From positions 1-50,729 of the IMG/VR virus record IMGVR_UViG_3300008050_000059: a stretch of 50,729 nt of DNA; one strand, written 5' to 3'. Made by a program: the position numbers and the translations under genes. The stretch is from a virus. The notes under the pieces were generated by a model. It saw nothing but the letters and a program-made list of their open reading frames with translations, ran no database searches and had not been told where the DNA came from. Of the stretch, positions 1-50,729 are shown one piece after another; positions within the stretch are counted from its first letter, which is position 1; every line of letters begins with the position of its first letter.

Positions 1-618
1 AATAAACAGATAGTCTATAAGGTTTGTGAAACTGCCATGAATACCAGTATTAGGGCTCAACAATTTAAGACTAACGGCTTCCTCGTCGCCCGTCACAAAG
101 TCCTCAATAGGAAGGGTTCCGCCTACACGGCCAGCGATCTGCGTACCACCAGTGAGTGCCGCCATAAACCCTTCAAAAACAAACCCAGCGGATGATTCGC
201 TATAGTCGTTTAGGCAGGCCTGGAGTGCCTCAATGATCATCATCATATTGAGGATCGCGTTAAACCTTTGTCCGGTTCCCTTTCTTTTAGCGCGTTCTGG
301 ATCGACGAAACTATTAACGTGGTCGATGCGTGCCTGAATGCTCGGCTGACGAGTGATGGACGCAAATATTCTGTCGATGTCTTGTCTTGATTGGCTATTC
401 GGATCTCCCCACGCTTCGTTGGGATTGAGTTTGGGAATAGGAATAGACATGCTAAAGCGCTCGGCCTCAGCGAGCGGCCCCATAGAATCATCAGTGGCGG
501 GTACCTCGCTCAGTGGGAGGCGCATTATCTCCTCAATCATTTCAAACAAAGACGCGGGCGTAACTGTCCGCTCTTTTTTAACATATTCTTCTTTTAAAAT
601 CTTGCTCAACTCAGACAT
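1..618 (-). CDS. Partial uncharacterised protein, possible PD-(D/E)XK nuclease-like fold
   Basis: The frame is open from an ATG at 618 to the window edge, giving 206 N-terminal codons; the C-terminus lies outside. A GAGG ribosome-binding site sits about 8 nt before the ATG. I do not recognise a named family. There is no signal peptide or membrane helix. A Met-rich helix lies near residues 124-132. The segment from about 145 to 200 (FEGF near 148-151, a Gly-rich stretch to 168, D173, then VSLKLL with K186, then GSFTNL) has the spacing of a PD-(D/E)XK nuclease core, with an early helix Glu, an Asp and an S-x-K strand. That is inference from pattern only. It lies last in the gene string, 10 nt after the ClpP-like gene. 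Confidence 0.55.
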   Translation of the reverse strand, partial: MSELSKILKEEYVKKERTVTPASLFEMIEEIMRLPLSEVPATDDSMGPLAEAERFSMSIPIPKLNPNEAWGDPNSQSRQDIDRIFASITRQPSIQARIDHVNSFVDPERAKRKGTGQRFNAILNMMMIIEALQACLNDYSESSAGFVFEGFMAALTGGTQIAGRVGGTLPIEDFVTGDEEAVSLKLLSPNTGIHGSFTNLIDYLFI

Positions 619-628
619 ATAAAAAACC

Positions 629-1321
629 TCAGATAATTATGTCAGCAATACCTAATTCTACTGCTTCTTCTGCTGATAAATAGACGTTAACATTGCGTTC
701 TAGCATATTTTTAACGTCCTTTTTCGTCATGCTGGTGTTTTCGACCAGGCAGTTGATGTACATTTTTTGTATTTGCTCGATTGCTTCCATCTCATTCAGC
801 AAGTTATGAAGCGCGCCATGTTGGCCGGCGATAACAGAATGGATCATAACCCGGCAGTTCTTTCCGATCTTTCGCTTACCCTTAGTTCCGGCAGCTAAAA
901 GCGGCACACCTGCCGACATTACCTTGCCCATGCCGATGGTGTGAATTTCCATCTCCTGTTCTACCATTTTCATCACGTCATATAGGGCGAACATATCGTC
1001 CGCACTGCCGCCATATGTTGAGATATAAAACTCAACCGGCCTTCTTTCTTTCTCTTCCAATAATTTGTTTTGCTCGTTTAGATATAGCAAAGCATGAACC
1101 AACTCTGCGATTTTCTCATCAGTTACCTCACAGAACAGCCCAATGAGCCGTAGGTCCGGCTCGGCCTTTGCTGGGGTGCCGCCTCCCACTACAAGCATCT
1201 GCCCTAATAATTCTTCTACCGCTGCGTCTTCTTCATCTGGCGTAAGAGGTTTCGCCGGTGATTTCTGTTTTTCTTCTTCTGCTAAGATCATTTTAATAAT
1301 CTTTTTGATTTTATTTATCAT
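629..1321 (-). CDS. ClpP-like serine protease with Asn at the catalytic Asp position
   Basis: A 230-residue ClpP-family peptidase. The core begins near residue 58 after a charged N-terminal extension of about 55 residues. The family landmarks are in order: IGLFCEVTDE (60-69), the oxyanion Gly pair in STYGGSADD (101-109), the nucleophile Ser136 in GKVMSAGVPL, and His161 in RVMIHSV. The third triad residue, Asp in E. coli ClpP (the D before RFLS), aligns with Asn212 (NVYLS). Asn at this position is known from Listeria ClpP1, where it weakens activity. A second ClpP-like gene at 8927-9532 has the full triad. No ClpX or ClpA-like ATPase is in the window. The role is unknown; prohead processing or host-protein degradation are possibilities. 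Confidence 0.85.
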   Translation of the reverse strand: MINKIKKIIKMILAEEEKQKSPAKPLTPDEEDAAVEELLGQMLVVGGGTPAKAEPDLRLIGLFCEVTDEKIAELVHALLYLNEQNKLLEEKERRPVEFYISTYGGSADDMFALYDVMKMVEQEMEIHTIGMGKVMSAGVPLLAAGTKGKRKIGKNCRVMIHSVIAGQHGALHNLLNEMEAIEQIQKMYINCLVENTSMTKKDVKNMLERNVNVYLSAEEAVELGIADIII

Positions 1322-1324
1322 TGT

Positions 1325-1726
1325 TCAGATTCTCTCCCAAAATGCTAGTGCTGTTTTTTTATTAGTTTGTAGGTATGTCATCGCGGTGTCCCAATCATCA
1401 AACTCAAGCATATTGAGGTAGAATGGCGGATGAGCATATATAAGAGTGTTGATCGCCTTTGTTTTAAAATGTTTAATATCATCATCATATTTTTTCTCGA
1501 AGATGCTTATTTGTGTGGCATTCCTTTCAGTCTTAATTAGGCTCTCCAGCACTAATTCGCGAGCATAAGTCATATGCTCCAACGATTTTATAAGCGAAGT
1601 TAGATAAATCACGTGCGCCATCTTAACTAACATAATAGAAAGTCGAGTTGATCGCATAAAATAGAATGTCTTGTGGGTCATGTACCCAAACACAAACATT
1701 AGTATGTACATCCACCAATATGTCAT
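1325..1726 (-). CDS. Small membrane-anchored protein of unknown function
   Basis: A 133-residue protein. The ATG at 1726 was chosen because GAGG lies 6 nt before it; a TTG four codons upstream overlaps that ribosome-binding site. Residues 1 to about 18 form one hydrophobic helix rich in Trp, Tyr and Met, followed by a long amphipathic, mostly helical cytoplasmic part ending in a short aromatic segment (FDDWDTAMTYLQ). I recognise no enzyme motif. It is the first gene after a strong sigma-70-like promoter at 1772-1800 and a hairpin at 1745-1766, so it probably heads a short operon with the ClpP-like gene 3 nt downstream and the partial gene after it. Confidence 0.6.
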   Translation of the reverse strand: MTYWWMYILMFVFGYMTHKTFYFMRSTRLSIMLVKMAHVIYLTSLIKSLEHMTYARELVLESLIKTERNATQISIFEKKYDDDIKHFKTKAINTLIYAHPPFYLNMLEFDDWDTAMTYLQTNKKTALAFWERI

Positions 1727-1744
1727 AAAAAACCTCAAAAGAAA

Positions 1745-1766
1745 AGCCGCCGGTAGTCCAGCGGCT
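1745..1766 (-). terminator. Hairpin with T-run between the acidic-protein gene and the membrane-protein gene
   Basis: On the minus strand a 9-bp stem (AGCCGCTGG / CCGGCGGCT, one G-T pair) with the loop ACTA is followed by TTTTCTTTT. It lies 36 nt after the stop codon at 1802, so it can end the upstream transcript. It also overlaps the predicted start site of the promoter at 1772-1800, so it would form the very 5' end of the next mRNA. Confidence 0.7.
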
Positions 1767-1771
1767 CTTAT

Positions 1772-1800
1772 ATTATAACTTAACTCTATGTCAGTGTCAA
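1772..1800 (-). promoter_or_regulatory. Sigma-70-type promoter, perfect consensus
   Basis: Minus strand: -35 TTGACA at 1795-1800, a 17-bp spacer, and -10 TATAAT at 1772-1777, in a true intergenic gap. It would drive the membrane-protein and ClpP-like genes. Both hexamers are exact matches to the bacterial housekeeping consensus. Confidence 0.85.
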
Positions 1801-1801
1801 A

Positions 1802-2455
1802 TTATTTTGTTTTGGTAAGTCTCTTAAGGATGCGTTCAGCTAGTTGATCAGCTATCGCCTCCTTCTTTTGTGTCTTTCCGAGACGGGCGGCTACTCGACG
1901 GGCGACTTCGTTGACAATCTCTTCTTGATTCTCATATACGCCGCGGCTGCCGGGGGGGAGTTCCTCTTCCTCTTCTTCTTCGGGCGCCAGGTCTGGGCCA
2001 GGGTCTTCCATGCCCATCTCCATATCATCCATGGCGGGCTCGACATCCATTTCCATATCATCTGACGCGTCGACATCCGAGTCGGCATCATCCTGTACAT
2101 CGACTTCAACATTGGCTAGGCCGGCCAACATCTCAAGATCATGAGCGATTCTGGCCACGATCTCTTCAGCCTCTGAGCCTTCAGAGCCCTCTACATCCAT
2201 CTCTGCATCTCCTAGCTCGACGGCTTCGGGCTCGTCATCGAGGGTTACTTCGTCCTCGGTCGGTGGGCCCATTTCGTCATCTTCAAGTCCTCCAAGGGGC
2301 GCTTCAAGCTCTTCCTCTTCCTCTCCGGGGAACTCCTCATTAATACCTAAGTTAAGTCCCATTTCTGAGATCCTTTTTTGGCCCACAGCGGGAAGGTTTG
2401 CCAGTTTCATAAATTGGCGAACTTCGCCCTCTGTTAAAAGTGTTTTTCGAGCCAT
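1802..2455 (-). CDS. Highly acidic protein of unknown function
   Basis: A 217-residue protein. The ATG at 2455 was chosen because AGGAGA lies 7 nt before it; an in-frame TTG further upstream would put a non-matching 25-residue tail on it. Residues 1-35 form a basic to neutral helical head (LLTEGEVRQFMKLANL). Residues 42-170 are extremely Glu/Asp-rich with Met-Asp-Glu repeats, and the last 45 residues are basic helical (ARRVAARLG, LAERILKRLTK). This bipolar layout suits a scaffold-like, internal head or DNA-mimic protein; no function is proven. Its leader carries the ACTATTTAC element at 2497-2505 shared with virion genes, suggesting late expression even though it sits in the left block. Confidence 0.65.
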   Translation of the reverse strand: MARKTLLTEGEVRQFMKLANLPAVGQKRISEMGLNLGINEEFPGEEEEELEAPLGGLEDDEMGPPTEDEVTLDDEPEAVELGDAEMDVEGSEGSEAEEIVARIAHDLEMLAGLANVEVDVQDDADSDVDASDDMEMDVEPAMDDMEMGMEDPGPDLAPEEEEEEELPPGSRGVYENQEEIVNEVARRVAARLGKTQKKEAIADQLAERILKRLTKTK

Positions 2456-2496
2456 TTTATTTTCTCCTAAGACGTTGTTTAAATCTAAACTCAACT

Positions 2497-2505
2497 GTAA
2501 ATAGT
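2497..2505 (-). promoter_or_regulatory. Candidate late promoter element ACTAYTTAY
   Basis: The minus-strand sequence ACTATTTAC lies 41 nt before the ATG of the acidic protein. The same nine-base pattern precedes six virion genes elsewhere in the window. It is the only copy I found in the left block. Confidence 0.45.
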
Positions 2506-2526
2506 ATCTAACTTTGTTAAATCCCT

Positions 2527-2790
2527 TCAAAAGAGCAAAGATGATATGTCTAGACGTTTTTTGAGCTTCTTAAGGGCGGCGGACTCTATTTGTTTTATTC
2601 TCGCAAATGAAACCCCAGTTCGTTCAGCCACTTCTCTCAGTGTCATCCTCCCTTGCTCATACACTGCGACAAGTGTGCAGTTATAGTCAGCGGAATACTC
2701 TATCCACATTCTACATTCCGTCTTTGTGCAGTTCTTATTCTTCTCGCGGCACACCCTAGCACACGGCCGTAAGCCATCTTTTGATCTCAT
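2527..2790 (-). CDS. Small sigma-70 region 4-like DNA-binding protein
   Basis: An 87-residue protein. The C-terminal half, from MTLREVAERTGVSFARIKQI (residues 49-68) through AALKKLKKRL, is a classic sigma-70 region 4 helix-turn-helix that reads the -35 element. The N-terminal half has four Cys residues (near 10, 14, 21 and 26) that may hold a metal, and lacks the core-binding region 2. It could be a late sigma-like factor working with another subunit, or an anti-sigma or operator-binding regulator. The start ATG overlaps the stop of the upstream gene as ATGA, so the two are translationally coupled. A distant relationship to T4 gp55 is possible but not shown. Confidence 0.8.
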   Translation of the reverse strand: MRSKDGLRPCARVCREKNKNCTKTECRMWIEYSADYNCTLVAVYEQGRMTLREVAERTGVSFARIKQIESAALKKLKKRLDISSLLF

Positions 2791-3146
2791 AAGTCAGGGT
2801 GCTCGCGCGATAGTAGATCAAATATATTTTCTATTTCTCCATCGTTTAAAGCCAGGTCATTCATCATTTGTTTCCCTTCGGTTCTAAGCTTCTTTGATTT
2901 TCCAGTTCTTGGTACGCTTTTCTTTTTCTTTACCTCGTCGATATAGTCTAAGATCCTTTCATCGCCACCAATATATCCATTTACAATGTGCCGAAAGAAA
3001 CCGGCTTGCGTCATTCTTTCATTCTTTAATTTAATGATGAGTTTTGCTTGCTTGTGGTCAGTTATGTCGAAAGCGACCCTTTTAGAAAGGCCTCCATACT
3101 CACCATGTTCTAAACCATCATCATTTCTTTTTTTAACAGTCACCAC
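2787..3146 (-). CDS. Uncharacterised protein coupled to the sigma-like gene, possible co-activator
   Basis: A 119-residue protein starting with GTG at 3146; the next codon, GTG at 3143, is equally possible and would overlap the upstream stop as GTGA. The N-terminal part has a segment like a ribbon-helix-helix or helical adaptor (RVAFDITDHKQAKLIIKL, then TQAGFFRHIVNGYI). A Lys-rich linker (KKKKSVPRTGKSKK) follows, and the acidic tail ends in IFDLLSREHPDL. The hydrophobic-acidic tail beside a sigma-like gene recalls T4 gp33 and gp55, whose C-termini bind the sliding clamp; this comparison is inference. No recognised family. Confidence 0.6.
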   Translation of the reverse strand: MVTVKKRNDDGLEHGEYGGLSKRVAFDITDHKQAKLIIKLKNERMTQAGFFRHIVNGYIGGDERILDYIDEVKKKKSVPRTGKSKKLRTEGKQMMNDLALNDGEIENIFDLLSREHPDL

Positions 3147-4171
3147 TTTCGCCCAATAATATGAGTGTGACTCTCAGATAATCCAGAAGATGTTTGTTGA
3201 ACGAATTCTGCTACACTGTGGAACTCTGAGATATTTCTGGCACCACTGTATGATAGACCAGAGCGGATACCGCGCTCAAGGTCTGCAAGTATATACTTAG
3301 CACCACCTCGATATGGTACGGTGGAGGATACACCCTCAAACGATGAGAACTTGCCGCGCCACTCGACCTGGGCTTCCTTCGAAGCCATGCCACGATATAC
3401 TTTCCATCTGGTGCCAGAGCCATCGTCGATAACTTTGCCGGGCGTCTCGTTAGTGCCGGCCAACAGAGAGCCACACATTACAGCGTCAGCACCAGCGGCC
3501 AAGGCCTTTACAATGTCTCCGGAGTTACGGATCCCACCGTCGGCAATAATTTTAACGTTGCGGTCAGTTTTAGCGCACTCAACCACAGTCTGAAGACCTG
3601 GCATACCATGCCCTGTTTGAATGCGAGTGGAACAGATAGACCCACCACCAATGTTGCAGCGTACACTATCTGCTCCCCAGTCCGCGAGGTCATTAACCCC
3701 TTCGAGAGTCGCGACGTTGCCGGCCATGATGTGGATGTCATCACCGAATGCGACTCGTAAGGCACCGAGTGCTTCCCGCATCAAGATATGGTGGCCGTGG
3801 GCCACGTCGACACACAAGAACGTAACACCAGTTGCAACTAGGGCAGCTGCTCGTTCTATGTAATCGCCGGTAGTTCCGATAGCGGCGCCGACGATCGGAT
3901 TGTCTTCTTTTGACGCGTCTCGCGCATAAGAATTCATCCTTGCTTGTTCGGTGATGCTGTTATATCGATGGAGTACAGCTGCACCGCCATGTTTTGACAT
4001 AACGATTGCCATTGGGGACTCCGAGATCGTGTCCATTGGTGAGGCAATGATGGGTAACTCTAATACAAGATTTTTTCCCAGATCGGTCGAAATATCGATC
4101 TCGCTGCGCGATCGAATGTCGGAGTATTTTGGGACAAGCAGCACATCATCATATGATAAGCAGTTATTCAT
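3140..4171 (-). CDS. IMP dehydrogenase / GMP reductase family enzyme
   Basis: A 343-residue TIM-barrel enzyme without the CBS domains of cellular IMP dehydrogenases. Visible features are the substrate loop GGGSICSTR with the catalytic Cys, the [20 protein letters not shown] phosphate site, and [12 protein letters not shown]. The active-site flap after RGMAS is short and has no Arg-Tyr pair, which IMP dehydrogenases need to activate water, so reductase-type chemistry (GMP to IMP, using NADPH) is possible. The C-terminus ([11 protein letters not shown]) looks like IMP dehydrogenase. The enzyme would adjust host purine pools for replication. The ATG overlaps the upstream stop by one base (TAATG), with GAGAG just before it. 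Confidence 0.88.
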
Positions 4172-4533
4172 TAGTTTCTCTCGATAAACTTTTTAATGTC
4201 ATTCGATGCATACCACGTCTTTTCATTTGGGTTTTCTGGCTCTGGCATTATTCGAATCTTTTGATTCTTGTGACCAGTCCTGATTAATGAAATGGTTGGG
4301 ACACCGGTAAACTTTAGTTGCTGCTCTATTTGCGGATAGTCATCCACATTAAATGCGAAAAAGTGCATGCCGGAATAATTTTCATTGTTTGATATATCCT
4401 CATAATATTCTTTCAAGTTGTGGCAATAATTGCACCCACTCGAATAAAACTTTATGACGCATGTGGCGCTCTCCTCTATCTTGCCACTAATCAGTTTCTG
4501 AAGCGACGGTGTTGTTAATCTTTTCACTGACAT
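4171..4533 (-). CDS. Thioredoxin-like protein
   Basis: A 120-residue thioredoxin fold. The redox motif CNYC is at residues 34-37 after the strand VIKFYSSG, and the cis-proline motif is GVPTISLI. The active site differs from the usual CGPC, so the redox potential may differ. The ATG at 4533 was preferred over the TTG two codons upstream because GGAGG sits 9 nt before it. It could reduce the C-terminal cysteines of the class II ribonucleotide reductase encoded at 17073-19040. It overlaps the upstream zinc-ribbon gene by 47 nt and the purine-enzyme gene by 1 nt. Confidence 0.85.
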   Translation of the reverse strand: MSVKRLTTPSLQKLISGKIEESATCVIKFYSSGCNYCHNLKEYYEDISNNENYSGMHFFAFNVDDYPQIEQQLKFTGVPTISLIRTGHKNQKIRIMPEPENPNEKTWYASNDIKKFIERN

Positions 4534-4768
4534 TATCAATTGCCTCCTGTGTTCTCTTAATGCAGTGCGGACAGAATAATCGCACTGTTTCTTGTTTCAC
4601 TACAACGCTCCATGATGCTAACATTTCACGGTTTTGCTTGTCAAATGGTTCTTTGCATGCGGAACATTGCGATGGTAGCTTACCAAATTGGGAAATTTTT
4701 TGGGTAAGATTTTCTGTGGAATCTTGTCCCACTTTCTTCTCCATTGCTCTCCGGGTCTTGCGGTTCAT
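4487..4768 (-). CDS. Small zinc-ribbon protein
   Basis: A 93-residue protein with two Cys pairs, C35-x2-C38 and C66-x2-C69, spaced as a zinc ribbon. The N-terminus is basic (MNRKTRRAMEKK) and the tail is acidic. No catalytic motif. The family is familiar to me only as a conserved hypothetical protein of marine T4-like phages. The start overlaps the upstream stop as ATGA, and the 3' end overlaps the thioredoxin-like gene by 47 nt, so these genes are tightly coupled. A role in binding nucleic acid or RNA polymerase is plausible but unproven. Confidence 0.7.
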   Translation of the reverse strand: MNRKTRRAMEKKVGQDSTENLTQKISQFGKLPSQCSACKEPFDKQNREMLASWSVVVKQETVRLFCPHCIKRTQEAIDNVSEKINNTVASETD

Positions 4769-5097
4769 TCGCTTTCTTCTACCTTTTTCTTGCGTGGGGC
4801 GCGCTTCTTCTTTACGGAATTTGTTCTACGAAGTGTCGGCGACATCTCTTCCGTTACAACCATCGGGGGGCGCTCTGGTTCAGGCGGTGGGGCCGGTGGC
4901 CGTTCGGCCTGGCGAAAATACTGTTGAAGTGTCAGCATCGCACCTTCATATTTTGCCAGTTTAAGTGCCTGATTGGCGATCTTATCTACATCGCCTTCTT
5001 CTGCTGGTCTCGCATAAATATCCTTAATAATACCAAATGCCTCAAGGGCTTTGGCACGCAATTGTAAAATTGCTGCATCTGATGTTTCTTTAGCCAC
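4765..5097 (-). CDS. Uncharacterised helical protein with Pro-rich basic tail
   Basis: A 110-residue protein starting with GTG at 5097 behind AAGGAAA. Residues 1-65 are predicted helical (LRAKALEAFGIIKDIYARP, then a second helix to LTLQQYFRQ). The rest is a Pro-rich linker (PPAPPPEPERPP) and a Lys/Arg-rich tail (VKKKRAPRKKK) that could bind nucleic acid. No named family; it resembles conserved hypothetical proteins of marine myophages. It is coupled to the zinc-ribbon gene by an ATGA overlap. Confidence 0.6.
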   Translation of the reverse strand: MAKETSDAAILQLRAKALEAFGIIKDIYARPAEEGDVDKIANQALKLAKYEGAMLTLQQYFRQAERPPAPPPEPERPPMVVTEEMSPTLRRTNSVKKKRAPRKKKVEESE

Positions 5098-5126
5098 TAT
5101 TGTTTTCCTTTTTTTTATTGTTGGGT

Positions 5127-5600
5127 TTATCGGTTCATCGCGCCGAAGACTTGTTGCTTGCTTTCACCATCAAACACCACCACGGCTGATGGGAACGGGG
5201 CGCTGTTTGTGCTATCTCCAAACTTTAGGCGCCCCTTGACGAAATATAGCTCGGATGCCAGCATGACATATTTGTGCCAATACTTTGTGTCGGTTCTTGC
5301 TGGAATAAGCATAACCACCTTTGTGTGGCGCTTCAGAGACTCGCGATATCCCTTTTCAATCCACTTGTCAATGCCTCTTCCATAGGGGGGATTGACAAAC
5401 ACCGTGTGCCCTTGCCAATCCTTTGATAAGCCATCTTCTACTTCTGTGAAGAAGTTGGGACACTTTGTATTATGTGGGCTGGCGCAGGGATCGAGATCGA
5501 ATGTTCCAAACCGCCAGTTAAGCTTATCATAAAAGTCTTGTGGGGTTGCCCAGTCGCCGGTGGCGGAGCTAAACATTGTCTTTTGTGTTGATTTATTCAT
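5127..5600 (-). CDS. Phage Dam-type N6-adenine DNA methyltransferase
   Basis: A 157-residue protein of the small phage Dam family. Visible are WATP near residue 18, the FDLDPCAS segment that packs on S-adenosylmethionine, the catalytic NPPYG at 70-74, and the paired strands ending in PFPSAVVVF. The family methylates adenine in short targets such as GATC and often protects phage DNA from host restriction. AAGGATAA lies 7 nt before the ATG, which overlaps the upstream methyltransferase stop by 8 nt. It forms the last gene of a restriction/modification-like cluster. Confidence 0.88.
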   Translation of the reverse strand: MNKSTQKTMFSSATGDWATPQDFYDKLNWRFGTFDLDPCASPHNTKCPNFFTEVEDGLSKDWQGHTVFVNPPYGRGIDKWIEKGYRESLKRHTKVVMLIPARTDTKYWHKYVMLASELYFVKGRLKFGDSTNSAPFPSAVVVFDGESKQQVFGAMNR

Positions 5601-6759
5601 TTGTTATCCTTATATTGTTTATAAAACTTTCGGTGATGGGCAGGTTTTCTAGTGATTTCTGGGAAAACATATATCGGTTGCCGACCATAAACCCGAACTC
5701 ATTCCAGTCAATTGAGTTTAGTGCTCTTGTTGCGCTCAACAAATCAACATCCTTATTTCTGGGAAATATTGCCAAGACTGAACCATCATACTTTTTACAA
5801 TTATTTGTGAAAAAGGGCTCCTCTTGTCTGGTTTTACAATTAACATATATTCTTTCCGATTCGGATTTGTGGTAGTCACGACCCCAGTGCCACCAGTTTT
5901 CCTCTGTGAATGTTTTAATTTTTCGATTTAAAAGCTTATCTTTCTGGGATAACAGGTTTTGTTTAGGTTTTTCATAGTGGTACCGTTTTAGTTTCGATGT
6001 CTTGCGTGTGAAAGAGCCCACAAAGTCTGAGTCACCGCAGGGATCACAGAAAACAGAATCTAAACCACTTACAGCACCTACTTTAACATAAAAGAAATCG
6101 CCCAACTTGTGCTTAAACGTTTCATCTGAAAAAATTAGCTGTCCGTGGTGCAGGTTCATGTTTTTGGCGCCATCATTCGTTTCTGTTTTATGTGTGAAAC
6201 AATTTTTCTGAAACCTCCAAATAGCACAGTTAGGGGAAAACCCCTTAAACAACATCTCATCTCCATAGTCATAAAAATGAGTTATTGTACCATGCTTATA
6301 TATCTTTTCATTAAGGTGTGCGCACGAAGTTGCATTTATGAACCCTCGGGGAGTCACAAAAATGATCTCTCCATTGTCTCCTAGCATATCTATACATTTA
6401 TCAATAAAGAACACATATAAATTCGTTCTCTTATCATAGCTATCGATATCCAAAAATTCTAAAGTCGTTGGTAATATATTCTTAAATTTAACGTATGGGG
6501 GGTTGCCTATAATAGTGTCAAATTTTCTTTCAAACTTGTGTTCAAAAAAGTCACCAGTGATTGCTCCCGCGGGACACACAGTTGGGTCTATCTCTATCGC
6601 ATAAGAATCCTCTTTGGCTGACAGTTTGTCCCAAAAGGCACCTTGACCACAAGAAGGCTCCAGAATGGAACCAGAATTTGTACGTAAAGACAACATTCTA
6701 TCAACAACCTCATCAGTTGTGAATACTTGTCCCAATGATTCAACTCTATAAGGCTTCAT
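5593..6759 (-). CDS. Type II-like N6-adenine DNA methyltransferase
   Basis: A 388-residue methyltransferase of the TaqI/Eco57I type. Motif I for S-adenosylmethionine is LEPSCGQGAF (33-42), and the catalytic motif IV is GNPPYVKF with N86-P-P-Y89. The C-terminal half, from about residue 215 (LGDFFYVKVGAVSGLD), looks like a target-recognition domain. It overlaps the putative endonuclease gene upstream by 14 nt and the Dam-type gene downstream by 8 nt, which suggests a modification enzyme paired with the neighbouring nuclease. Target specificity cannot be read from the sequence. Confidence 0.88.
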   Translation of the reverse strand: MKPYRVESLGQVFTTDEVVDRMLSLRTNSGSILEPSCGQGAFWDKLSAKEDSYAIEIDPTVCPAGAITGDFFEHKFERKFDTIIGNPPYVKFKNILPTTLEFLDIDSYDKRTNLYVFFIDKCIDMLGDNGEIIFVTPRGFINATSCAHLNEKIYKHGTITHFYDYGDEMLFKGFSPNCAIWRFQKNCFTHKTETNDGAKNMNLHHGQLIFSDETFKHKLGDFFYVKVGAVSGLDSVFCDPCGDSDFVGSFTRKTSKLKRYHYEKPKQNLLSQKDKLLNRKIKTFTEENWWHWGRDYHKSESERIYVNCKTRQEEPFFTNNCKKYDGSVLAIFPRNKDVDLLSATRALNSIDWNEFGFMVGNRYMFSQKSLENLPITESFINNIRITNE

Positions 6760-7399
6760 AAAGGTTCATTCTCCAATCTTTTTCAAAAGTTTCTCTGAGA
6801 ATATCATTATAAAAGGAGCGCGCTTCAGGAACGGTACGTAACTTTAGTTCTTGATTCTTTTTCCAGTTAATCTGAAATGGTAGGTTGTTACAGTTTGTTG
6901 TAGCATGATTTAGATTTCTAATCGACGTTATAATCACATCGGATGTATCATTTTTATTGACAGAAAAAAACCAATAATCTCGGCTGCTATTTTCATCGAC
7001 TATGGAGTTCATCATATCAATATACTGCATTGTATCTTTTCCGGCGTTTGGACATCGGGCGCGCTGGACCTCTACATCAGTCAAAGCCCACAATAACGAT
7101 AGGAAATTACATGCGTTGTCTGCAGTTTTGTGGGTAGCGCTCTTGATATTGACCGGTGTGTCTGTTTCAACTATCCAGATATCCCACCAACATCGGTTCG
7201 ATATATTCAAATCGTCACTTGTTAAAAAGACCTTCTTCCCAAATCCAGCGTTACGCAGCCAATCAACAATTATGTCTTCATCATGGGCAGAGTTAATCCT
7301 TCCATCACGATGAGCATCAGACAACATCAGCGAACTATTAATAATACTTTCTTTTAGTTCATTTAAAATTTCATAAGTTCTTTTTTGCTTATTATTCAT
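6746..7399 (-). CDS. Putative type II restriction endonuclease-like protein
   Basis: A 217-residue protein. The ATG at 7399 was chosen because GGGAAG precedes it and it overlaps the dUTPase stop by 8 nt; in-frame starts further upstream would lie deep inside dUTPase. I see a PD-(D/E)XK-like core: helix HDEDIIVDWL (39-48), then D73 in WWDIWI, and the strand NIK (84-86) before a Ser. Many type II restriction enzymes have N or E two residues before the catalytic Lys. The 14-nt overlap with a TaqI-type methyltransferase strengthens the reading as a restriction-modification pair. The fold assignment is inference; it could also be a phage nuclease that degrades unmodified host DNA. Confidence 0.5.
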   Translation of the reverse strand: MNNKQKRTYEILNELKESIINSSLMLSDAHRDGRINSAHDEDIIVDWLRNAGFGKKVFLTSDDLNISNRCWWDIWIVETDTPVNIKSATHKTADNACNFLSLLWALTDVEVQRARCPNAGKDTMQYIDMMNSIVDENSSRDYWFFSVNKNDTSDVIITSIRNLNHATTNCNNLPFQINWKKNQELKLRTVPEARSFYNDILRETFEKDWRMNLYEAL

Positions 7400-7850
7400 C
7401 TGTACTTCCCAAAGCTCCATCACCCCTATCGCTAATAGTGACAGCTGATGCATATAGCTCACGTTCATACGTTTCTACCGGTCGCGGATGCAGCACCGGC
7501 ACCATTACCAGTTGTGCTATCTTATCACCGGCTTTGATAGACTGACTCTCAACGCCAACATTGTGAAGATTTACAAATACTTCACCGCTATATCCACTAT
7601 CTACGACACATGCCCCTACCAACAAACTTCTCTTGGCCGCCACGCTTGAACGGTTTTTCACCTCAAGCATGAAACCGTGTGGTACTTCAAACTTAAGTCC
7701 TGTTGGAATGACGCGGCTGGTACGGGGGGCGATGAGTACCTTTAAATGTTCATCTACTGGTGAATAGAATACATCGAGGCCGGCGTCAGAGGGGTTCGCT
7801 CGTACAGGTGTCTGAGCCGATGGGTGTGTCTTGGCATATTGGATGATCAA
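7392..7850 (-). CDS. dut: dUTPase (trimeric type)
   Basis: A 152-residue deoxyuridine triphosphatase that converts dUTP to dUMP, keeping uracil out of DNA and feeding dTMP synthesis. All five family motifs are visible: SDAGLDVF, EVKNRSSVA, GACVVDSGYSGEV, AGDKIAQLV and RGDGALGSTDE. The start is TTG at 7850, coupled to the upstream stop as TTGA with GGAGGA about 8 nt before it. The next in-frame Met comes only after motif I, so TTG is required. It belongs with the deaminase and ribonucleotide reductase in nucleotide supply. Confidence 0.95.
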   Translation of the reverse strand: MIIQYAKTHPSAQTPVRANPSDAGLDVFYSPVDEHLKVLIAPRTSRVIPTGLKFEVPHGFMLEVKNRSSVAAKRSLLVGACVVDSGYSGEVFVNLHNVGVESQSIKAGDKIAQLVMVPVLHPRPVETYERELYASAVTISDRGDGALGSTDE

Positions 7851-8098
7851 GAGCCGTCTCCTCCAGAAATAGTCTTAAAATTATCGACTACCTCATCAAT
7901 GTTGAAGTTACCACGGAACAAACGATATGCCTTCACTGCTGCTCGAATCTCATCTGTATTTAGCCAGCCGTTCTGGCGAAATTCTGACCGTAGCTCGCGC
8001 TTTTGTTCTTGGTAAGGCTCGATGCACTCTTCAATCGCTGATAGCGAACGAATGTACTCCTTAACGTATTGCTTCTTCTCGTCGTGTGATGATGCCAT
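7847..8098 (-). CDS. Small helical protein, faintly GapR/DUF2312-like
   Basis: An 83-residue, all-helical, charged protein with a very strong ribosome-binding site (AAGGAGG) 4 nt before the ATG. The order of a coiled N-terminal helix (YIRSLSAIEECIEPYQEQKRE), a Gly turn (QNGWLNTDE) and a second helix (IRAAVKAYRLFRG) recalls the GapR/DUF2312 DNA-binding fold; similarity is topological only. It is the first gene after the consensus promoter at 8137-8165 and is coupled to dUTPase by a TTGA overlap. Confidence 0.6.
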   Translation of the reverse strand: MASSHDEKKQYVKEYIRSLSAIEECIEPYQEQKRELRSEFRQNGWLNTDEIRAAVKAYRLFRGNFNIDEVVDNFKTISGGDGS

Positions 8099-8136
8099 TT
8101 TCCCTCCTTGCGGGTTTAGGTCTTTCTTACTCTTAT

Positions 8137-8165
8137 ATTATAACAACACACAGGGGTGCTGTCAA
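8137..8165 (-). promoter_or_regulatory. Sigma-70-type promoter, perfect consensus
   Basis: Minus strand: -35 TTGACA at 8160-8165, a 17-bp spacer, and -10 TATAAT at 8137-8142. It lies in the 70-nt gap after the J-domain gene and drives the small helical protein, dUTPase and the restriction/modification-like genes. Confidence 0.88.
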
Positions 8166-8168
8166 GTA

Positions 8169-8915
8169 CTATTTGTCAAAAACTTGAGGACCAAACAGCT
8201 GAGACATAAACCTTTTTACAACATGGTCTCTCTCGTGATCGCTTTCGCACTCGGAAAAGATGTAGTTGTATGTATTCTTCTCTTTTGATAGCTCTTGATT
8301 CAATGTACTGGTCTCTTTCTTCATCCAGCGAATTTGCTGTTTATAGTTTTTAGGGGTTGTGATATTAAACTTTTCTGCAATATCGAGAATAATAAAATAC
8401 TTGCGCTCTTCCAATGCTGTCTTTGCTTCTTTGAACATGTTTAATTTAACATCTCTTTCCTCGGGTGTCAAGTTTTTATCCAATTTATCTGGGTGAATCA
8501 AAAGTGCTATCTTTCTAAATACCTTATTGAACACATCGTGGATTTCTTGCTCGTCCTTAGACATCTGATAGTCACCAAGTTGTTGCGGATATTCCTCTTG
8601 GTTCTCGCTACGTATTTGTTGCTCGGAGGGAGCACTATGAATTATGAGAGATCCATCTATACTGGTGTCAAGCTGGGCATTTTGCTGGTCATCCTGGGGT
8701 GTGCTCTCACCATGGTATAACTTTTTAATTTTCTCGCTGTTCTTTTTATTTAACTCAGCAAGATCAATCTCATTTTTAATACAATAATCTTCATAATGGG
8801 CTTGAAACTCTCGGGAAGATGCTCTGTTAATCTCCTTTACGAAGTCGAGTTCTTCATTGATAAACCGAAGTTCGTTAATATAGCGCTTCCATCTAAGTTT
8901 TGCTGAAGCCGCCAC
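8169..8915 (-). CDS. J-domain (DnaJ-like) co-chaperone
   Basis: A 248-residue protein. Residues 125-185 form a J-domain-like helical hairpin with the key HPD motif at 141-143 (LLIHPDKLDKNLTPEER). This motif stimulates the ATPase of Hsp70/DnaK. The N-terminal 120 residues are charged and helical with a Gln-rich linker, and the C-terminal 60 residues are a predicted coiled coil; no Gly/Phe or zinc domain is present. The start is GTG at 8915 behind GGGGGA. It may recruit host DnaK to phage replication or assembly proteins. Confidence 0.75.
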   Translation of the reverse strand: MAASAKLRWKRYINELRFINEELDFVKEINRASSREFQAHYEDYCIKNEIDLAELNKKNSEKIKKLYHGESTPQDDQQNAQLDTSIDGSLIIHSAPSEQQIRSENQEEYPQQLGDYQMSKDEQEIHDVFNKVFRKIALLIHPDKLDKNLTPEERDVKLNMFKEAKTALEERKYFIILDIAEKFNITTPKNYKQQIRWMKKETSTLNQELSKEKNTYNYIFSECESDHERDHVVKRFMSQLFGPQVFDK

Positions 8916-8926
8916 ACTGAGTCCCC

Positions 8927-9532
8927 CTACCCAAAGTCAAATTCAACCTTTGTCTTAATCTTTAGTTCTGGTATAAATAGATGGTTAGCTAGGTTATGTT
9001 TTTTACATTCGTCAGCCTCTAAAAACCAGTCAGCGTGGCCCCTCTCATGGACTATATCAAGGAAGTATTCCTTGTGATGCCCACAGTTTTCTGCCATCAT
9101 CGTGTATATCTTTGTGTTAAGGCGGTCAGTTTCATCGGCGCTCACTTTAACCTCTTCTACCTTTCCCCATGCCATCGAACTCACATCATGAATCATGAAA
9201 GTCGCATCCGGATCCATATATCGCATGCCTTCCGCTCCAAAACTCGCCAATATTGCCCCACAAGACATGGCTTTACCCTGAACGATAGTGGCAACAGAAA
9301 CCTTCGAATGCTTAATATCTGAGATCATAGACATCAAACTATACACCTGGCCACCGTAACTATCTATTATTATTGGGATAACTGGTTGTCCCGTGTTCTG
9401 GGCTCTCGATATTAGACTTGAGAACTCCTTTGCCGCGGCATCATCAAACTTCCTCACCCGTAATACGACCGGTAGGTCTGTTTTAAGTTCTGGCTCTTTT
9501 AAGAGTGGTGAAAAATATTTGATGATGTTCAT
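8927..9532 (-). CDS. ClpP-like serine protease with full catalytic triad
   Basis: A 201-residue ClpP/crotonase-fold peptidase. The landmarks are IIIDSYGGQVYS (54-65), the nucleophile Ser90 in GKAMSCGAIL, His115 in TFMIHDVSS, and Asp168 in HADWFL, which aligns with the ClpP triad Asp. It differs from the gene at 629-1321, where that Asp is Asn. It is shorter at the N-terminus and has a charged C-terminal tail. It sits directly after dnaE (6-nt gap). It could work with the other ClpP-like protein in a mixed barrel, or act alone on head proteins as in phage ClpP-type prohead proteases; its distance from the head genes argues against the latter. Confidence 0.87.
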   Translation of the reverse strand: MNIIKYFSPLLKEPELKTDLPVVLRVRKFDDAAAKEFSSLISRAQNTGQPVIPIIIDSYGGQVYSLMSMISDIKHSKVSVATIVQGKAMSCGAILASFGAEGMRYMDPDATFMIHDVSSMAWGKVEEVKVSADETDRLNTKIYTMMAENCGHHKEYFLDIVHERGHADWFLEADECKKHNLANHLFIPELKIKTKVEFDFG

Positions 9533-9538
9533 TGTTGT

Positions 9539-12500
9539 TTATCCCATTAATCGAAAGTTATATTTAATAGATCTAGTTGAGAACCCCCATTGTTCGTTAT
9601 AATCCAGCCGGCTCATATACGGCCTGTTGATATGAATACGATCTTTTTCAGGTTTTACTCCCCAGCACCTTATCTTAGTTAGTTCGTTGTTAGAATCTAT
9701 CACCTCAAGTATCCAATAAGTCTTTCCATTTTTTGTCTTGCGAGGCACAATTTTTCGAGGTATAAACCAGCATACTTGCAATTCTGGATCAAATTCAGAA
9801 ATAGGTGGAATAAATTTCTCTTTTAGTTTCTCGATCATTTCGGCGCTCATCACAAGGTTCATCGGAAAGATTCCGGTTAAGTCTGTTTTGAACTGAATAA
9901 CTTCTTCTTCTGTAAAGTCACCCTCTGGTTCGTATATTTCCAGATTCTCCAAAAACTTCTTGAGATTTTTTGGGCGCTCTACAACACAGGCACTCCAAAA
10001 ATGCTTTCGGCCAGTGAATCGGTTATCCACCAAATTATCTAGGGCGCCGCCCCTACACAGAGCATCCAGTGCCTTCTTATTGAACTTGCTATATGACACC
10101 CCTTCTCGGAACAACAAATCCTCTGCATTCATAAACGGACGGTTCTCTAATATCTGTTCGATGGCTGACATACCAAGACCCTTGATAGATGTCAGCGGTT
10201 GGATAAGAGTCTTGCCGTCTTCGCTGATCTCCCACACAATACCTGACTTATTAATATCGAGTGGTTCGATCCTAAAGCCATGGCTCTTAGCTGCATTGAT
10301 AGCCTTTTCCTTTCTCTTCTCAGGCTCTTTATCAAGGAATGCTGCGGCCCACTCGCTGGGATACTTCTTCCATAACCAAGCACACTGGTAAGAGATGATA
10401 CTGTATGCTGTCGCGTGGTTCTTAGAAAAACCATATTTAGCGAACCCTGCCATCAAGTCCCAAATCTCTTCTGCTGTACGAATTGACATGCCCTTCTCAC
10501 TAGCACCCTCGATGAACTGCTCTCGAAACTTTAGTAGAAGATGTTCCTTTCCTGTGCCTTTTTTTGTGAGCAGCTTGCGGATCGTGTTACCATCATCTCG
10601 GGAAATATCCTTTCCTATCCTGTGTGTGATCTCGCTGATCTGCTCCTGATAGATAACATGTCCGTAACTCTCCTCTGTGATCTCCTTGAAGATAGGGTGG
10701 TACCATTCAATGGCAGTATGTCCGTCCTTGGCTGCGATATATTGGTCATGGACCTTCGCTGACAACGGACCAGGACGAAAGATAGAAGTCACCGCTGAAA
10801 TCTCTGCGATATTCGTCGGCTTTACGCTCTTACAGAAGTCCTGTGCTCCGTCATTTGTGAATTGGAATGTGCCGGCAAAGTTGCCCTTGTGAAACACGTG
10901 CTTATAAACCGACTGATCGTTCAGGTCTATCACATCTGGGTGTAATTTCTCGTTATAGTAGTTTCGAACCTGTTCGAATGTACATTCTTCTACCCCGTGG
11001 TGGCGACGAAGAATGTGTTCAACGCAGCCTTCGATCATCTTCAGTGTTGAGAGCCCAAGCAAATCGAACTTAATGAAACCCATCGGCTCAAGGTGACGGA
11101 CGTTCTGGCCCTCTGCCCATGGCGACTGGCGCACACCGCCACTGTTGATGAGAGGCATGTTCTCGTTCAGGTTCTCCGATACTAACAGGCCGCCGGCGTG
11201 ACGGCTGCAGCTTCTCACCTGTCCTACAAGCCCCTGAACCCGCTCCTGAACCTCGGGATGTTGAGCCAAGAATGATCTCAGCGATGTAGAAAACTCCAAC
11301 ACCTCTTCCCAGGTTGGAACATATACACCAGCGCTAATACCATGGCGCTGCTTAGCGGGGCCGATGGCCTCGTTCATCATCGCACTGGTTACATTATTGA
11401 CTTCCGAAAATGGAATGTCGTACAATTTTGAAATGTCTTTAATAAGCGACTTCAATTGGAGCGTGTTCCAGTTAGAAATAGGTGCTACTCTGTCTTCTCC
11501 CCACTTCTCGATCAGGCGCTCCTTCAGTACCATTGGTGCAGACACATCTGTATCAATATCGGGATAGTCTGTCGCATCCGATCGTAAGAACCGCTCGAAG
11601 GGCAGAGCATATTTGATGGGATCGATCTGTGTGATCTTTAGCGCATATGCCACCAGCGACCCACACGCACTACCGCGACCGGGGCCGACAAGCATTACTT
11701 CAGCAGCCTCATCCACAATAGCTTTCATCGTGAGGAAGTACTTGCTAAAGCCGCGACTGTCAATAACATCTAGTTCATGCCTAAGTCGCTGAATATACTC
11801 ATCGTTTGTGTGTAGCTTCAGTTCTCGTAGCCCATCAATAGCGTAGCGAACGAGTGCTTGCGTGGCGGTGGCACCTTCTGGCACAACAAAGTCTGGCAGA
11901 CGCACGGTTGTGTCCGGCATAAAACTTTCGATGCGTTCGTGGGCAATCCGATATGTTTCTTCGATGCTCTGTAAAACAAGTTCATCGTCATACTCGACAC
12001 CCTGTGTCTCGGAGTAGTGTTTGTAGCTCTCCCACATTTGATCGCCGTTTTTCGGATAGAGTTCGTAGCCGATCGTATCTACACTATCGGGGATAACGCT
12101 TTTCTCTTCTCCATCATCCTCTTGCTCGGTCTTCCACTTCGGCTTGCCCTTACCTAGCCAACCAAGTTGCTTATATAGTTCTCTATCCTTCCAAGCTTCA
12201 GGATTGGGATAGTGGCTGTCTGCGGTTGAGATCATCTTAAGATCAAACTCTTTTGCAATCTGAATAATGTGCTTGTTGAGTTCGTGTTGCTCAGGAATGT
12301 TATTCCACTGGAGTTCTGCATACCAGCGATCTCCAAAGATCGATTGCATCTCTATCGTTGTCTCACGCATTGCATCTAAAACCGCTCCAGGGCCGTCATC
12401 GCGGTTCTCCCAGTAGTTTCCAGCGTATACTCCACCTAGACATGCAGAAGCAGCTATAACCCCCTCTGAGTGCTCTCGCAACAGATCATAGTCCATACGC

Positions 12501-12976
12501 GGGTAGCGATAGAAATACTCCTCGGTATAACTCTTAGACACCATTTTATACAGGTTATTTAGTCCTGTCTGGTTCTGTGCCAACAAGATAAGATGGCGCC
12601 GGCGCTTGAGGATAGGTTGTGCGGCTTTTGTATCGCCCTCGTCCTCGGCTGTCGCTCCTGACTGAGCAGATTTCTTGGCTGAGCGTGATTTCTTTTTATC
12701 TGCCATCGCTTCATCATAAGCCGCGCGCCAGTCCTTAACAGACGTAGTGAAGTATGCCTCAACCCCAAAGATGGGTTTGAAGTCTTTGCCTTCTGCCTTC
12801 ATCTTCTTTGCGTGGAGCACCTGCCACGATAGCCCATTCATATTGCCATGGTCTGTTAGTGCTAATGCATCGCCGCCATTCGAATAACAAAAATCCATAT
12901 GTTCTTGCGGGTAACCGATGGCATCAAAAATAGACCCAGCCACACTGTGTGCGTGTAGTCCAACAAATTTAATCAT
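9539..12976 (-). CDS. dnaE: DNA polymerase III alpha subunit (DnaE-type) with PHP domain
   Basis: A 1145-residue family C replicative polymerase, close to the usual bacterial length of about 1160. The catalytic Asp residues are D473 and D475 (PDIDTD) and D638 (FIKFDLLGL), and the nucleotide-binding GPGRGSACGS is at 431-440. The N-terminal PHP domain keeps the positions known to bind metals: H8, H10, D18, H43, E73, H128, C179, D253 and H255. An intact PHP can act as a 3'-5' proofreading exonuclease, and no separate proofreading exonuclease is in the window. A charged insertion lies at about residues 90-125. AGGAGAG precedes the ATG, which overlaps the upstream gene by 8 nt. Confidence 0.95.
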   Translation of the reverse strand: MIKFVGLHAHSVAGSIFDAIGYPQEHMDFCYSNGGDALALTDHGNMNGLSWQVLHAKKMKAEGKDFKPIFGVEAYFTTSVKDWRAAYDEAMADKKKSRSAKKSAQSGATAEDEGDTKAAQPILKRRRHLILLAQNQTGLNNLYKMVSKSYTEEYFYRYPRMDYDLLREHSEGVIAASACLGGVYAGNYWENRDDGPGAVLDAMRETTIEMQSIFGDRWYAELQWNNIPEQHELNKHIIQIAKEFDLKMISTADSHYPNPEAWKDRELYKQLGWLGKGKPKWKTEQEDDGEEKSVIPDSVDTIGYELYPKNGDQMWESYKHYSETQGVEYDDELVLQSIEETYRIAHERIESFMPDTTVRLPDFVVPEGATATQALVRYAIDGLRELKLHTNDEYIQRLRHELDVIDSRGFSKYFLTMKAIVDEAAEVMLVGPGRGSACGSLVAYALKITQIDPIKYALPFERFLRSDATDYPDIDTDVSAPMVLKERLIEKWGEDRVAPISNWNTLQLKSLIKDISKLYDIPFSEVNNVTSAMMNEAIGPAKQRHGISAGVYVPTWEEVLEFSTSLRSFLAQHPEVQERVQGLVGQVRSCSRHAGGLLVSENLNENMPLINSGGVRQSPWAEGQNVRHLEPMGFIKFDLLGLSTLKMIEGCVEHILRRHHGVEECTFEQVRNYYNEKLHPDVIDLNDQSVYKHVFHKGNFAGTFQFTNDGAQDFCKSVKPTNIAEISAVTSIFRPGPLSAKVHDQYIAAKDGHTAIEWYHPIFKEITEESYGHVIYQEQISEITHRIGKDISRDDGNTIRKLLTKKGTGKEHLLLKFREQFIEGASEKGMSIRTAEEIWDLMAGFAKYGFSKNHATAYSIISYQCAWLWKKYPSEWAAAFLDKEPEKRKEKAINAAKSHGFRIEPLDINKSGIVWEISEDGKTLIQPLTSIKGLGMSAIEQILENRPFMNAEDLLFREGVSYSKFNKKALDALCRGGALDNLVDNRFTGRKHFWSACVVERPKNLKKFLENLEIYEPEGDFTEEEVIQFKTDLTGIFPMNLVMSAEMIEKLKEKFIPPISEFDPELQVCWFIPRKIVPRKTKNGKTYWILEVIDSNNELTKIRCWGVKPEKDRIHINRPYMSRLDYNEQWGFSTRSIKYNFRLMG

Positions 12977-13262
12977 TCTCTCTCCTAACTTTGATCCAGA
13001 TGCCCCAAATAATAGGCACTGCGATCGGGTGTAGGCACAACAACCAACTTATTGGTGCGCCAGCAATAAACCATGGGCTAACATTGTGACCCAGCCAAAC
13101 GAATAGCAGCGGAAACAATATATCTTCTATAACCTCCCAAGCAACGATGATGACAACGAGTGCCAGGCCATGTTCTTTGAGAGTATCCAGCAGTTTTGAT
13201 GGCCGGAAATGTTCTAACTTATGCTTAACACGGTGCCATACCCACCGCAGTGCGCTTCTCAT
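12969..13262 (-). CDS. Small protein with two membrane helices
   Basis: A 97-residue protein with a basic N-terminal 30 residues and two hydrophobic segments, about 33-57 (LALVVIIVAWEVIEDILFPL) and 63-90. The charged pair in the first helix (E-x2-ED) is unusual for a membrane span. The C-terminus is basic. It could be a holin or a membrane tether for replication proteins, since it is coupled to dnaE by an 8-nt overlap; neither is shown. Its ATG overlaps the upstream stop as ATGA, and a promoter at 13287-13315 lies within the 3' end of the upstream gene. Confidence 0.65.
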   Translation of the reverse strand: MRSALRWVWHRVKHKLEHFRPSKLLDTLKEHGLALVVIIVAWEVIEDILFPLLFVWLGHNVSPWFIAGAPISWLLCLHPIAVPIIWGIWIKVRREND

Positions 13263-14146
13263 TCTTCTTCGCCCTCATTATATGGTATCATAGCATGTTT
13301 GTGTGGCGCTGTCAAGTCTCTTTCGGGGACTTCTATTAAATTATCTGATCCAAGATAGGAACAGTATCCATCAAATGTAGAAAGATCGTAATACCATTCA
13401 AGTTCGATCGATGTTGCGTTTACTTCGTTTATCTTCTCGAATATCTTCTGAAGGTTGAAGTGGCGGGCGCTCCACCTCTCTTTCAGTGGTAGCTTCTTCG
13501 AAGGGTAGTGGTCTCCGAGTAAAGGGGGTAAATACTCCCGGGTTGTTTGTTTGTTTACCGAACGTCTGCATTGTTTAAAGTCTTCTCCTGTAAAAGTAAA
13601 TGCTATTGGTATGTTATTTTTGACTGTATCGCCGTCATAGCATAAAAATAGGTTGTTGGTTTTGTGTTTTATTAGTTTTCGGTGATCTCGCACACTGTGA
13701 ATGTCGTAGGCCGACATTGGAAATGATACATAGTACTTGTCAGGGACAATCCACTTAGAAATATTATGTGCGCATTTCCATGCCGTGTGTGCCCCGTATA
13801 AAACAGACCACCCATAAGAATCGCGACGGGCGCGATCCTTTGGATGGATAGGCACATAATAAATAGGTATTTCTACGCGTTTTTCCGTATTAAAACGCAC
13901 TGGGCGACGAAAATAAACCGGGTCGTATGTCCATTCTCCGATAATCTTTCGTACTATTGGCGCCAAGTCGTCGTTTGCTACTATCCATATAGTAGAGCAG
14001 CCGGCCATAGCACATTCAAACACAGACTTCTGGATAGCGGTAAAACCCTTATTGACCGGTGCCAATATCTCCGGAGTATTCAGGCCAAAATCTGTTTTAA
14101 GATTGGCTACGGGAATTATCCCCGCTACATGTATTCTTGGACGCAT
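13259..14146 (-). CDS. Nucleotidyltransferase-like (GT-A fold) protein
   Basis: A 295-residue protein. The N-terminus has the pattern of sugar-nucleotide transferases: a strand with a small loop (VAGIIPVANLKTDF), LAPVNKGFTAIQKSV for the lead helix, and the strand STIWIVAND ending in an Asp pair. The middle has basic loops (HPKDRARRDSYGWSV) and a SFPMSAYDI strand. The canonical GxGxR signature is degraded, so activity is uncertain. The family is known to me from marine phage genomes without a tested function. It overlaps the upstream gene by 50 nt and carries a promoter inside its last codons. Confidence 0.6.
   Translation of the reverse strand: MRPRIHVAGIIPVANLKTDFGLNTPEILAPVNKGFTAIQKSVFECAMAGCSTIWIVANDDLAPIVRKIIGEWTYDPVYFRRPVRFNTEKRVEIPIYYVPIHPKDRARRDSYGWSVLYGAHTAWKCAHNISKWIVPDKYYVSFPMSAYDIHSVRDHRKLIKHKTNNLFLCYDGDTVKNNIPIAFTFTGEDFKQCRRSVNKQTTREYLPPLLGDHYPSKKLPLKERWSARHFNLQKIFEKINEVNATSIELEWYYDLSTFDGYCSYLGSDNLIEVPERDLTAPHKHAMIPYNEGEEE
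13287..13315 (-). promoter_or_regulatory. Sigma-70-type promoter inside the 3' end of a gene
   Basis: Minus strand: -35 TTGACA at 13310-13315, a 17-bp spacer, and -10 TATGAT at 13287-13292. It is embedded in the last 20 codons of the nucleotidyltransferase-like gene and would drive the two-helix membrane protein and dnaE. Confidence 0.7.
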
Positions 14147-15035
14147 CTGGATCCACCAAATATTTTAAAAATCTATTGTATCCCAAACAACCCGCCGATA
14201 AACCTTCGAGCAGATTTTCCTCGCTAACTTTCGGAAGCGTGATATTACTGGCTTGTGGTTCTTGTCGAATCGGGCACTCTCGCGTTTGGCGGCATATGCT
14301 AGATGTTCTATGTTTGTAATATTTATCATTTCCTGCCGTTGTTTGTTCGCTAGCTTTCTTTCCTTTTAAGCCTCGCTGCTCCATCTCATAAATTAACTTG
14401 AAGCGTGCCATTGTCTCCGAATATTCAAAGTCTAACAGCTGTTTGCTATCTAGGAATGAGACAGCAATAGCATCTTTAACAGGAGTATTTCCATCAATAC
14501 GATCGGAACCATAAAACCATACCTCCCCAACAAAACTATCCTTTGTCTCAATGTAGTCAAGCTCATGCTTCCCTCCTATGTGAAACGCAATATTATCATA
14601 ACATATATATCTCTTGTTGTCAATAGTTTTCTGATGGACGAACCCTGTGCTCTTATTATCTCCAAAGTAAAAGCACTCGTTAAAGGTTATCTCTGCGATC
14701 TTACTATACTCGTTGGCGCAGGTGATGGCATCCCCGGTGTGTCTTATAGAGTGCGCCATATTTGATAGGGGTACTTGGCCGTTGAGAGACATAAGAAACA
14801 TCATGTGTTCCCACAATGTCTCTTTCTTTGTTCCAACAATTTTATTACCCTCACGTGATATGAGTGTGCTGTTTTCTCTTCCTATGCCAAAGCACGACAA
14901 ATCTAACTCGGGCTCAAAGTGGTCAAACCTGAACGGCCTTCTCTCTTCCGCAAAGATGATAGGGTATTCGTTATTAAAAGCAAACAGCATTGCTTCCAAA
15001 GAACTGCCAACTACTATCTTGTCATACTCGAACAA
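14097..15035 (-). CDS. Uncharacterised protein paired with the nucleotidyltransferase-like gene
   Basis: A 312-residue protein starting with TTG at 15035, 1 nt after the upstream stop, with AAGGAAC just before it. The first strand-loop-helix (YDKIVVGSSLEAMLFAF, 4-20) looks Rossmann-like, and the protein ends in a low-complexity charged tail. It has a Cys in DLSCFGIG and CYDN but no clear metal or catalytic set. I do not recognise the family. The last 50 nt overlap the nucleotidyltransferase-like gene, which suggests they function together. A consensus promoter-like sequence lies inside it at 14595-14623. Confidence 0.55.
   Translation of the reverse strand: MFEYDKIVVGSSLEAMLFAFNNEYPIIFAEERRPFRFDHFEPELDLSCFGIGRENSTLISREGNKIVGTKKETLWEHMMFLMSLNGQVPLSNMAHSIRHTGDAITCANEYSKIAEITFNECFYFGDNKSTGFVHQKTIDNKRYICYDNIAFHIGGKHELDYIETKDSFVGEVWFYGSDRIDGNTPVKDAIAVSFLDSKQLLDFEYSETMARFKLIYEMEQRGLKGKKASEQTTAGNDKYYKHRTSSICRQTRECPIRQEPQASNITLPKVSEENLLEGLSAGCLGYNRFLKYLVDPDASKNTCSGDNSRSQS
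14595..14623 (-). promoter_or_regulatory. Intragenic sigma-70-like promoter
   Basis: Minus strand: TTGACA at 14618-14623, a 17-bp spacer, and TATGAT at 14595-14600, wholly inside a coding region. It may be a real internal promoter for the nucleotidyltransferase-like gene or a chance match. Confidence 0.4.
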
Positions 15036-15036
15036 G

Positions 15037-15603
15037 CTAGTTCCTTAAACCGCTGTGATCGGTTCCGCCCATATACCATGTTGGATTCATCATATGAAAT
15101 TTTTGTTTATAGTGCTTCCAACCAAGAGCATGCCCAAGTTCGTGTTCCATAACTCTCGGTTTTTTTGCTGATGAGGGGTAAATAAATATTTTTGCTTTCA
15201 CAATCTCGCCTGTTGTCTTGCTAGTGAATATTCTGGTTGCTGCTAAATTTGTATTTCCTATATCGCCCTCTGGTAAGGTAAAAATAATCTCTCCATAAAG
15301 GGGGGCTGAGCATGATAAATTATAATCCAAATATACGTTGCCAAATTTATATCCCAAGGCCTTCCAAAAACGCAAAGCCGTGTTGGCCTGATCTTTAGTT
15401 ATTTCTGTGGCTGCGCATACTCTTACCGCAGGAACTATATGCCATTTTGCAATTCTTTCGGGTTGGCCGATAGCAAATATGAGATAGGCATTGACTGATT
15501 CTGATGTTGTGATCTCACGTTTCACTTCCTCCTGGGTGCCTATATCCGCTAAACGTCTATCAGAAGGAAAGCAACTTAGTAAAAGCAGGAACAACCATCG
15601 CAT
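15037..15603 (-). CDS. Secreted metzincin-type zinc metalloprotease, probable lipoprotein
   Basis: A 188-residue protein. The N-terminus MRWLFLLLLSC is a short signal peptide ending in a possible lipobox (LLSC, Cys11). The zinc site HELGHALGWKH at 154-164 gives the full metzincin motif H-E-x2-H-x2-G-x2-H, and HMMNP at 170-174 is the Met-turn that defines the clan. The length suits a minimal catalytic domain of the matrixin/M10 type without a prodomain. It would act outside the cytoplasm, perhaps on envelope proteins. It follows the amidase gene by 17 nt, so the two may form a lysis or envelope-attack pair. No strong ribosome-binding site is seen before the ATG. Confidence 0.85.
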   Translation of the reverse strand: MRWLFLLLLSCFPSDRRLADIGTQEEVKREITTSESVNAYLIFAIGQPERIAKWHIVPAVRVCAATEITKDQANTALRFWKALGYKFGNVYLDYNLSCSAPLYGEIIFTLPEGDIGNTNLAATRIFTSKTTGEIVKAKIFIYPSSAKKPRVMEHELGHALGWKHYKQKFHMMNPTWYMGGTDHSGLRN

Positions 15604-15620
15604 ACCATAAGTAGGCGATC

Positions 15621-16553
15621 TTACTTATTTTTTATAGTATCAAAAATATCGATGTCATACTTAACTTCATTTAAAAGCGTTCGAAGATCGAGGCCGGCAC
15701 AGTCTATTTTACCTTTATTAATGTGGTAATGGCTCACAAACCCTGTAAAGTTCCCGTATGCCACATCTTGTTCGTATTTTGTCGAGGTTTTACCAAACTG
15801 ACCTTCTGGGGTTTCATAAGGAATACCCGTTGCAGCGTGGATTGCTTTCCATAGAGCTTTGACGGCTTCTATTTGTTTGGGATAAAACCCCAGGAATGGA
15901 TCAAGCCGATTACCATGGACCCAAGCTCCCTCTATGACAGGTCTCTCGCCGAAGCCGTGTTCTCTATACCAGTCTTGGTATTTTGGATAGTATGCGTTTG
16001 TGATCTCAACACCAACAGAAGGGCGGTTTGTTCTAGAAGACCCGGCATGCCATGCGGCGTGCTGCATATCCAGTGTTTGATATATTGTTCCGTCATTGTC
16101 AATTAGGAAATGTACCGATATGCCACGCCTGTCTAACACATTCTGGCACGACTTAGAAGACAAACACACATCCCAGTGATTAACAAAATACCTGATCTTG
16201 CGCTTTGGGCGTCCGGAATAGTCATAGTAGTTTCCCCTTCTTGTTTCTAAGCCACCTTTTTCACTCCATAAAACGAACTTATCCCATTCTATCGGGTGGA
16301 ACTCCCCGTTATATATAATATAGTTAGAATAATGTGCATCCGATGGCTCGTGATCATCAATATTAGCTTGGCGCTCAGACCACAGGCGCCTAAATGTCAT
16401 GGGGCCGCAGAGACCATCTCCTACAATGCCATGGCCTTTTTGCCACTTTTTAATAGCTCGGACTAACTTGTCGTCAAAGTATTTCTCACCAAACCAGCTT
16501 GGCTCCCAGCCAAGTTTTTTGGCCGAGGCCTCGTTGTAAAAATGTTTGTCCAT
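15621..16553 (-). CDS. N-acetylmuramoyl-L-alanine amidase endolysin with peptidoglycan-binding domain
   Basis: A 310-residue enzyme that cuts the bond between muramic acid and the peptide stem of peptidoglycan. Residues about 24-60 look like a PG_binding_1 domain (DDKLVRAIKKWQKGHGIVGD). The amidase_2 domain (T7 lysozyme type) follows, with zinc ligands H126 (VNHWDV), H277 and C285, the last two eight residues apart as in T7 lysozyme, plus AAWHAG at 166-171. There is no signal peptide, so release would need a holin. The ATG follows GGGGCA. The metzincin gene lies immediately downstream. Confidence 0.92.
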   Translation of the reverse strand: MDKHFYNEASAKKLGWEPSWFGEKYFDDKLVRAIKKWQKGHGIVGDGLCGPMTFRRLWSERQANIDDHEPSDAHYSNYIIYNGEFHPIEWDKFVLWSEKGGLETRRGNYYDYSGRPKRKIRYFVNHWDVCLSSKSCQNVLDRRGISVHFLIDNDGTIYQTLDMQHAAWHAGSSRTNRPSVGVEITNAYYPKYQDWYREHGFGERPVIEGAWVHGNRLDPFLGFYPKQIEAVKALWKAIHAATGIPYETPEGQFGKTSTKYEQDVAYGNFTGFVSHYHINKGKIDCAGLDLRTLLNEVKYDIDIFDTIKNK

Positions 16554-16569
16554 TTAATAATTGCCCCAT

Positions 16570-16839
16570 TTATTCAATCTTTCCCACGACATAATTGTCC
16601 AAGATGACATTGTAAATAGATCCGCCAACTTTTATCTCCTCTATCATTGACCGATCGACAACCAGCGTTGTGAGACGAGGCAGCTTAAACCTCACATCTT
16701 CAGCGGCTTGTAGGACCGTAACTTTCAAATATCTTTCTTCTTCCGGCTTGTAATCTTCTGGTAACACAATCAGAGATTCTGTCTCTGCTTCCTTTGCCGG
16801 CATATCTATCAAAATATATCGATTAACTGGATTAAACAT
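16570..16839 (-). CDS. GroES-like co-chaperonin
   Basis: An 89-residue protein with the layout of a 10-kDa chaperonin. The N-terminal strand is NPVNRYILIDMP, then a mobile-loop region (ETESLIVLPEDY), a central strand (KVTVLQAAED), LVVDRSMIEEIKVG and the C-terminal strand YNVILDNYVVGKI. T4 gp31 is a phage GroES analogue needed to fold its capsid protein in GroEL, and this may have the same role. AAGGAG lies 8 nt before the ATG, which overlaps the upstream stop by 8 nt. Confidence 0.7.
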   Translation of the reverse strand: MFNPVNRYILIDMPAKEAETESLIVLPEDYKPEEERYLKVTVLQAAEDVRFKLPRLTTLVVDRSMIEEIKVGGSIYNVILDNYVVGKIE

Positions 16840-17062
16840 TGCCTATCTCCTTTGATAAAATATTGCTGTGTAGTTTGTATTGTCCCTCAGACATGAATAC
16901 TTCGGTTCTACGGCCACAATTTTTACAGTTCATTGTAACATGGTAGTTATTCCCAACAGTAGTTTGTCCGTCACCAACCGGTTGATAGTAGCACTCTATA
17001 TGTCCGAGTGTGTTACACTTTCTTTTTAGGTCGCTTCTTTCTATTAAGTGGTTAAAGTTCAT
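16832..17062 (-). CDS. Small Cys-rich putative zinc-binding protein
   Basis: A 76-residue protein with Cys at 16 and 24 and a CKNC pair at 46-49 that together could hold zinc. The middle is beta-rich (YHVTMNCKNCGRRTEVFM). No named family. It lies between the ribonucleotide reductase (10 nt upstream) and the GroES-like gene (8-nt overlap). Function unknown. Confidence 0.6.
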   Translation of the reverse strand: MNFNHLIERSDLKRKCNTLGHIECYYQPVGDGQTTVGNNYHVTMNCKNCGRRTEVFMSEGQYKLHSNILSKEIGNV

Positions 17063-17072
17063 CTATATCTCA

Positions 17073-19040
17073 TTAAAGTGTGCAAGTATCGTTTGTACAG
17101 AATTTAGTGCCATGGCCGGCCTCTTCAGTATCGATGCGTTGGATCTGAACCACTTTCTTTATTCTCTCTTCATATTCTTCTTTCGTTATTGGTTCGTATG
17201 GCGCTTGTTTATATCCGGTTTCTTTGTATTTAAGGAATGATACTGCCTTTAGTCTTGTCTCATATAATTCAAGAGCACTTTTAATTTGGCTTGCCTCATC
17301 ATCTTTGAACGTGATAGTAACAGACACGGCGTTATCGGCCCAATAATGTTGATACTGGGCAGCAATTTCAAGTTGTTCCCACATCGATACATCCCGTTTT
17401 CCTTTGTGAAAATACGGCTCTTTAACAGGAAATTCGACACAAGTAGTATTCGGAGAATATTCATCATCCTCCATAGTATAACCTGCTTCTCTAATACTGT
17501 CAAGTAATTTTGAATCTTTTGAGAACCTAATGCGTCTAATATAGTACTCATCCTCTGGAAAATGGATTCCGGGTGTTGAGCCATTCAACAAGGACACTGT
17601 TCCCGATGGCTTAATAGAAGTTGTTCTGATCGACTTGGGAACACAGAGCCAGTCTGAGTATTCTTTATCAAGCAATTGAACATGCTCATAAGCGTCATCA
17701 CACCACTTTAACATATTGCGTCGGCCATGTTTATTAAACGCCTGTATAATACCAGACTGTGAGAGACCAATGCGGCGGTTCTTCAGCATCATAGCGTTAG
17801 TCTCGGGCCAATGGGTGTTGACCAGTGTAACCGTCTTCCCATATAAATACGCACACTTAAGAGTTTTTAGATAATCATCATATGTCTCGTGCTTCGCTGG
17901 AAACGTCTCCACCAAGCAGCAGCACTCACCATCGTGAAGTTGTTGTTCGGAGCAGGGGTTAAATCCTGCCACATTAACATCATCTAGTCGATCATCATCC
18001 TTGAAGCGGCCCTTGGTCTGTGCGTTTCGCAACCAGATATAGCCGGGCTCTCCGTTCTTCCTGCTCTGCTCTGCGTGCCAAGTGTAGTCCATTCCAACCA
18101 CCGCATTGAATGAGTTGTTGGAGCCCCATCGATGATGATATAACTTCTCCTGATCGTTTTTCATCTCAAGGTAGCGTTTGTCGTCATAGTTCCCCATCGC
18201 TAGTGCGGCCGATCGGCGAACGTTTCCGGCGACTACGCACCGACCGATAAGGTTCTCTGTATCAACAATATCGACCGACGAGATAGGCTCTCCGATCTTA
18301 GAAGCGAAGAGTTCTGTCAAGTTTTCGTGTAGTTCCAGCAGTGGGCCATGTCCTGACGCTGTTCCGCCGAATCCATTAATCTTAGAACCAGGCGGCCGGA
18401 TGGCTGTATAATCAAACTTTGGCACTTTGGTCCCCAAAAAGAAGCCATCGAGAAGGGTATGAACCGAATTGACCCATCCTTCACGGCTGTCATCGATCAC
18501 AAGCGTGTCGCCTGTGTATTCTGGCTCTTTGATGGTAAATGTATTTGCCCCAAGAGTGTCGAAACCAACACCGACACCGAGCATCAATGCGTCCATCATC
18601 CAAGCGAACAGATAGCCGCCCTTGGTGACCAACTCTTTGGTTGAACGAAAGGCACAGTTAAACAATGCAGCTCCAGTTTTTTCTTCCACAAACTTCGTCC
18701 CCATCATCCATAGGCCGCGGCCCGGAGGCGTCCATTTCAGGTTGAATAGGCGATCGTATGCGTCCTTAGCCGTCGTCTGTGCTTTCTGATCGTTCCATCC
18801 GAGCCCCAACATAACAACGTGCTGCTTCTGAACGTTAAACATTCCCTCGATCACACGGCGGCAAGTCTGGTGCCACTCTTCAGTGCCGGTTGCTTGTGGA
18901 TCAAATTCGCTCAGCCGTCTTGAATATGTGCGCTTGTATGTGATGTAGCCGATCGGCCCCCAGGGTACCTCTGCTTTTTTGTACGGCTCGATAAAAGTAT
19001 CTGATAATCTAAATCTGCGTATGTTTTCTATGGTTCTCAT
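17073..19040 (-). CDS. nrdJ: Class II (adenosylcobalamin-dependent) ribonucleotide reductase
   Basis: A 655-residue monomeric reductase like that of Lactobacillus leichmannii (739 residues). It makes deoxyribonucleotides using a B12 radical. Cys residues align with the essential set: C129 (FNCAF), C363 in NPCSEQ with E365, C374 in GECCCLVE, and the C-terminal shuttle pair C648 and C653 (FCTNDTCTL). The 11-residue spacing of the middle pair and the 5-residue spacing of the tail pair match the known enzyme. No class I small subunit or activase is nearby, which fits class II. AAGGAAA precedes the ATG. The thioredoxin-like protein at 4171-4533 could be its reductant. Confidence 0.93.
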   Translation of the reverse strand: MRTIENIRRFRLSDTFIEPYKKAEVPWGPIGYITYKRTYSRRLSEFDPQATGTEEWHQTCRRVIEGMFNVQKQHVVMLGLGWNDQKAQTTAKDAYDRLFNLKWTPPGRGLWMMGTKFVEEKTGAALFNCAFRSTKELVTKGGYLFAWMMDALMLGVGVGFDTLGANTFTIKEPEYTGDTLVIDDSREGWVNSVHTLLDGFFLGTKVPKFDYTAIRPPGSKINGFGGTASGHGPLLELHENLTELFASKIGEPISSVDIVDTENLIGRCVVAGNVRRSAALAMGNYDDKRYLEMKNDQEKLYHHRWGSNNSFNAVVGMDYTWHAEQSRKNGEPGYIWLRNAQTKGRFKDDDRLDDVNVAGFNPCSEQQLHDGECCCLVETFPAKHETYDDYLKTLKCAYLYGKTVTLVNTHWPETNAMMLKNRRIGLSQSGIIQAFNKHGRRNMLKWCDDAYEHVQLLDKEYSDWLCVPKSIRTTSIKPSGTVSLLNGSTPGIHFPEDEYYIRRIRFSKDSKLLDSIREAGYTMEDDEYSPNTTCVEFPVKEPYFHKGKRDVSMWEQLEIAAQYQHYWADNAVSVTITFKDDEASQIKSALELYETRLKAVSFLKYKETGYKQAPYEPITKEEYEERIKKVVQIQRIDTEEAGHGTKFCTNDTCTL

Positions 19041-19045
19041 TATGT

Positions 19046-20422
19046 TTATTTCCTTTTTCTAAACTTCTCGTATTTATTTTGTAGCAAACCCCGTTGCGCT
19101 TTCGGTGTCAATGTGACTGGGTTTAGCGGGATTAAGCCGGCTGGTCCGGATGGTGTCAGTTTTGGCATTATCTTAATATTCACGCACGAGGTGTCCATGA
19201 ATATATCGTATATCATGCCGTCTGGCCCATTTCTATTTTTTGCTATGAATATTTTGCCTAGATTGTTTTGTTTATCTTCGATGCTGCGAGACACCGAGAA
19301 GATGAAGTCGGCTACAAAACATTTATTGAATGCTTCCGAGATCTGTTCCATTGTGATAACTTCCGCATTAAGGCCGCTTCTGTTTGTTTGTGAAGCTGTC
19401 CACACAGGGCACCCATATTCTGTTGAGACCCCACGTAACTCTTCATAGATAGATTCCAACTCGGCTCTCTTCTCCTTGCGAACCACGACCGGTCTTAATA
19501 AGTCTGCGTAATCCACAATTATCATATCAGGTTTTATCCCTCTCTTTAACAACTTTGTTAAATGAGTTTTGATAGTTGCGGTAGAGGCTGATTTAGTTGG
19601 ATACTCTTTGATGATAAGTTTTCCACCAATATTTTTAACCATCTCATAGATCTCGTCCTTAAAGTTTGGTAGGTCATTGAGTGGGTAGCCGGTCAGACAA
19701 CTATCATAACGCCCAGCAATTACTGTTGATTGTAGTTCCATTGTGTAATGAACTACCACCTTGTTTTCTTTGAGCCCCTCTGATCCAAGATGGACCAAAA
19801 CCATGCTCTTTCCGGCGCCCGTGGGGGCGATTACAACTCCCAACTCGCTCTTGCCTAGGCCTCCACCGCAAATGCTATCCATATCCTTCCAGCCGGTGCT
19901 AACGGGGTGTCTGAACTTGGGCACGAAGCGCTCTTCGAAGTCTGCTAGGTAATCATAACCAAAATTGTTGTCTGAGCCGAGTTTAAGTGAGTTGTTGATG
20001 ACATTTGAGATTTCATCAAATGAGCAAGTTTGAAGCAACCCAACTGATTTTAACATCGCTTCTTTGAGGTTCTGCTTTCGGCAAAAGTCGAGCGATTGTT
20101 CTTTAATATATTCTCTGTCTGTGAGTTCTTTCTTTAATATTCTCGCGTAGTATTCTCTCACCTGTTGCCGCACGACTTCGTCTTCGTTGTCGAGATCAGT
20201 GCGAAGGGTGGTGATGATTGCTTCGGCAGACGGGTGCTTGCTGTATCTATCTCTGTATTTTATGATCTTATCGACGAATACACGAAGGTATTCGAGTTCC
20301 AGAAATTGAATATCGAGCACTTCAGTAATTTGATCAGCAAAGGGGCGGTCCTCATAAATGAGTTGAACGAGCCCCTCTTGGAACGATTTACCGTAGCGCG
20401 AAAAGCTTGCTTTTTCAGACAA
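19046..20422 (-). CDS. Replicative DNA helicase (DnaB / gp41 type)
   Basis: A 458-residue hexameric 5'-3' helicase. The RecA-like motor begins near residue 176 (STGWKDMDSICGGGLGKSEL) with Walker A APTGAGKS at 199-206 and Walker B IIVDYADLL with D304; ASQTNRSG and the C-terminal arginine region follow. The N-terminal 170 residues are helical, as in DnaB-type collars. The start is TTG at 20422 behind GAGGTGA. A sigma-70-like promoter lies just upstream. Primase is not in the window. It would work with the DnaE polymerase at the fork. Confidence 0.92.
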   Translation of the reverse strand: MSEKASFSRYGKSFQEGLVQLIYEDRPFADQITEVLDIQFLELEYLRVFVDKIIKYRDRYSKHPSAEAIITTLRTDLDNEDEVVRQQVREYYARILKKELTDREYIKEQSLDFCRKQNLKEAMLKSVGLLQTCSFDEISNVINNSLKLGSDNNFGYDYLADFEERFVPKFRHPVSTGWKDMDSICGGGLGKSELGVVIAPTGAGKSMVLVHLGSEGLKENKVVVHYTMELQSTVIAGRYDSCLTGYPLNDLPNFKDEIYEMVKNIGGKLIIKEYPTKSASTATIKTHLTKLLKRGIKPDMIIVDYADLLRPVVVRKEKRAELESIYEELRGVSTEYGCPVWTASQTNRSGLNAEVITMEQISEAFNKCFVADFIFSVSRSIEDKQNNLGKIFIAKNRNGPDGMIYDIFMDTSCVNIKIMPKLTPSGPAGLIPLNPVTLTPKAQRGLLQNKYEKFRKRK

Positions 20423-20448
20423 GTATCACCTCACGTTTTATATCTATA

Positions 20449-20476
20449 AGTATAACAGTTCTCACTGTAAAGTCAA
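20449..20476 (-). promoter_or_regulatory. Sigma-70-like promoter for the helicase gene
   Basis: Minus strand: TTGACT at 20471-20476, a 16-bp spacer, and TATACT at 20449-20454, in the 59-nt gap before the helicase TTG start. It also gives the reductase and downstream genes their own transcript. Confidence 0.75.
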
Positions 20477-20481
20477 GTAAT

Positions 20482-21450
20482 TTAGGTGACTGAATTGATC
20501 TTATTCAGGTGAAGTTCGAGGTCTTTCCAGTTTAATTCTCCGAACCCATCGTCTCTCATATTTTTCATTATCTCTATCTTGTTGAAAACACACTCAAAAT
20601 TTTCAACTGCGTTTTGAACGAAGTCTTTTGATTGAATCGAAAGCATCGGAGAATAAAGTTGCATCATCTTATAATTGTGAGCTATAATTTCTTTGCCCTC
20701 GACGATGTTCGTATGAAACTTTAACTTTGAGCCTGTGTTCTCACAATATTCGATCACATCATCAATCGTATAGTCTTTGTCCGAGCCCAAGAAGCTCAGT
20801 CGCTTCTCGATTGTTTTAAAACCCACACCCTTAATGCCTGGTAAATTGTCGGACGAATCGCCGATCAGGGCTCTTGCAAGTGCCATATTTCGTGGATGGA
20901 CGCCAAGCTCCTCAACGATCTTCTTCTTATTATATACTGCCTTTTTAACAGGGCGAAACACAACAGTTTCGTCATCGCACAGTTGATAGAAGTCTTGGTC
21001 GTTCGATATGATCACCTTCTGCCAGCCGTCATAGTGCGATAGATGAGTAAGGTGTGCAATCACGTCATCTGCCTCTACCTCTGGGAGCATTATTTGAATG
21101 ATAGGCATCTCATTCAAATATTCCATCAGGCGCATTTGCTGCCATACCTTGTTTTTCATTTCCTCATCTTCTGTGAGGTTCTTCACACTCCGATTTAGGC
21201 GGATTGGCTTGCGGCCGGCTTTGTAGTTCTTATTAATAGCCTTGCGCTTGTTTGAGCCGCCAGGACCGTCCCAGATGAATACGATCTCATCGGGCTTTGT
21301 CTCCCTCACTAGCTTTTGAAGGATTTTTAGTGTCCCCTTAATGCCTCCACACGGATTGCCACCCATTGTTAGGCTGGGGTCCATGATATATGCTCTAATA
21401 AACATATTCAGGCTGTCTATTAACAACACTCTTTTCTTTTTATCGCTCAT
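20482..21450 (-). CDS. 5'-3' exonuclease / flap endonuclease (Pol I N-terminal or T4 RNase H type)
   Basis: A 322-residue 5' nuclease that removes RNA primers and flaps. Metal-binding segments are visible in order: LLIDSLNMFIRAY (9-21), FIWDG, EADDVIAH, SNDQDFYQL, and the helix-hairpin-helix GDSSDNLPGIKGVGFKTIEK. In cellular Pol I this domain is fused to the polymerase; here the polymerase is a separate gene at 25568-26752. GAGGTA precedes the ATG, which overlaps the upstream small gene by 11 nt. Confidence 0.92.
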   Translation of the reverse strand: MSDKKKRVLLIDSLNMFIRAYIMDPSLTMGGNPCGGIKGTLKILQKLVRETKPDEIVFIWDGPGGSNKRKAINKNYKAGRKPIRLNRSVKNLTEDEEMKNKVWQQMRLMEYLNEMPIIQIMLPEVEADDVIAHLTHLSHYDGWQKVIISNDQDFYQLCDDETVVFRPVKKAVYNKKKIVEELGVHPRNMALARALIGDSSDNLPGIKGVGFKTIEKRLSFLGSDKDYTIDDVIEYCENTGSKLKFHTNIVEGKEIIAHNYKMMQLYSPMLSIQSKDFVQNAVENFECVFNKIEIMKNMRDDGFGELNWKDLELHLNKINSVT

Positions 21451-21658
21451 TCAATACCTCTACTTTCCATAGTTTCTCACTATATTCTCTTAGTTTGCCG
21501 TCGACATAAACCTGATGTTTGTCGCCGTAGAAACTGATATCGGCGTCAATCATCTTGTTGTATAAGCCGACACGAGTTTCTGTCGATAGGATCGCGTTGT
21601 AGTCCTCGTCCATATCGTTTATCTCACAGATCATCTTAACTAGATCACCCATTTTCAT
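21440..21658 (-). CDS. Small protein of unknown function, possibly SH3-like
   Basis: A 72-residue acidic protein starting MKMGDLVKM, which resembles the first strand of small SH3-like barrels. A short beta-rich end (HQVYVDGKLREYSEKLWKVEVL) supports that reading. No catalytic residues. It is coupled at both ends, by ATGA to the deaminase-like gene and by an 11-nt overlap to the 5' nuclease gene. Function unknown. Confidence 0.55.
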   Translation of the reverse strand: MKMGDLVKMICEINDMDEDYNAILSTETRVGLYNKMIDADISFYGDKHQVYVDGKLREYSEKLWKVEVLNER

Positions 21659-22098
21659 AGTCTGTAACTCCCTGCGACCTTATTGTCAATAGTATAGACG
21701 ACTTTTTTTATTCCGACGTGTTTCATTGCCGCGTGGCACATTGAGCAGGGCTTTGATATTTTGTATTTTCCTGCCTTGCCTATTCTTGCGATATAGACAG
21801 TGGCTCCCTCTGTGATGCTTCTATCAACACCCAGTATTGCACCGAGTTCTGCATGGAGTGTGCTGATGCCATCATGCTCGTGTTGAAAGCGAGAGCCAAA
21901 GGCACAGTAGCCGTTCTTATTTGTCGATACATTTCGCACGCTACCCTTTATAAGTACCGCGCCATGGCGGTAGTCTGGTAGAGTGCTCTGCTGTGCTGCT
22001 TGGCGGGCGAGGTTCATGTACCTCTTAACTTTCCCGCTGTACGCATGAAACTTAGTAGCACTATATGGCGACTCGTATTCTTTTGCTACTGTTGACAC
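21655..22098 (-). CDS. dCMP/cytidine deaminase-like protein
   Basis: A 147-residue zinc deaminase. The zinc and proton-shuttle motif HAE is at 82-84 (LHAELGAIL) and the second motif PCSMC at 117-121 gives C118 and C121. In phages this family usually converts dCMP to dUMP, the precursor of dTMP, matching the dUTPase and reductase genes here; base editing of RNA or a modified substrate cannot be excluded. The start is GTG at 22098 with GGAGG 5 nt before it, and a promoter lies just upstream. Confidence 0.87.
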   Translation of the reverse strand: MSTVAKEYESPYSATKFHAYSGKVKRYMNLARQAAQQSTLPDYRHGAVLIKGSVRNVSTNKNGYCAFGSRFQHEHDGISTLHAELGAILGVDRSITEGATVYIARIGKAGKYKISKPCSMCHAAMKHVGIKKVVYTIDNKVAGSYRL

Positions 22099-22125
22099 GA
22101 AGCCCTCCTACAAGCTTATATATCT

Positions 22126-22154
22126 AATATATCACAGCCATGGCTTGCTGTCAA
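22126..22154 (-). promoter_or_regulatory. Sigma-70-type promoter
   Basis: Minus strand: TTGACA at 22149-22154, a 17-bp spacer, and TATATT at 22126-22131, in the gap between the recombinase stop and the deaminase-like start. Confidence 0.82.
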
Positions 22155-22158
22155 GTGC

Positions 22159-23286
22159 TTACTCTGGATCGTTATAGAAATCTTCCGCGTTGCCTTCGCG
22201 CTTGTCAAACTTTTGAACAACCTCTTCATCCATTAATTGGACAATTCTATTCCTAAACTCTTCATCAGTCTTGATAACCTCCGCCCATCTAGATGGTTGG
22301 AACTTCTTTGTATAACCATCCGGCATTTCTAATGTATACCACGAACCGGCACATTTTAAGAACTCAGAACCTTTGACTGCATCCAGCCATGACTCTTCAT
22401 CGTTGATGCCCACATCCTCTGTGCCCCACAAAATGCGGAAGGCACAGTTTCGTCCTTGGGTGCCAAAGCGCGACTTCTCGATCTTTGCCTTGACCTCTGA
22501 TCCGATGCGAAAACCCTTATCATCTTCAACAAACGCTGACTTTGCTTTTCGCCCTGTCAGCCAGATGCGTAGTGAATATGAATAGTGGAGGGCTTTGCCG
22601 CCCGGGGTCATATAGGGTGTTGTCATCGCAATAATGCGTGCATTTGGGCCTGACGGTATATTAGTTTTCAATTGATTGAGAACCAGTAATGTTGCCTGCT
22701 TATCTGCAATAGGGATCACCAACTTAGACATGCCCTTCGCAAGAATACGTGCTTTCACTGCCATCGATGACTGAGGGTTGAAGTCTCCTTCAACGTCGGA
22801 TACTGACGGTGTGAATGCGAGAGAGTCCCAGATAAACAAAAGCTGATCATCCGATGCTCCCAACAATTCTTCCACGGTCTCCAGTACAAACTCCACAGAG
22901 GTTGCCTGGATATACATTAAACGGCTTAGGTCGCATCCTGCGCGTTCTAAGAAGTCAGGATCGATAGCCGACTCTGAATCAAAGTATACAACTATCTTGC
23001 CCTGCTTCTGGGCATTTGCGGCGATCTGAGCCGCCATATATGACTTACCCGTGGAGGTGAGGCCAGCAAGTTCGGACACCTTACCGACGGGGATGCCGGC
23101 TACTTGTCCTTTACAGATAATACTATCAAGCCATCGAGATCCTGTCGAGATCCACTCTTTGACCTCTGTTGGATTCTCGCCAGTTAGGTCGTGTGCGACA
23201 TGTCTGCCGGCCTTCTTATTAACAAGACTCATTAAGTCTTGCATTGATACGCGACCAGCTTTGGTTTCTTTTGCTTTTTTAGCCAT
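22159..23286 (-). CDS. RecA/UvsX-like recombinase
   Basis: A 375-residue strand-exchange ATPase. Walker A is GLTSTGKS at 75-82 after KVSELA, Walker B is LLFIWDSLAF with D154, and YFDSESAID (101-109) holds the catalytic Glu. The L2-type DNA-binding area follows LLVLNQLKTNI. The C-terminal part is acidic. In T4-like phages this protein drives recombination-dependent replication together with the gp32-type protein. The ATG overlaps the upstream stop by one base (TGATG); no clear ribosome-binding site is seen, so translation is probably coupled to the Hc1-like gene. Confidence 0.93.
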   Translation of the reverse strand: MAKKAKETKAGRVSMQDLMSLVNKKAGRHVAHDLTGENPTEVKEWISTGSRWLDSIICKGQVAGIPVGKVSELAGLTSTGKSYMAAQIAANAQKQGKIVVYFDSESAIDPDFLERAGCDLSRLMYIQATSVEFVLETVEELLGASDDQLLFIWDSLAFTPSVSDVEGDFNPQSSMAVKARILAKGMSKLVIPIADKQATLLVLNQLKTNIPSGPNARIIAMTTPYMTPGGKALHYSYSLRIWLTGRKAKSAFVEDDKGFRIGSEVKAKIEKSRFGTQGRNCAFRILWGTEDVGINDEESWLDAVKGSEFLKCAGSWYTLEMPDGYTKKFQPSRWAEVIKTDEEFRNRIVQLMDEEVVQKFDKREGNAEDFYNDPE

Positions 23287-23474
23287 CAGCCGTTATTCTT
23301 TGTTTCTTGGATATGAAGTCGCAAATCTTGAGCATCTACTTTGATCTCTTGCATAACCTTACGGACACGTGTGCCGGCAGCGTTGTTGCCATCCTCATAG
23401 AACTTAGCGTAATCCGTACGAATACACTCAAGTCGGTTAATCATCTCTTCTAAAATATTAATTCCATCAGTCAT
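23286..23474 (-). CDS. Hc1-like (histone H1-like) small nucleoid protein
   Basis: A 62-residue protein. The ATG at 23474 was chosen because GGAGAA lies 8 nt before it; a longer open frame upstream is Arg/Gln/Pro-rich and out of phase with the real neighbouring gene. The core from about residue 22 (AKFYEDGNNAAGTRVRKVM, then a second amphipathic helix) matches the N-terminal domain of bacterial Hc1 proteins, where AGTRxRKxxQE is typical. The Lys/Ala-rich tail of chlamydial Hc1 is missing. It probably binds or bridges DNA. It is translationally coupled to the recombinase. Confidence 0.75.
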   Translation of the reverse strand: MTDGINILEEMINRLECIRTDYAKFYEDGNNAAGTRVRKVMQEIKVDAQDLRLHIQETKNNG

Positions 23475-23499
23475 TTTGTTATTCTCCATGTTTGTGTTT

Positions 23500-23531
23500 A
23501 AAAAATGCGGCAGACTTTTAACCGGCCTGCC
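23500..23531 (-). terminator. Terminator after the Thr-rich membrane protein gene
   Basis: On the minus strand a 7-bp stem (GGCAGGC / GTCTGCC with one G-T pair) is followed by GCATTTTTT. It lies just after the stop codon at 23545. Its 5' flank, GCCGCTGG, is shared with the hairpins at 1745 and 23818. Confidence 0.6.
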
Positions 23532-23544
23532 AGCGGCTTTTGCA

Positions 23545-23793
23545 CTACTCTGTCGTAGTTGTAGCGGTCGTGGCGCCAGTTGTGGTTGTGGTCTCTGGTG
23601 AGGCCGCGGTCTCAACTGGTGTTGTGGTCGTCGTTGCAGAAACCTCAACAGCATCTGTCGGGCCGGTCGCATTTGTCGAAACGGCCTCCGGATCAACTGA
23701 ACAAGTCCCGTATGCGGTCGCAACGACTAATACGCCACCCACCACACTAACATGGACTTTCCATTTGGCCCATAACGATTTTAACAATTCCAT
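23545..23793 (-). CDS. Small membrane protein with Thr-rich tail
   Basis: An 82-residue protein. The ATG at 23793 was chosen because AAGGAGA lies 5 nt before it. Residues about 13-32 form one hydrophobic helix (HVSVVGGVLVVATAYGTC), which may be an uncleaved signal anchor; Cys after GT does not make a good lipobox. The remaining 50 residues are almost only Thr, Ala, Val, Glu and Pro with runs of up to five Thr. No family recognised; a spanin-like or membrane-tethered role is possible. It lies between two similar terminator hairpins, apart from its replication neighbours. Confidence 0.6.
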   Translation of the reverse strand: MELLKSLWAKWKVHVSVVGGVLVVATAYGTCSVDPEAVSTNATGPTDAVEVSATTTTTPVETAASPETTTTTGATTATTTTE

Positions 23794-23817
23794 AACATCT
23801 CCTTTTCGTATAGAATA

Positions 23818-23846
23818 ATGCGGCACCCATTTTATGCCGGGGTGCC
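23818..23846 (-). terminator. Terminator-like hairpin after the ssDNA-binding protein gene
   Basis: Minus-strand stem GGCACCC / GGGTGCC (7 bp, 11-nt loop) followed by GCATTATT. The T-run is weak. It lies 30 nt after the stop of the ssDNA-binding protein gene and would let that gene form its own short transcript. Confidence 0.55.
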
Positions 23847-23875
23847 AGCGGCATCAAACGAACCTACTTATAGTG

Positions 23876-24643
23876 TTATTTGTTTGCCATTAGTTCGTCA
23901 AACGCTCGGTCCACATCATTCTTCTTGCCACTGCTATAACGTGTTGTTTCCGTCGAGCGGGACTCGGCGCTTCCATCGCCGGCTAATTGCTCATCTAAGA
24001 TTGCATTGATTTGCTCTGGAGTTTGGCGCTCGAATAGAGAGTCAATGTCTGGCATGCTATCAAGGAGGGCAGCGATAGCGTCCGTGTCCTCCAAGAGCGA
24101 GGAAGTGTTTCGACGCATCTTTAGGTTTGTTTGGGGGTATGCACCAGGCTGTGTGGGCTTGGTGTATGTGAGAGAAATGTCAGTTCCCTCAAGAGTATCG
24201 GTAATATCACCGTAATCTGGATCCAGAATGTATCCAAGAAGGTTCTCATAGGCACGCTTACCGTAACCATAGATCTTGATTCCTTCATCTTCTCGGCCTC
24301 GCACCACTACTGGTGAGAAGAACCGGTTGCGAACAAAGAGTGACTTAGCAAGCTTCTTGCTCTCTTCATCGTTGGTGCTTGTGCCTTCCTTCCAGAGTGC
24401 GGATGCGAACTCGCAAATCGGGCAGTCATCGCCAAAGTTGCGCTTGGGGCACACAATGCCGCCGCGGTGGTTTCCCACGTTATAGTGGAAGTACATCTCC
24501 TTAAGAGGATCTCCATCTGGTGATGGCACGATCCGAATATCTTGATCTCCTTCATCGGGTTTAAACCAAACTGATTGTTCCCTTGTTCCCTCACCACGTA
24601 GTGTGGCAAGCTTCTTTCGCATTAGTTCCATGTTAATTGACAT
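23876..24643 (-). CDS. ssDNA-binding protein (gp32-like)
   Basis: A 255-residue protein organised like T4 gp32. A basic N-terminal arm (residues 1-22) is followed by an OB-fold core with an embedded zinc motif (C65, C74 and C77 in CPKRNFGDDCPIC, with H59 nearby). The flexible C-terminal part, from about residue 185, is rich in acidic and small residues and ends DVDRAFDELMANK, the type of tail that docks replication partners. AAGGAGA lies 8 nt before the ATG. A consensus promoter lies upstream and a hairpin downstream. Confidence 0.87.
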   Translation of the reverse strand: MSINMELMRKKLATLRGEGTREQSVWFKPDEGDQDIRIVPSPDGDPLKEMYFHYNVGNHRGGIVCPKRNFGDDCPICEFASALWKEGTSTNDEESKKLAKSLFVRNRFFSPVVVRGREDEGIKIYGYGKRAYENLLGYILDPDYGDITDTLEGTDISLTYTKPTQPGAYPQTNLKMRRNTSSLLEDTDAIAALLDSMPDIDSLFERQTPEQINAILDEQLAGDGSAESRSTETTRYSSGKKNDVDRAFDELMANK

Positions 24644-24698
24644 TTATTGTCTCCTTTGTTTTTTATGGTATAGAGTACTGAGCGGTTCCTCAGCACCT

Positions 24699-24727
24699 AA
24701 TGTAACACTCTTAATCTACTATGTCAA
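24699..24727 (-). promoter_or_regulatory. Sigma-70-type promoter for the ssDNA-binding protein gene
   Basis: Minus strand: TTGACA at 24722-24727, a 17-bp spacer, and TACATT at 24699-24704. The -35 overlaps the last codons of the tubulin-like gene. The leader can form a short CTGAG/CTCAG hairpin. Confidence 0.7.
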
Positions 24728-25571
24728 GAGTTTTTTGTTGTTTTTGTATCGTGTTTGTGTGGGCCACGACGTACCCAAAATCATTGTGTGGGGTTTCATA
24801 GATCGCGTATGAGATCTTACGAAATGCGTTTGTTGGCTTCTCTTTTAAAATGCTCACTAGTTTCCTATGTAACGACCCTTCTGTCGCCAACCTTTCCTCA
24901 TTTACACATATATAATAACATAATTCACGCTCGGTGTCAAGCTGAAAAAGCCAATTTTCTTGAAGATTCTTTGGGTTAAGCACCGCCATGCTGCGAATTC
25001 TGTTTATTTCTGAGGGCTTGGCGACTTGGCCGATTTCCGGCTCTGAGTGGGTAAAATAGTTGAGATAATGAACTGCCGAGAAAATGGCAGCGTTGATGGT
25101 ATCATAATATGATTTGATTGGGACGTCACCCAGAGTTCTCTCGATCTCCAAATTAGAAAACACTGTAAATGATTCAAAAAGGCCTGATCGCGCATACTCC
25201 TGAAGAACACCAAATGTTGTATTTTCAATGAGACTCCTTTCGCCATTTACAAGTTCGATATCAGGCTTCACATAAAACACCTCAAGCTTCTTGTGGCTCA
25301 TTTGCTCTAGGATCCCAAGAGAATAGTTGGAACTATATGTTGTACCAACAATAAACACCTGAACTGTATCTTTGAGTTCCTTAAAGAAAGTCTTCAGATC
25401 TGGGATACTCTTTTCATATTCTTCTGGGGTTTCAAACTTCTTTAGTTTCCGCTTTCTTTTACTATTCTTCTTAATCGTGTTATTCAACTCATATACATCG
25501 TATTGAGTGATGTCGCCAAACTTGCGAGCAATAGCAGAGGCGCCTGTACCTATTCCTACAATTGAGATCAT
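24711..25571 (-). CDS. Divergent FtsZ/tubulin-like protein with degraded nucleotide loops
   Basis: A 286-residue protein that I read as a remote FtsZ/tubulin-superfamily member. The N-terminus (ISIVGIGTGASAIARKF, 2-18) matches the first strand, Gly loop and helix of FtsZ. VQVFIVGTTYSSNYSLGI (70-87) sits where the GGGTGTG signature would be. LEVFYVKPDIELVNGERS to ARSGLFESFTVFSN (96-140) follows the FtsZ pattern from VVTRPF to IPN. AFRKISYAIYETPHNDFGYV (249-268) fits the C-terminal domain. The signature loop and the T7 catalytic Asp residues are missing, so GTP hydrolysis is doubtful. It overlaps the polymerase gene as ATGA. Alternative: an unrelated Rossmann-type protein. Confidence 0.5.
   Translation of the reverse strand: MISIVGIGTGASAIARKFGDITQYDVYELNNTIKKNSKRKRKLKKFETPEEYEKSIPDLKTFFKELKDTVQVFIVGTTYSSNYSLGILEQMSHKKLEVFYVKPDIELVNGERSLIENTTFGVLQEYARSGLFESFTVFSNLEIERTLGDVPIKSYYDTINAAIFSAVHYLNYFTHSEPEIGQVAKPSEINRIRSMAVLNPKNLQENWLFQLDTERELCYYICVNEERLATEGSLHRKLVSILKEKPTNAFRKISYAIYETPHNDFGYVVAHTNTIQKQQKTLDIVD
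24912..24940 (-). promoter_or_regulatory. Intragenic sigma-70-like promoter
   Basis: Minus strand: TTGACA at 24935-24940, a 17-bp spacer, and TATTAT at 24912-24917, inside the tubulin-like gene. It may add transcription of the ssDNA-binding protein gene. Confidence 0.45.
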
Positions 25572-26752
25572 AGAACCAAATTATCCAAATCGTAATAATT
25601 CTGGCCGGCCTTTAGATTCACCTCGAACCTTCCGAGTCGATTTATAGCGAACGCTTCTTTAATTTCTTTAATCATATCTCTATCTTCATCAGCAAAATCA
25701 ATGACTATCTCATCATGTACAATATGTGAGATAAACGTTTTTTTGCCCTCCAACATTTTGTCAATTTCTATTGCTCTCTCGATCACAAGGTCTGCGGTAG
25801 TGCTTTGAATTAGGTAATTCAGTGCCTTCCAGTCGCTAACTTTGATATTGCGTCCGAATACAGTAGTAATATATTCACCGTCATAGTATCTGTCAAGTAC
25901 TTTTTTGCGATCATAGTGATTAGTTTTAAGATCTGGTGAATCTGGGTTATATAGCCACGCGAAAAACATAGTTTTTGCTTCTTCCCTGTGCATGTCTGGG
26001 TTTTTAAAAACATTAACGATATTCCAATTATGAATGTCGTCTTCAGGCTGATGTTGCTCGGAAAGCGCCAGCACGGTGCGGGCCTCCGCGCCGTTATAGT
26101 CCATGGATATAAACCAGTCATTATGTGGCTTTATAAGGCGTCTCAGTTCCCTTTTCATGGTTAAGATAGGGAAAGACCCACATTGTGTTGTAAGACGTCC
26201 TGTAATGGTACCAAAGAGGTTATAATTAATATAGCGAGCACCAGACATTATCTTCTTTGAGGCATTGCGTAAATTTGTGCTTGTGAATAGGCTGCGACAG
26301 TCTGAACTGTCTAATTTTAGATCCTGGTACCTTATCTTATACAGCAGCTTTTCTGCCCCAACCAGATAATCATAGTTTTTTGGTTTCTCGGTGTTCTCAA
26401 AAATATGTTCTGTGATTCTGTTTTTAACGTCGCATAGGCGAGATAGAGCATCGTGTGGCACCAAGTCGAAAAAGCAGTGTTCCCGTAAATCTATCTTTCC
26501 AATCTCAAATGACTTCTTATACGCCTGCAGCCTCCTTGATATTTTCGACCATTCCTCTTTTATAGATTCTGGGCATGCCTCCGCGATAGTCTCGCCTTGG
26601 GCATAGATCCACGCATACTCTACATCGGCGCCGTAGTCGGCAGAGGGTCGCCACGTTCGGGTTAGATTGGTGGGAATGTCGTCAAAGTGTAGGTTTCCAT
26701 CAGCATATACGCCAACGCATTCTTGCTTGTCGTCAAGTGTTTGAAAATACAT
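25568..26752 (-). CDS. Family A DNA polymerase lacking the exonuclease domain
   Basis: A 394-residue polymerase domain of the Pol I family. Motif A is MDYNGAEARTVLALS with D218, the O-helix is REEAKTMFFAWLY with K260 and Y268, motif C is HDE at 346-348, and TGRLTT at 184-189 binds the primer-template. There is no 3'-5' exonuclease domain and the 5' nuclease is a separate gene. The size is small for the family. With DnaE present, it may fill gaps, finish Okazaki fragments or act at origins. The ATG overlaps the upstream stop (TAATG), and a promoter lies 30 nt upstream. Confidence 0.88.
   Translation of the reverse strand: MYFQTLDDKQECVGVYADGNLHFDDIPTNLTRTWRPSADYGADVEYAWIYAQGETIAEACPESIKEEWSKISRRLQAYKKSFEIGKIDLREHCFFDLVPHDALSRLCDVKNRITEHIFENTEKPKNYDYLVGAEKLLYKIRYQDLKLDSSDCRSLFTSTNLRNASKKIMSGARYINYNLFGTITGRLTTQCGSFPILTMKRELRRLIKPHNDWFISMDYNGAEARTVLALSEQHQPEDDIHNWNIVNVFKNPDMHREEAKTMFFAWLYNPDSPDLKTNHYDRKKVLDRYYDGEYITTVFGRNIKVSDWKALNYLIQSTTADLVIERAIEIDKMLEGKKTFISHIVHDEIVIDFADEDRDMIKEIKEAFAINRLGRFEVNLKAGQNYYDLDNLVL
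25868..25896 (-). promoter_or_regulatory. Intragenic sigma-70-like promoter
   Basis: Minus strand: TTGACA at 25891-25896, a 17-bp spacer, and TATATT at 25868-25873, inside the polymerase gene and about 300 nt before the tubulin-like gene. Confidence 0.45.
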
Positions 26753-27942
26753 TAGTCCGCCAGGATTTCTCGTCTTCTAATAATATAGTTGATTGCGCCT
26801 CGATAGTCAAGTGTTTTGTTGATAATTCTTTCGAAAGAGTCTAAAGCTGTGTTCAAATCAAGCCGTGCGATATCGATACACTCGTTGATCAGGCGCAGCT
26901 TCTCACCATCGGTAAATCTTGATTCTTCTTCATAAAATCTAATATTGCAGTATAACTCCAAAAAATATAAATCATCATATTTTCTAAGAAATTTATCCAG
27001 TGTATATTTAACAGGAAATATTGTTGTTGGCGACACTTTCCCTTCGCTACAGTGGTGGGCTATATATGCCCTATCTTCCATAGACTCACTATAAACCCGA
27101 AACATCAAATCTTTAAACACACTAAGATAGTTTCTATGAGCCTTCTTATATGCAACATTTAAGATGTGGTCGGTTGTGGGCAGTCCATACACAGAAGAAT
27201 ATTCTAACGTTGATGGGCCGGCAAGATCTGCTACAATTCGCCATGGCATGTGCATATCAACCATGAACCCATATGAATTACACGCATTTAGATAAAACTC
27301 CCAGTTTGGGCTAGCCACAAATTGTTTTATTTTTTCTAGATCGTTATCTGGCTTTAAGTCAGCAACCTCGATAGCCAAGCCGGATGCATTAATCGGGCAA
27401 ACGCGACTTTTAACAAAGCCGGGGAAAGTGAAGGGCTCAACTTTACATATAGTCTCCAGCATGGGCAGCAGCTTCAAAATAAATTCATCAAAATTCATGG
27501 CCGGCGGCGATGCATGTTTAATATTCTCAGACAAGCTCCTGCTGATCTCCAAGATATGGTCTTTATACAGTTTTCTGGGGTTCTGATATGCTTTGTGGGC
27601 TTTTAGTTTGGACAGGTGTGTGTCCGATGTATTTATTTTGCCTGATAGGGCACATTTATCGAATTGTTGGGATAGTTTTTCAAATGCATCCACCACAAAG
27701 TTTAGCGCCGATAAGGGCGACCGGGAATCTGCAGATGATGCAAGACTTCTTAGTTCCACATCTCCAGATATGATTATTGGTTCAAAGTGTCGATTAGCTC
27801 TACCGTACATTCTCTTTTCTGCAAATTCGAAATCCATTAAATTTGTGTATTTAAAAGAACCTAATGTAGATAAATATACCATCTTTTTATAAAACAATTT
27901 TCTGCTTGTTTCTTCGTTGCTTTCTATAAAACCTATTGACAT
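26752..27942 (-). CDS. Conserved uncharacterised protein at the border of virion and replication genes
   Basis: A 396-residue, mostly helical soluble protein. Visible segments are an aromatic N-terminal region (FYKKMVYLSTLGSFKYTNLM), SPNWEFYLNACNSYGFMVDM near the middle, PWRIVADL, and a C-terminal helical bundle rich in EEESRFTDGEK. No enzyme motif is evident. I know the family only as a conserved protein of marine T4-like phages. Its place after the big baseplate gene suggests a virion component, but its 3' end carries a promoter for the polymerase. AAGGAAAA precedes the ATG. Confidence 0.55.
   Translation of the reverse strand: MSIGFIESNEETSRKLFYKKMVYLSTLGSFKYTNLMDFEFAEKRMYGRANRHFEPIIISGDVELRSLASSADSRSPLSALNFVVDAFEKLSQQFDKCALSGKINTSDTHLSKLKAHKAYQNPRKLYKDHILEISRSLSENIKHASPPAMNFDEFILKLLPMLETICKVEPFTFPGFVKSRVCPINASGLAIEVADLKPDNDLEKIKQFVASPNWEFYLNACNSYGFMVDMHMPWRIVADLAGPSTLEYSSVYGLPTTDHILNVAYKKAHRNYLSVFKDLMFRVYSESMEDRAYIAHHCSEGKVSPTTIFPVKYTLDKFLRKYDDLYFLELYCNIRFYEEESRFTDGEKLRLINECIDIARLDLNTALDSFERIINKTLDYRGAINYIIRRREILAD
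26782..26810 (-). promoter_or_regulatory. Sigma-70-like promoter for the family A polymerase gene
   Basis: Minus strand: TTGACT at 26805-26810, a 17-bp spacer, and TATATT at 26782-26787, in the last codons of the upstream gene and 30 nt before the polymerase ATG. Confidence 0.6.
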
Positions 27943-27991
27943 ATTTTTCCTTTTAAGCGTTGGCTATCGCTTATAAATTTATATCACCCTA

Positions 27992-30900
27992 CTACGACAC
28001 ATCTATTGCGCCGGCGTCGGCCCAACTTTTGGTCGTTGCAACTGCTTCAACTGACTCTACATAACTTGTTATTTCGGCTGAGCGCGTTGATTCTGGGGCG
28101 GAGGTGGTGTCAGATCCTTTGACTTGGCACTTGCTTTTTGATGGTTTGTTGATCGCTGCAGGTTTTGAACTATTGCCGCTATTGTCGTTCGACGACATAA
28201 CCCACTGAGCCTGGATCACAGTGTTAGCTTTACCGGGGCCGAAGCTGTGCTCTGAGCGCTTCACCATATAATACCCTCCTATCCCAAATCTAGTTAAATC
28301 ATTTTCTAGAACTGATGCTAGGGTCTCGGCGGTGATGATTTTGTCTGCATGCATTTGTTTCAGTTCTTTTTCATTCGCAACTCCTGTGGTGGGGGACCAG
28401 CCGCGGGGATCAACATAGATATACGTCCCCGGAAACACACCAACGTTTGCATAAGAATCAATATTGACATCATACACTTCTCTCAGTTGTTCTAAACCAT
28501 TATATCCCTCTTGTGCGAACCTTACCTCCTTTAAGAAGGGTATATTAGTTGCGGTCATCCTGATTTTTTTGACTATCCCCCGATCCTTCCCAATTACATA
28601 GTGATGGATGCCATTCTCTTTATCCTCGTTGTAGTCGCCATTTTGTTTTTCGGCTGGGTTGGCTCGGCCAGCAAAATATGTAAGATAATTAATTTCACTT
28701 TCTGCGCCGGCATCACTAATCGGAGTATTGCTAACCCCTGATATATTTAATATCGGCCACGGATCACTTGGGTTTCCTGTATATGCCGGCCATTTGCTGG
28801 CCGGCAGACGCGACAAAATCGTTGATTTTAATGCTATACGCATCTTATCGATGGCTGTTGTTATAACATCGCTATCATCTGATATTTTTTTCTTGTATGA
28901 TGTTACAACGGCCTGTGTCAGCAACGTTCTTTGTTTGACCGCTCCCTCGAAGCAGGTGTCGTCGTTTAAAAAAGTGGCCACGAAATTTTTGAAAAACTGA
29001 TCTAAAAATCTTGGTAGAGGATATATCACTGTCGCGCGATTCATAGTGTTTTTGGCTAACCATTGCGTAAAATATTTAACTGAAACCGGAATATCTCCCA
29101 TATTTATAAATTTACTGACTGTGGGGTCTTGTTGATTCACTATCTCTAGTGGTCCTAGGAGGACTCTCATTTTTTTAAATGCGTTCTTTTGGTTTATATA
29201 CGCAAGTTTTTCTTCATGAAGAAGTTCATCATCTATAAGCATCATTAAGCCTGCATCCTTTTCAATCTCGCTCAAAATCGAGTCGGCAGATTCGAGGCGA
29301 TCGTCTATTCCCTCTATAATTGTATCTATTAGATCACTGACATAAAAAAATGCACAAGAATACTTACCTACGCTGCCGCCCATGGAGGGTCTGGTAGAAA
29401 ATGCACCTCTATTTAGGGCCGCGGCACGGTCTCTCGTACTTAGAGCCTTACCAGTACTCAATAGTCCATCGATTTTTTTCTTAATGGCCGGATCCGGTGC
29501 TGTTGCTTTCGTATTAAAATCTTTACCAAAATCTGAGTATGGACCTTCCATATTAAGAGATCTCAGTTTTGAATATGGTATATTAACATATCTGAGTAAT
29601 CTCTTTTTTGTTAGTGAGGTAATAATCGAAGACGCGATATTGCGAATATCATCTTTAGCCTCTTTTTGAAATTTGTCTTTTATTGCCGCCATTTCTTTTG
29701 GCTGGCAGTTCTGACTCAAGGAGGATTCAGTAAGCTTTCTAATTAAAGAGTTTTTGAAAGATGATTCAGTCCCAAACACACTAAACATTTTATTGTCAAA
29801 GTGGCTCTCTATATAAGCCAGATATTGTACGTTAAACCTAACCGAACCATCATCTGCAATATCAAACTTATGTATCGTTGGGGTTAAGTTTAGTGTCACA
29901 AATGAGTTATTTACTGCTTTTGTTAAATCAGAACTTGCAGCACCAGTTTTTCCCTTGGGGGTTTGCCACCCCACGACTGCTTTTATCCTGAAGTTTAATC
30001 TTGTCAGATTTTCATATTCTACTGTTCCCTTCGTGGCATCAAGCTTGTTAGCTAAATTTGGACCTCCTGTTTTCAATGCTAAATCAACATACCGATATAG
30101 TTTATCTTGAAGATTGTTCCGTGGTCGGAACAATTCGTCAAAGCTGGCAGCGAACAGGGTTAAACTGGCCTTAATGCTCTTCTTTACTCCAAATGGATTT
30201 GTGCCCTCATATGAAAATGTGAAATCGTTTATTCCTGCCCCTACGCCGCGCTTCCTTCTGTCTGATAATGCAAACTCAATTGAATTTTTAGTTGGGGCAG
30301 AGTCAAAGTGGAATTCTTGACTTATTTCCTCGCCTTCATCGTTTTCATATACTTTGAACAATCTGATTTGTGGAACAAGCGAGGAAACTTCACTCGTTTG
30401 CAAATTTAAGAGAGTCGATTGTGAGCTATATTGTGTCAATTTATTCATGAACCCATATGGCTCACTATCTATCATCAGGCAGGCATTTTTTACTTTTCCA
30501 TCGGAAGAAGAACCACCACCGGTGCTATATGGCAATCTTTTTCTCTCTACAAGCTCAACATTGTTCATTTTATAATCTACAAATTTAAATATATGCGCCA
30601 ACATAAAACACTGTTCTTTGAAGTCGGCGACCGAAGTACCGGAGGCTCCGGCGATGGGGACTGATGACCCAGACGTCGCAAACATGTCCATGGCTTTCTT
30701 AAATTTAGCAGCCTCTGCATCCACCTCGGCCTGGCTGCGGGCGTAGTTGGGTCGGGCCGGGGCGGCGCCGGCGGTGGCTGCGGACTTCATCTGGAAGATA
30801 TACCCCTTAAGCTCGCCGGCACTGGAGGCAACATAGCTATCCATCCCCACACCACCGGGGGTGCCGAAGTTTTTTCTAAGGGTAGCAAGATCCATAGCTA

Positions 30901-31204
30901 AATAAGTAACATTTGGATCCAGCTTGCTGACGGCACCATCGCCTAAGATTGCATGATATCGGCCATACATATACGTGTAGGCTTGGCCTTGAAGGCTGCT
31001 CTCCTTACCATCACCGATATACCAACCATCGATTTGATCGGAGGTGGCTTTTTTACCGGTGCCTTCAGGATCAGACACTTCACTAGCCACCGAAGCCAGT
31101 GTTTCATTCCACCATGTCGCGGCAAGACTCTTTCGAAAATTTGATCCCGGTTTGAATTTGTCGTCGCCGTCGGACCAAATTTTGGGTATTTCTCTATAAC
31201 CCAT
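27992..31204 (-). CDS. Large baseplate-type virion protein (possible hub)
   Basis: A 1070-residue virion protein, the largest in the baseplate block. The N-terminal third is Gly/Ser/Ala-rich. The middle (residues about 310-420) has a beta-rich domain (FKVYENDEGEEISQEFHF, DFTFSYEGTNPFGVKKSIKA). Near residues 905-1010 a segment (FPGTYIYVDPRGWSP, then FGIGGYYMVKRSEHSFGPGK) resembles the end of hub proteins such as T4 gp27 or P2 gpD. The C-terminal 70 residues are low-complexity. The hub reading is inference. It lies 1 nt after the gp53-like gene. Confidence 0.6.
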   Translation of the reverse strand: MGYREIPKIWSDGDDKFKPGSNFRKSLAATWWNETLASVASEVSDPEGTGKKATSDQIDGWYIGDGKESSLQGQAYTYMYGRYHAILGDGAVSKLDPNVTYLAMDLATLRKNFGTPGGVGMDSYVASSAGELKGYIFQMKSAATAGAAPARPNYARSQAEVDAEAAKFKKAMDMFATSGSSVPIAGASGTSVADFKEQCFMLAHIFKFVDYKMNNVELVERKRLPYSTGGGSSSDGKVKNACLMIDSEPYGFMNKLTQYSSQSTLLNLQTSEVSSLVPQIRLFKVYENDEGEEISQEFHFDSAPTKNSIEFALSDRRKRGVGAGINDFTFSYEGTNPFGVKKSIKASLTLFAASFDELFRPRNNLQDKLYRYVDLALKTGGPNLANKLDATKGTVEYENLTRLNFRIKAVVGWQTPKGKTGAASSDLTKAVNNSFVTLNLTPTIHKFDIADDGSVRFNVQYLAYIESHFDNKMFSVFGTESSFKNSLIRKLTESSLSQNCQPKEMAAIKDKFQKEAKDDIRNIASSIITSLTKKRLLRYVNIPYSKLRSLNMEGPYSDFGKDFNTKATAPDPAIKKKIDGLLSTGKALSTRDRAAALNRGAFSTRPSMGGSVGKYSCAFFYVSDLIDTIIEGIDDRLESADSILSEIEKDAGLMMLIDDELLHEEKLAYINQKNAFKKMRVLLGPLEIVNQQDPTVSKFINMGDIPVSVKYFTQWLAKNTMNRATVIYPLPRFLDQFFKNFVATFLNDDTCFEGAVKQRTLLTQAVVTSYKKKISDDSDVITTAIDKMRIALKSTILSRLPASKWPAYTGNPSDPWPILNISGVSNTPISDAGAESEINYLTYFAGRANPAEKQNGDYNEDKENGIHHYVIGKDRGIVKKIRMTATNIPFLKEVRFAQEGYNGLEQLREVYDVNIDSYANVGVFPGTYIYVDPRGWSPTTGVANEKELKQMHADKIITAETLASVLENDLTRFGIGGYYMVKRSEHSFGPGKANTVIQAQWVMSSNDNSGNSSKPAAINKPSKSKCQVKGSDTTSAPESTRSAEITSYVESVEAVATTKSWADAGAIDVS

Positions 31205-31205
31205 T

Positions 31206-31544
31206 CTAAATTACCCCTAGCGTCTTCAATGCATTCTCTATATTTATTGGAATCTCGATCACGTCGCCTGGGCGCAGATGAGCCTCGGTTGGCATGCCGT
31301 TATACCACGCTATAACCCACCAGTATGTCACGCTTCCATAATACTGTGATGCCAGATTATAGTATCTATCGCCGTATTTCCATATATGTGGTGTAGTTTT
31401 TAGTAAAGTGCGATCTATAATATCTGGGTTGTAAAGGATCGGCGTCTCATATTGGATCACTCTCTTAATGTTTCTTTTCTTCATTAGGAAGTCATAATAA
31501 TCTGTGTCGTTAGCTAATTTAGATGTGTTTTTATATCTCGGCAT
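31206..31544 (-). CDS. Baseplate wedge protein, gp53/LysM-like
   Basis: A 112-residue protein. The C-terminal half has the LysM-like pattern of T4 gp53-type wedge proteins: GDRYYNLASQYYG, then YWWVIAWYNGMPTE and LRPGDVIEIP. The N-terminal half is a charged arm (PRYKNTSKLANDTDYYDF). gp53 links wedges around the hub in T4. AAAGGAA precedes the ATG. The large hub-like gene follows by 1 nt. Confidence 0.75.
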   Translation of the reverse strand: MPRYKNTSKLANDTDYYDFLMKKRNIKRVIQYETPILYNPDIIDRTLLKTTPHIWKYGDRYYNLASQYYGSVTYWWVIAWYNGMPTEAHLRPGDVIEIPINIENALKTLGVI

Positions 31545-31560
31545 TGTTGATTTCGTTCCT

Positions 31561-32685
31561 TTAGTATTCTAGATCGTAAATAAGTTGGCCGCGGCCTTTT
31601 TTTCTATCCTGGCGGTGTGATTGGCCGGCCACAGAGCTACGCTGATAGGCGCTAGCAGTGCCATCTTTAACTGCTCTGACATCTTTGTTGAACCTTGATT
31701 TACTAAACCATCCACTATATCGCGCGGCTGAGTTATCAAGAGCTTGTTGTGCAACGTCGCGATCTCCAAATTCTTCTTCCATTAGTTCATTCATGGTTTC
31801 TTGCTGTTCATATTGTTCGGCCTCGAAATCACTGCACTCGTCCTCGGTCATGCCGCCTGGGCACTCTTCTGGTGGTGGTGCAGTATATACATTTTCAACA
31901 TCTATATTGTGTTCTTCCGTATGTAGATCAACTCCGTATGGAAAAGTTGCGGAGAGCGCGTCGCCCTTCTCGTTCCACCCTATCGGGTGTTCGTGAATTG
32001 GTGAGAAGGAAAGGTTAATATCTATAAATGTCGGTAGTATAGTATTAACACCTTTCTCAATAACGATTCCTTCATTGGACTCTAAGTTATGATTTACGTG
32101 AAGGTTCCCAATCGATCCCAAGAGACCATTTGTGGCAGTTAAATCTGATTTATAGTTTGTAAACGAGCCTCGGCCTTCAAGGCCCGATGCCGTTTCGTCC
32201 GCTTTGTTTGTTTTTATTAAATTCATAACCTTCAATCTTACCAAGGGCGCTTGTGCTATTAGCTGTGCGGCCGATCCATCATCCATATATGTCGGATATA
32301 AGAACTGAGTTAATAGCTGTATCCTCCCTAAGTTCTCGTAAGCCTCGCTCATCGATGCGGCTGGGACTTTCAGAGCTAACGTTATCAGTCTTTCAGTTGA
32401 TCTGAATAATTGTATTGGATCAACGCGCCCGAAAACCTTTTCTCTGGTCCATTCTGAGTTATATGTTTCGTTAAGTGCGGTGATAAACGCCTTAAAATAC
32501 ACCTCTTTTCCCGATGATTCGTGTCTGAATGACACAACCATTTGTCTTTGATTGGCCAGAGAATCAGGAGCGTCGATATATGGAGCGATAGGGGCGCGTA
32601 GTTGGCCGCCGGCGGCTTCTTCGCTATATTTCTCAACATTAAATCTCCTTGTTGGAGAGTCTTCTGAGTCAAAATTACTTGCCAT
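31561..32685 (-). CDS. Tail tube/baseplate-associated virion protein
   Basis: A 374-residue protein between the tape measure and gp53-like genes. Residues about 45-260 are beta-rich with the pattern VVSFRHESSGKEVYFKAFI, RVDPIQLF and LITLALKVPAAS, suggesting a tube-type or tube-initiator fold (T4 gp48/gp54 role). After residue 265 the sequence is acidic with a Cys pair (CPGGMTEDEC), then a basic tail. Assignment to a specific T4 gene is not possible. AAAGGAAAA lies about 9 nt before the ATG. Confidence 0.6.
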   Translation of the reverse strand: MASNFDSEDSPTRRFNVEKYSEEAAGGQLRAPIAPYIDAPDSLANQRQMVVSFRHESSGKEVYFKAFITALNETYNSEWTREKVFGRVDPIQLFRSTERLITLALKVPAASMSEAYENLGRIQLLTQFLYPTYMDDGSAAQLIAQAPLVRLKVMNLIKTNKADETASGLEGRGSFTNYKSDLTATNGLLGSIGNLHVNHNLESNEGIVIEKGVNTILPTFIDINLSFSPIHEHPIGWNEKGDALSATFPYGVDLHTEEHNIDVENVYTAPPPEECPGGMTEDECSDFEAEQYEQQETMNELMEEEFGDRDVAQQALDNSAARYSGWFSKSRFNKDVRAVKDGTASAYQRSSVAGQSHRQDRKKGRGQLIYDLEY

Positions 32686-32705
32686 TTCTTGTTTTTCCTT
32701 TTAAA

Positions 32706-35330
32706 TTATGAGACAACTGCTTGAATCTCTCTACCGATCACGTTTATTATCTGTTTGGCCAGGACGCCCTCTTCTGTGCGTAACACCACCTCTATCGGCT
32801 GTTTTACCATTGGTGATTGTTGCGCGGCGGCGCCAGGTGAAGTTGTTGGTGTTTGCGATATACCAGCTGTAGCGCGGTTCAGGGCGGCACCGGCGGTGCG
32901 TACGCCCGAGGAGGTGGATTCAACTACATGCTTGGCTACTGCTGCTGTGGCACGCATCATTAGAGGGGTTTCAGATGAAGCCTCCATTGTCGCCATATCA
33001 GAAACAAAAGCGTCCTTTAACTCTCCAATAGAACTAACTGCGCCACCAAAGGCACTGCTGGTGGCATCACCAAAGAGATTCATACTTTTTGTATTTTTTG
33101 CTAATGGACTTGTCATTGAGCCCATAGCTTTGGTGGCGCCGTCGATACTGTTTGGTAGTGCTGCAAACATTTTGTTTTGGTGCTCTAACGATTGGTTAAA
33201 CGACAAACTGTGTTCTTCGGTGAATGCGGCGGCGAGGCGGACAACTCCACGCGTTATGGCGTCGAACTGCCCAAGTATTGGACCGAATGTTGCGGTTAAA
33301 AATGTTTTGGATATCCAGTTCAGGCCGGTGCGCAGCGCGCCAGAGTTTTTATTAGTTATGTCGAGTGACTTTTCAAAGTCCTTTCCGGCGGCTCGGACGT
33401 CGCCGGAAAAGAGTTTAAACCAGCCGCTAGCAGAGTAGGCTGCTTCACCGGTAAAGAGGGCAAGGAACTTTGTGATAGCCATTGTAACCTCTATGGCAAC
33501 AGGGATCAATTCTATAAAGTCATCGATAAGATCACTATTATTCTCCGTCCATGTCTGGAAGCTAGCAATGAGCTTGGGCAGATCGTTTATAAATGGTATT
33601 AGTGCCTCGGTTACCAACGAATCAATGGAATCTCTCAGCCCTATCATTTGATCTGATGGGCCGTCCTTACCTGTCAAGGAATCGACAAATTTCTGAATCG
33701 GGTCAATAAGCTTAACAAAAACGGGCTGCAGTTGATTTAACATACCCTTTAGCACATTCATCGTTGATTGAAATCTTTTTGTTTCCTTTTCTGCAGCTTC
33801 TAATTCATCTGCAGTTTTTGAATAATCACCAGCGAGACCCTTTAGATCTCCCCCTCTCATAAGTTTAGCTAAATCGCTTACTTTACTGAATCCCAGTTGT
33901 TTCATATAAAACTGTTTCTGGTGGTATCCCATTGTGTCGAATTCTAAGCCAGTGCCTTTGATCGCATCTCTGATCATCTCAAATCTCGCGACTGGATCGG
34001 TTTCCATCATCATATCCATCGCATTGACAAAGTTTCCACCAAGGGCTGCGTTCAAGTTTCCAGCCATGGTGGCGGCGCCCTCAAACGTATCAAACTTTCT
34101 TGTAAGATCGAGGATGGTGCGCATTTCCATGCCTGTTAGCTTTTGGACACGGGCTAACTCTTTAAATGTTCCAATTGCGTCGTCAAACAATGACAAGGAA
34201 TCCCCCATTTCCGAAAACAGGCTCACGTATTGTTCGGGGGCTTGGCCTATTATCTCCGCATGTTTTTTCAATCGCCACATTTCGTCTGCTGCGGCTGAAT
34301 CGGCGATGCCCATAGAAGTCACCATTGCCTCCACCCCTTTCGAGTATGTCGCGGTGGAGACTCCCCACCTCTCCATCACAACGGCCATTCCAGCTAGCTC
34401 CTTGCGAGTGTCGGAATTAGCTTGGGAGAATATTGTGGTCCCTTTGTATAGGCCGGCCATGGATTTACTGATCTCATCATAACTAGCATTTATTCCTGCC
34501 AGGTCTGCTTTAAGTTGTACAGCGTCTTTTCCGAACTCCATACTTGCGCCTGTCAGCATCGTAAATGCGGCGGCTGCGTCTCTGGCTTCTACTGCCAAGG
34601 ATACCATATAGCTTGTTATGGCAATCATGCCCCCCAGAATAGCGCCCCCGATCGCCAAGGGCAACAGCGCAAGGACAATTGCACCGATAATAATAGCAAT
34701 TGGCCCGAGGGCCACACCTGCTGCAGCTAAGGATGAGGCGAAGGAGAATCCAGACGAAACTAAGCTTCCCATACTTCCAACCATATTAACCATTGAGCCG
34801 GCTTGCTTAGCTATGGCTTGGCCGATGGCCGATTGATTCATTCCAAGACTGGCTGTTTTTTTTGCCATATTGGTGGCCTGCGAGGCAAAGACTTTGCCAT
34901 CGCTCAGCGCCTTTTTACGGTCTTTTGCCTTACGCGTGTCGCTCTTTTTTTTGGCTTCGCGCTGTTTAATCCCTTTTTCTAAGTTGTTTTTTTCAAGTTT
35001 CCAGTGCTTCTTTTCTTCGGTGCTTAACTTGCTCTGACCCTTGATCCTTTCGTTCAAAAGAGCAAGCTGGGCTTTTTCTAGTTCTAAGTTAGCCTCTGCT
35101 AGAATCCTGGCGTTCTCGGCGTTCTCGACGCCCAAGATCTTCTTTTTGTTAAGCTCCTCATAGTTCTTTACTTCTTCCCTGGCCAGGTTTTGTCTTTCTA
35201 CTGCCGCCTTAAGGCGCTCTTCATCGGTTATCGCACTGTGGGTCTTGCCGGCGCTTTTACCCGTGGACGAAGACGCATTGCTGGCCAGAATCTTTTCCAA
35301 CACTTTCTTAATATCATCTAATGTCGCCAT
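32706..35330 (-). CDS. Tail tape measure protein
   Basis: An 874-residue, largely helical protein. Residues 36-145 are a highly charged coiled coil (EKKHWKLEKNNLEKGIKQRE). Residues 200-247 form one long hydrophobic stretch, and the rest is Ala/Ser/Gly/Met-rich helix. This layout, its size and its place between tail tube and baseplate genes indicate the protein that sets tail length. At about 0.15 nm per residue the tail would be near 130 nm. The ATG has only a distant GAGGG, and a terminator followed by a candidate late element precedes the gene. Confidence 0.85.
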   Translation of the reverse strand: MATLDDIKKVLEKILASNASSSTGKSAGKTHSAITDEERLKAAVERQNLAREEVKNYEELNKKKILGVENAENARILAEANLELEKAQLALLNERIKGQSKLSTEEKKHWKLEKNNLEKGIKQREAKKKSDTRKAKDRKKALSDGKVFASQATNMAKKTASLGMNQSAIGQAIAKQAGSMVNMVGSMGSLVSSGFSFASSLAAAGVALGPIAIIIGAIVLALLPLAIGGAILGGMIAITSYMVSLAVEARDAAAAFTMLTGASMEFGKDAVQLKADLAGINASYDEISKSMAGLYKGTTIFSQANSDTRKELAGMAVVMERWGVSTATYSKGVEAMVTSMGIADSAAADEMWRLKKHAEIIGQAPEQYVSLFSEMGDSLSLFDDAIGTFKELARVQKLTGMEMRTILDLTRKFDTFEGAATMAGNLNAALGGNFVNAMDMMMETDPVARFEMIRDAIKGTGLEFDTMGYHQKQFYMKQLGFSKVSDLAKLMRGGDLKGLAGDYSKTADELEAAEKETKRFQSTMNVLKGMLNQLQPVFVKLIDPIQKFVDSLTGKDGPSDQMIGLRDSIDSLVTEALIPFINDLPKLIASFQTWTENNSDLIDDFIELIPVAIEVTMAITKFLALFTGEAAYSASGWFKLFSGDVRAAGKDFEKSLDITNKNSGALRTGLNWISKTFLTATFGPILGQFDAITRGVVRLAAAFTEEHSLSFNQSLEHQNKMFAALPNSIDGATKAMGSMTSPLAKNTKSMNLFGDATSSAFGGAVSSIGELKDAFVSDMATMEASSETPLMMRATAAVAKHVVESTSSGVRTAGAALNRATAGISQTPTTSPGAAAQQSPMVKQPIEVVLRTEEGVLAKQIINVIGREIQAVVS

Positions 35331-35354
35331 AATCGTGTTATGCCCTCTTTAAAC

Positions 35355-35363
35355 GTAAATAGT
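35355..35363 (-). promoter_or_regulatory. Candidate late promoter element ACTAYTTAY
   Basis: Minus-strand ACTATTTAC lies between the terminator at 35370-35398 and the tape measure start, 24 nt before the ATG. Terminator then motif then gene is the arrangement expected for a promoter. Confidence 0.5.
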
Positions 35364-35369
35364 TTATAC

Positions 35370-35398
35370 AAAAAAAAGCAAAGGCTAGCCTTTGCTTT
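35370..35398 (-). terminator. Rho-independent terminator before the tape measure gene
   Basis: A perfect 24-nt inverted repeat at 35375-35398 (stem AAAGCAAAGG, centre CTAG) is followed on the minus strand by a run of T. It starts at the stop codon of the small protein at 35397-35660. The T-run lies only on the minus side, so it acts on leftward transcripts. Confidence 0.88.
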
Positions 35399-35660
35399 AG
35401 TCTTCCCTATATTGCGGCGGGAGTGCTGGCTGATTGGCATTGCTCAGTGTTTGTGTGCTGTTGCCGCCGCTGCTAGCTCTCTCGATCGCTTCGTTCTCTT
35501 TCTCAATCTGGCTGGCCAATCTCTCAACAAACCACCTACGCAGCCCCAAAGGTAGATTATAGGCCTCGGAGAATGACCATCCTCCGCTATATTTTAAAAA
35601 GAAAAATTGCTCATACACGTTCTCCATGTACTCATCGGTCAGGCCAAAAAAAGTCCGCAT
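35397..35660 (-). CDS. Small tail/baseplate assembly protein of unknown function
   Basis: An 87-residue protein. The ATG at 35660 was chosen because TTGAGG precedes it; a TTG further upstream would overlap the previous gene more deeply. Residues 1-55 are helical and aromatic (MRTFFGLTDEYMENVYEQFF, YSGGWSFSEAYNLPLGLRRW), followed by a Glu-rich helix and a disordered Ser/Asn/Pro tail. Its position just before the tape measure suits a tape measure chaperone or hub assembly factor. It overlaps the upstream gene by 29 nt. Confidence 0.65.
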   Translation of the reverse strand: MRTFFGLTDEYMENVYEQFFFLKYSGGWSFSEAYNLPLGLRRWFVERLASQIEKENEAIERASSGGNSTQTLSNANQPALPPQYRED

Positions 35661-36501
35661 TAAGCGGAACCTCAATTTTTTGATCGTATTCGCACTCGGA
35701 ACATTCAAAATTTTGTGATAAATCTAGGTTAGGGGCGGCTGCTTTATAGGCCATTCTTAAGTGTCGAGAATCCATTGATGGAATGTTCTCTACTAAATAA
35801 TTAATAACCTCTTTCGAAGTGTCTTCTTTTACTGATATTATCATAGTTCTTAGTTGTCTGGTAATAACTTTATCGTTTCTCTTCTTCCTATCGTGTTCAA
35901 TACCATCGGCCAGCCTCTTTTCATCATAACCGTCTAACAGTTTAAATGCAACCTCAATACCAGTTAGCGGAAGAGTCGTTGAAAAAACGCCTTCAGCAAC
36001 TTGAAATACTTTTAATTCCTCGATATCATCTCCAACATATGTGTTGGTGTCGTTCAGATCGAATGTATATTGCTGATTTACACCACAATCCGGGCACGCG
36101 ATATTAGTGGAGTATTCATTACCATATCCAGATACTCGAATTGATACCAAGATAGCATTTCTGTCACCAACAAGCAAAGACTTTGGATCAATACTTTTAT
36201 TAAGTATAACGCTTTGAATCATTCTGTCTAGCGCAACACCCTTCTTAAGAAGCGTCCTGGATGTCAGTATATCTTCTTCTTTTGCGGTCATCTGCTTTAT
36301 CTCAATGCTATCGACCCCATGTAGGGGGTGGCCTGGCGCATAGTGCTTGCCACCAGATGGCAAATCCACAAATTCGGTTGGAACCACAAATGAAAACGGA
36401 GTTGCATTTTCAGCATTATTAGCCAGATGCTGGGCTGGAGTATTGGTGTCTTCCGGGCGTGCTGGTTGCATGCCGTCGGTACGACCTCTATTTCTTGACA
36501 A
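35632..36501 (-). CDS. Baseplate hub assembly protein, gp26-like, with zinc motif
   Basis: A 289-residue protein starting with TTG at 36501, with GAGAGGTGA just before it; the first ATG ten codons later has poorer spacing. Features are DLPSGGKHYAPGHPLHGVD (47-65), TAKEEDILTSRTLLKKGVAL and RISGYGNEY-type segments. A CPDC pair near 136-139 and a CSEC pair near the C-terminus could hold zinc. Cyanophage and marine T4-like proteins with this layout are called gp26-like hub chaperones; I follow that by resemblance. Confidence 0.65.
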   Translation of the reverse strand: MSRNRGRTDGMQPARPEDTNTPAQHLANNAENATPFSFVVPTEFVDLPSGGKHYAPGHPLHGVDSIEIKQMTAKEEDILTSRTLLKKGVALDRMIQSVILNKSIDPKSLLVGDRNAILVSIRVSGYGNEYSTNIACPDCGVNQQYTFDLNDTNTYVGDDIEELKVFQVAEGVFSTTLPLTGIEVAFKLLDGYDEKRLADGIEHDRKKRNDKVITRQLRTMIISVKEDTSKEVINYLVENIPSMDSRHLRMAYKAAAPNLDLSQNFECSECEYDQKIEVPLNADFFWPDR

Positions 36502-36558
36502 ATTTCACCTCTCTTAAGTATTATATATGAATAGTCAATTTATTTAAACTTTTTAATT

Positions 36559-39500
36559 CTAATCGTCGAACGATGCGCCGGTCGAAGCAATAACAAAGTC
36601 AATTGCTATAAACTCGATTGCTCGTGCGGGCTTAATCATAATCTTGGCGTATAGGATGTTTTGGTCAATCAAATCAGGAGTTGTGGTTGTTTCATCCAAG
36701 ACTAGTCTGTAATCTGTGATACCATACTCGGTTTTGACATTTGAAAGGAATGGCTCCACTAAGCCCTTAAACCTATCCCACGTTGCTTGAACATTTTGTT
36801 CGAAAAGTATCTGTGAAGAAATTACAGATATCTGCTTCTTCATATGAATTACCAGTCTCCGGACATTGATTCTGTCAAGTGCTGATTTTCTAGCTTGTAA
36901 GGTCTTTTGTCCGAATATTACAATTCCTGTATCAACAAAGTTGGCAATTGGATTGATTCTACCCTTATAAAGAGCGTCCCTTTCTTTAGAAGACAACCTC
37001 TCTGAAACACCTGTTACAGTTATTCCAGCAGCGCCATTTGATAAGCTTCCGCGGTTGTATCCGGCGGCTGAGAACCAAACTTGTGTTTTTCTCTCTGAGC
37101 TACCTAACACTCCCAAAGCGGCTACGCTTGGCGGAATCCACAGGAGGCGGCCGGTGTTTTCATCTCTTGTTTGGACCCACGGGTAGAATGTTGCGCCGTA
37201 TGATGAGTCGATTCTTCTGTCTTTAAAGTCATTAACTGATTGGACCGGCGTGGTGCCCACTCTTTCTTTCTTCGAAGACTTATAGACTTCGTGAGTCGGC
37301 AAATATATATCTGGTAGGTCGATCAGCGCCATGCTGTCGCCGCGGGCCTCACAAGTTGTAATCATATGTTCTGTTAAAGTGGCTTGTGTGAGGCCGGGTG
37401 CTGTCAGTACATTCATGTCAGTAACTTCTGGATCCGAGATCGTGTCGATTGCACGTTTCCAGGTGTGATATGCGTAGCTTGTGTCTTCTGTGGGAGATGC
37501 CCCTCTCCATTGCTCATTATAAAGCGGATCGGGCTTCTGGATGTCGAACCCATCGGCGCCACCCCAGAACGGGGCCGTAAATCTATCAACTCCATTGTTC
37601 AATATTGAAGTGTAGCTAGCTGAGGTTGCTGATGCTTCTGCTTGGCGCGAGCCAGAGTGATAGATATATCCATTTGCTCCGGATACAATGTCATCTAAGG
37701 AGAAGATATATGACCAGGCTTTAACGCCGGCTACACCATCAACGTTGGCTACAGCACCATCGGTGCCGGCCGTTGGATCTACTGGGAAGTCTGCGTACAA
37801 CAGACGGTGCCAGTCGATTACGGATGCGTCAGGAATAGAATTCGCTGCTGTGCGTGTCGTGGACCAACCCCAATATGCATCTTTTGTGTCGGATAATCCT
37901 CCGGCACTGGCAGATATGCGAAGTCTGTCTTTCGGGAAGTGGATGGATGCGGTTGCTGCGGAGATACCGATGCCTCTCATATCATCTTCACCTAATCCGA
38001 CATCCGCATGCAGACACCTAATACCGACAAAAAATTGAGTATTAAGTAGGCCGGCCTGGGTGGCTGTGGGTGGCTTGCCCTCAAAAGCTATGAGATCGTA
38101 GTCGGCAGTACCCCCATACCGAGAAATGCCGGCGGCAAGCATGCTGGCGCTGGACTGGAGAAATTGGCCACTAAGATCAGTAGTTACTGACGCCGTGTGA
38201 ACCGGGGCATTCCCAGGAGGACCAAAGTAGCCAAACGGCAAGCAAGTCGGATCCGTTGCGGCAGAATCAACTTCTGGGTTGATCTCTACATATACAAATT
38301 TCGATAGATTTGGATATTCTCCGTATTCTTTCAATATCTTTGCTGTGGGATCCCATGATTTGTATTTGTCTCCGATCTTGCGCGCAATGAAGCTCGGACT
38401 TGATGGATCGAGATTGCAGCTGTCGAATCTCTCTATAACTTGTACGGTGTTGTCGGTATCATTGACATTCCGGAGAACTACCGAGAAAGTACCGTAATCG
38501 GTTACTGTCGAGTTGGATGCGCGGATCTTTTCGATCGAAACCTTCACGTTCTTGTGAAGCCACTCGCCATGGCCGCGGCCTTTGAGTCTAAACAGTTTTT
38601 GCTGATTCTTAGCGTCGTAACTGGTGGGATTTCCACTCAAGTCTTGGCCAATAAACCAACCAGCAACTGCCTCTCTAGAGGCTTGTGCTTTCATGTTTTG
38701 GGGGCCAACACCAACAGAGCCACTCTTCGCGATACCAAGAATAACTCCTTGAAGTGTCGTAGAATCATCTACGCTAAGGTCTCTTAACTCTTGTTCGAAC
38801 GTTTCACCAAGCCAGACATCTTCTGTTGAGCTTGCGGGGAAGAATGCGGCCGCAGTAGAAAGCAACTGCGGATTTGTATTGACCCGCTTGCGAATAAACT
38901 TGTCGCTACTATCATCAAAATTAAACTTGATTATTCGGGTACCCTTGTTAGAGCCGGATACAACAAGATTAAACAAGCCATCACTATCCATCCCAATTAC
39001 TACGCCGGCGGCGTTTATGGTGTCATTTACAAGACTGCCGGTTTGTGTCCCGGCACCAGTGCCGGTACCGATAGTTCTAGCAGACCCTCTAAGTTGCATG
39101 GAACCAGAATTCATATAAAATACCGCAGCTAAATTAAGAGCGTTCGTAGTCCACGAATCTCCCACCAGATTAGCAGTTGAACCGCTAGCACACACAAATA
39201 GTCCATAGGCGCCACCCATCTCCCCCGGGATTGTACTTGGGTTGTTTGTGGTCTTCCAGCCTGCTGCTGCGTCTCCGCCGGCGTCGGATCCGACGGTCGT
39301 TTGCTGGCCTAGAAGGCGGACATAAGTAAGGGGGGCGACTCCGGACCTCAAGAATGCATTTGCTGCATATGTCCCGTACATCGGAGATGAGTAGTTTCCT
39401 TTCCTATATACATCGTCATTGGAACCACCGGGGACCGTGTTACCGAACATATCGATAAATTCTGAATATGAATTGACCTTTACTGGTTGCATCGCCAATC

Positions 39501-39621
39501 CGCGCGATGAACGGCCCATAACTGTGGGGCCGATGGCTTCCGCTATGTTGGGAATTCCGGAGTTATCGATTTCGTGAATAAAAACGCCCGGCGATATAAA
39601 CTTAAAGCTTTTGACTGACAT
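36559..39621 (-). CDS. Tail sheath protein A (gp18-type)
   Basis: A 1020-residue contractile sheath protein. The N-terminus SPGVFIHEIDNS and the C-terminal domain (YPWVQTRDENTGRLLWIPPS, INPIANFVDTGIVIFGQKTL, then RAIEFIAIDFVIASTGASF) are typical of gp18-family subunits that contract to drive the tube. It is longer than T4 gp18 (659 residues) because of extra domains in the middle. It is a paralogue of the gene at 40271-43354, with long identical stretches at both ends. AAGGAAA precedes the ATG. Confidence 0.93.
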   Translation of the reverse strand: MSVKSFKFISPGVFIHEIDNSGIPNIAEAIGPTVMGRSSRGLAMQPVKVNSYSEFIDMFGNTVPGGSNDDVYRKGNYSSPMYGTYAANAFLRSGVAPLTYVRLLGQQTTVGSDAGGDAAAGWKTTNNPSTIPGEMGGAYGLFVCASGSTANLVGDSWTTNALNLAAVFYMNSGSMQLRGSARTIGTGTGAGTQTGSLVNDTINAAGVVIGMDSDGLFNLVVSGSNKGTRIIKFNFDDSSDKFIRKRVNTNPQLLSTAAAFFPASSTEDVWLGETFEQELRDLSVDDSTTLQGVILGIAKSGSVGVGPQNMKAQASREAVAGWFIGQDLSGNPTSYDAKNQQKLFRLKGRGHGEWLHKNVKVSIEKIRASNSTVTDYGTFSVVLRNVNDTDNTVQVIERFDSCNLDPSSPSFIARKIGDKYKSWDPTAKILKEYGEYPNLSKFVYVEINPEVDSAATDPTCLPFGYFGPPGNAPVHTASVTTDLSGQFLQSSASMLAAGISRYGGTADYDLIAFEGKPPTATQAGLLNTQFFVGIRCLHADVGLGEDDMRGIGISAATASIHFPKDRLRISASAGGLSDTKDAYWGWSTTRTAANSIPDASVIDWHRLLYADFPVDPTAGTDGAVANVDGVAGVKAWSYIFSLDDIVSGANGYIYHSGSRQAEASATSASYTSILNNGVDRFTAPFWGGADGFDIQKPDPLYNEQWRGASPTEDTSYAYHTWKRAIDTISDPEVTDMNVLTAPGLTQATLTEHMITTCEARGDSMALIDLPDIYLPTHEVYKSSKKERVGTTPVQSVNDFKDRRIDSSYGATFYPWVQTRDENTGRLLWIPPSVAALGVLGSSERKTQVWFSAAGYNRGSLSNGAAGITVTGVSERLSSKERDALYKGRINPIANFVDTGIVIFGQKTLQARKSALDRINVRRLVIHMKKQISVISSQILFEQNVQATWDRFKGLVEPFLSNVKTEYGITDYRLVLDETTTTPDLIDQNILYAKIMIKPARAIEFIAIDFVIASTGASFDD

Positions 39622-39645
39622 GTAAAGGTTTCCTTAGTTATTTTT

Positions 39646-40224
39646 TTATGCGTTGAAGAATGTGTCTCCACCACCGTTTACAGTGATGGATTTGCCCTTG
39701 GTCTCAACACGGGCCCAATCATACTTGAGAGTAAGTGACATTTCTGTCAAGTCATCTCCGCCGTACTCAAGATCGCCATATTTCACTTCTGTGATAAAGG
39801 CGTTCCATAGGGTCCATGTTTCAAGTGGCTTGCCATCTGAATCTAACTGAGCGATTACCACAGATCCCAGCGCGCCGGCGGCTTTGGCCTTCGACATCGT
39901 GCCCATACTTTCATTTGTAGAATCGGTAGGAGGCGAATAGCCTGACTGTGTGATAATGTCGGAGAGTGTGGCGGCCACGTCTGGTTCTGCCGGATCAACC
40001 AACGTTAATGTGACATCTTGCCAAGTAACTGAACCCGGGTAGTAGAAAGTATGGTTTAAATACTTGTGCTCCGAGGTGGCTATCTGGAAAGATGGCTTTG
40101 AAATCGTCTTTGCGTACCAAAGAACGGATGGGGTTAATCCCGTGAAAGACACTGTAAATCTGAATTTTCTTTTTGGATCTTTTAGCGTCGTATCAGCTCC
40201 AAAGTTTGTTGACCAGAATGGCAT
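39646..40224 (-). CDS. Tail tube protein (gp19-type)
   Basis: A 192-residue beta-rich protein typical of contractile tail tubes: RFTVSFTG, KTISKPSF, YPGSVTWQDVTLTLVDP, then WTLWNAFITEVKYGDLEYGG and LTEMSLTLKYDWA. Hexameric rings of it form the DNA conduit. It lies between the two sheath genes instead of after a single one. GGAGAA lies 9 nt before the ATG. Confidence 0.9.
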   Translation of the reverse strand: MPFWSTNFGADTTLKDPKRKFRFTVSFTGLTPSVLWYAKTISKPSFQIATSEHKYLNHTFYYPGSVTWQDVTLTLVDPAEPDVAATLSDIITQSGYSPPTDSTNESMGTMSKAKAAGALGSVVIAQLDSDGKPLETWTLWNAFITEVKYGDLEYGGDDLTEMSLTLKYDWARVETKGKSITVNGGGDTFFNA

Positions 40225-40270
40225 TATTAGTTTCTCCTTTAATCTAAATTAATTAGTCAATTCATAAGTA

Positions 40271-43200
40271 TTAGTCATCAAATGATGCACCAGTTGATGT
40301 AATAACAAAATCAATAGCAATATATTCAATAGCACGGGCCGGTTTGACCATTATTTTGGCATACAAAATATTTTGGTCGATTAGGTCCGGTGTAGTGGTT
40401 GATTCATCAAGAATCAGTTTATAGTCTGTGATGCCGAACTTTGTCTTGACGTTTGCCAAGAATGGTTCGACCAATCCTTTGAACCTATCCCATGTTGCTT
40501 GAACATTTTGTTCAAACAATATTTGGGCCGAGATGATTGAAATCTGCTTCTTAAGATAGATGGACAGTCTGCGTACATTAATTCTATCTAGCGCGGAGGT
40601 GCCGTCTTGCAGAGTCTTTTGTCCGAATACCACAATCCCTGTGTTGGGGAATGAAGCTATTGGATTAATTTTTGCCTCGTACAATAGATCGCGATCTCTT
40701 GATGTAAGTCGTTCGGTTACACTTGTAATTGGGAGGCCTGCAGCGCCTTCTGTTAGGCCGCCGCGGTTAAAGCCAGCAGGAGCAAACCAAACAGCTGTTT
40801 TGGCCTCAGAACTGCCCAGAACACCTATCATGGCGACACTGGGTGGAATCCACAACATTCTCCCTGTTGCGGCGTCTCTTGTTTGGACCCATGGGTAGAA
40901 TGTGGCTCCATATGAAGAGTCAATTCTTCTGTCTTTTAAGTCATTAACCGCTGTTTGTGGAGTTGTGCCGCGGCGAGATGATTTATCAGAATAATATTTC
41001 TCATGAGGAGGGATGTATACGCTGGGAAGATCTACAAGCGCCATGGCGTCTCCTCTATCCTCGCACATGTTTATCATGTGTTCAGTTAAAGAGGTGTTGG
41101 TAAGGCCAGGGGCCACCATAAGATTCATATCAACATATTCTGGATCTGCAGCTGTGTCGAATGCTCGGCGCCAGGTGTGATACGCATAACTTGTGTCTTC
41201 AGTTACTGAGGAACCCATACCTTCATTATAAAGCGGATCGGGTTTCTGAATGTCCCAGCCATCAAAGCCACCCCAGAAAGGTGCAGTGAATCTGTTATGC
41301 TCGTTGTCTAGGATCGGAGTCCAGCTAGCTGATGTGGCAGATCCGGCTGCAATGCCGGCTGTTGCCAGGCCTTGGTTTGCACGAGAGCCTGATTGATAAT
41401 AAAATCCATTGTCGCCACTAACTAAGTCGTCCAATGAGAAAACGTAAGACCATGAATCTATACCATCAATGGCATGGAACTCAGCGATAGCGCCATTTGT
41501 GCCAGCTGTTGGATCATCGGGGAATCCTGCATATAGTAGTCTGTTGGGGGCTGCAACACTATTGTCGTTTTTGGTCGAGGAGCTAACTCTCGTGGTTGAA
41601 AATCCCCAATATGCGTTTTTGGTGTTTGTTAAGCCTCCATCACTGGCTGATAGTCTGCTTCTATTAACTGGGAAGATCAGAGATGCTGTGACTGCTTGGG
41701 CTGGTAGGCCACCTCCGGCGCCATCGCTGGCCGGTACTTCTCGGACGTCGCCGGCCATTGAGATGGGCCAAGGGGCGCTGGGATAGCTGGGGTCGAAGTT
41801 CGGATTCACAGCAGCCTTGTTATAAATGTGTCCGACAACCACGTTGCTACTGGGGTTTAACCCTTGTGCGTTGATAACGAAACTCTTGTGAGAGCCCAAG
41901 TCATAGTCCGTGTAAAGCACGGCGCCGGTGCCACCAGAGCCCGTAACATCTGTAAATTTGGGGGGTCCGAAGAATCCAAATGGAAGATAAAGTGGGTCTG
42001 TGGCTGCCGAATCAACTTCAGGATTAACCTGTACATAAACAAACTTTGAGTTATTTGGATAATCTCCGTATGTCTTCAATCTACGGCCGATGGGATCCCA
42101 GCTTGTATATTGATCGCCAATTTTGCGAGCAACATAGCTGGGGCTTGTGGGATCGAGAGTACAGTTATCAAATCTTTCCATAATTTGTACATTGTTGTCT
42201 GTGTCACTGAGAGATCTCAGAACCACCGAGAAAGAACCGTATTCGGTTGCGTTGGTATTTGACTGTCGTATGTCTTCGATGGAAACTTTCACGTTTTTGT
42301 GCAACCACTCTCCGTGGCCGCGGCCAACCAACTTAAACAGCTTCTGTTGTAGTTGTGGAATGTAGGATGTCGGGTCTCCACTTAAGTCTTGGCCAATAAA
42401 CCAACCTGCAACCGCCTCGCGAGAAGCTTGCTTCTTCATGTTGTGGGGGCCGGTACCGGTTGAGCCACTTAGCGCAATTCCAAGAATTACTCCTTGAAGG
42501 GCTGCAGTGTCCAGATCGCGGTCTCTTAGTTCTTGTTCAAATGTCTCTCCAATCCAGACATCATCAACTGTGGCTGCGGGATAAAAAGCGCCGGCGGTGG
42601 TTAATAGCTGAGGGTTTGTGTTGAACCTTTTTCTGATGAATTTATCGCTGTTGTCATTAAAGTTAAACTTGACTCTTTTCGGAGAAGACGTGTTAGAACC
42701 ACTATATTCAATGGTGAATAGATTATCGCTATCCATACCCAATACAACTCCGCGGGCGTTATATGTTCCAAGTGTGCCGGTCATGCCGAGGGCGGTGCCT
42801 CCACCAGCCCCCGCGCCACGCACAGAGCCGACAAGGCTAAGAGAGCCCGAGTTCATATAGAATGTGGCTGCTAAGTGTAGTTCTTTACCATCACTTGTAC
42901 AGTCTGTGTCCGATCCTGAAGTACATACAAAGAGGCCATATGCCCCGCCGGTTGAATCGTTGCTGGTGCCAAGGTCTTCAGCGGTTTTCCAGCCGGCTGA
43001 AGCGTCCAGGCCTGCAGTGCTGCCGGCTGATGTCTGCTGCCCAAGAAGGCGAATGTATGTGACTGGGCCAACTCCTGATCTCAAAAAAGCTTTTGCAGCA
43101 TAAGTTCCATACATCGGAGAAACATAGTTTCCATCACGATATACATCATTATTTGAACCACCTGCCACCGTGTCGCCGAACATATCTACAAACTGAGAAT

Positions 43201-43354
43201 ATGATTCTACTTTTATTGGCTGCATGGCTAAGCCTCGTGCAGAGCGGCCTACAATGACGGGGCCGATGGCCTCAACTGTCTTTGGGAGATACGAGTTATC
43301 AATTTCGTTAATGAAAACCCCGGGCGATACAAACTTAAAATTCTTTACTGACAT
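40271..43354 (-). CDS. Tail sheath protein B (gp18-type paralogue)
   Basis: A 1027-residue sheath subunit. The ATG at 43354 was chosen because AAGGAAA precedes it and MSVKNFKF matches the start of sheath A; in-frame starts up to 43435 would add an unrelated tail. Segments such as GPVIVGRSARGLAMQPIKV, TFEQELRDRDLDTAALQGVI and RRIDSSYGATFYPWVQTRD are nearly identical in both sheath proteins. The middle differs most. It is the first tail gene, behind a large hairpin and an ACTACTTAT element. Confidence 0.93.
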   Translation of the reverse strand: MSVKNFKFVSPGVFINEIDNSYLPKTVEAIGPVIVGRSARGLAMQPIKVESYSQFVDMFGDTVAGGSNNDVYRDGNYVSPMYGTYAAKAFLRSGVGPVTYIRLLGQQTSAGSTAGLDASAGWKTAEDLGTSNDSTGGAYGLFVCTSGSDTDCTSDGKELHLAATFYMNSGSLSLVGSVRGAGAGGGTALGMTGTLGTYNARGVVLGMDSDNLFTIEYSGSNTSSPKRVKFNFNDNSDKFIRKRFNTNPQLLTTAGAFYPAATVDDVWIGETFEQELRDRDLDTAALQGVILGIALSGSTGTGPHNMKKQASREAVAGWFIGQDLSGDPTSYIPQLQQKLFKLVGRGHGEWLHKNVKVSIEDIRQSNTNATEYGSFSVVLRSLSDTDNNVQIMERFDNCTLDPTSPSYVARKIGDQYTSWDPIGRRLKTYGDYPNNSKFVYVQVNPEVDSAATDPLYLPFGFFGPPKFTDVTGSGGTGAVLYTDYDLGSHKSFVINAQGLNPSSNVVVGHIYNKAAVNPNFDPSYPSAPWPISMAGDVREVPASDGAGGGLPAQAVTASLIFPVNRSRLSASDGGLTNTKNAYWGFSTTRVSSSTKNDNSVAAPNRLLYAGFPDDPTAGTNGAIAEFHAIDGIDSWSYVFSLDDLVSGDNGFYYQSGSRANQGLATAGIAAGSATSASWTPILDNEHNRFTAPFWGGFDGWDIQKPDPLYNEGMGSSVTEDTSYAYHTWRRAFDTAADPEYVDMNLMVAPGLTNTSLTEHMINMCEDRGDAMALVDLPSVYIPPHEKYYSDKSSRRGTTPQTAVNDLKDRRIDSSYGATFYPWVQTRDAATGRMLWIPPSVAMIGVLGSSEAKTAVWFAPAGFNRGGLTEGAAGLPITSVTERLTSRDRDLLYEAKINPIASFPNTGIVVFGQKTLQDGTSALDRINVRRLSIYLKKQISIISAQILFEQNVQATWDRFKGLVEPFLANVKTKFGITDYKLILDESTTTPDLIDQNILYAKIMVKPARAIEYIAIDFVITSTGASFDD

Positions 43355-43412
43355 GTTTTTTTTTCCTTCACTCGTTTGATGGGCACTATTGTGGTCTTTA
43401 GTGTTGTCATAA

Positions 43413-43421
43413 ATAAGTAGT
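43413..43421 (-). promoter_or_regulatory. Candidate late promoter element ACTAYTTAY
   Basis: Minus-strand ACTACTTAT lies 58 nt before the sheath B start and follows the inverted repeat at 43439-43476. Confidence 0.5.
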
Positions 43422-43438
43422 ATTTTTATGCTCAAACG

Positions 43439-43476
43439 TCATGAAGCAAATTAAGAATTTGTTTTTTGCTTCATGA
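43439..43476 (-). terminator. Inverted repeat after the neck/tail protein gene
   Basis: A perfect 12-bp stem (TCATGAAGCAAA / TTTGCTTCATGA) with a 14-nt A-T-rich loop begins 4 nt after the stop codon at 43481. No T-run follows, so it may be a weak terminator, a processing site or an mRNA 3'-end stabiliser. Confidence 0.5.
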
Positions 43477-43480
43477 ACTA

Positions 43481-44404
43481 CTATCCAAAAAAACCACCGT
43501 TGCCTGGGACCGGAGAGGTTTCTCTTGGATAGGTTAGTTCTACAACATTCTCATCGACTCTAATAATTGGTCGGTCGGCGTTTGCGCCGTCGCCTATTAG
43601 ATAGCCAAGAACCTTTATTGTGATCTCGGATGAAAACATTCGCATATCTTCCCCTAAATTACCAATGTTGTTGTTATGTGTAAAGCTATCTTGTATGAAG
43701 GCCTCATACATGTGACCGTCTCTTTTCATAACAAATGAGTTTATTTGGCCCGGGCGAGTAATGAACGGCGTCATCAGACTGTTCATCTGTTGTTGGTATT
43801 CAGACTTAATCGTGATCTTATAATCTACATTGATATATACCGGAATCGGTATCGACAATGATTGTATCACAATCTTCTTATTCACTCTGGGGGAATTAAG
43901 CTGTTTTTTTGTTCCCAGGTTGTTTCTTGTGGTGTTAGCAACCGCAAAATTCCTTGTTTTATCTTCTTTTATCTTTTTGGCGATTACCATCCTTCCTGAT
44001 CTTCCATCTTTCTCGCTCGAATAAATATGGGCTTGAAATCCACCCTTTCTCGTTGGGTCTTTGGTAATTCCAGTTCTCTCTATACTTATTAAAGGTAATT
44101 TCAGGGCGCCGCCATTGTCGCGAAGCTCTTTCTCGTTCTTTATTTGAAATGCCCTCTCTGGCGCCTGCCAAACTACTGGTACGGCTGTGAAGCCTTCGTT
44201 TGTTGTGGTGCTGAGGTCTAAGTCTTCCTTTAGCCACGACACTATCGCGTAATCTATTGTCTCTATGCTTGAAGCTAACATACCCAATTCTTTTAGAGTA
44301 TGTTCAGAGCTACCTTCTGGCAGCATCGCAAAGTCAAAGTTATCAGGTAGCATCAAATAAGCCCTTTCTTGCCCTGCGGCATCTTGCAGATATTTCAAAA
44401 CCAT
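43481..44404 (-). CDS. Neck/tail completion virion protein
   Basis: A 307-residue protein. The ATG at 44404 was preferred over a TTG five codons upstream. The body is beta-rich with FTAVPVVWQAPERAFQIKN, IERTGITKDPTRKGGF, SIPIPVYINVDYKITI and EYQQQMNSLMTPFI. Its position before the sheath gene matches T4 gp3/gp15, the tube and sheath terminators, but the family is not certain. It overlaps the upstream gene by 62 nt. Confidence 0.6.
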   Translation of the reverse strand: MVLKYLQDAAGQERAYLMLPDNFDFAMLPEGSSEHTLKELGMLASSIETIDYAIVSWLKEDLDLSTTTNEGFTAVPVVWQAPERAFQIKNEKELRDNGGALKLPLISIERTGITKDPTRKGGFQAHIYSSEKDGRSGRMVIAKKIKEDKTRNFAVANTTRNNLGTKKQLNSPRVNKKIVIQSLSIPIPVYINVDYKITIKSEYQQQMNSLMTPFITRPGQINSFVMKRDGHMYEAFIQDSFTHNNNIGNLGEDMRMFSSEITIKVLGYLIGDGANADRPIIRVDENVVELTYPRETSPVPGNGGFFG

Positions 44405-44831
44405 GTTCAACTTGACCAAATAGTTTTTTCTTCTCTTGTAGTTTAACTATCTCGTAATAATGTTCTCCGTACAAAACAAAGTCACCTTCGCGAACATATA
44501 AGTCTTGATCTTCTTCTAATCTGCGTCTGTGGAAGTGTACATTTATCTCCCATGTCTTGTCAATGCCGGCACTTTCCATATATTCGGTGGAATAATCAGT
44601 AAATTCTACCATTGCATATACTCTAACTGGTGGGAGGTAGGTTTTATTTATTGCCTCTCCGTATAGGTCATGAAAATTGGTTGTTTCCATATCTATCGGA
44701 TAATAAAGCAATTGCTGGCCGATGACCTTCTCAATAAGTTCATCATTGACTTGTTTTACTAGATCTCGCTCTTTCTTACCTAGGAATAATGGGGGCGGCG
44801 GTGCTTCTGGTTTTTTCCAATTGTTTGCCAT
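44343..44831 (-). CDS. Neck-region virion protein of unknown type
   Basis: A 162-residue protein between the gp13-like neck gene and the tail completion gene. After a Pro-rich start and a helix (KERDLVKQVNDELIEKVIG), the C-terminal two thirds are beta-rich (WEINVHFHRR, GDFVLYGEHYYEIVKL). The order suggests a gp14-like neck or head completion role, but no family motif proves it. The ATG lies 6 nt after the upstream stop, with GGGATAA overlapping that stop. Confidence 0.6.
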   Translation of the reverse strand: MANNWKKPEAPPPPLFLGKKERDLVKQVNDELIEKVIGQQLLYYPIDMETTNFHDLYGEAINKTYLPPVRVYAMVEFTDYSTEYMESAGIDKTWEINVHFHRRRLEEDQDLYVREGDFVLYGEHYYEIVKLQEKKKLFGQVEHGFEISARCRRARKGLFDAT

Positions 44832-44837
44832 GGCTTA

Positions 44838-46133
44838 TTATCCCACAAATATCGGCAGTGGTGCTCGTCTCAAGGTTTCTTCTACTGCGGTCACCTTTTC
44901 TGAATCTGTTTTCGCGAGGGCCACATATTCCATTTCTTTAAGCATCTCTGTTAGTTTGTCTCTCAAATTCGCTTGCTCTTCTTTTGCTTGAGCCAGGAGA
45001 TCTGAGTGATTCAAGGTGACACTCTCTCCTGGAATTGGGATCGTTGTGAATTTACCTCTGATTTGGCCTAGCATCTCTTTACACAGAGCTAACGCAAATT
45101 TTCTAATCCATTGCTTACCAATTGCATTAATATTCTTATATGGTAAATTGCCAATTGGTAAAGTATTCATGTTATTGACGCCATTCACACCGGTGTCATA
45201 ATTATCGTCTGAGTCCCACGCATTTCCATTAATATAGAAATTAAACCACATGCGATCTGCTTGATTCATCCCCCAATCACTTGGCGTTGGGTACAACCTA
45301 ACACGATTATTAATTATTTCATAAGAATACATCGATGTTCTTGTATAAATGCTATCTTCATACATAATGGCCTGAAGCTTATTCTGCCACGTGGGAACTA
45401 GTTCAAATGTGGAGTCATCCGCAAATTGTCCGTATGTCGACATATTTCCTACAACTCCAATTCCTCCATAATAGCCGTAAAATCGCCACATGGCACGTGG
45501 TGACTTGAAAAACACCTTGTTAATCACTATTCTCTGGTCGTCATTGACTTTATCCTCGAAATCAACTTTATTACCACCATCATCTAGGCCGGTTTTTGAT
45601 GCTGCTTGAATTATTTCCTGAAGATCATAGTCTTGCTGGTTATGGACTATAGCGAATGAACCAGAATACTGTCTAACTGTACCACCTTGGCCGGTTGATG
45701 AAATAAGTCCATCCCCCACCTTCTTGGAGTATTCGAACTTAAATCTTGGATATTTAAGTTCTACGCTGAAGTCTCCTAAGCTCGATGAGAAATCGCTCTC
45801 CTTCATATTGCCGTAGTGGTCAAAAGTGCCTGTGGTGTTACCTAGGGCGTCTGAAAGCATGTTTTTGCTTTGGTGCAGATTGACGATGTATGAATACTCT
45901 AGAACAGCTTCTTCGTACGCCGCATATACATTTGCAGGCGTCAGTTCGATATCAACAACGTCGCCGCCTAGTTTTTTATATACATATGCAACCTGTAGGG
46001 CGGCGCCAGTCAAGAAATCTACTGATCCCGTATACATTCCAAACGGCAATGAGCCTGAAACTGCTGCTGCACTTCCTGTTGAAGTTAGTGTAATAGCACT
46101 ATTCTTAGACTTTGGGCTGAGGTTAGTAGGCAC
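44838..46133 (-). CDS. Neck protein, gp13-like
   Basis: A 431-residue head-neck connector. The C-terminal half carries the pattern of T4-type gp13 proteins: WIRKFALALCKEMLGQIRGK, then IPIPGESVTLNHSDLL, and the end PLPIFVG. The middle has long aromatic beta segments (MWRFYGYYGGIGVVGN, DRMWFNFYIN). It is longer than T4 gp13 (309 residues). AGGAGGG lies just before the ATG and ACTATTTAT 18 nt upstream. Confidence 0.75.
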   Translation of the reverse strand: MPTNLSPKSKNSAITLTSTGSAAAVSGSLPFGMYTGSVDFLTGAALQVAYVYKKLGGDVVDIELTPANVYAAYEEAVLEYSYIVNLHQSKNMLSDALGNTTGTFDHYGNMKESDFSSSLGDFSVELKYPRFKFEYSKKVGDGLISSTGQGGTVRQYSGSFAIVHNQQDYDLQEIIQAASKTGLDDGGNKVDFEDKVNDDQRIVINKVFFKSPRAMWRFYGYYGGIGVVGNMSTYGQFADDSTFELVPTWQNKLQAIMYEDSIYTRTSMYSYEIINNRVRLYPTPSDWGMNQADRMWFNFYINGNAWDSDDNYDTGVNGVNNMNTLPIGNLPYKNINAIGKQWIRKFALALCKEMLGQIRGKFTTIPIPGESVTLNHSDLLAQAKEEQANLRDKLTEMLKEMEYVALAKTDSEKVTAVEETLRRAPLPIFVG

Positions 46134-46151
46134 GCATGTTCCCTCCTAGGA

Positions 46152-46160
46152 ATAAATAGT
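46152..46160 (-). promoter_or_regulatory. Candidate late promoter element ACTAYTTAY
   Basis: Minus-strand ACTATTTAT lies 18 nt before the gp13-like start, the shortest distance of the seven copies. If it is a -10 element the leader would be only about 10 nt. Confidence 0.4.
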
Positions 46161-46187
46161 AAAGACGCTTACAAAACTCGAATCAAT

Positions 46188-46211
46188 CAGCATAAACGTT
46201 TATTTTATGCG
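46188..46211 (-). terminator. Weak hairpin after the H1-tail-like gene
   Basis: Minus-strand stem GCATAAA / TTTATGC (7 bp, A-T-rich) begins at the stop codon of the gene at 46205-46555. No real T-run follows, so termination would be weak. Confidence 0.3.
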
Positions 46212-46555
46212 TTTCGTGAAATTGTTTTGGATTTTGTGGTGCTTCTGCGTGTCTTCTTCTTGGGCGCCTTGGCTTTTTTAGTGATTGGCGCTTTAGCTGC
46301 TTTCTCCGGAGCCGGTGCTGATTCTGCCGCGGCAAGTGTAGCAGTTACAGCGGCAGTGTCTGTGACAGCCGTTGGTGCTGCCTTGATCACTGGGATATCA
46401 ATCTCCGGTGGTGGTGTTACTACAGTCGATTCAGTGACTGGAGCGGCGGTTGTTATTGCATCCTCGGTTTTCATGACGTATTTCATGCGGGGGTGGTTAC
46501 TGTACTTAGCGCTGAATTTCTTCTTTGATGAGAGCATTCTTCTTTTCTTTCCCAT
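46205..46555 (-). CDS. Basic virion-block protein with histone H1-like tail
   Basis: A 116-residue low-complexity protein. The first 27 residues are basic (KKRRMLSSKKKFSAKYSNH). Residues about 35-80 are Ala/Thr/Val/Pro-rich, and the last 35 are Lys/Ala/Pro-rich (KAAKAPITKKAKAPKKKTR), like the C-terminal tail of histone H1. It lies between a decoration-like gene and the neck genes, with its own late-type element, so it may be a DNA-binding or capsid-internal protein. No family assigned. Confidence 0.6.
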   Translation of the reverse strand: MGKKRRMLSSKKKFSAKYSNHPRMKYVMKTEDAITTAAPVTESTVVTPPPEIDIPVIKAAPTAVTDTAAVTATLAAAESAPAPEKAAKAPITKKAKAPKKKTRRSTTKSKTISRNA

Positions 46556-46582
46556 GTGGAACTCCTTGTGTTTTGTCCATTA

Positions 46583-46591
46583 ATAAGTAGT
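46583..46591 (-). promoter_or_regulatory. Candidate late promoter element ACTAYTTAY
   Basis: Minus-strand ACTACTTAT lies after the terminator at 46658-46691 and 27 nt before the ATG of the basic protein. Confidence 0.5.
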
Positions 46592-46657
46592 TTTAAAATA
46601 ACAAAACGAAAATCTCAAAAATTGGAGGCGAAAAAAATTTAGGAGATCGACATTTTC

Positions 46658-46691
46658 AAAAAAATCCCCCCAACCCAAAAGGGAAGGGGGG
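46658..46691 (-). terminator. Rho-independent terminator after the decoration-like gene
   Basis: Minus-strand stem CCCCCC-TT-CCC / GGG-TT-GGGGGG with loop TTTT is followed by ATTTTTTT. It lies 35 nt after the stop codon at 46726. The T-run direction shows that it acts on leftward transcripts. Confidence 0.88.
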
Positions 46692-46725
46692 AAAACATAA
46701 GTTTATATTTTAACTGTATTAAATT

Positions 46726-47184
46726 TTAGCTATCGCTAAAAACAATACCATTAGTTTTAGCAGTGGACATACCGCTGACAAGCCACACAGTGCCATCCGA
46801 GACAAGATCGATGTAGTCACCTGCCAAAACGGCAGTTCCAAAAGTAGCTACAATATTGCTGCTACCATTAGCCGCGTTTCCGTGGTTAGAGTCCAATGAA
46901 ACCGCTCCCCCGGCCATGTAATCCCCGGCCACTGCAGTTACCGTGCAAACGGCTGTAGAATAATCTGCCGTTTGAATGATCTTAAATGACATCCCAGCAG
47001 TGGCTGCAGGAAGGGTGATATCCACCCCGTTTTGTCCCATCAGAATAACTTTGCCGCTATCCGATGTAGTTAATGTTGTATCCGAAGTTACGGATTTAGT
47101 CGCCACCTTGACGTGGAATAACTCGTTTTGATTTTCGTTAATCAGGCTACGAATTCGTGCCCAACCTACTCTTTTGGTTCCCAT
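46726..47184 (-). CDS. Head decoration/fibre-like virion protein
   Basis: A 152-residue protein. A helical anchor (RVGWARIRSLINENQNELF, 5-23) is followed by a beta-rich domain with TTSDSGKVILMGQNGVDITL and the end DYIDLVSDGTVWLVSG, a pattern common in phage head fibres and decoration proteins. It follows the major capsid gene, as decoration proteins often do. It has its own late-type element upstream and a strong terminator downstream, which suits a protein needed in many copies. AAGGAGA precedes the ATG. Confidence 0.7.
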   Translation of the reverse strand: MGTKRVGWARIRSLINENQNELFHVKVATKSVTSDTTLTTSDSGKVILMGQNGVDITLPAATAGMSFKIIQTADYSTAVCTVTAVAGDYMAGGAVSLDSNHGNAANGSSNIVATFGTAVLAGDYIDLVSDGTVWLVSGMSTAKTNGIVFSDS

Positions 47185-47248
47185 AATATATTTCTCCTTA
47201 TATGAATATTAATTAGGTCAATTAACGAAGGGATTTCTCCCCTCGCCT

Positions 47249-47257
47249 ATAAGTAGT
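47249..47257 (-). promoter_or_regulatory. Candidate late promoter element ACTAYTTAY
   Basis: Minus-strand ACTACTTAT lies 30 nt after the hairpin at 47288-47315 and 64 nt before the ATG of the decoration-like gene. Confidence 0.5.
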
Positions 47258-47287
47258 CCTCCCCAAAATGAAAGCGTATGATAAATG

Positions 47288-47315
47288 AAAGCCCCCGTTA
47301 AAAAACGGGGGCTTT
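47288..47315 (-). terminator. Hairpin after the major capsid gene
   Basis: A perfect 12-bp stem (AAAGCCCCCGTT / AACGGGGGCTTT, 4-nt loop) lies 28 nt after the capsid stop. Only a short T stretch follows, so readthrough may occur; the strong stem could also protect the capsid mRNA 3' end. Confidence 0.75.
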
Positions 47316-47343
47316 GCATTATAGTAGGTTACTAAGCTATTGT

Positions 47344-49137
47344 TTAGCCAGTAGCACCGGCTTCACCAAGTAGTCCGCGGACAATAACGAGGCCGTAAAG
47401 GTCAGGACGCACCATCTTCTTGGCATAACGCGTCATGACTCCCTTACGGGGCACGAAGTCTTCAGGTCCGAAGATTGTGGGCGTAGTTTGTAGCGGCACA
47501 TAGGGTGCATATACATAACCAGATTCAAGGAAACTTGAACCTCTACGACCAACAAGGATCACGTTGCGAAGGAAGTACGGATCAACAATGACATCGAACT
47601 TCTTGCTAAGCGAACCAGTCTTCACTGCACCAACAGAACCCTTCTCATCATCATGTGTGACGGAAGCTCTGAAGCCGGCTGTGAATTCTAGGATGTTAGC
47701 AACTTCGGGAGAGCATACAATGAAGTTAGCTCCGCCGCGAAGGGTCTTGCGGTGAATCTGAGCAGAAACATCGTTGATTGTCTCAACGAGAGTCTCATAC
47801 CATTCACTCACAGTACCAGTGAAGTCGGGAGCCGCTGAGGACGCACCGATTTCTGCACCTGTTGTGCGATTAACAAACAGACCTGGAGAACGAGCCCAGT
47901 AGTATGTTGCAGCTGTTGCACCATTTACTAGGTCAGATAGGATCTCGCGATCAATCTCAAGAGCGATTTGCTCAGAGAGAATGCTTGTAAGCTCAACCTC
48001 GGCATCAAGGTTGTGGTAGGCGTTAAGGTCTTGACCTAACTCCGGTGTCCACTTAGCCTTGAGCTTCTTGGTTTGCGCTGTAATCGCAATACTATCGACC
48101 TTGATGTCGATCTCTGGGATATTCTTCTCTGCTTCGAGACCCCACTCAGCTTGACCAACAACACCACCTAGAGCGCTAGCGTTAGTTAGATCATCTGTTT
48201 GGGCCCAGGAAACCGTGTTTAGGGCTGAGGTAAGCTGAGACAGAACAAGAACGCCCTGTCCCGTTGCATCCACTGCGTCAGTGCTGGCTGCTCCATCAAC
48301 ACCAACACCAACAAAAGTCAATTCTAGACGTGTGCCGGCTGCATTTTTGCGAGTTTGGCGGCGTACCAAGCGAGCCATGGGGGCGCCGGCTTTGTCTTCC
48401 AAAATACCATTGCCTTCGCTACTGGAGACGTTGAATGACTGTGGCCCCTGTGTATTAACCTGATCTAGACCAGATATCAACACCGACACTACTGTAGCCA
48501 CCGTTGAGCCAGAGACAAAGTCTGCGTCATAACGTGTTGCCTTGGTGACCGCTGTGTTCCACCCAAAGACGCCGTTTTGGACAGCTTGTGGTGTTAAAGT
48601 TATAGCGCTGGCAAGAGCTGAACCAGTCGGAGAGGAATAACCGTTATTAAGGTTATATCCGCCGCCGGCGTCACCCAGCTGTTGAGCCAGATCGATACCA
48701 TCGGCGATTCCCTTACCAACTTGGTTTCCACCATACAACGAACTAGATAGATCGTATCCTAGGCGAGATTCTGTCGTAGGGAAATCACCTGATTCCTGGC
48801 TGACTGTGAAGTCGAGGAAGAAGATGAGGCCGGATGGCAGACTCATCGGCTGAACACTAACGAGATCGTTAGCGATAAGACCTGCGAAAACACGACGAAC
48901 AATCGGGAATGCAACGGCCGCAAAGCCCTCAACATCTCCACCTGCCATCGATGAACTTTCACGTAGAAGCTCTTTAGCTTGGTTCTCAAGCAAACGAGCC
49001 ATAGTTTGACGGGAGCGATCCTTATCTATTCCTTCGAGTAGACCGGTCTTTTCCCATTTTTGTAATAAAGCATGACCTTCGGCACGGACATCACGATTGA
49101 TGACACCTTCAGTCAGCCTTTCAATAATACTAGACAT
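47344..49137 (-). CDS. Major capsid protein (gp23-type, HK97 fold)
   Basis: A 597-residue capsid protein. FPIVRRVFAGLIANDLVSVQPM matches the T4 gp23 region ending VQPM, and LPSGLIFFLDF follows as in gp23. The N-terminal 60 residues are a charged helical region ending LLRE, a match to the T4 prohead protease site (I/L-x-E), so cleavage after E60 is likely. T4 gp23 is 521 residues. The scaffold gene directly upstream and the T4 gene order support the call. AAGGAGG lies just before the ATG. Confidence 0.92.
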   Translation of the reverse strand: MSSIIERLTEGVINRDVRAEGHALLQKWEKTGLLEGIDKDRSRQTMARLLENQAKELLRESSSMAGGDVEGFAAVAFPIVRRVFAGLIANDLVSVQPMSLPSGLIFFLDFTVSQESGDFPTTESRLGYDLSSSLYGGNQVGKGIADGIDLAQQLGDAGGGYNLNNGYSSPTGSALASAITLTPQAVQNGVFGWNTAVTKATRYDADFVSGSTVATVVSVLISGLDQVNTQGPQSFNVSSSEGNGILEDKAGAPMARLVRRQTRKNAAGTRLELTFVGVGVDGAASTDAVDATGQGVLVLSQLTSALNTVSWAQTDDLTNASALGGVVGQAEWGLEAEKNIPEIDIKVDSIAITAQTKKLKAKWTPELGQDLNAYHNLDAEVELTSILSEQIALEIDREILSDLVNGATAATYYWARSPGLFVNRTTGAEIGASSAAPDFTGTVSEWYETLVETINDVSAQIHRKTLRGGANFIVCSPEVANILEFTAGFRASVTHDDEKGSVGAVKTGSLSKKFDVIVDPYFLRNVILVGRRGSSFLESGYVYAPYVPLQTTPTIFGPEDFVPRKGVMTRYAKKMVRPDLYGLVIVRGLLGEAGATG

Positions 49138-49163
49138 TTAAAATTACCTCCTTATATTTATAG

Positions 49164-50264
49164 TTATTTTATTCCAGCTAGTCTCTTCATCCTCTCTTGG
49201 AGAGGATCAGAGGGTGCGCTCTCTTGACGAGTCGCACGTAACATAGTAGAACGTTTTGATATTGCTTCGCTCAGTGATTGTGGTCGCCTCTCTGTAGGAG
49301 ATGACTCCACTGTGCTTTGAAGTGTTTCAAATACTGTCCTTGCTTCTGCTACTGAACCGACGCTAGAAATCGCTTCGACAATTTTATCTTTTTGTCGCTC
49401 ATTTAGGGAGGTATTTCGTAAAATACGGTTCGTGTAAAGCAAGCGAGCATTAGAAAGATTTACATCTTGTAATCCTTCCTGTAACTCTTGTACTGCTTGC
49501 TTATACTTTGTGTTTTGCTCTTTGACTTGGTTATTTTCAAAAACCAACTCTTCTTGAGCTTTCTTCAAATCTTTTAAATCTTGTGCGAGATCGGTGGAAC
49601 GGCGGTGTGCTAGCTCCTTCTCCATTTCCCACTTGACACTTTCTGCTGGGCGGCCGGCCCAGCCAGATAGGTCTGCACCCATATCAACTGTGAGCTTCTC
49701 TACGATTGCATTTGTCAAATCGTCGATACGGAGAGCTTCTGTTTGTGTATCGTCTTCTTCAGTCACGGTCTCCTCGGATATTTCTTCTTCTTGTACTTCT
49801 TCGGTAGATTCTTCGACAACTTCATCGTCTTCAGACATAATGTTTTGAATGTCTTCTTCGGTAAGCTCGATCTCTTCTTCATTGACCGCGGCATCCAGTT
49901 CTTTGAGTGCTTCTTGTAGGGCACCCAGATTAATTTCTACTTCGTTGCTATCGCCGACATTAGAGAATTTGTCCAAGTGCTCTCCAGTGTGGGCAGATAA
50001 ACCATCGGTTGCTGATAGTTCGACGTCATTCTCGGTGATATCTTCAGATGTGACTTCAGGGGCGCCCAGATCATCAGATGGCATGCCGATGTCGGCCACT
50101 GGCTCTTCTATGTCCAGCATTGGCTCCTCAAGTTCAATTAATTTATCTAATGTTTCGCGTACTTCGTTAGAATACTTTTCTATAATCGATGATTCTGCGT
50201 TTTTTAGAGCCGCCTCTCTCAAGGCCCGGGCATCTACAATCGCCTCTTTAAGCAAGCTAGACAT
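49164..50264 (-). CDS. Prohead scaffold (core) protein, gp22-like
   Basis: A 366-residue acidic protein directly before the major capsid gene, as in T4 gene 22-23. Residues 1-45 are helical, 50-175 are strongly acidic with Glu/Asp/Val repeats, and about 225-290 form a coiled coil (LKDLKKAQEELVFENNQV). The basic end (RMKRLAGIK) is typical of scaffold C-termini that bind capsid. Several L-x-E sites could be cut by the prohead protease, which is not in this window. GGAGTT lies 11 nt before the ATG. Confidence 0.82.
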   Translation of the reverse strand: MSSLLKEAIVDARALREAALKNAESSIIEKYSNEVRETLDKLIELEEPMLDIEEPVADIGMPSDDLGAPEVTSEDITENDVELSATDGLSAHTGEHLDKFSNVGDSNEVEINLGALQEALKELDAAVNEEEIELTEEDIQNIMSEDDEVVEESTEEVQEEEISEETVTEEDDTQTEALRIDDLTNAIVEKLTVDMGADLSGWAGRPAESVKWEMEKELAHRRSTDLAQDLKDLKKAQEELVFENNQVKEQNTKYKQAVQELQEGLQDVNLSNARLLYTNRILRNTSLNERQKDKIVEAISSVGSVAEARTVFETLQSTVESSPTERRPQSLSEAISKRSTMLRATRQESAPSDPLQERMKRLAGIK

Positions 50265-50299
50265 AAATAAAATAACTCCTGAAATAATAGTGTTGCAAA

Positions 50300-50308
50300 A
50301 TAAATAGT
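50300..50308 (-). promoter_or_regulatory. Candidate late promoter element ACTAYTTAY
   Basis: Minus-strand ACTATTTAT lies 35 nt before the scaffold ATG and downstream of the weak hairpin at 50388-50412. It could drive scaffold and capsid expression. Confidence 0.5.
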
Positions 50309-50387
50309 ATTATTGTGATAGAAAACCCATTTATATTCTGCAGATTGTGTTGTGTTTGTGTTTAGTTGGGTTCTTTTTACCAAAATT

Positions 50388-50412
50388 CAAGCCCGATCTG
50401 TCACTGGGCTCG
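50388..50412 (-). terminator. Weak terminator-like hairpin before the scaffold gene
   Basis: Minus-strand stem CGAGCCC / GGGCTTG (7 bp with one G-T pair, 11-nt loop) followed by AATTTTG. The stem is modest and the T-run short. Confidence 0.4.
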
Positions 50413-50516
50413 GTGTTACCATGGTGTATCTGGCTATTCTGCATATATAGTTTCTTTAAAGTATAATCTATTCAGATAGCGTTGAATGGATAAGTTACCG
50501 ATTCTCATAAAGAGGG

Positions 50517-50624
50517 GTGTCTCCATTATTCGCAATGATTGTAGCAACACCGGACGCATCAACTGTGATACTATCACCCCCTCACACAGTCATGGTGTCC
50601 GATGATGCTATTAAACCATTTAAA
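50517..50624 (-). pseudogene. Remnant of a fibre/decoration-type gene with an in-frame stop
   Basis: One minus-strand frame reads as plausible virion protein on both sides of a TGA: LNLNGLIASSDTMTV, stop, then GGDSITVDASGVATI and IANNGDTPLYENR before a TAA near 50500-50520. There is no start codon with a ribosome-binding site in front of it. The composition resembles the fibre-like genes nearby. It could be a decayed gene piece or a sequencing error in a G-rich run. Boundaries are approximate. Confidence 0.4.
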
Positions 50625-50645
50625 TTTAATCTTTTCCTTTTTATA

Positions 50646-50729
50646 CTAAATTAGATGCCAGTTTATACCGTCCGAATGTACTGTTAGTGATTCGTACAAT
50701 GATGTGACGCTCTTTGTAGCATCTCCATC
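50646..50729 (-). CDS. C-terminal end of a fibre/decoration-type protein (partial)
   Basis: The last 27 codons of a gene that enters from the right edge and stops with TAG at 50646-50648. The tail (ESLTVHSDGINWHLI) resembles the end of the decoration-like protein at 46726-47184 (DLVSDGTVWLV) and of phage fibres in general. The start lies outside the window, so the family cannot be named. Confidence 0.5.
   Translation of the reverse strand, partial: DGDATKSVTSLYESLTVHSDGINWHLI

Follow-up and report, generated by a model that had tools for sequence, protein, structure and literature searches.

The window analysed here is an IMG/VR virus record of 50,729 bases. The open reading frame under study, located at positions 24711-25571 on the minus strand, starts with an ATG codon and encodes a protein of 286 residues, which is referred to as ptub. 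The sequence-only reading had placed this gene in a replication block, between a polymerase gene and the gene of a single-stranded DNA-binding protein (SSB), and this placement is conserved in about 180 loci, with the polymerase upstream and the SSB downstream. The features of the block in the window are as follows.

19046-20422, minus strand: DnaB-like replicative helicase (phrog_19, E 2e-67)
20482-21450, minus strand: 5'-3' exonuclease (PF02739, E 5e-30)
22159-23286, minus strand: UvsX/RecA recombinase (PF00154, E 3e-33)
23876-24643, minus strand: gp32-like single-stranded DNA-binding protein (PF08804, E 3e-16; phrog_1192)
24711-25571, minus strand: ptub, 286 aa, predicted degenerate member of the tubulin superfamily (AlphaFold, Foldseek/VIA, IMG/VR relatives, dN/dS)
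25568-25571, minus strand: ATGA overlap, in which the TGA stop codon of polA overlaps the start codon of ptub
25568-26752, minus strand: family A DNA polymerase (PolA), 394 aa (PF00476, E 6e-16; motifs A (DYNGAE), B and C (HDE))
26752-27942, minus strand: 396-aa protein of unknown function, the stop codon of which overlaps the polA start

Ptub is a real gene, since it has hundreds of relatives in viral contigs, a low dN/dS ratio and a fixed gene neighbourhood. A search with the single protein returned 37 relatives in viral contigs, with identities of 46-98% overall, while a profile search yielded 517 candidate stretches in such contigs, and a search around a distant member yielded 100. Where measurable, dN/dS against close relatives was 0.045-0.085; the gene is thus under strong purifying selection and gives no hint of an arms race. 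The viruses that carry it form a large group of uncultured marine myoviruses of bacteria, of ~190 kb. Outside this group, a search of 50,697 records of named phages found no relative, and neither did one of the cellular species genomes of GTDB. The protein had no match in Pfam, PF00091 and PF13809 included and even up to an E value of 10, and none in PHROGs or among the PDB sequences, nor did its profiles find any there; it matched none of the PHROG and Pfam models of phage tubulins, and a profile search of the PDB sequences found no tubulin.

The AlphaFold2 model of ptub, built from an alignment of 24 sequences, reached a pLDDT of 80.9 and a pTM of 0.81. When it was searched against the PDB with Foldseek, FtsZ, TubZ and CetZ were matched with E values down to 2e-11, and alignment by VIA-align 2 to CetZ, TubZ, FtsZ and eukaryotic tubulins gave Z scores of 19-22 over about 253-269 of the 286 residues, the alignments spanning residues 1-281 of the model and hence both domains. 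In a viral structure library, the model matched a phage 'FtsZ' (E 2e-11), the PhuZ of phage Noxifer (E 9e-7) and other phage tubulins. The secondary structure elements follow in the tubulin order, namely S1/H1 (strand 2-7, helix 9-16), S4/H4 (strand 69-75, helix 81-89), S5/H5 (strand 95-102, helix 110-129), S6 (strand 134-139) and a long H7 (helix 155-175), after which just a three-residue helix precedes the strand 191-198; the C-terminal sheet is present. The tubulin fold suggested from the sequence was therefore recovered by structure prediction and fold search, with no confident match to any other family, and ptub almost certainly adopts the two-domain tubulin fold predicted by the model, with a Rossmann-like GTPase domain, a long H7 and a C-terminal mixed domain. 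Profile-profile comparisons of ptub with FtsZ, PhuZ and the canonical phage tubulin described below were not significant, so the kinship rests on the predicted fold; the short local matches that they contained fell in T6-H7 with FtsZ and in T1 with the canonical phage tubulin.

The motifs from which the fold had originally been suggested are all found in the protein, i.e. GIGTGASAIARKF (residues 6-18), GTTYSSNYS (residues 76-84) and the C-terminal sheet, and the counterpart of the FtsZ segment VVTRPF...IPN is FYVKPD...FSN (residues 99-104 and 138-140). Residue conservation in the nucleotide pocket and the catalytic loops was counted over 84 dereplicated ptub sequences. The elements concerned lie at the following positions.

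25533-25556, minus strand: T1 loop, residues 6-13 (GIGTGASA); Gly6 in 83/84 sequences, Gly8 in 84/84
25320-25346, minus strand: T3/T4 place, residues 76-84 (GTTYSSNYS), in place of GGGTGTG
25152-25157, minus strand: T6 place, Ser139-Asn140, putative counterpart of the guanine-contacting Asn; Asn140 in 83/84
25092-25106, minus strand: start of H7, residues 156-160 (YDTIN), with the putative base-stacking aromatic residue and base-contacting Asn
24999-25046, minus strand: T7/H8 region, residues 176-191, lacking DxxD and with H8 almost missing (model, alignment)

The T3/T4 place, which lies between the model strand 69-75 and the helix 81-89, carries neither GGGTGTG nor GGGTGSG in any of the 84 sequences, and a pattern of its own, G-x-x-x-S-S/A-N-Y, is conserved there instead (Gly76 84/84, Ser80 74/84, Asn82 79/84, Tyr83 76/84), which bears out the claim that GTTYSSNYS replaces the tubulin signature. 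The further claim that the nucleotide loop is lost holds for this signature, but not for the rest of the pocket, where Gly6, Gly8, Asn140, the aromatic residue 156 (Tyr in 45 sequences, Phe in 37 and His in 2, thus Tyr/Phe in 82/84) and Asn160 (84/84) are nearly or fully invariant. We take Asn140, residue 156 and Asn160 to correspond to the guanine-contacting T6 Asn and the H7 aromatic and Asn residues (N206, Y224 and N228 of tubulin); these equivalences derive from the order of the elements and from a low-scoring profile alignment rather than from superposition, the best local alignment with E. coli FtsZ pairing SFTVFSN...YDTIN with SLITIPN...FGAAN. Likewise, T7 indeed has no DxxD, but it is not wholly devoid of acidic residues: residue 188, aligned by eye to D212 of FtsZ, is Glu or Asp in 73 of the 84 sequences and non-acidic in the other 11, whereas residue 185 is Lys or Arg in 67; with a mostly acidic residue at 188, some catalytic role is conceivable. 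Judging from these counts, the phosphate and catalytic loops of ptub have probably changed and the base pocket has not. As the base-binding residues seem to be retained, ptub more likely binds a nucleotide without turning it over than fails to bind one; it may plausibly be a pseudo-GTPase, and the protein probably does not hydrolyse GTP.

The coupling of ptub to polA was surveyed in 188 loci. PolA lies directly upstream in 170 of the 170 loci with room for it, and the gp32-like SSB lies downstream in 177 of 178. The start of ptub has the form NTGA in all 184 checkable loci (ATGA in 168, GTGA in 14 and TTGA in 2), and a polA frame of 390-400 codons terminates at the overlapped TGA in 150 of 151 loci, the effective sample being smaller than these counts because near-identical contigs are among the loci. 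This stop-start overlap, conserved throughout the loci, is by its sequence an arrangement of translational coupling. The two proteins have also diverged to a similar extent between clades, with identities at the far end of 46.7% for ptub and 52.5% for PolA. The polymerase itself is only 23-27% identical to those of named phages. Two short genes intervening between polA and the SSB gene in the Flavobacterium phage immuto were considered as possible relatives of ptub and dropped, as no resemblance was seen by eye. The 396-aa protein upstream of polA evolves fast, and its stop-start overlap is found in most loci; it was considered as a missing part of the polymerase, an idea that was dropped after searches of PHROGs, Pfam and the PDB sequences had given no match.

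Several other genes of the window are recorded here as observations. The product of a small candidate ORF between the SSB and RecA genes (23545-23826, minus strand) is hydrophobic at its N-terminus and rich in Thr in its tail; another frame, which may instead be the coding one, overlaps this ORF. The gene at 17073-19040 (minus strand), a further member of the replication block, encodes a B12-dependent ribonucleotide reductase whose best relatives among named phages are those of actinobacteriophages (Mycobacterium phage Gaia, 45.5%), which gives a weak hint as to the host or the origin of the gene. Besides the 394-aa family A polymerase, the window encodes a DNA polymerase of 1145 aa (9539-12976, minus strand; phrog_405, E 1e-228), so that two different DNA polymerases seem to be present in this phage. 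Two very large tail sheath proteins of 1020 and 1054 aa (36559-39621 and 40271-43435, both on the minus strand and both phrog_23) possibly form a two-component sheath. Finally, an IMP dehydrogenase/GMP reductase family protein (3140-4171, minus strand; PF00478, E 2e-103) could shift the guanine nucleotide pool of the host.

A second tubulin of about 380 aa was detected with PF00091 in two long ptub-bearing contigs of 189.7 and 195.5 kb, scoring 39.4 and 34.9 bits with the Pfam Tubulin model, the cut-off of which is 33. This canonical tubulin keeps the T1, T4 and T7 motifs (GVGGGGN, AGGGGGTGSS and SFDSKD) as well as YPVAN, and its profile search of the PDB returned FtsZ at an E value of 1e-8. 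Its AlphaFold model is poor (pLDDT 57), so its identity relies on Pfam and the motifs; the Foldseek matches of the model are still FtsZ, CetZ and TubZ. Viral contigs yielded 174 relatives of this tubulin, the 50,697 named phage records none. Both tubulin genes were found in 9 of the 21 long contigs examined, these being all nine that are long enough to show both, and in each of them the canonical gene lies about 39-44 kb upstream of ptub on the same strand. By their coordinates, each of the other 12 stops before or just at the place where the partner is expected (just at it in one contig, G004), and for our window the partner is expected near 65 kb, past the window end. In one 195 kb contig the distance between the two tubulin genes is counted through the ends of the contig, a sign that it may be circularly permuted. 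In L099 and L100, two of the sequences that carry the canonical gene, it lies at 1042-2184 (minus strand) and at 1297-2448 (plus strand), respectively, and in L100 an ORF similar to SbcC/gp46 is directly upstream of it; the N-terminus of the protein is extended by a conserved acidic stretch of about 65 residues (EDFGMVEDFGLQMEY). The Microcystis phage Mel-JY01 and immuto were tried as possible tubulin carriers and dropped, since PF00091 finds none in them; the A3 search of these two phages was empty, with no positive control alongside.

Ptub resembles FtsZ in its two-domain fold over nearly the full length, its T1 glycines, its T6 Asn and its H7 aromatic and Asn residues, and differs from it in the lack of GGGTGTG and of DxxD in T7, the near absence of H8, its shorter length (286 aa), the absence of significant sequence similarity and the coupling of its gene to a DNA polymerase gene. 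Reviews name two kinds of phage tubulins, TubZ and PhuZ (PMC7950403; PMC7824862). PhuZ of jumbo phages, e.g. gp59 of 201phi2-1, is described as an active tubulin that forms dynamic filaments and positions phage DNA (PMC4244570). It shares with ptub a phage-encoded tubulin fold and possibly a role in DNA positioning; in contrast to ptub, however, the phuZ gene of 201phi2-1 does not adjoin a polymerase gene, and the fold match of ptub to Noxifer PhuZ is the weaker one given above. TubZ of plasmids and phage c-st, an active GTPase that belongs, together with TubR and a centromere, to a partition system (PMC7950403), is likewise a tubulin of mobile elements that is linked with DNA, and matches the fold of ptub with a Z score of about 20. 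Compared with these active filament GTPases, ptub would be inactive, as both the signature and the T7 motif are absent. The canonical tubulin encoded in the same genomes shares the YxxxN spacing of the base pocket (YPVAN against YDTIN in ptub) but keeps GVGGGGN, GGGGGTGSS and DSKD, and it is also the more conserved of the two, with a mean column identity of 91% (21 sequences) against 67% for ptub (47 sequences). Divergent Tubulin_2 proteins have been described in prokaryotes (PMC9871819). The pseudoGTPase septins, in which a GTPase cytoskeletal fold has lost turnover while active paralogues persist (PMC10731463), offer an analogy only, as septins are eukaryotic and belong to an unrelated fold family. 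Full-text searches of the literature, with subscription papers and preprints outside their scope, returned no description of either tubulin gene. The tubulin superfamily is known, but we found no earlier account of a phage in which a canonical tubulin is accompanied by a degenerate one coupled to polA.

As the likeliest explanation we propose that ptub is a pseudo-GTPase by which the site of replication is connected to filaments of the phage's own tubulin, a mechanism to which, taken as a whole, we give a probability of roughly 35%. In this mechanism the canonical tubulin would polymerise, and ptub would be made together with PolA through the overlapping stop and start codons, beside the SSB gene. 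Having very probably lost GTP turnover, ptub might still recognise a guanine nucleotide, or use the pocket as a docking face, and might dock through this conserved nucleotide face on an exposed end or side of the filament. Through PolA or SSB it would then tie the replication site to the filament, so that the replicating phage DNA is anchored or positioned. Nucleotide binding, filament docking, contact with PolA or SSB and positioning are all steps that we infer. That ptub forms part of the replisome in a two-tubulin DNA-anchoring system, as an adaptor tying the fork to a filament of active tubulin, is put forward tentatively. As the two tubulin genes lie 40 kb apart, their co-occurrence may reflect no more than a shared place in the core gene set of a single lineage.

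Thioredoxin serves as the processivity subunit of the T7 polymerase, and the tubulin fold of ptub might in the same manner have been co-opted to serve PolA as an accessory or processivity subunit; its synthesis would be tied to that of PolA, and any contact with filaments would have been lost. The NTGA overlap in all 184 loci, the adjoining SSB gene, the like divergence of ptub and PolA between clades and the loss of the catalytic loops would all fit such a subunit; however, coupled adjacent genes are common in phages, such a subunit would have no need of the second tubulin, which every one of the nine long contigs encodes, and there would be no reason for the base-pocket residues to remain invariant. 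We regard this explanation as possible but doubtful. It is unlikely, in our estimate, that ptub instead forms a hetero-oligomer with the canonical tubulin, nucleating, capping or stabilising the filament in the manner of alpha/beta-tubulin or of a pseudoGTPase in a septin filament, with the adjacency to polA setting the timing only. That 9/9 long contigs encode the canonical tubulin and that ptub has pseudo-GTPase features would accord with such a partner, as would the location of septin pseudoGTPases at hetero-oligomer interfaces (PMC10731463). The invariant positions of ptub are also enriched in the presumed top-face (nucleotide-face) loops (16 of 50, P 0.024), an enrichment so mild that it does not separate the functional explanations. 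Yet the two tubulin genes do not share an operon, being 40 kb from each other, and the fixed genomic partner of ptub is polA.

The sequence-only reading had considered both the positioning of replicating DNA and the capping or poisoning of host FtsZ, and the polA coupling together with the second tubulin favours a DNA-positioning or replisome role over an FtsZ poison. Blocking the division of the host is a common phage tactic, and the nearest folds to ptub are FtsZ, TubZ and CetZ, which would suit a decoy that stops division during infection; but ptub stands beside polA and the SSB gene in every locus and not among takeover genes, its strong purifying selection bears no mark of an arms race, and the phage lineage carries a tubulin of its own, all of which makes such a decoy improbable. 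Least probable of all is an active, unusual GTPase that self-polymerises, with the SSNY loop binding phosphate anew and Glu188 replacing D212 of FtsZ, as the conserved Gly76, Asn82, base-pocket residues and mostly acidic residue 188 would allow, but with residue 188 non-acidic in 11/84 sequences, the other T7 Asp position mostly Lys or Arg, and H8 nearly absent.

The phage tubulins known so far, PhuZ and TubZ, are active filament-forming GTPases. If the proposed mechanism is true, a two-tubulin anchoring system is widespread in the sea, and none of the named phages whose records were searched has it. In ptub, a replication machine would for the first time have a tubulin-fold component tied to it, and ptub would provide a natural experiment on what a tubulin is capable of without turnover.
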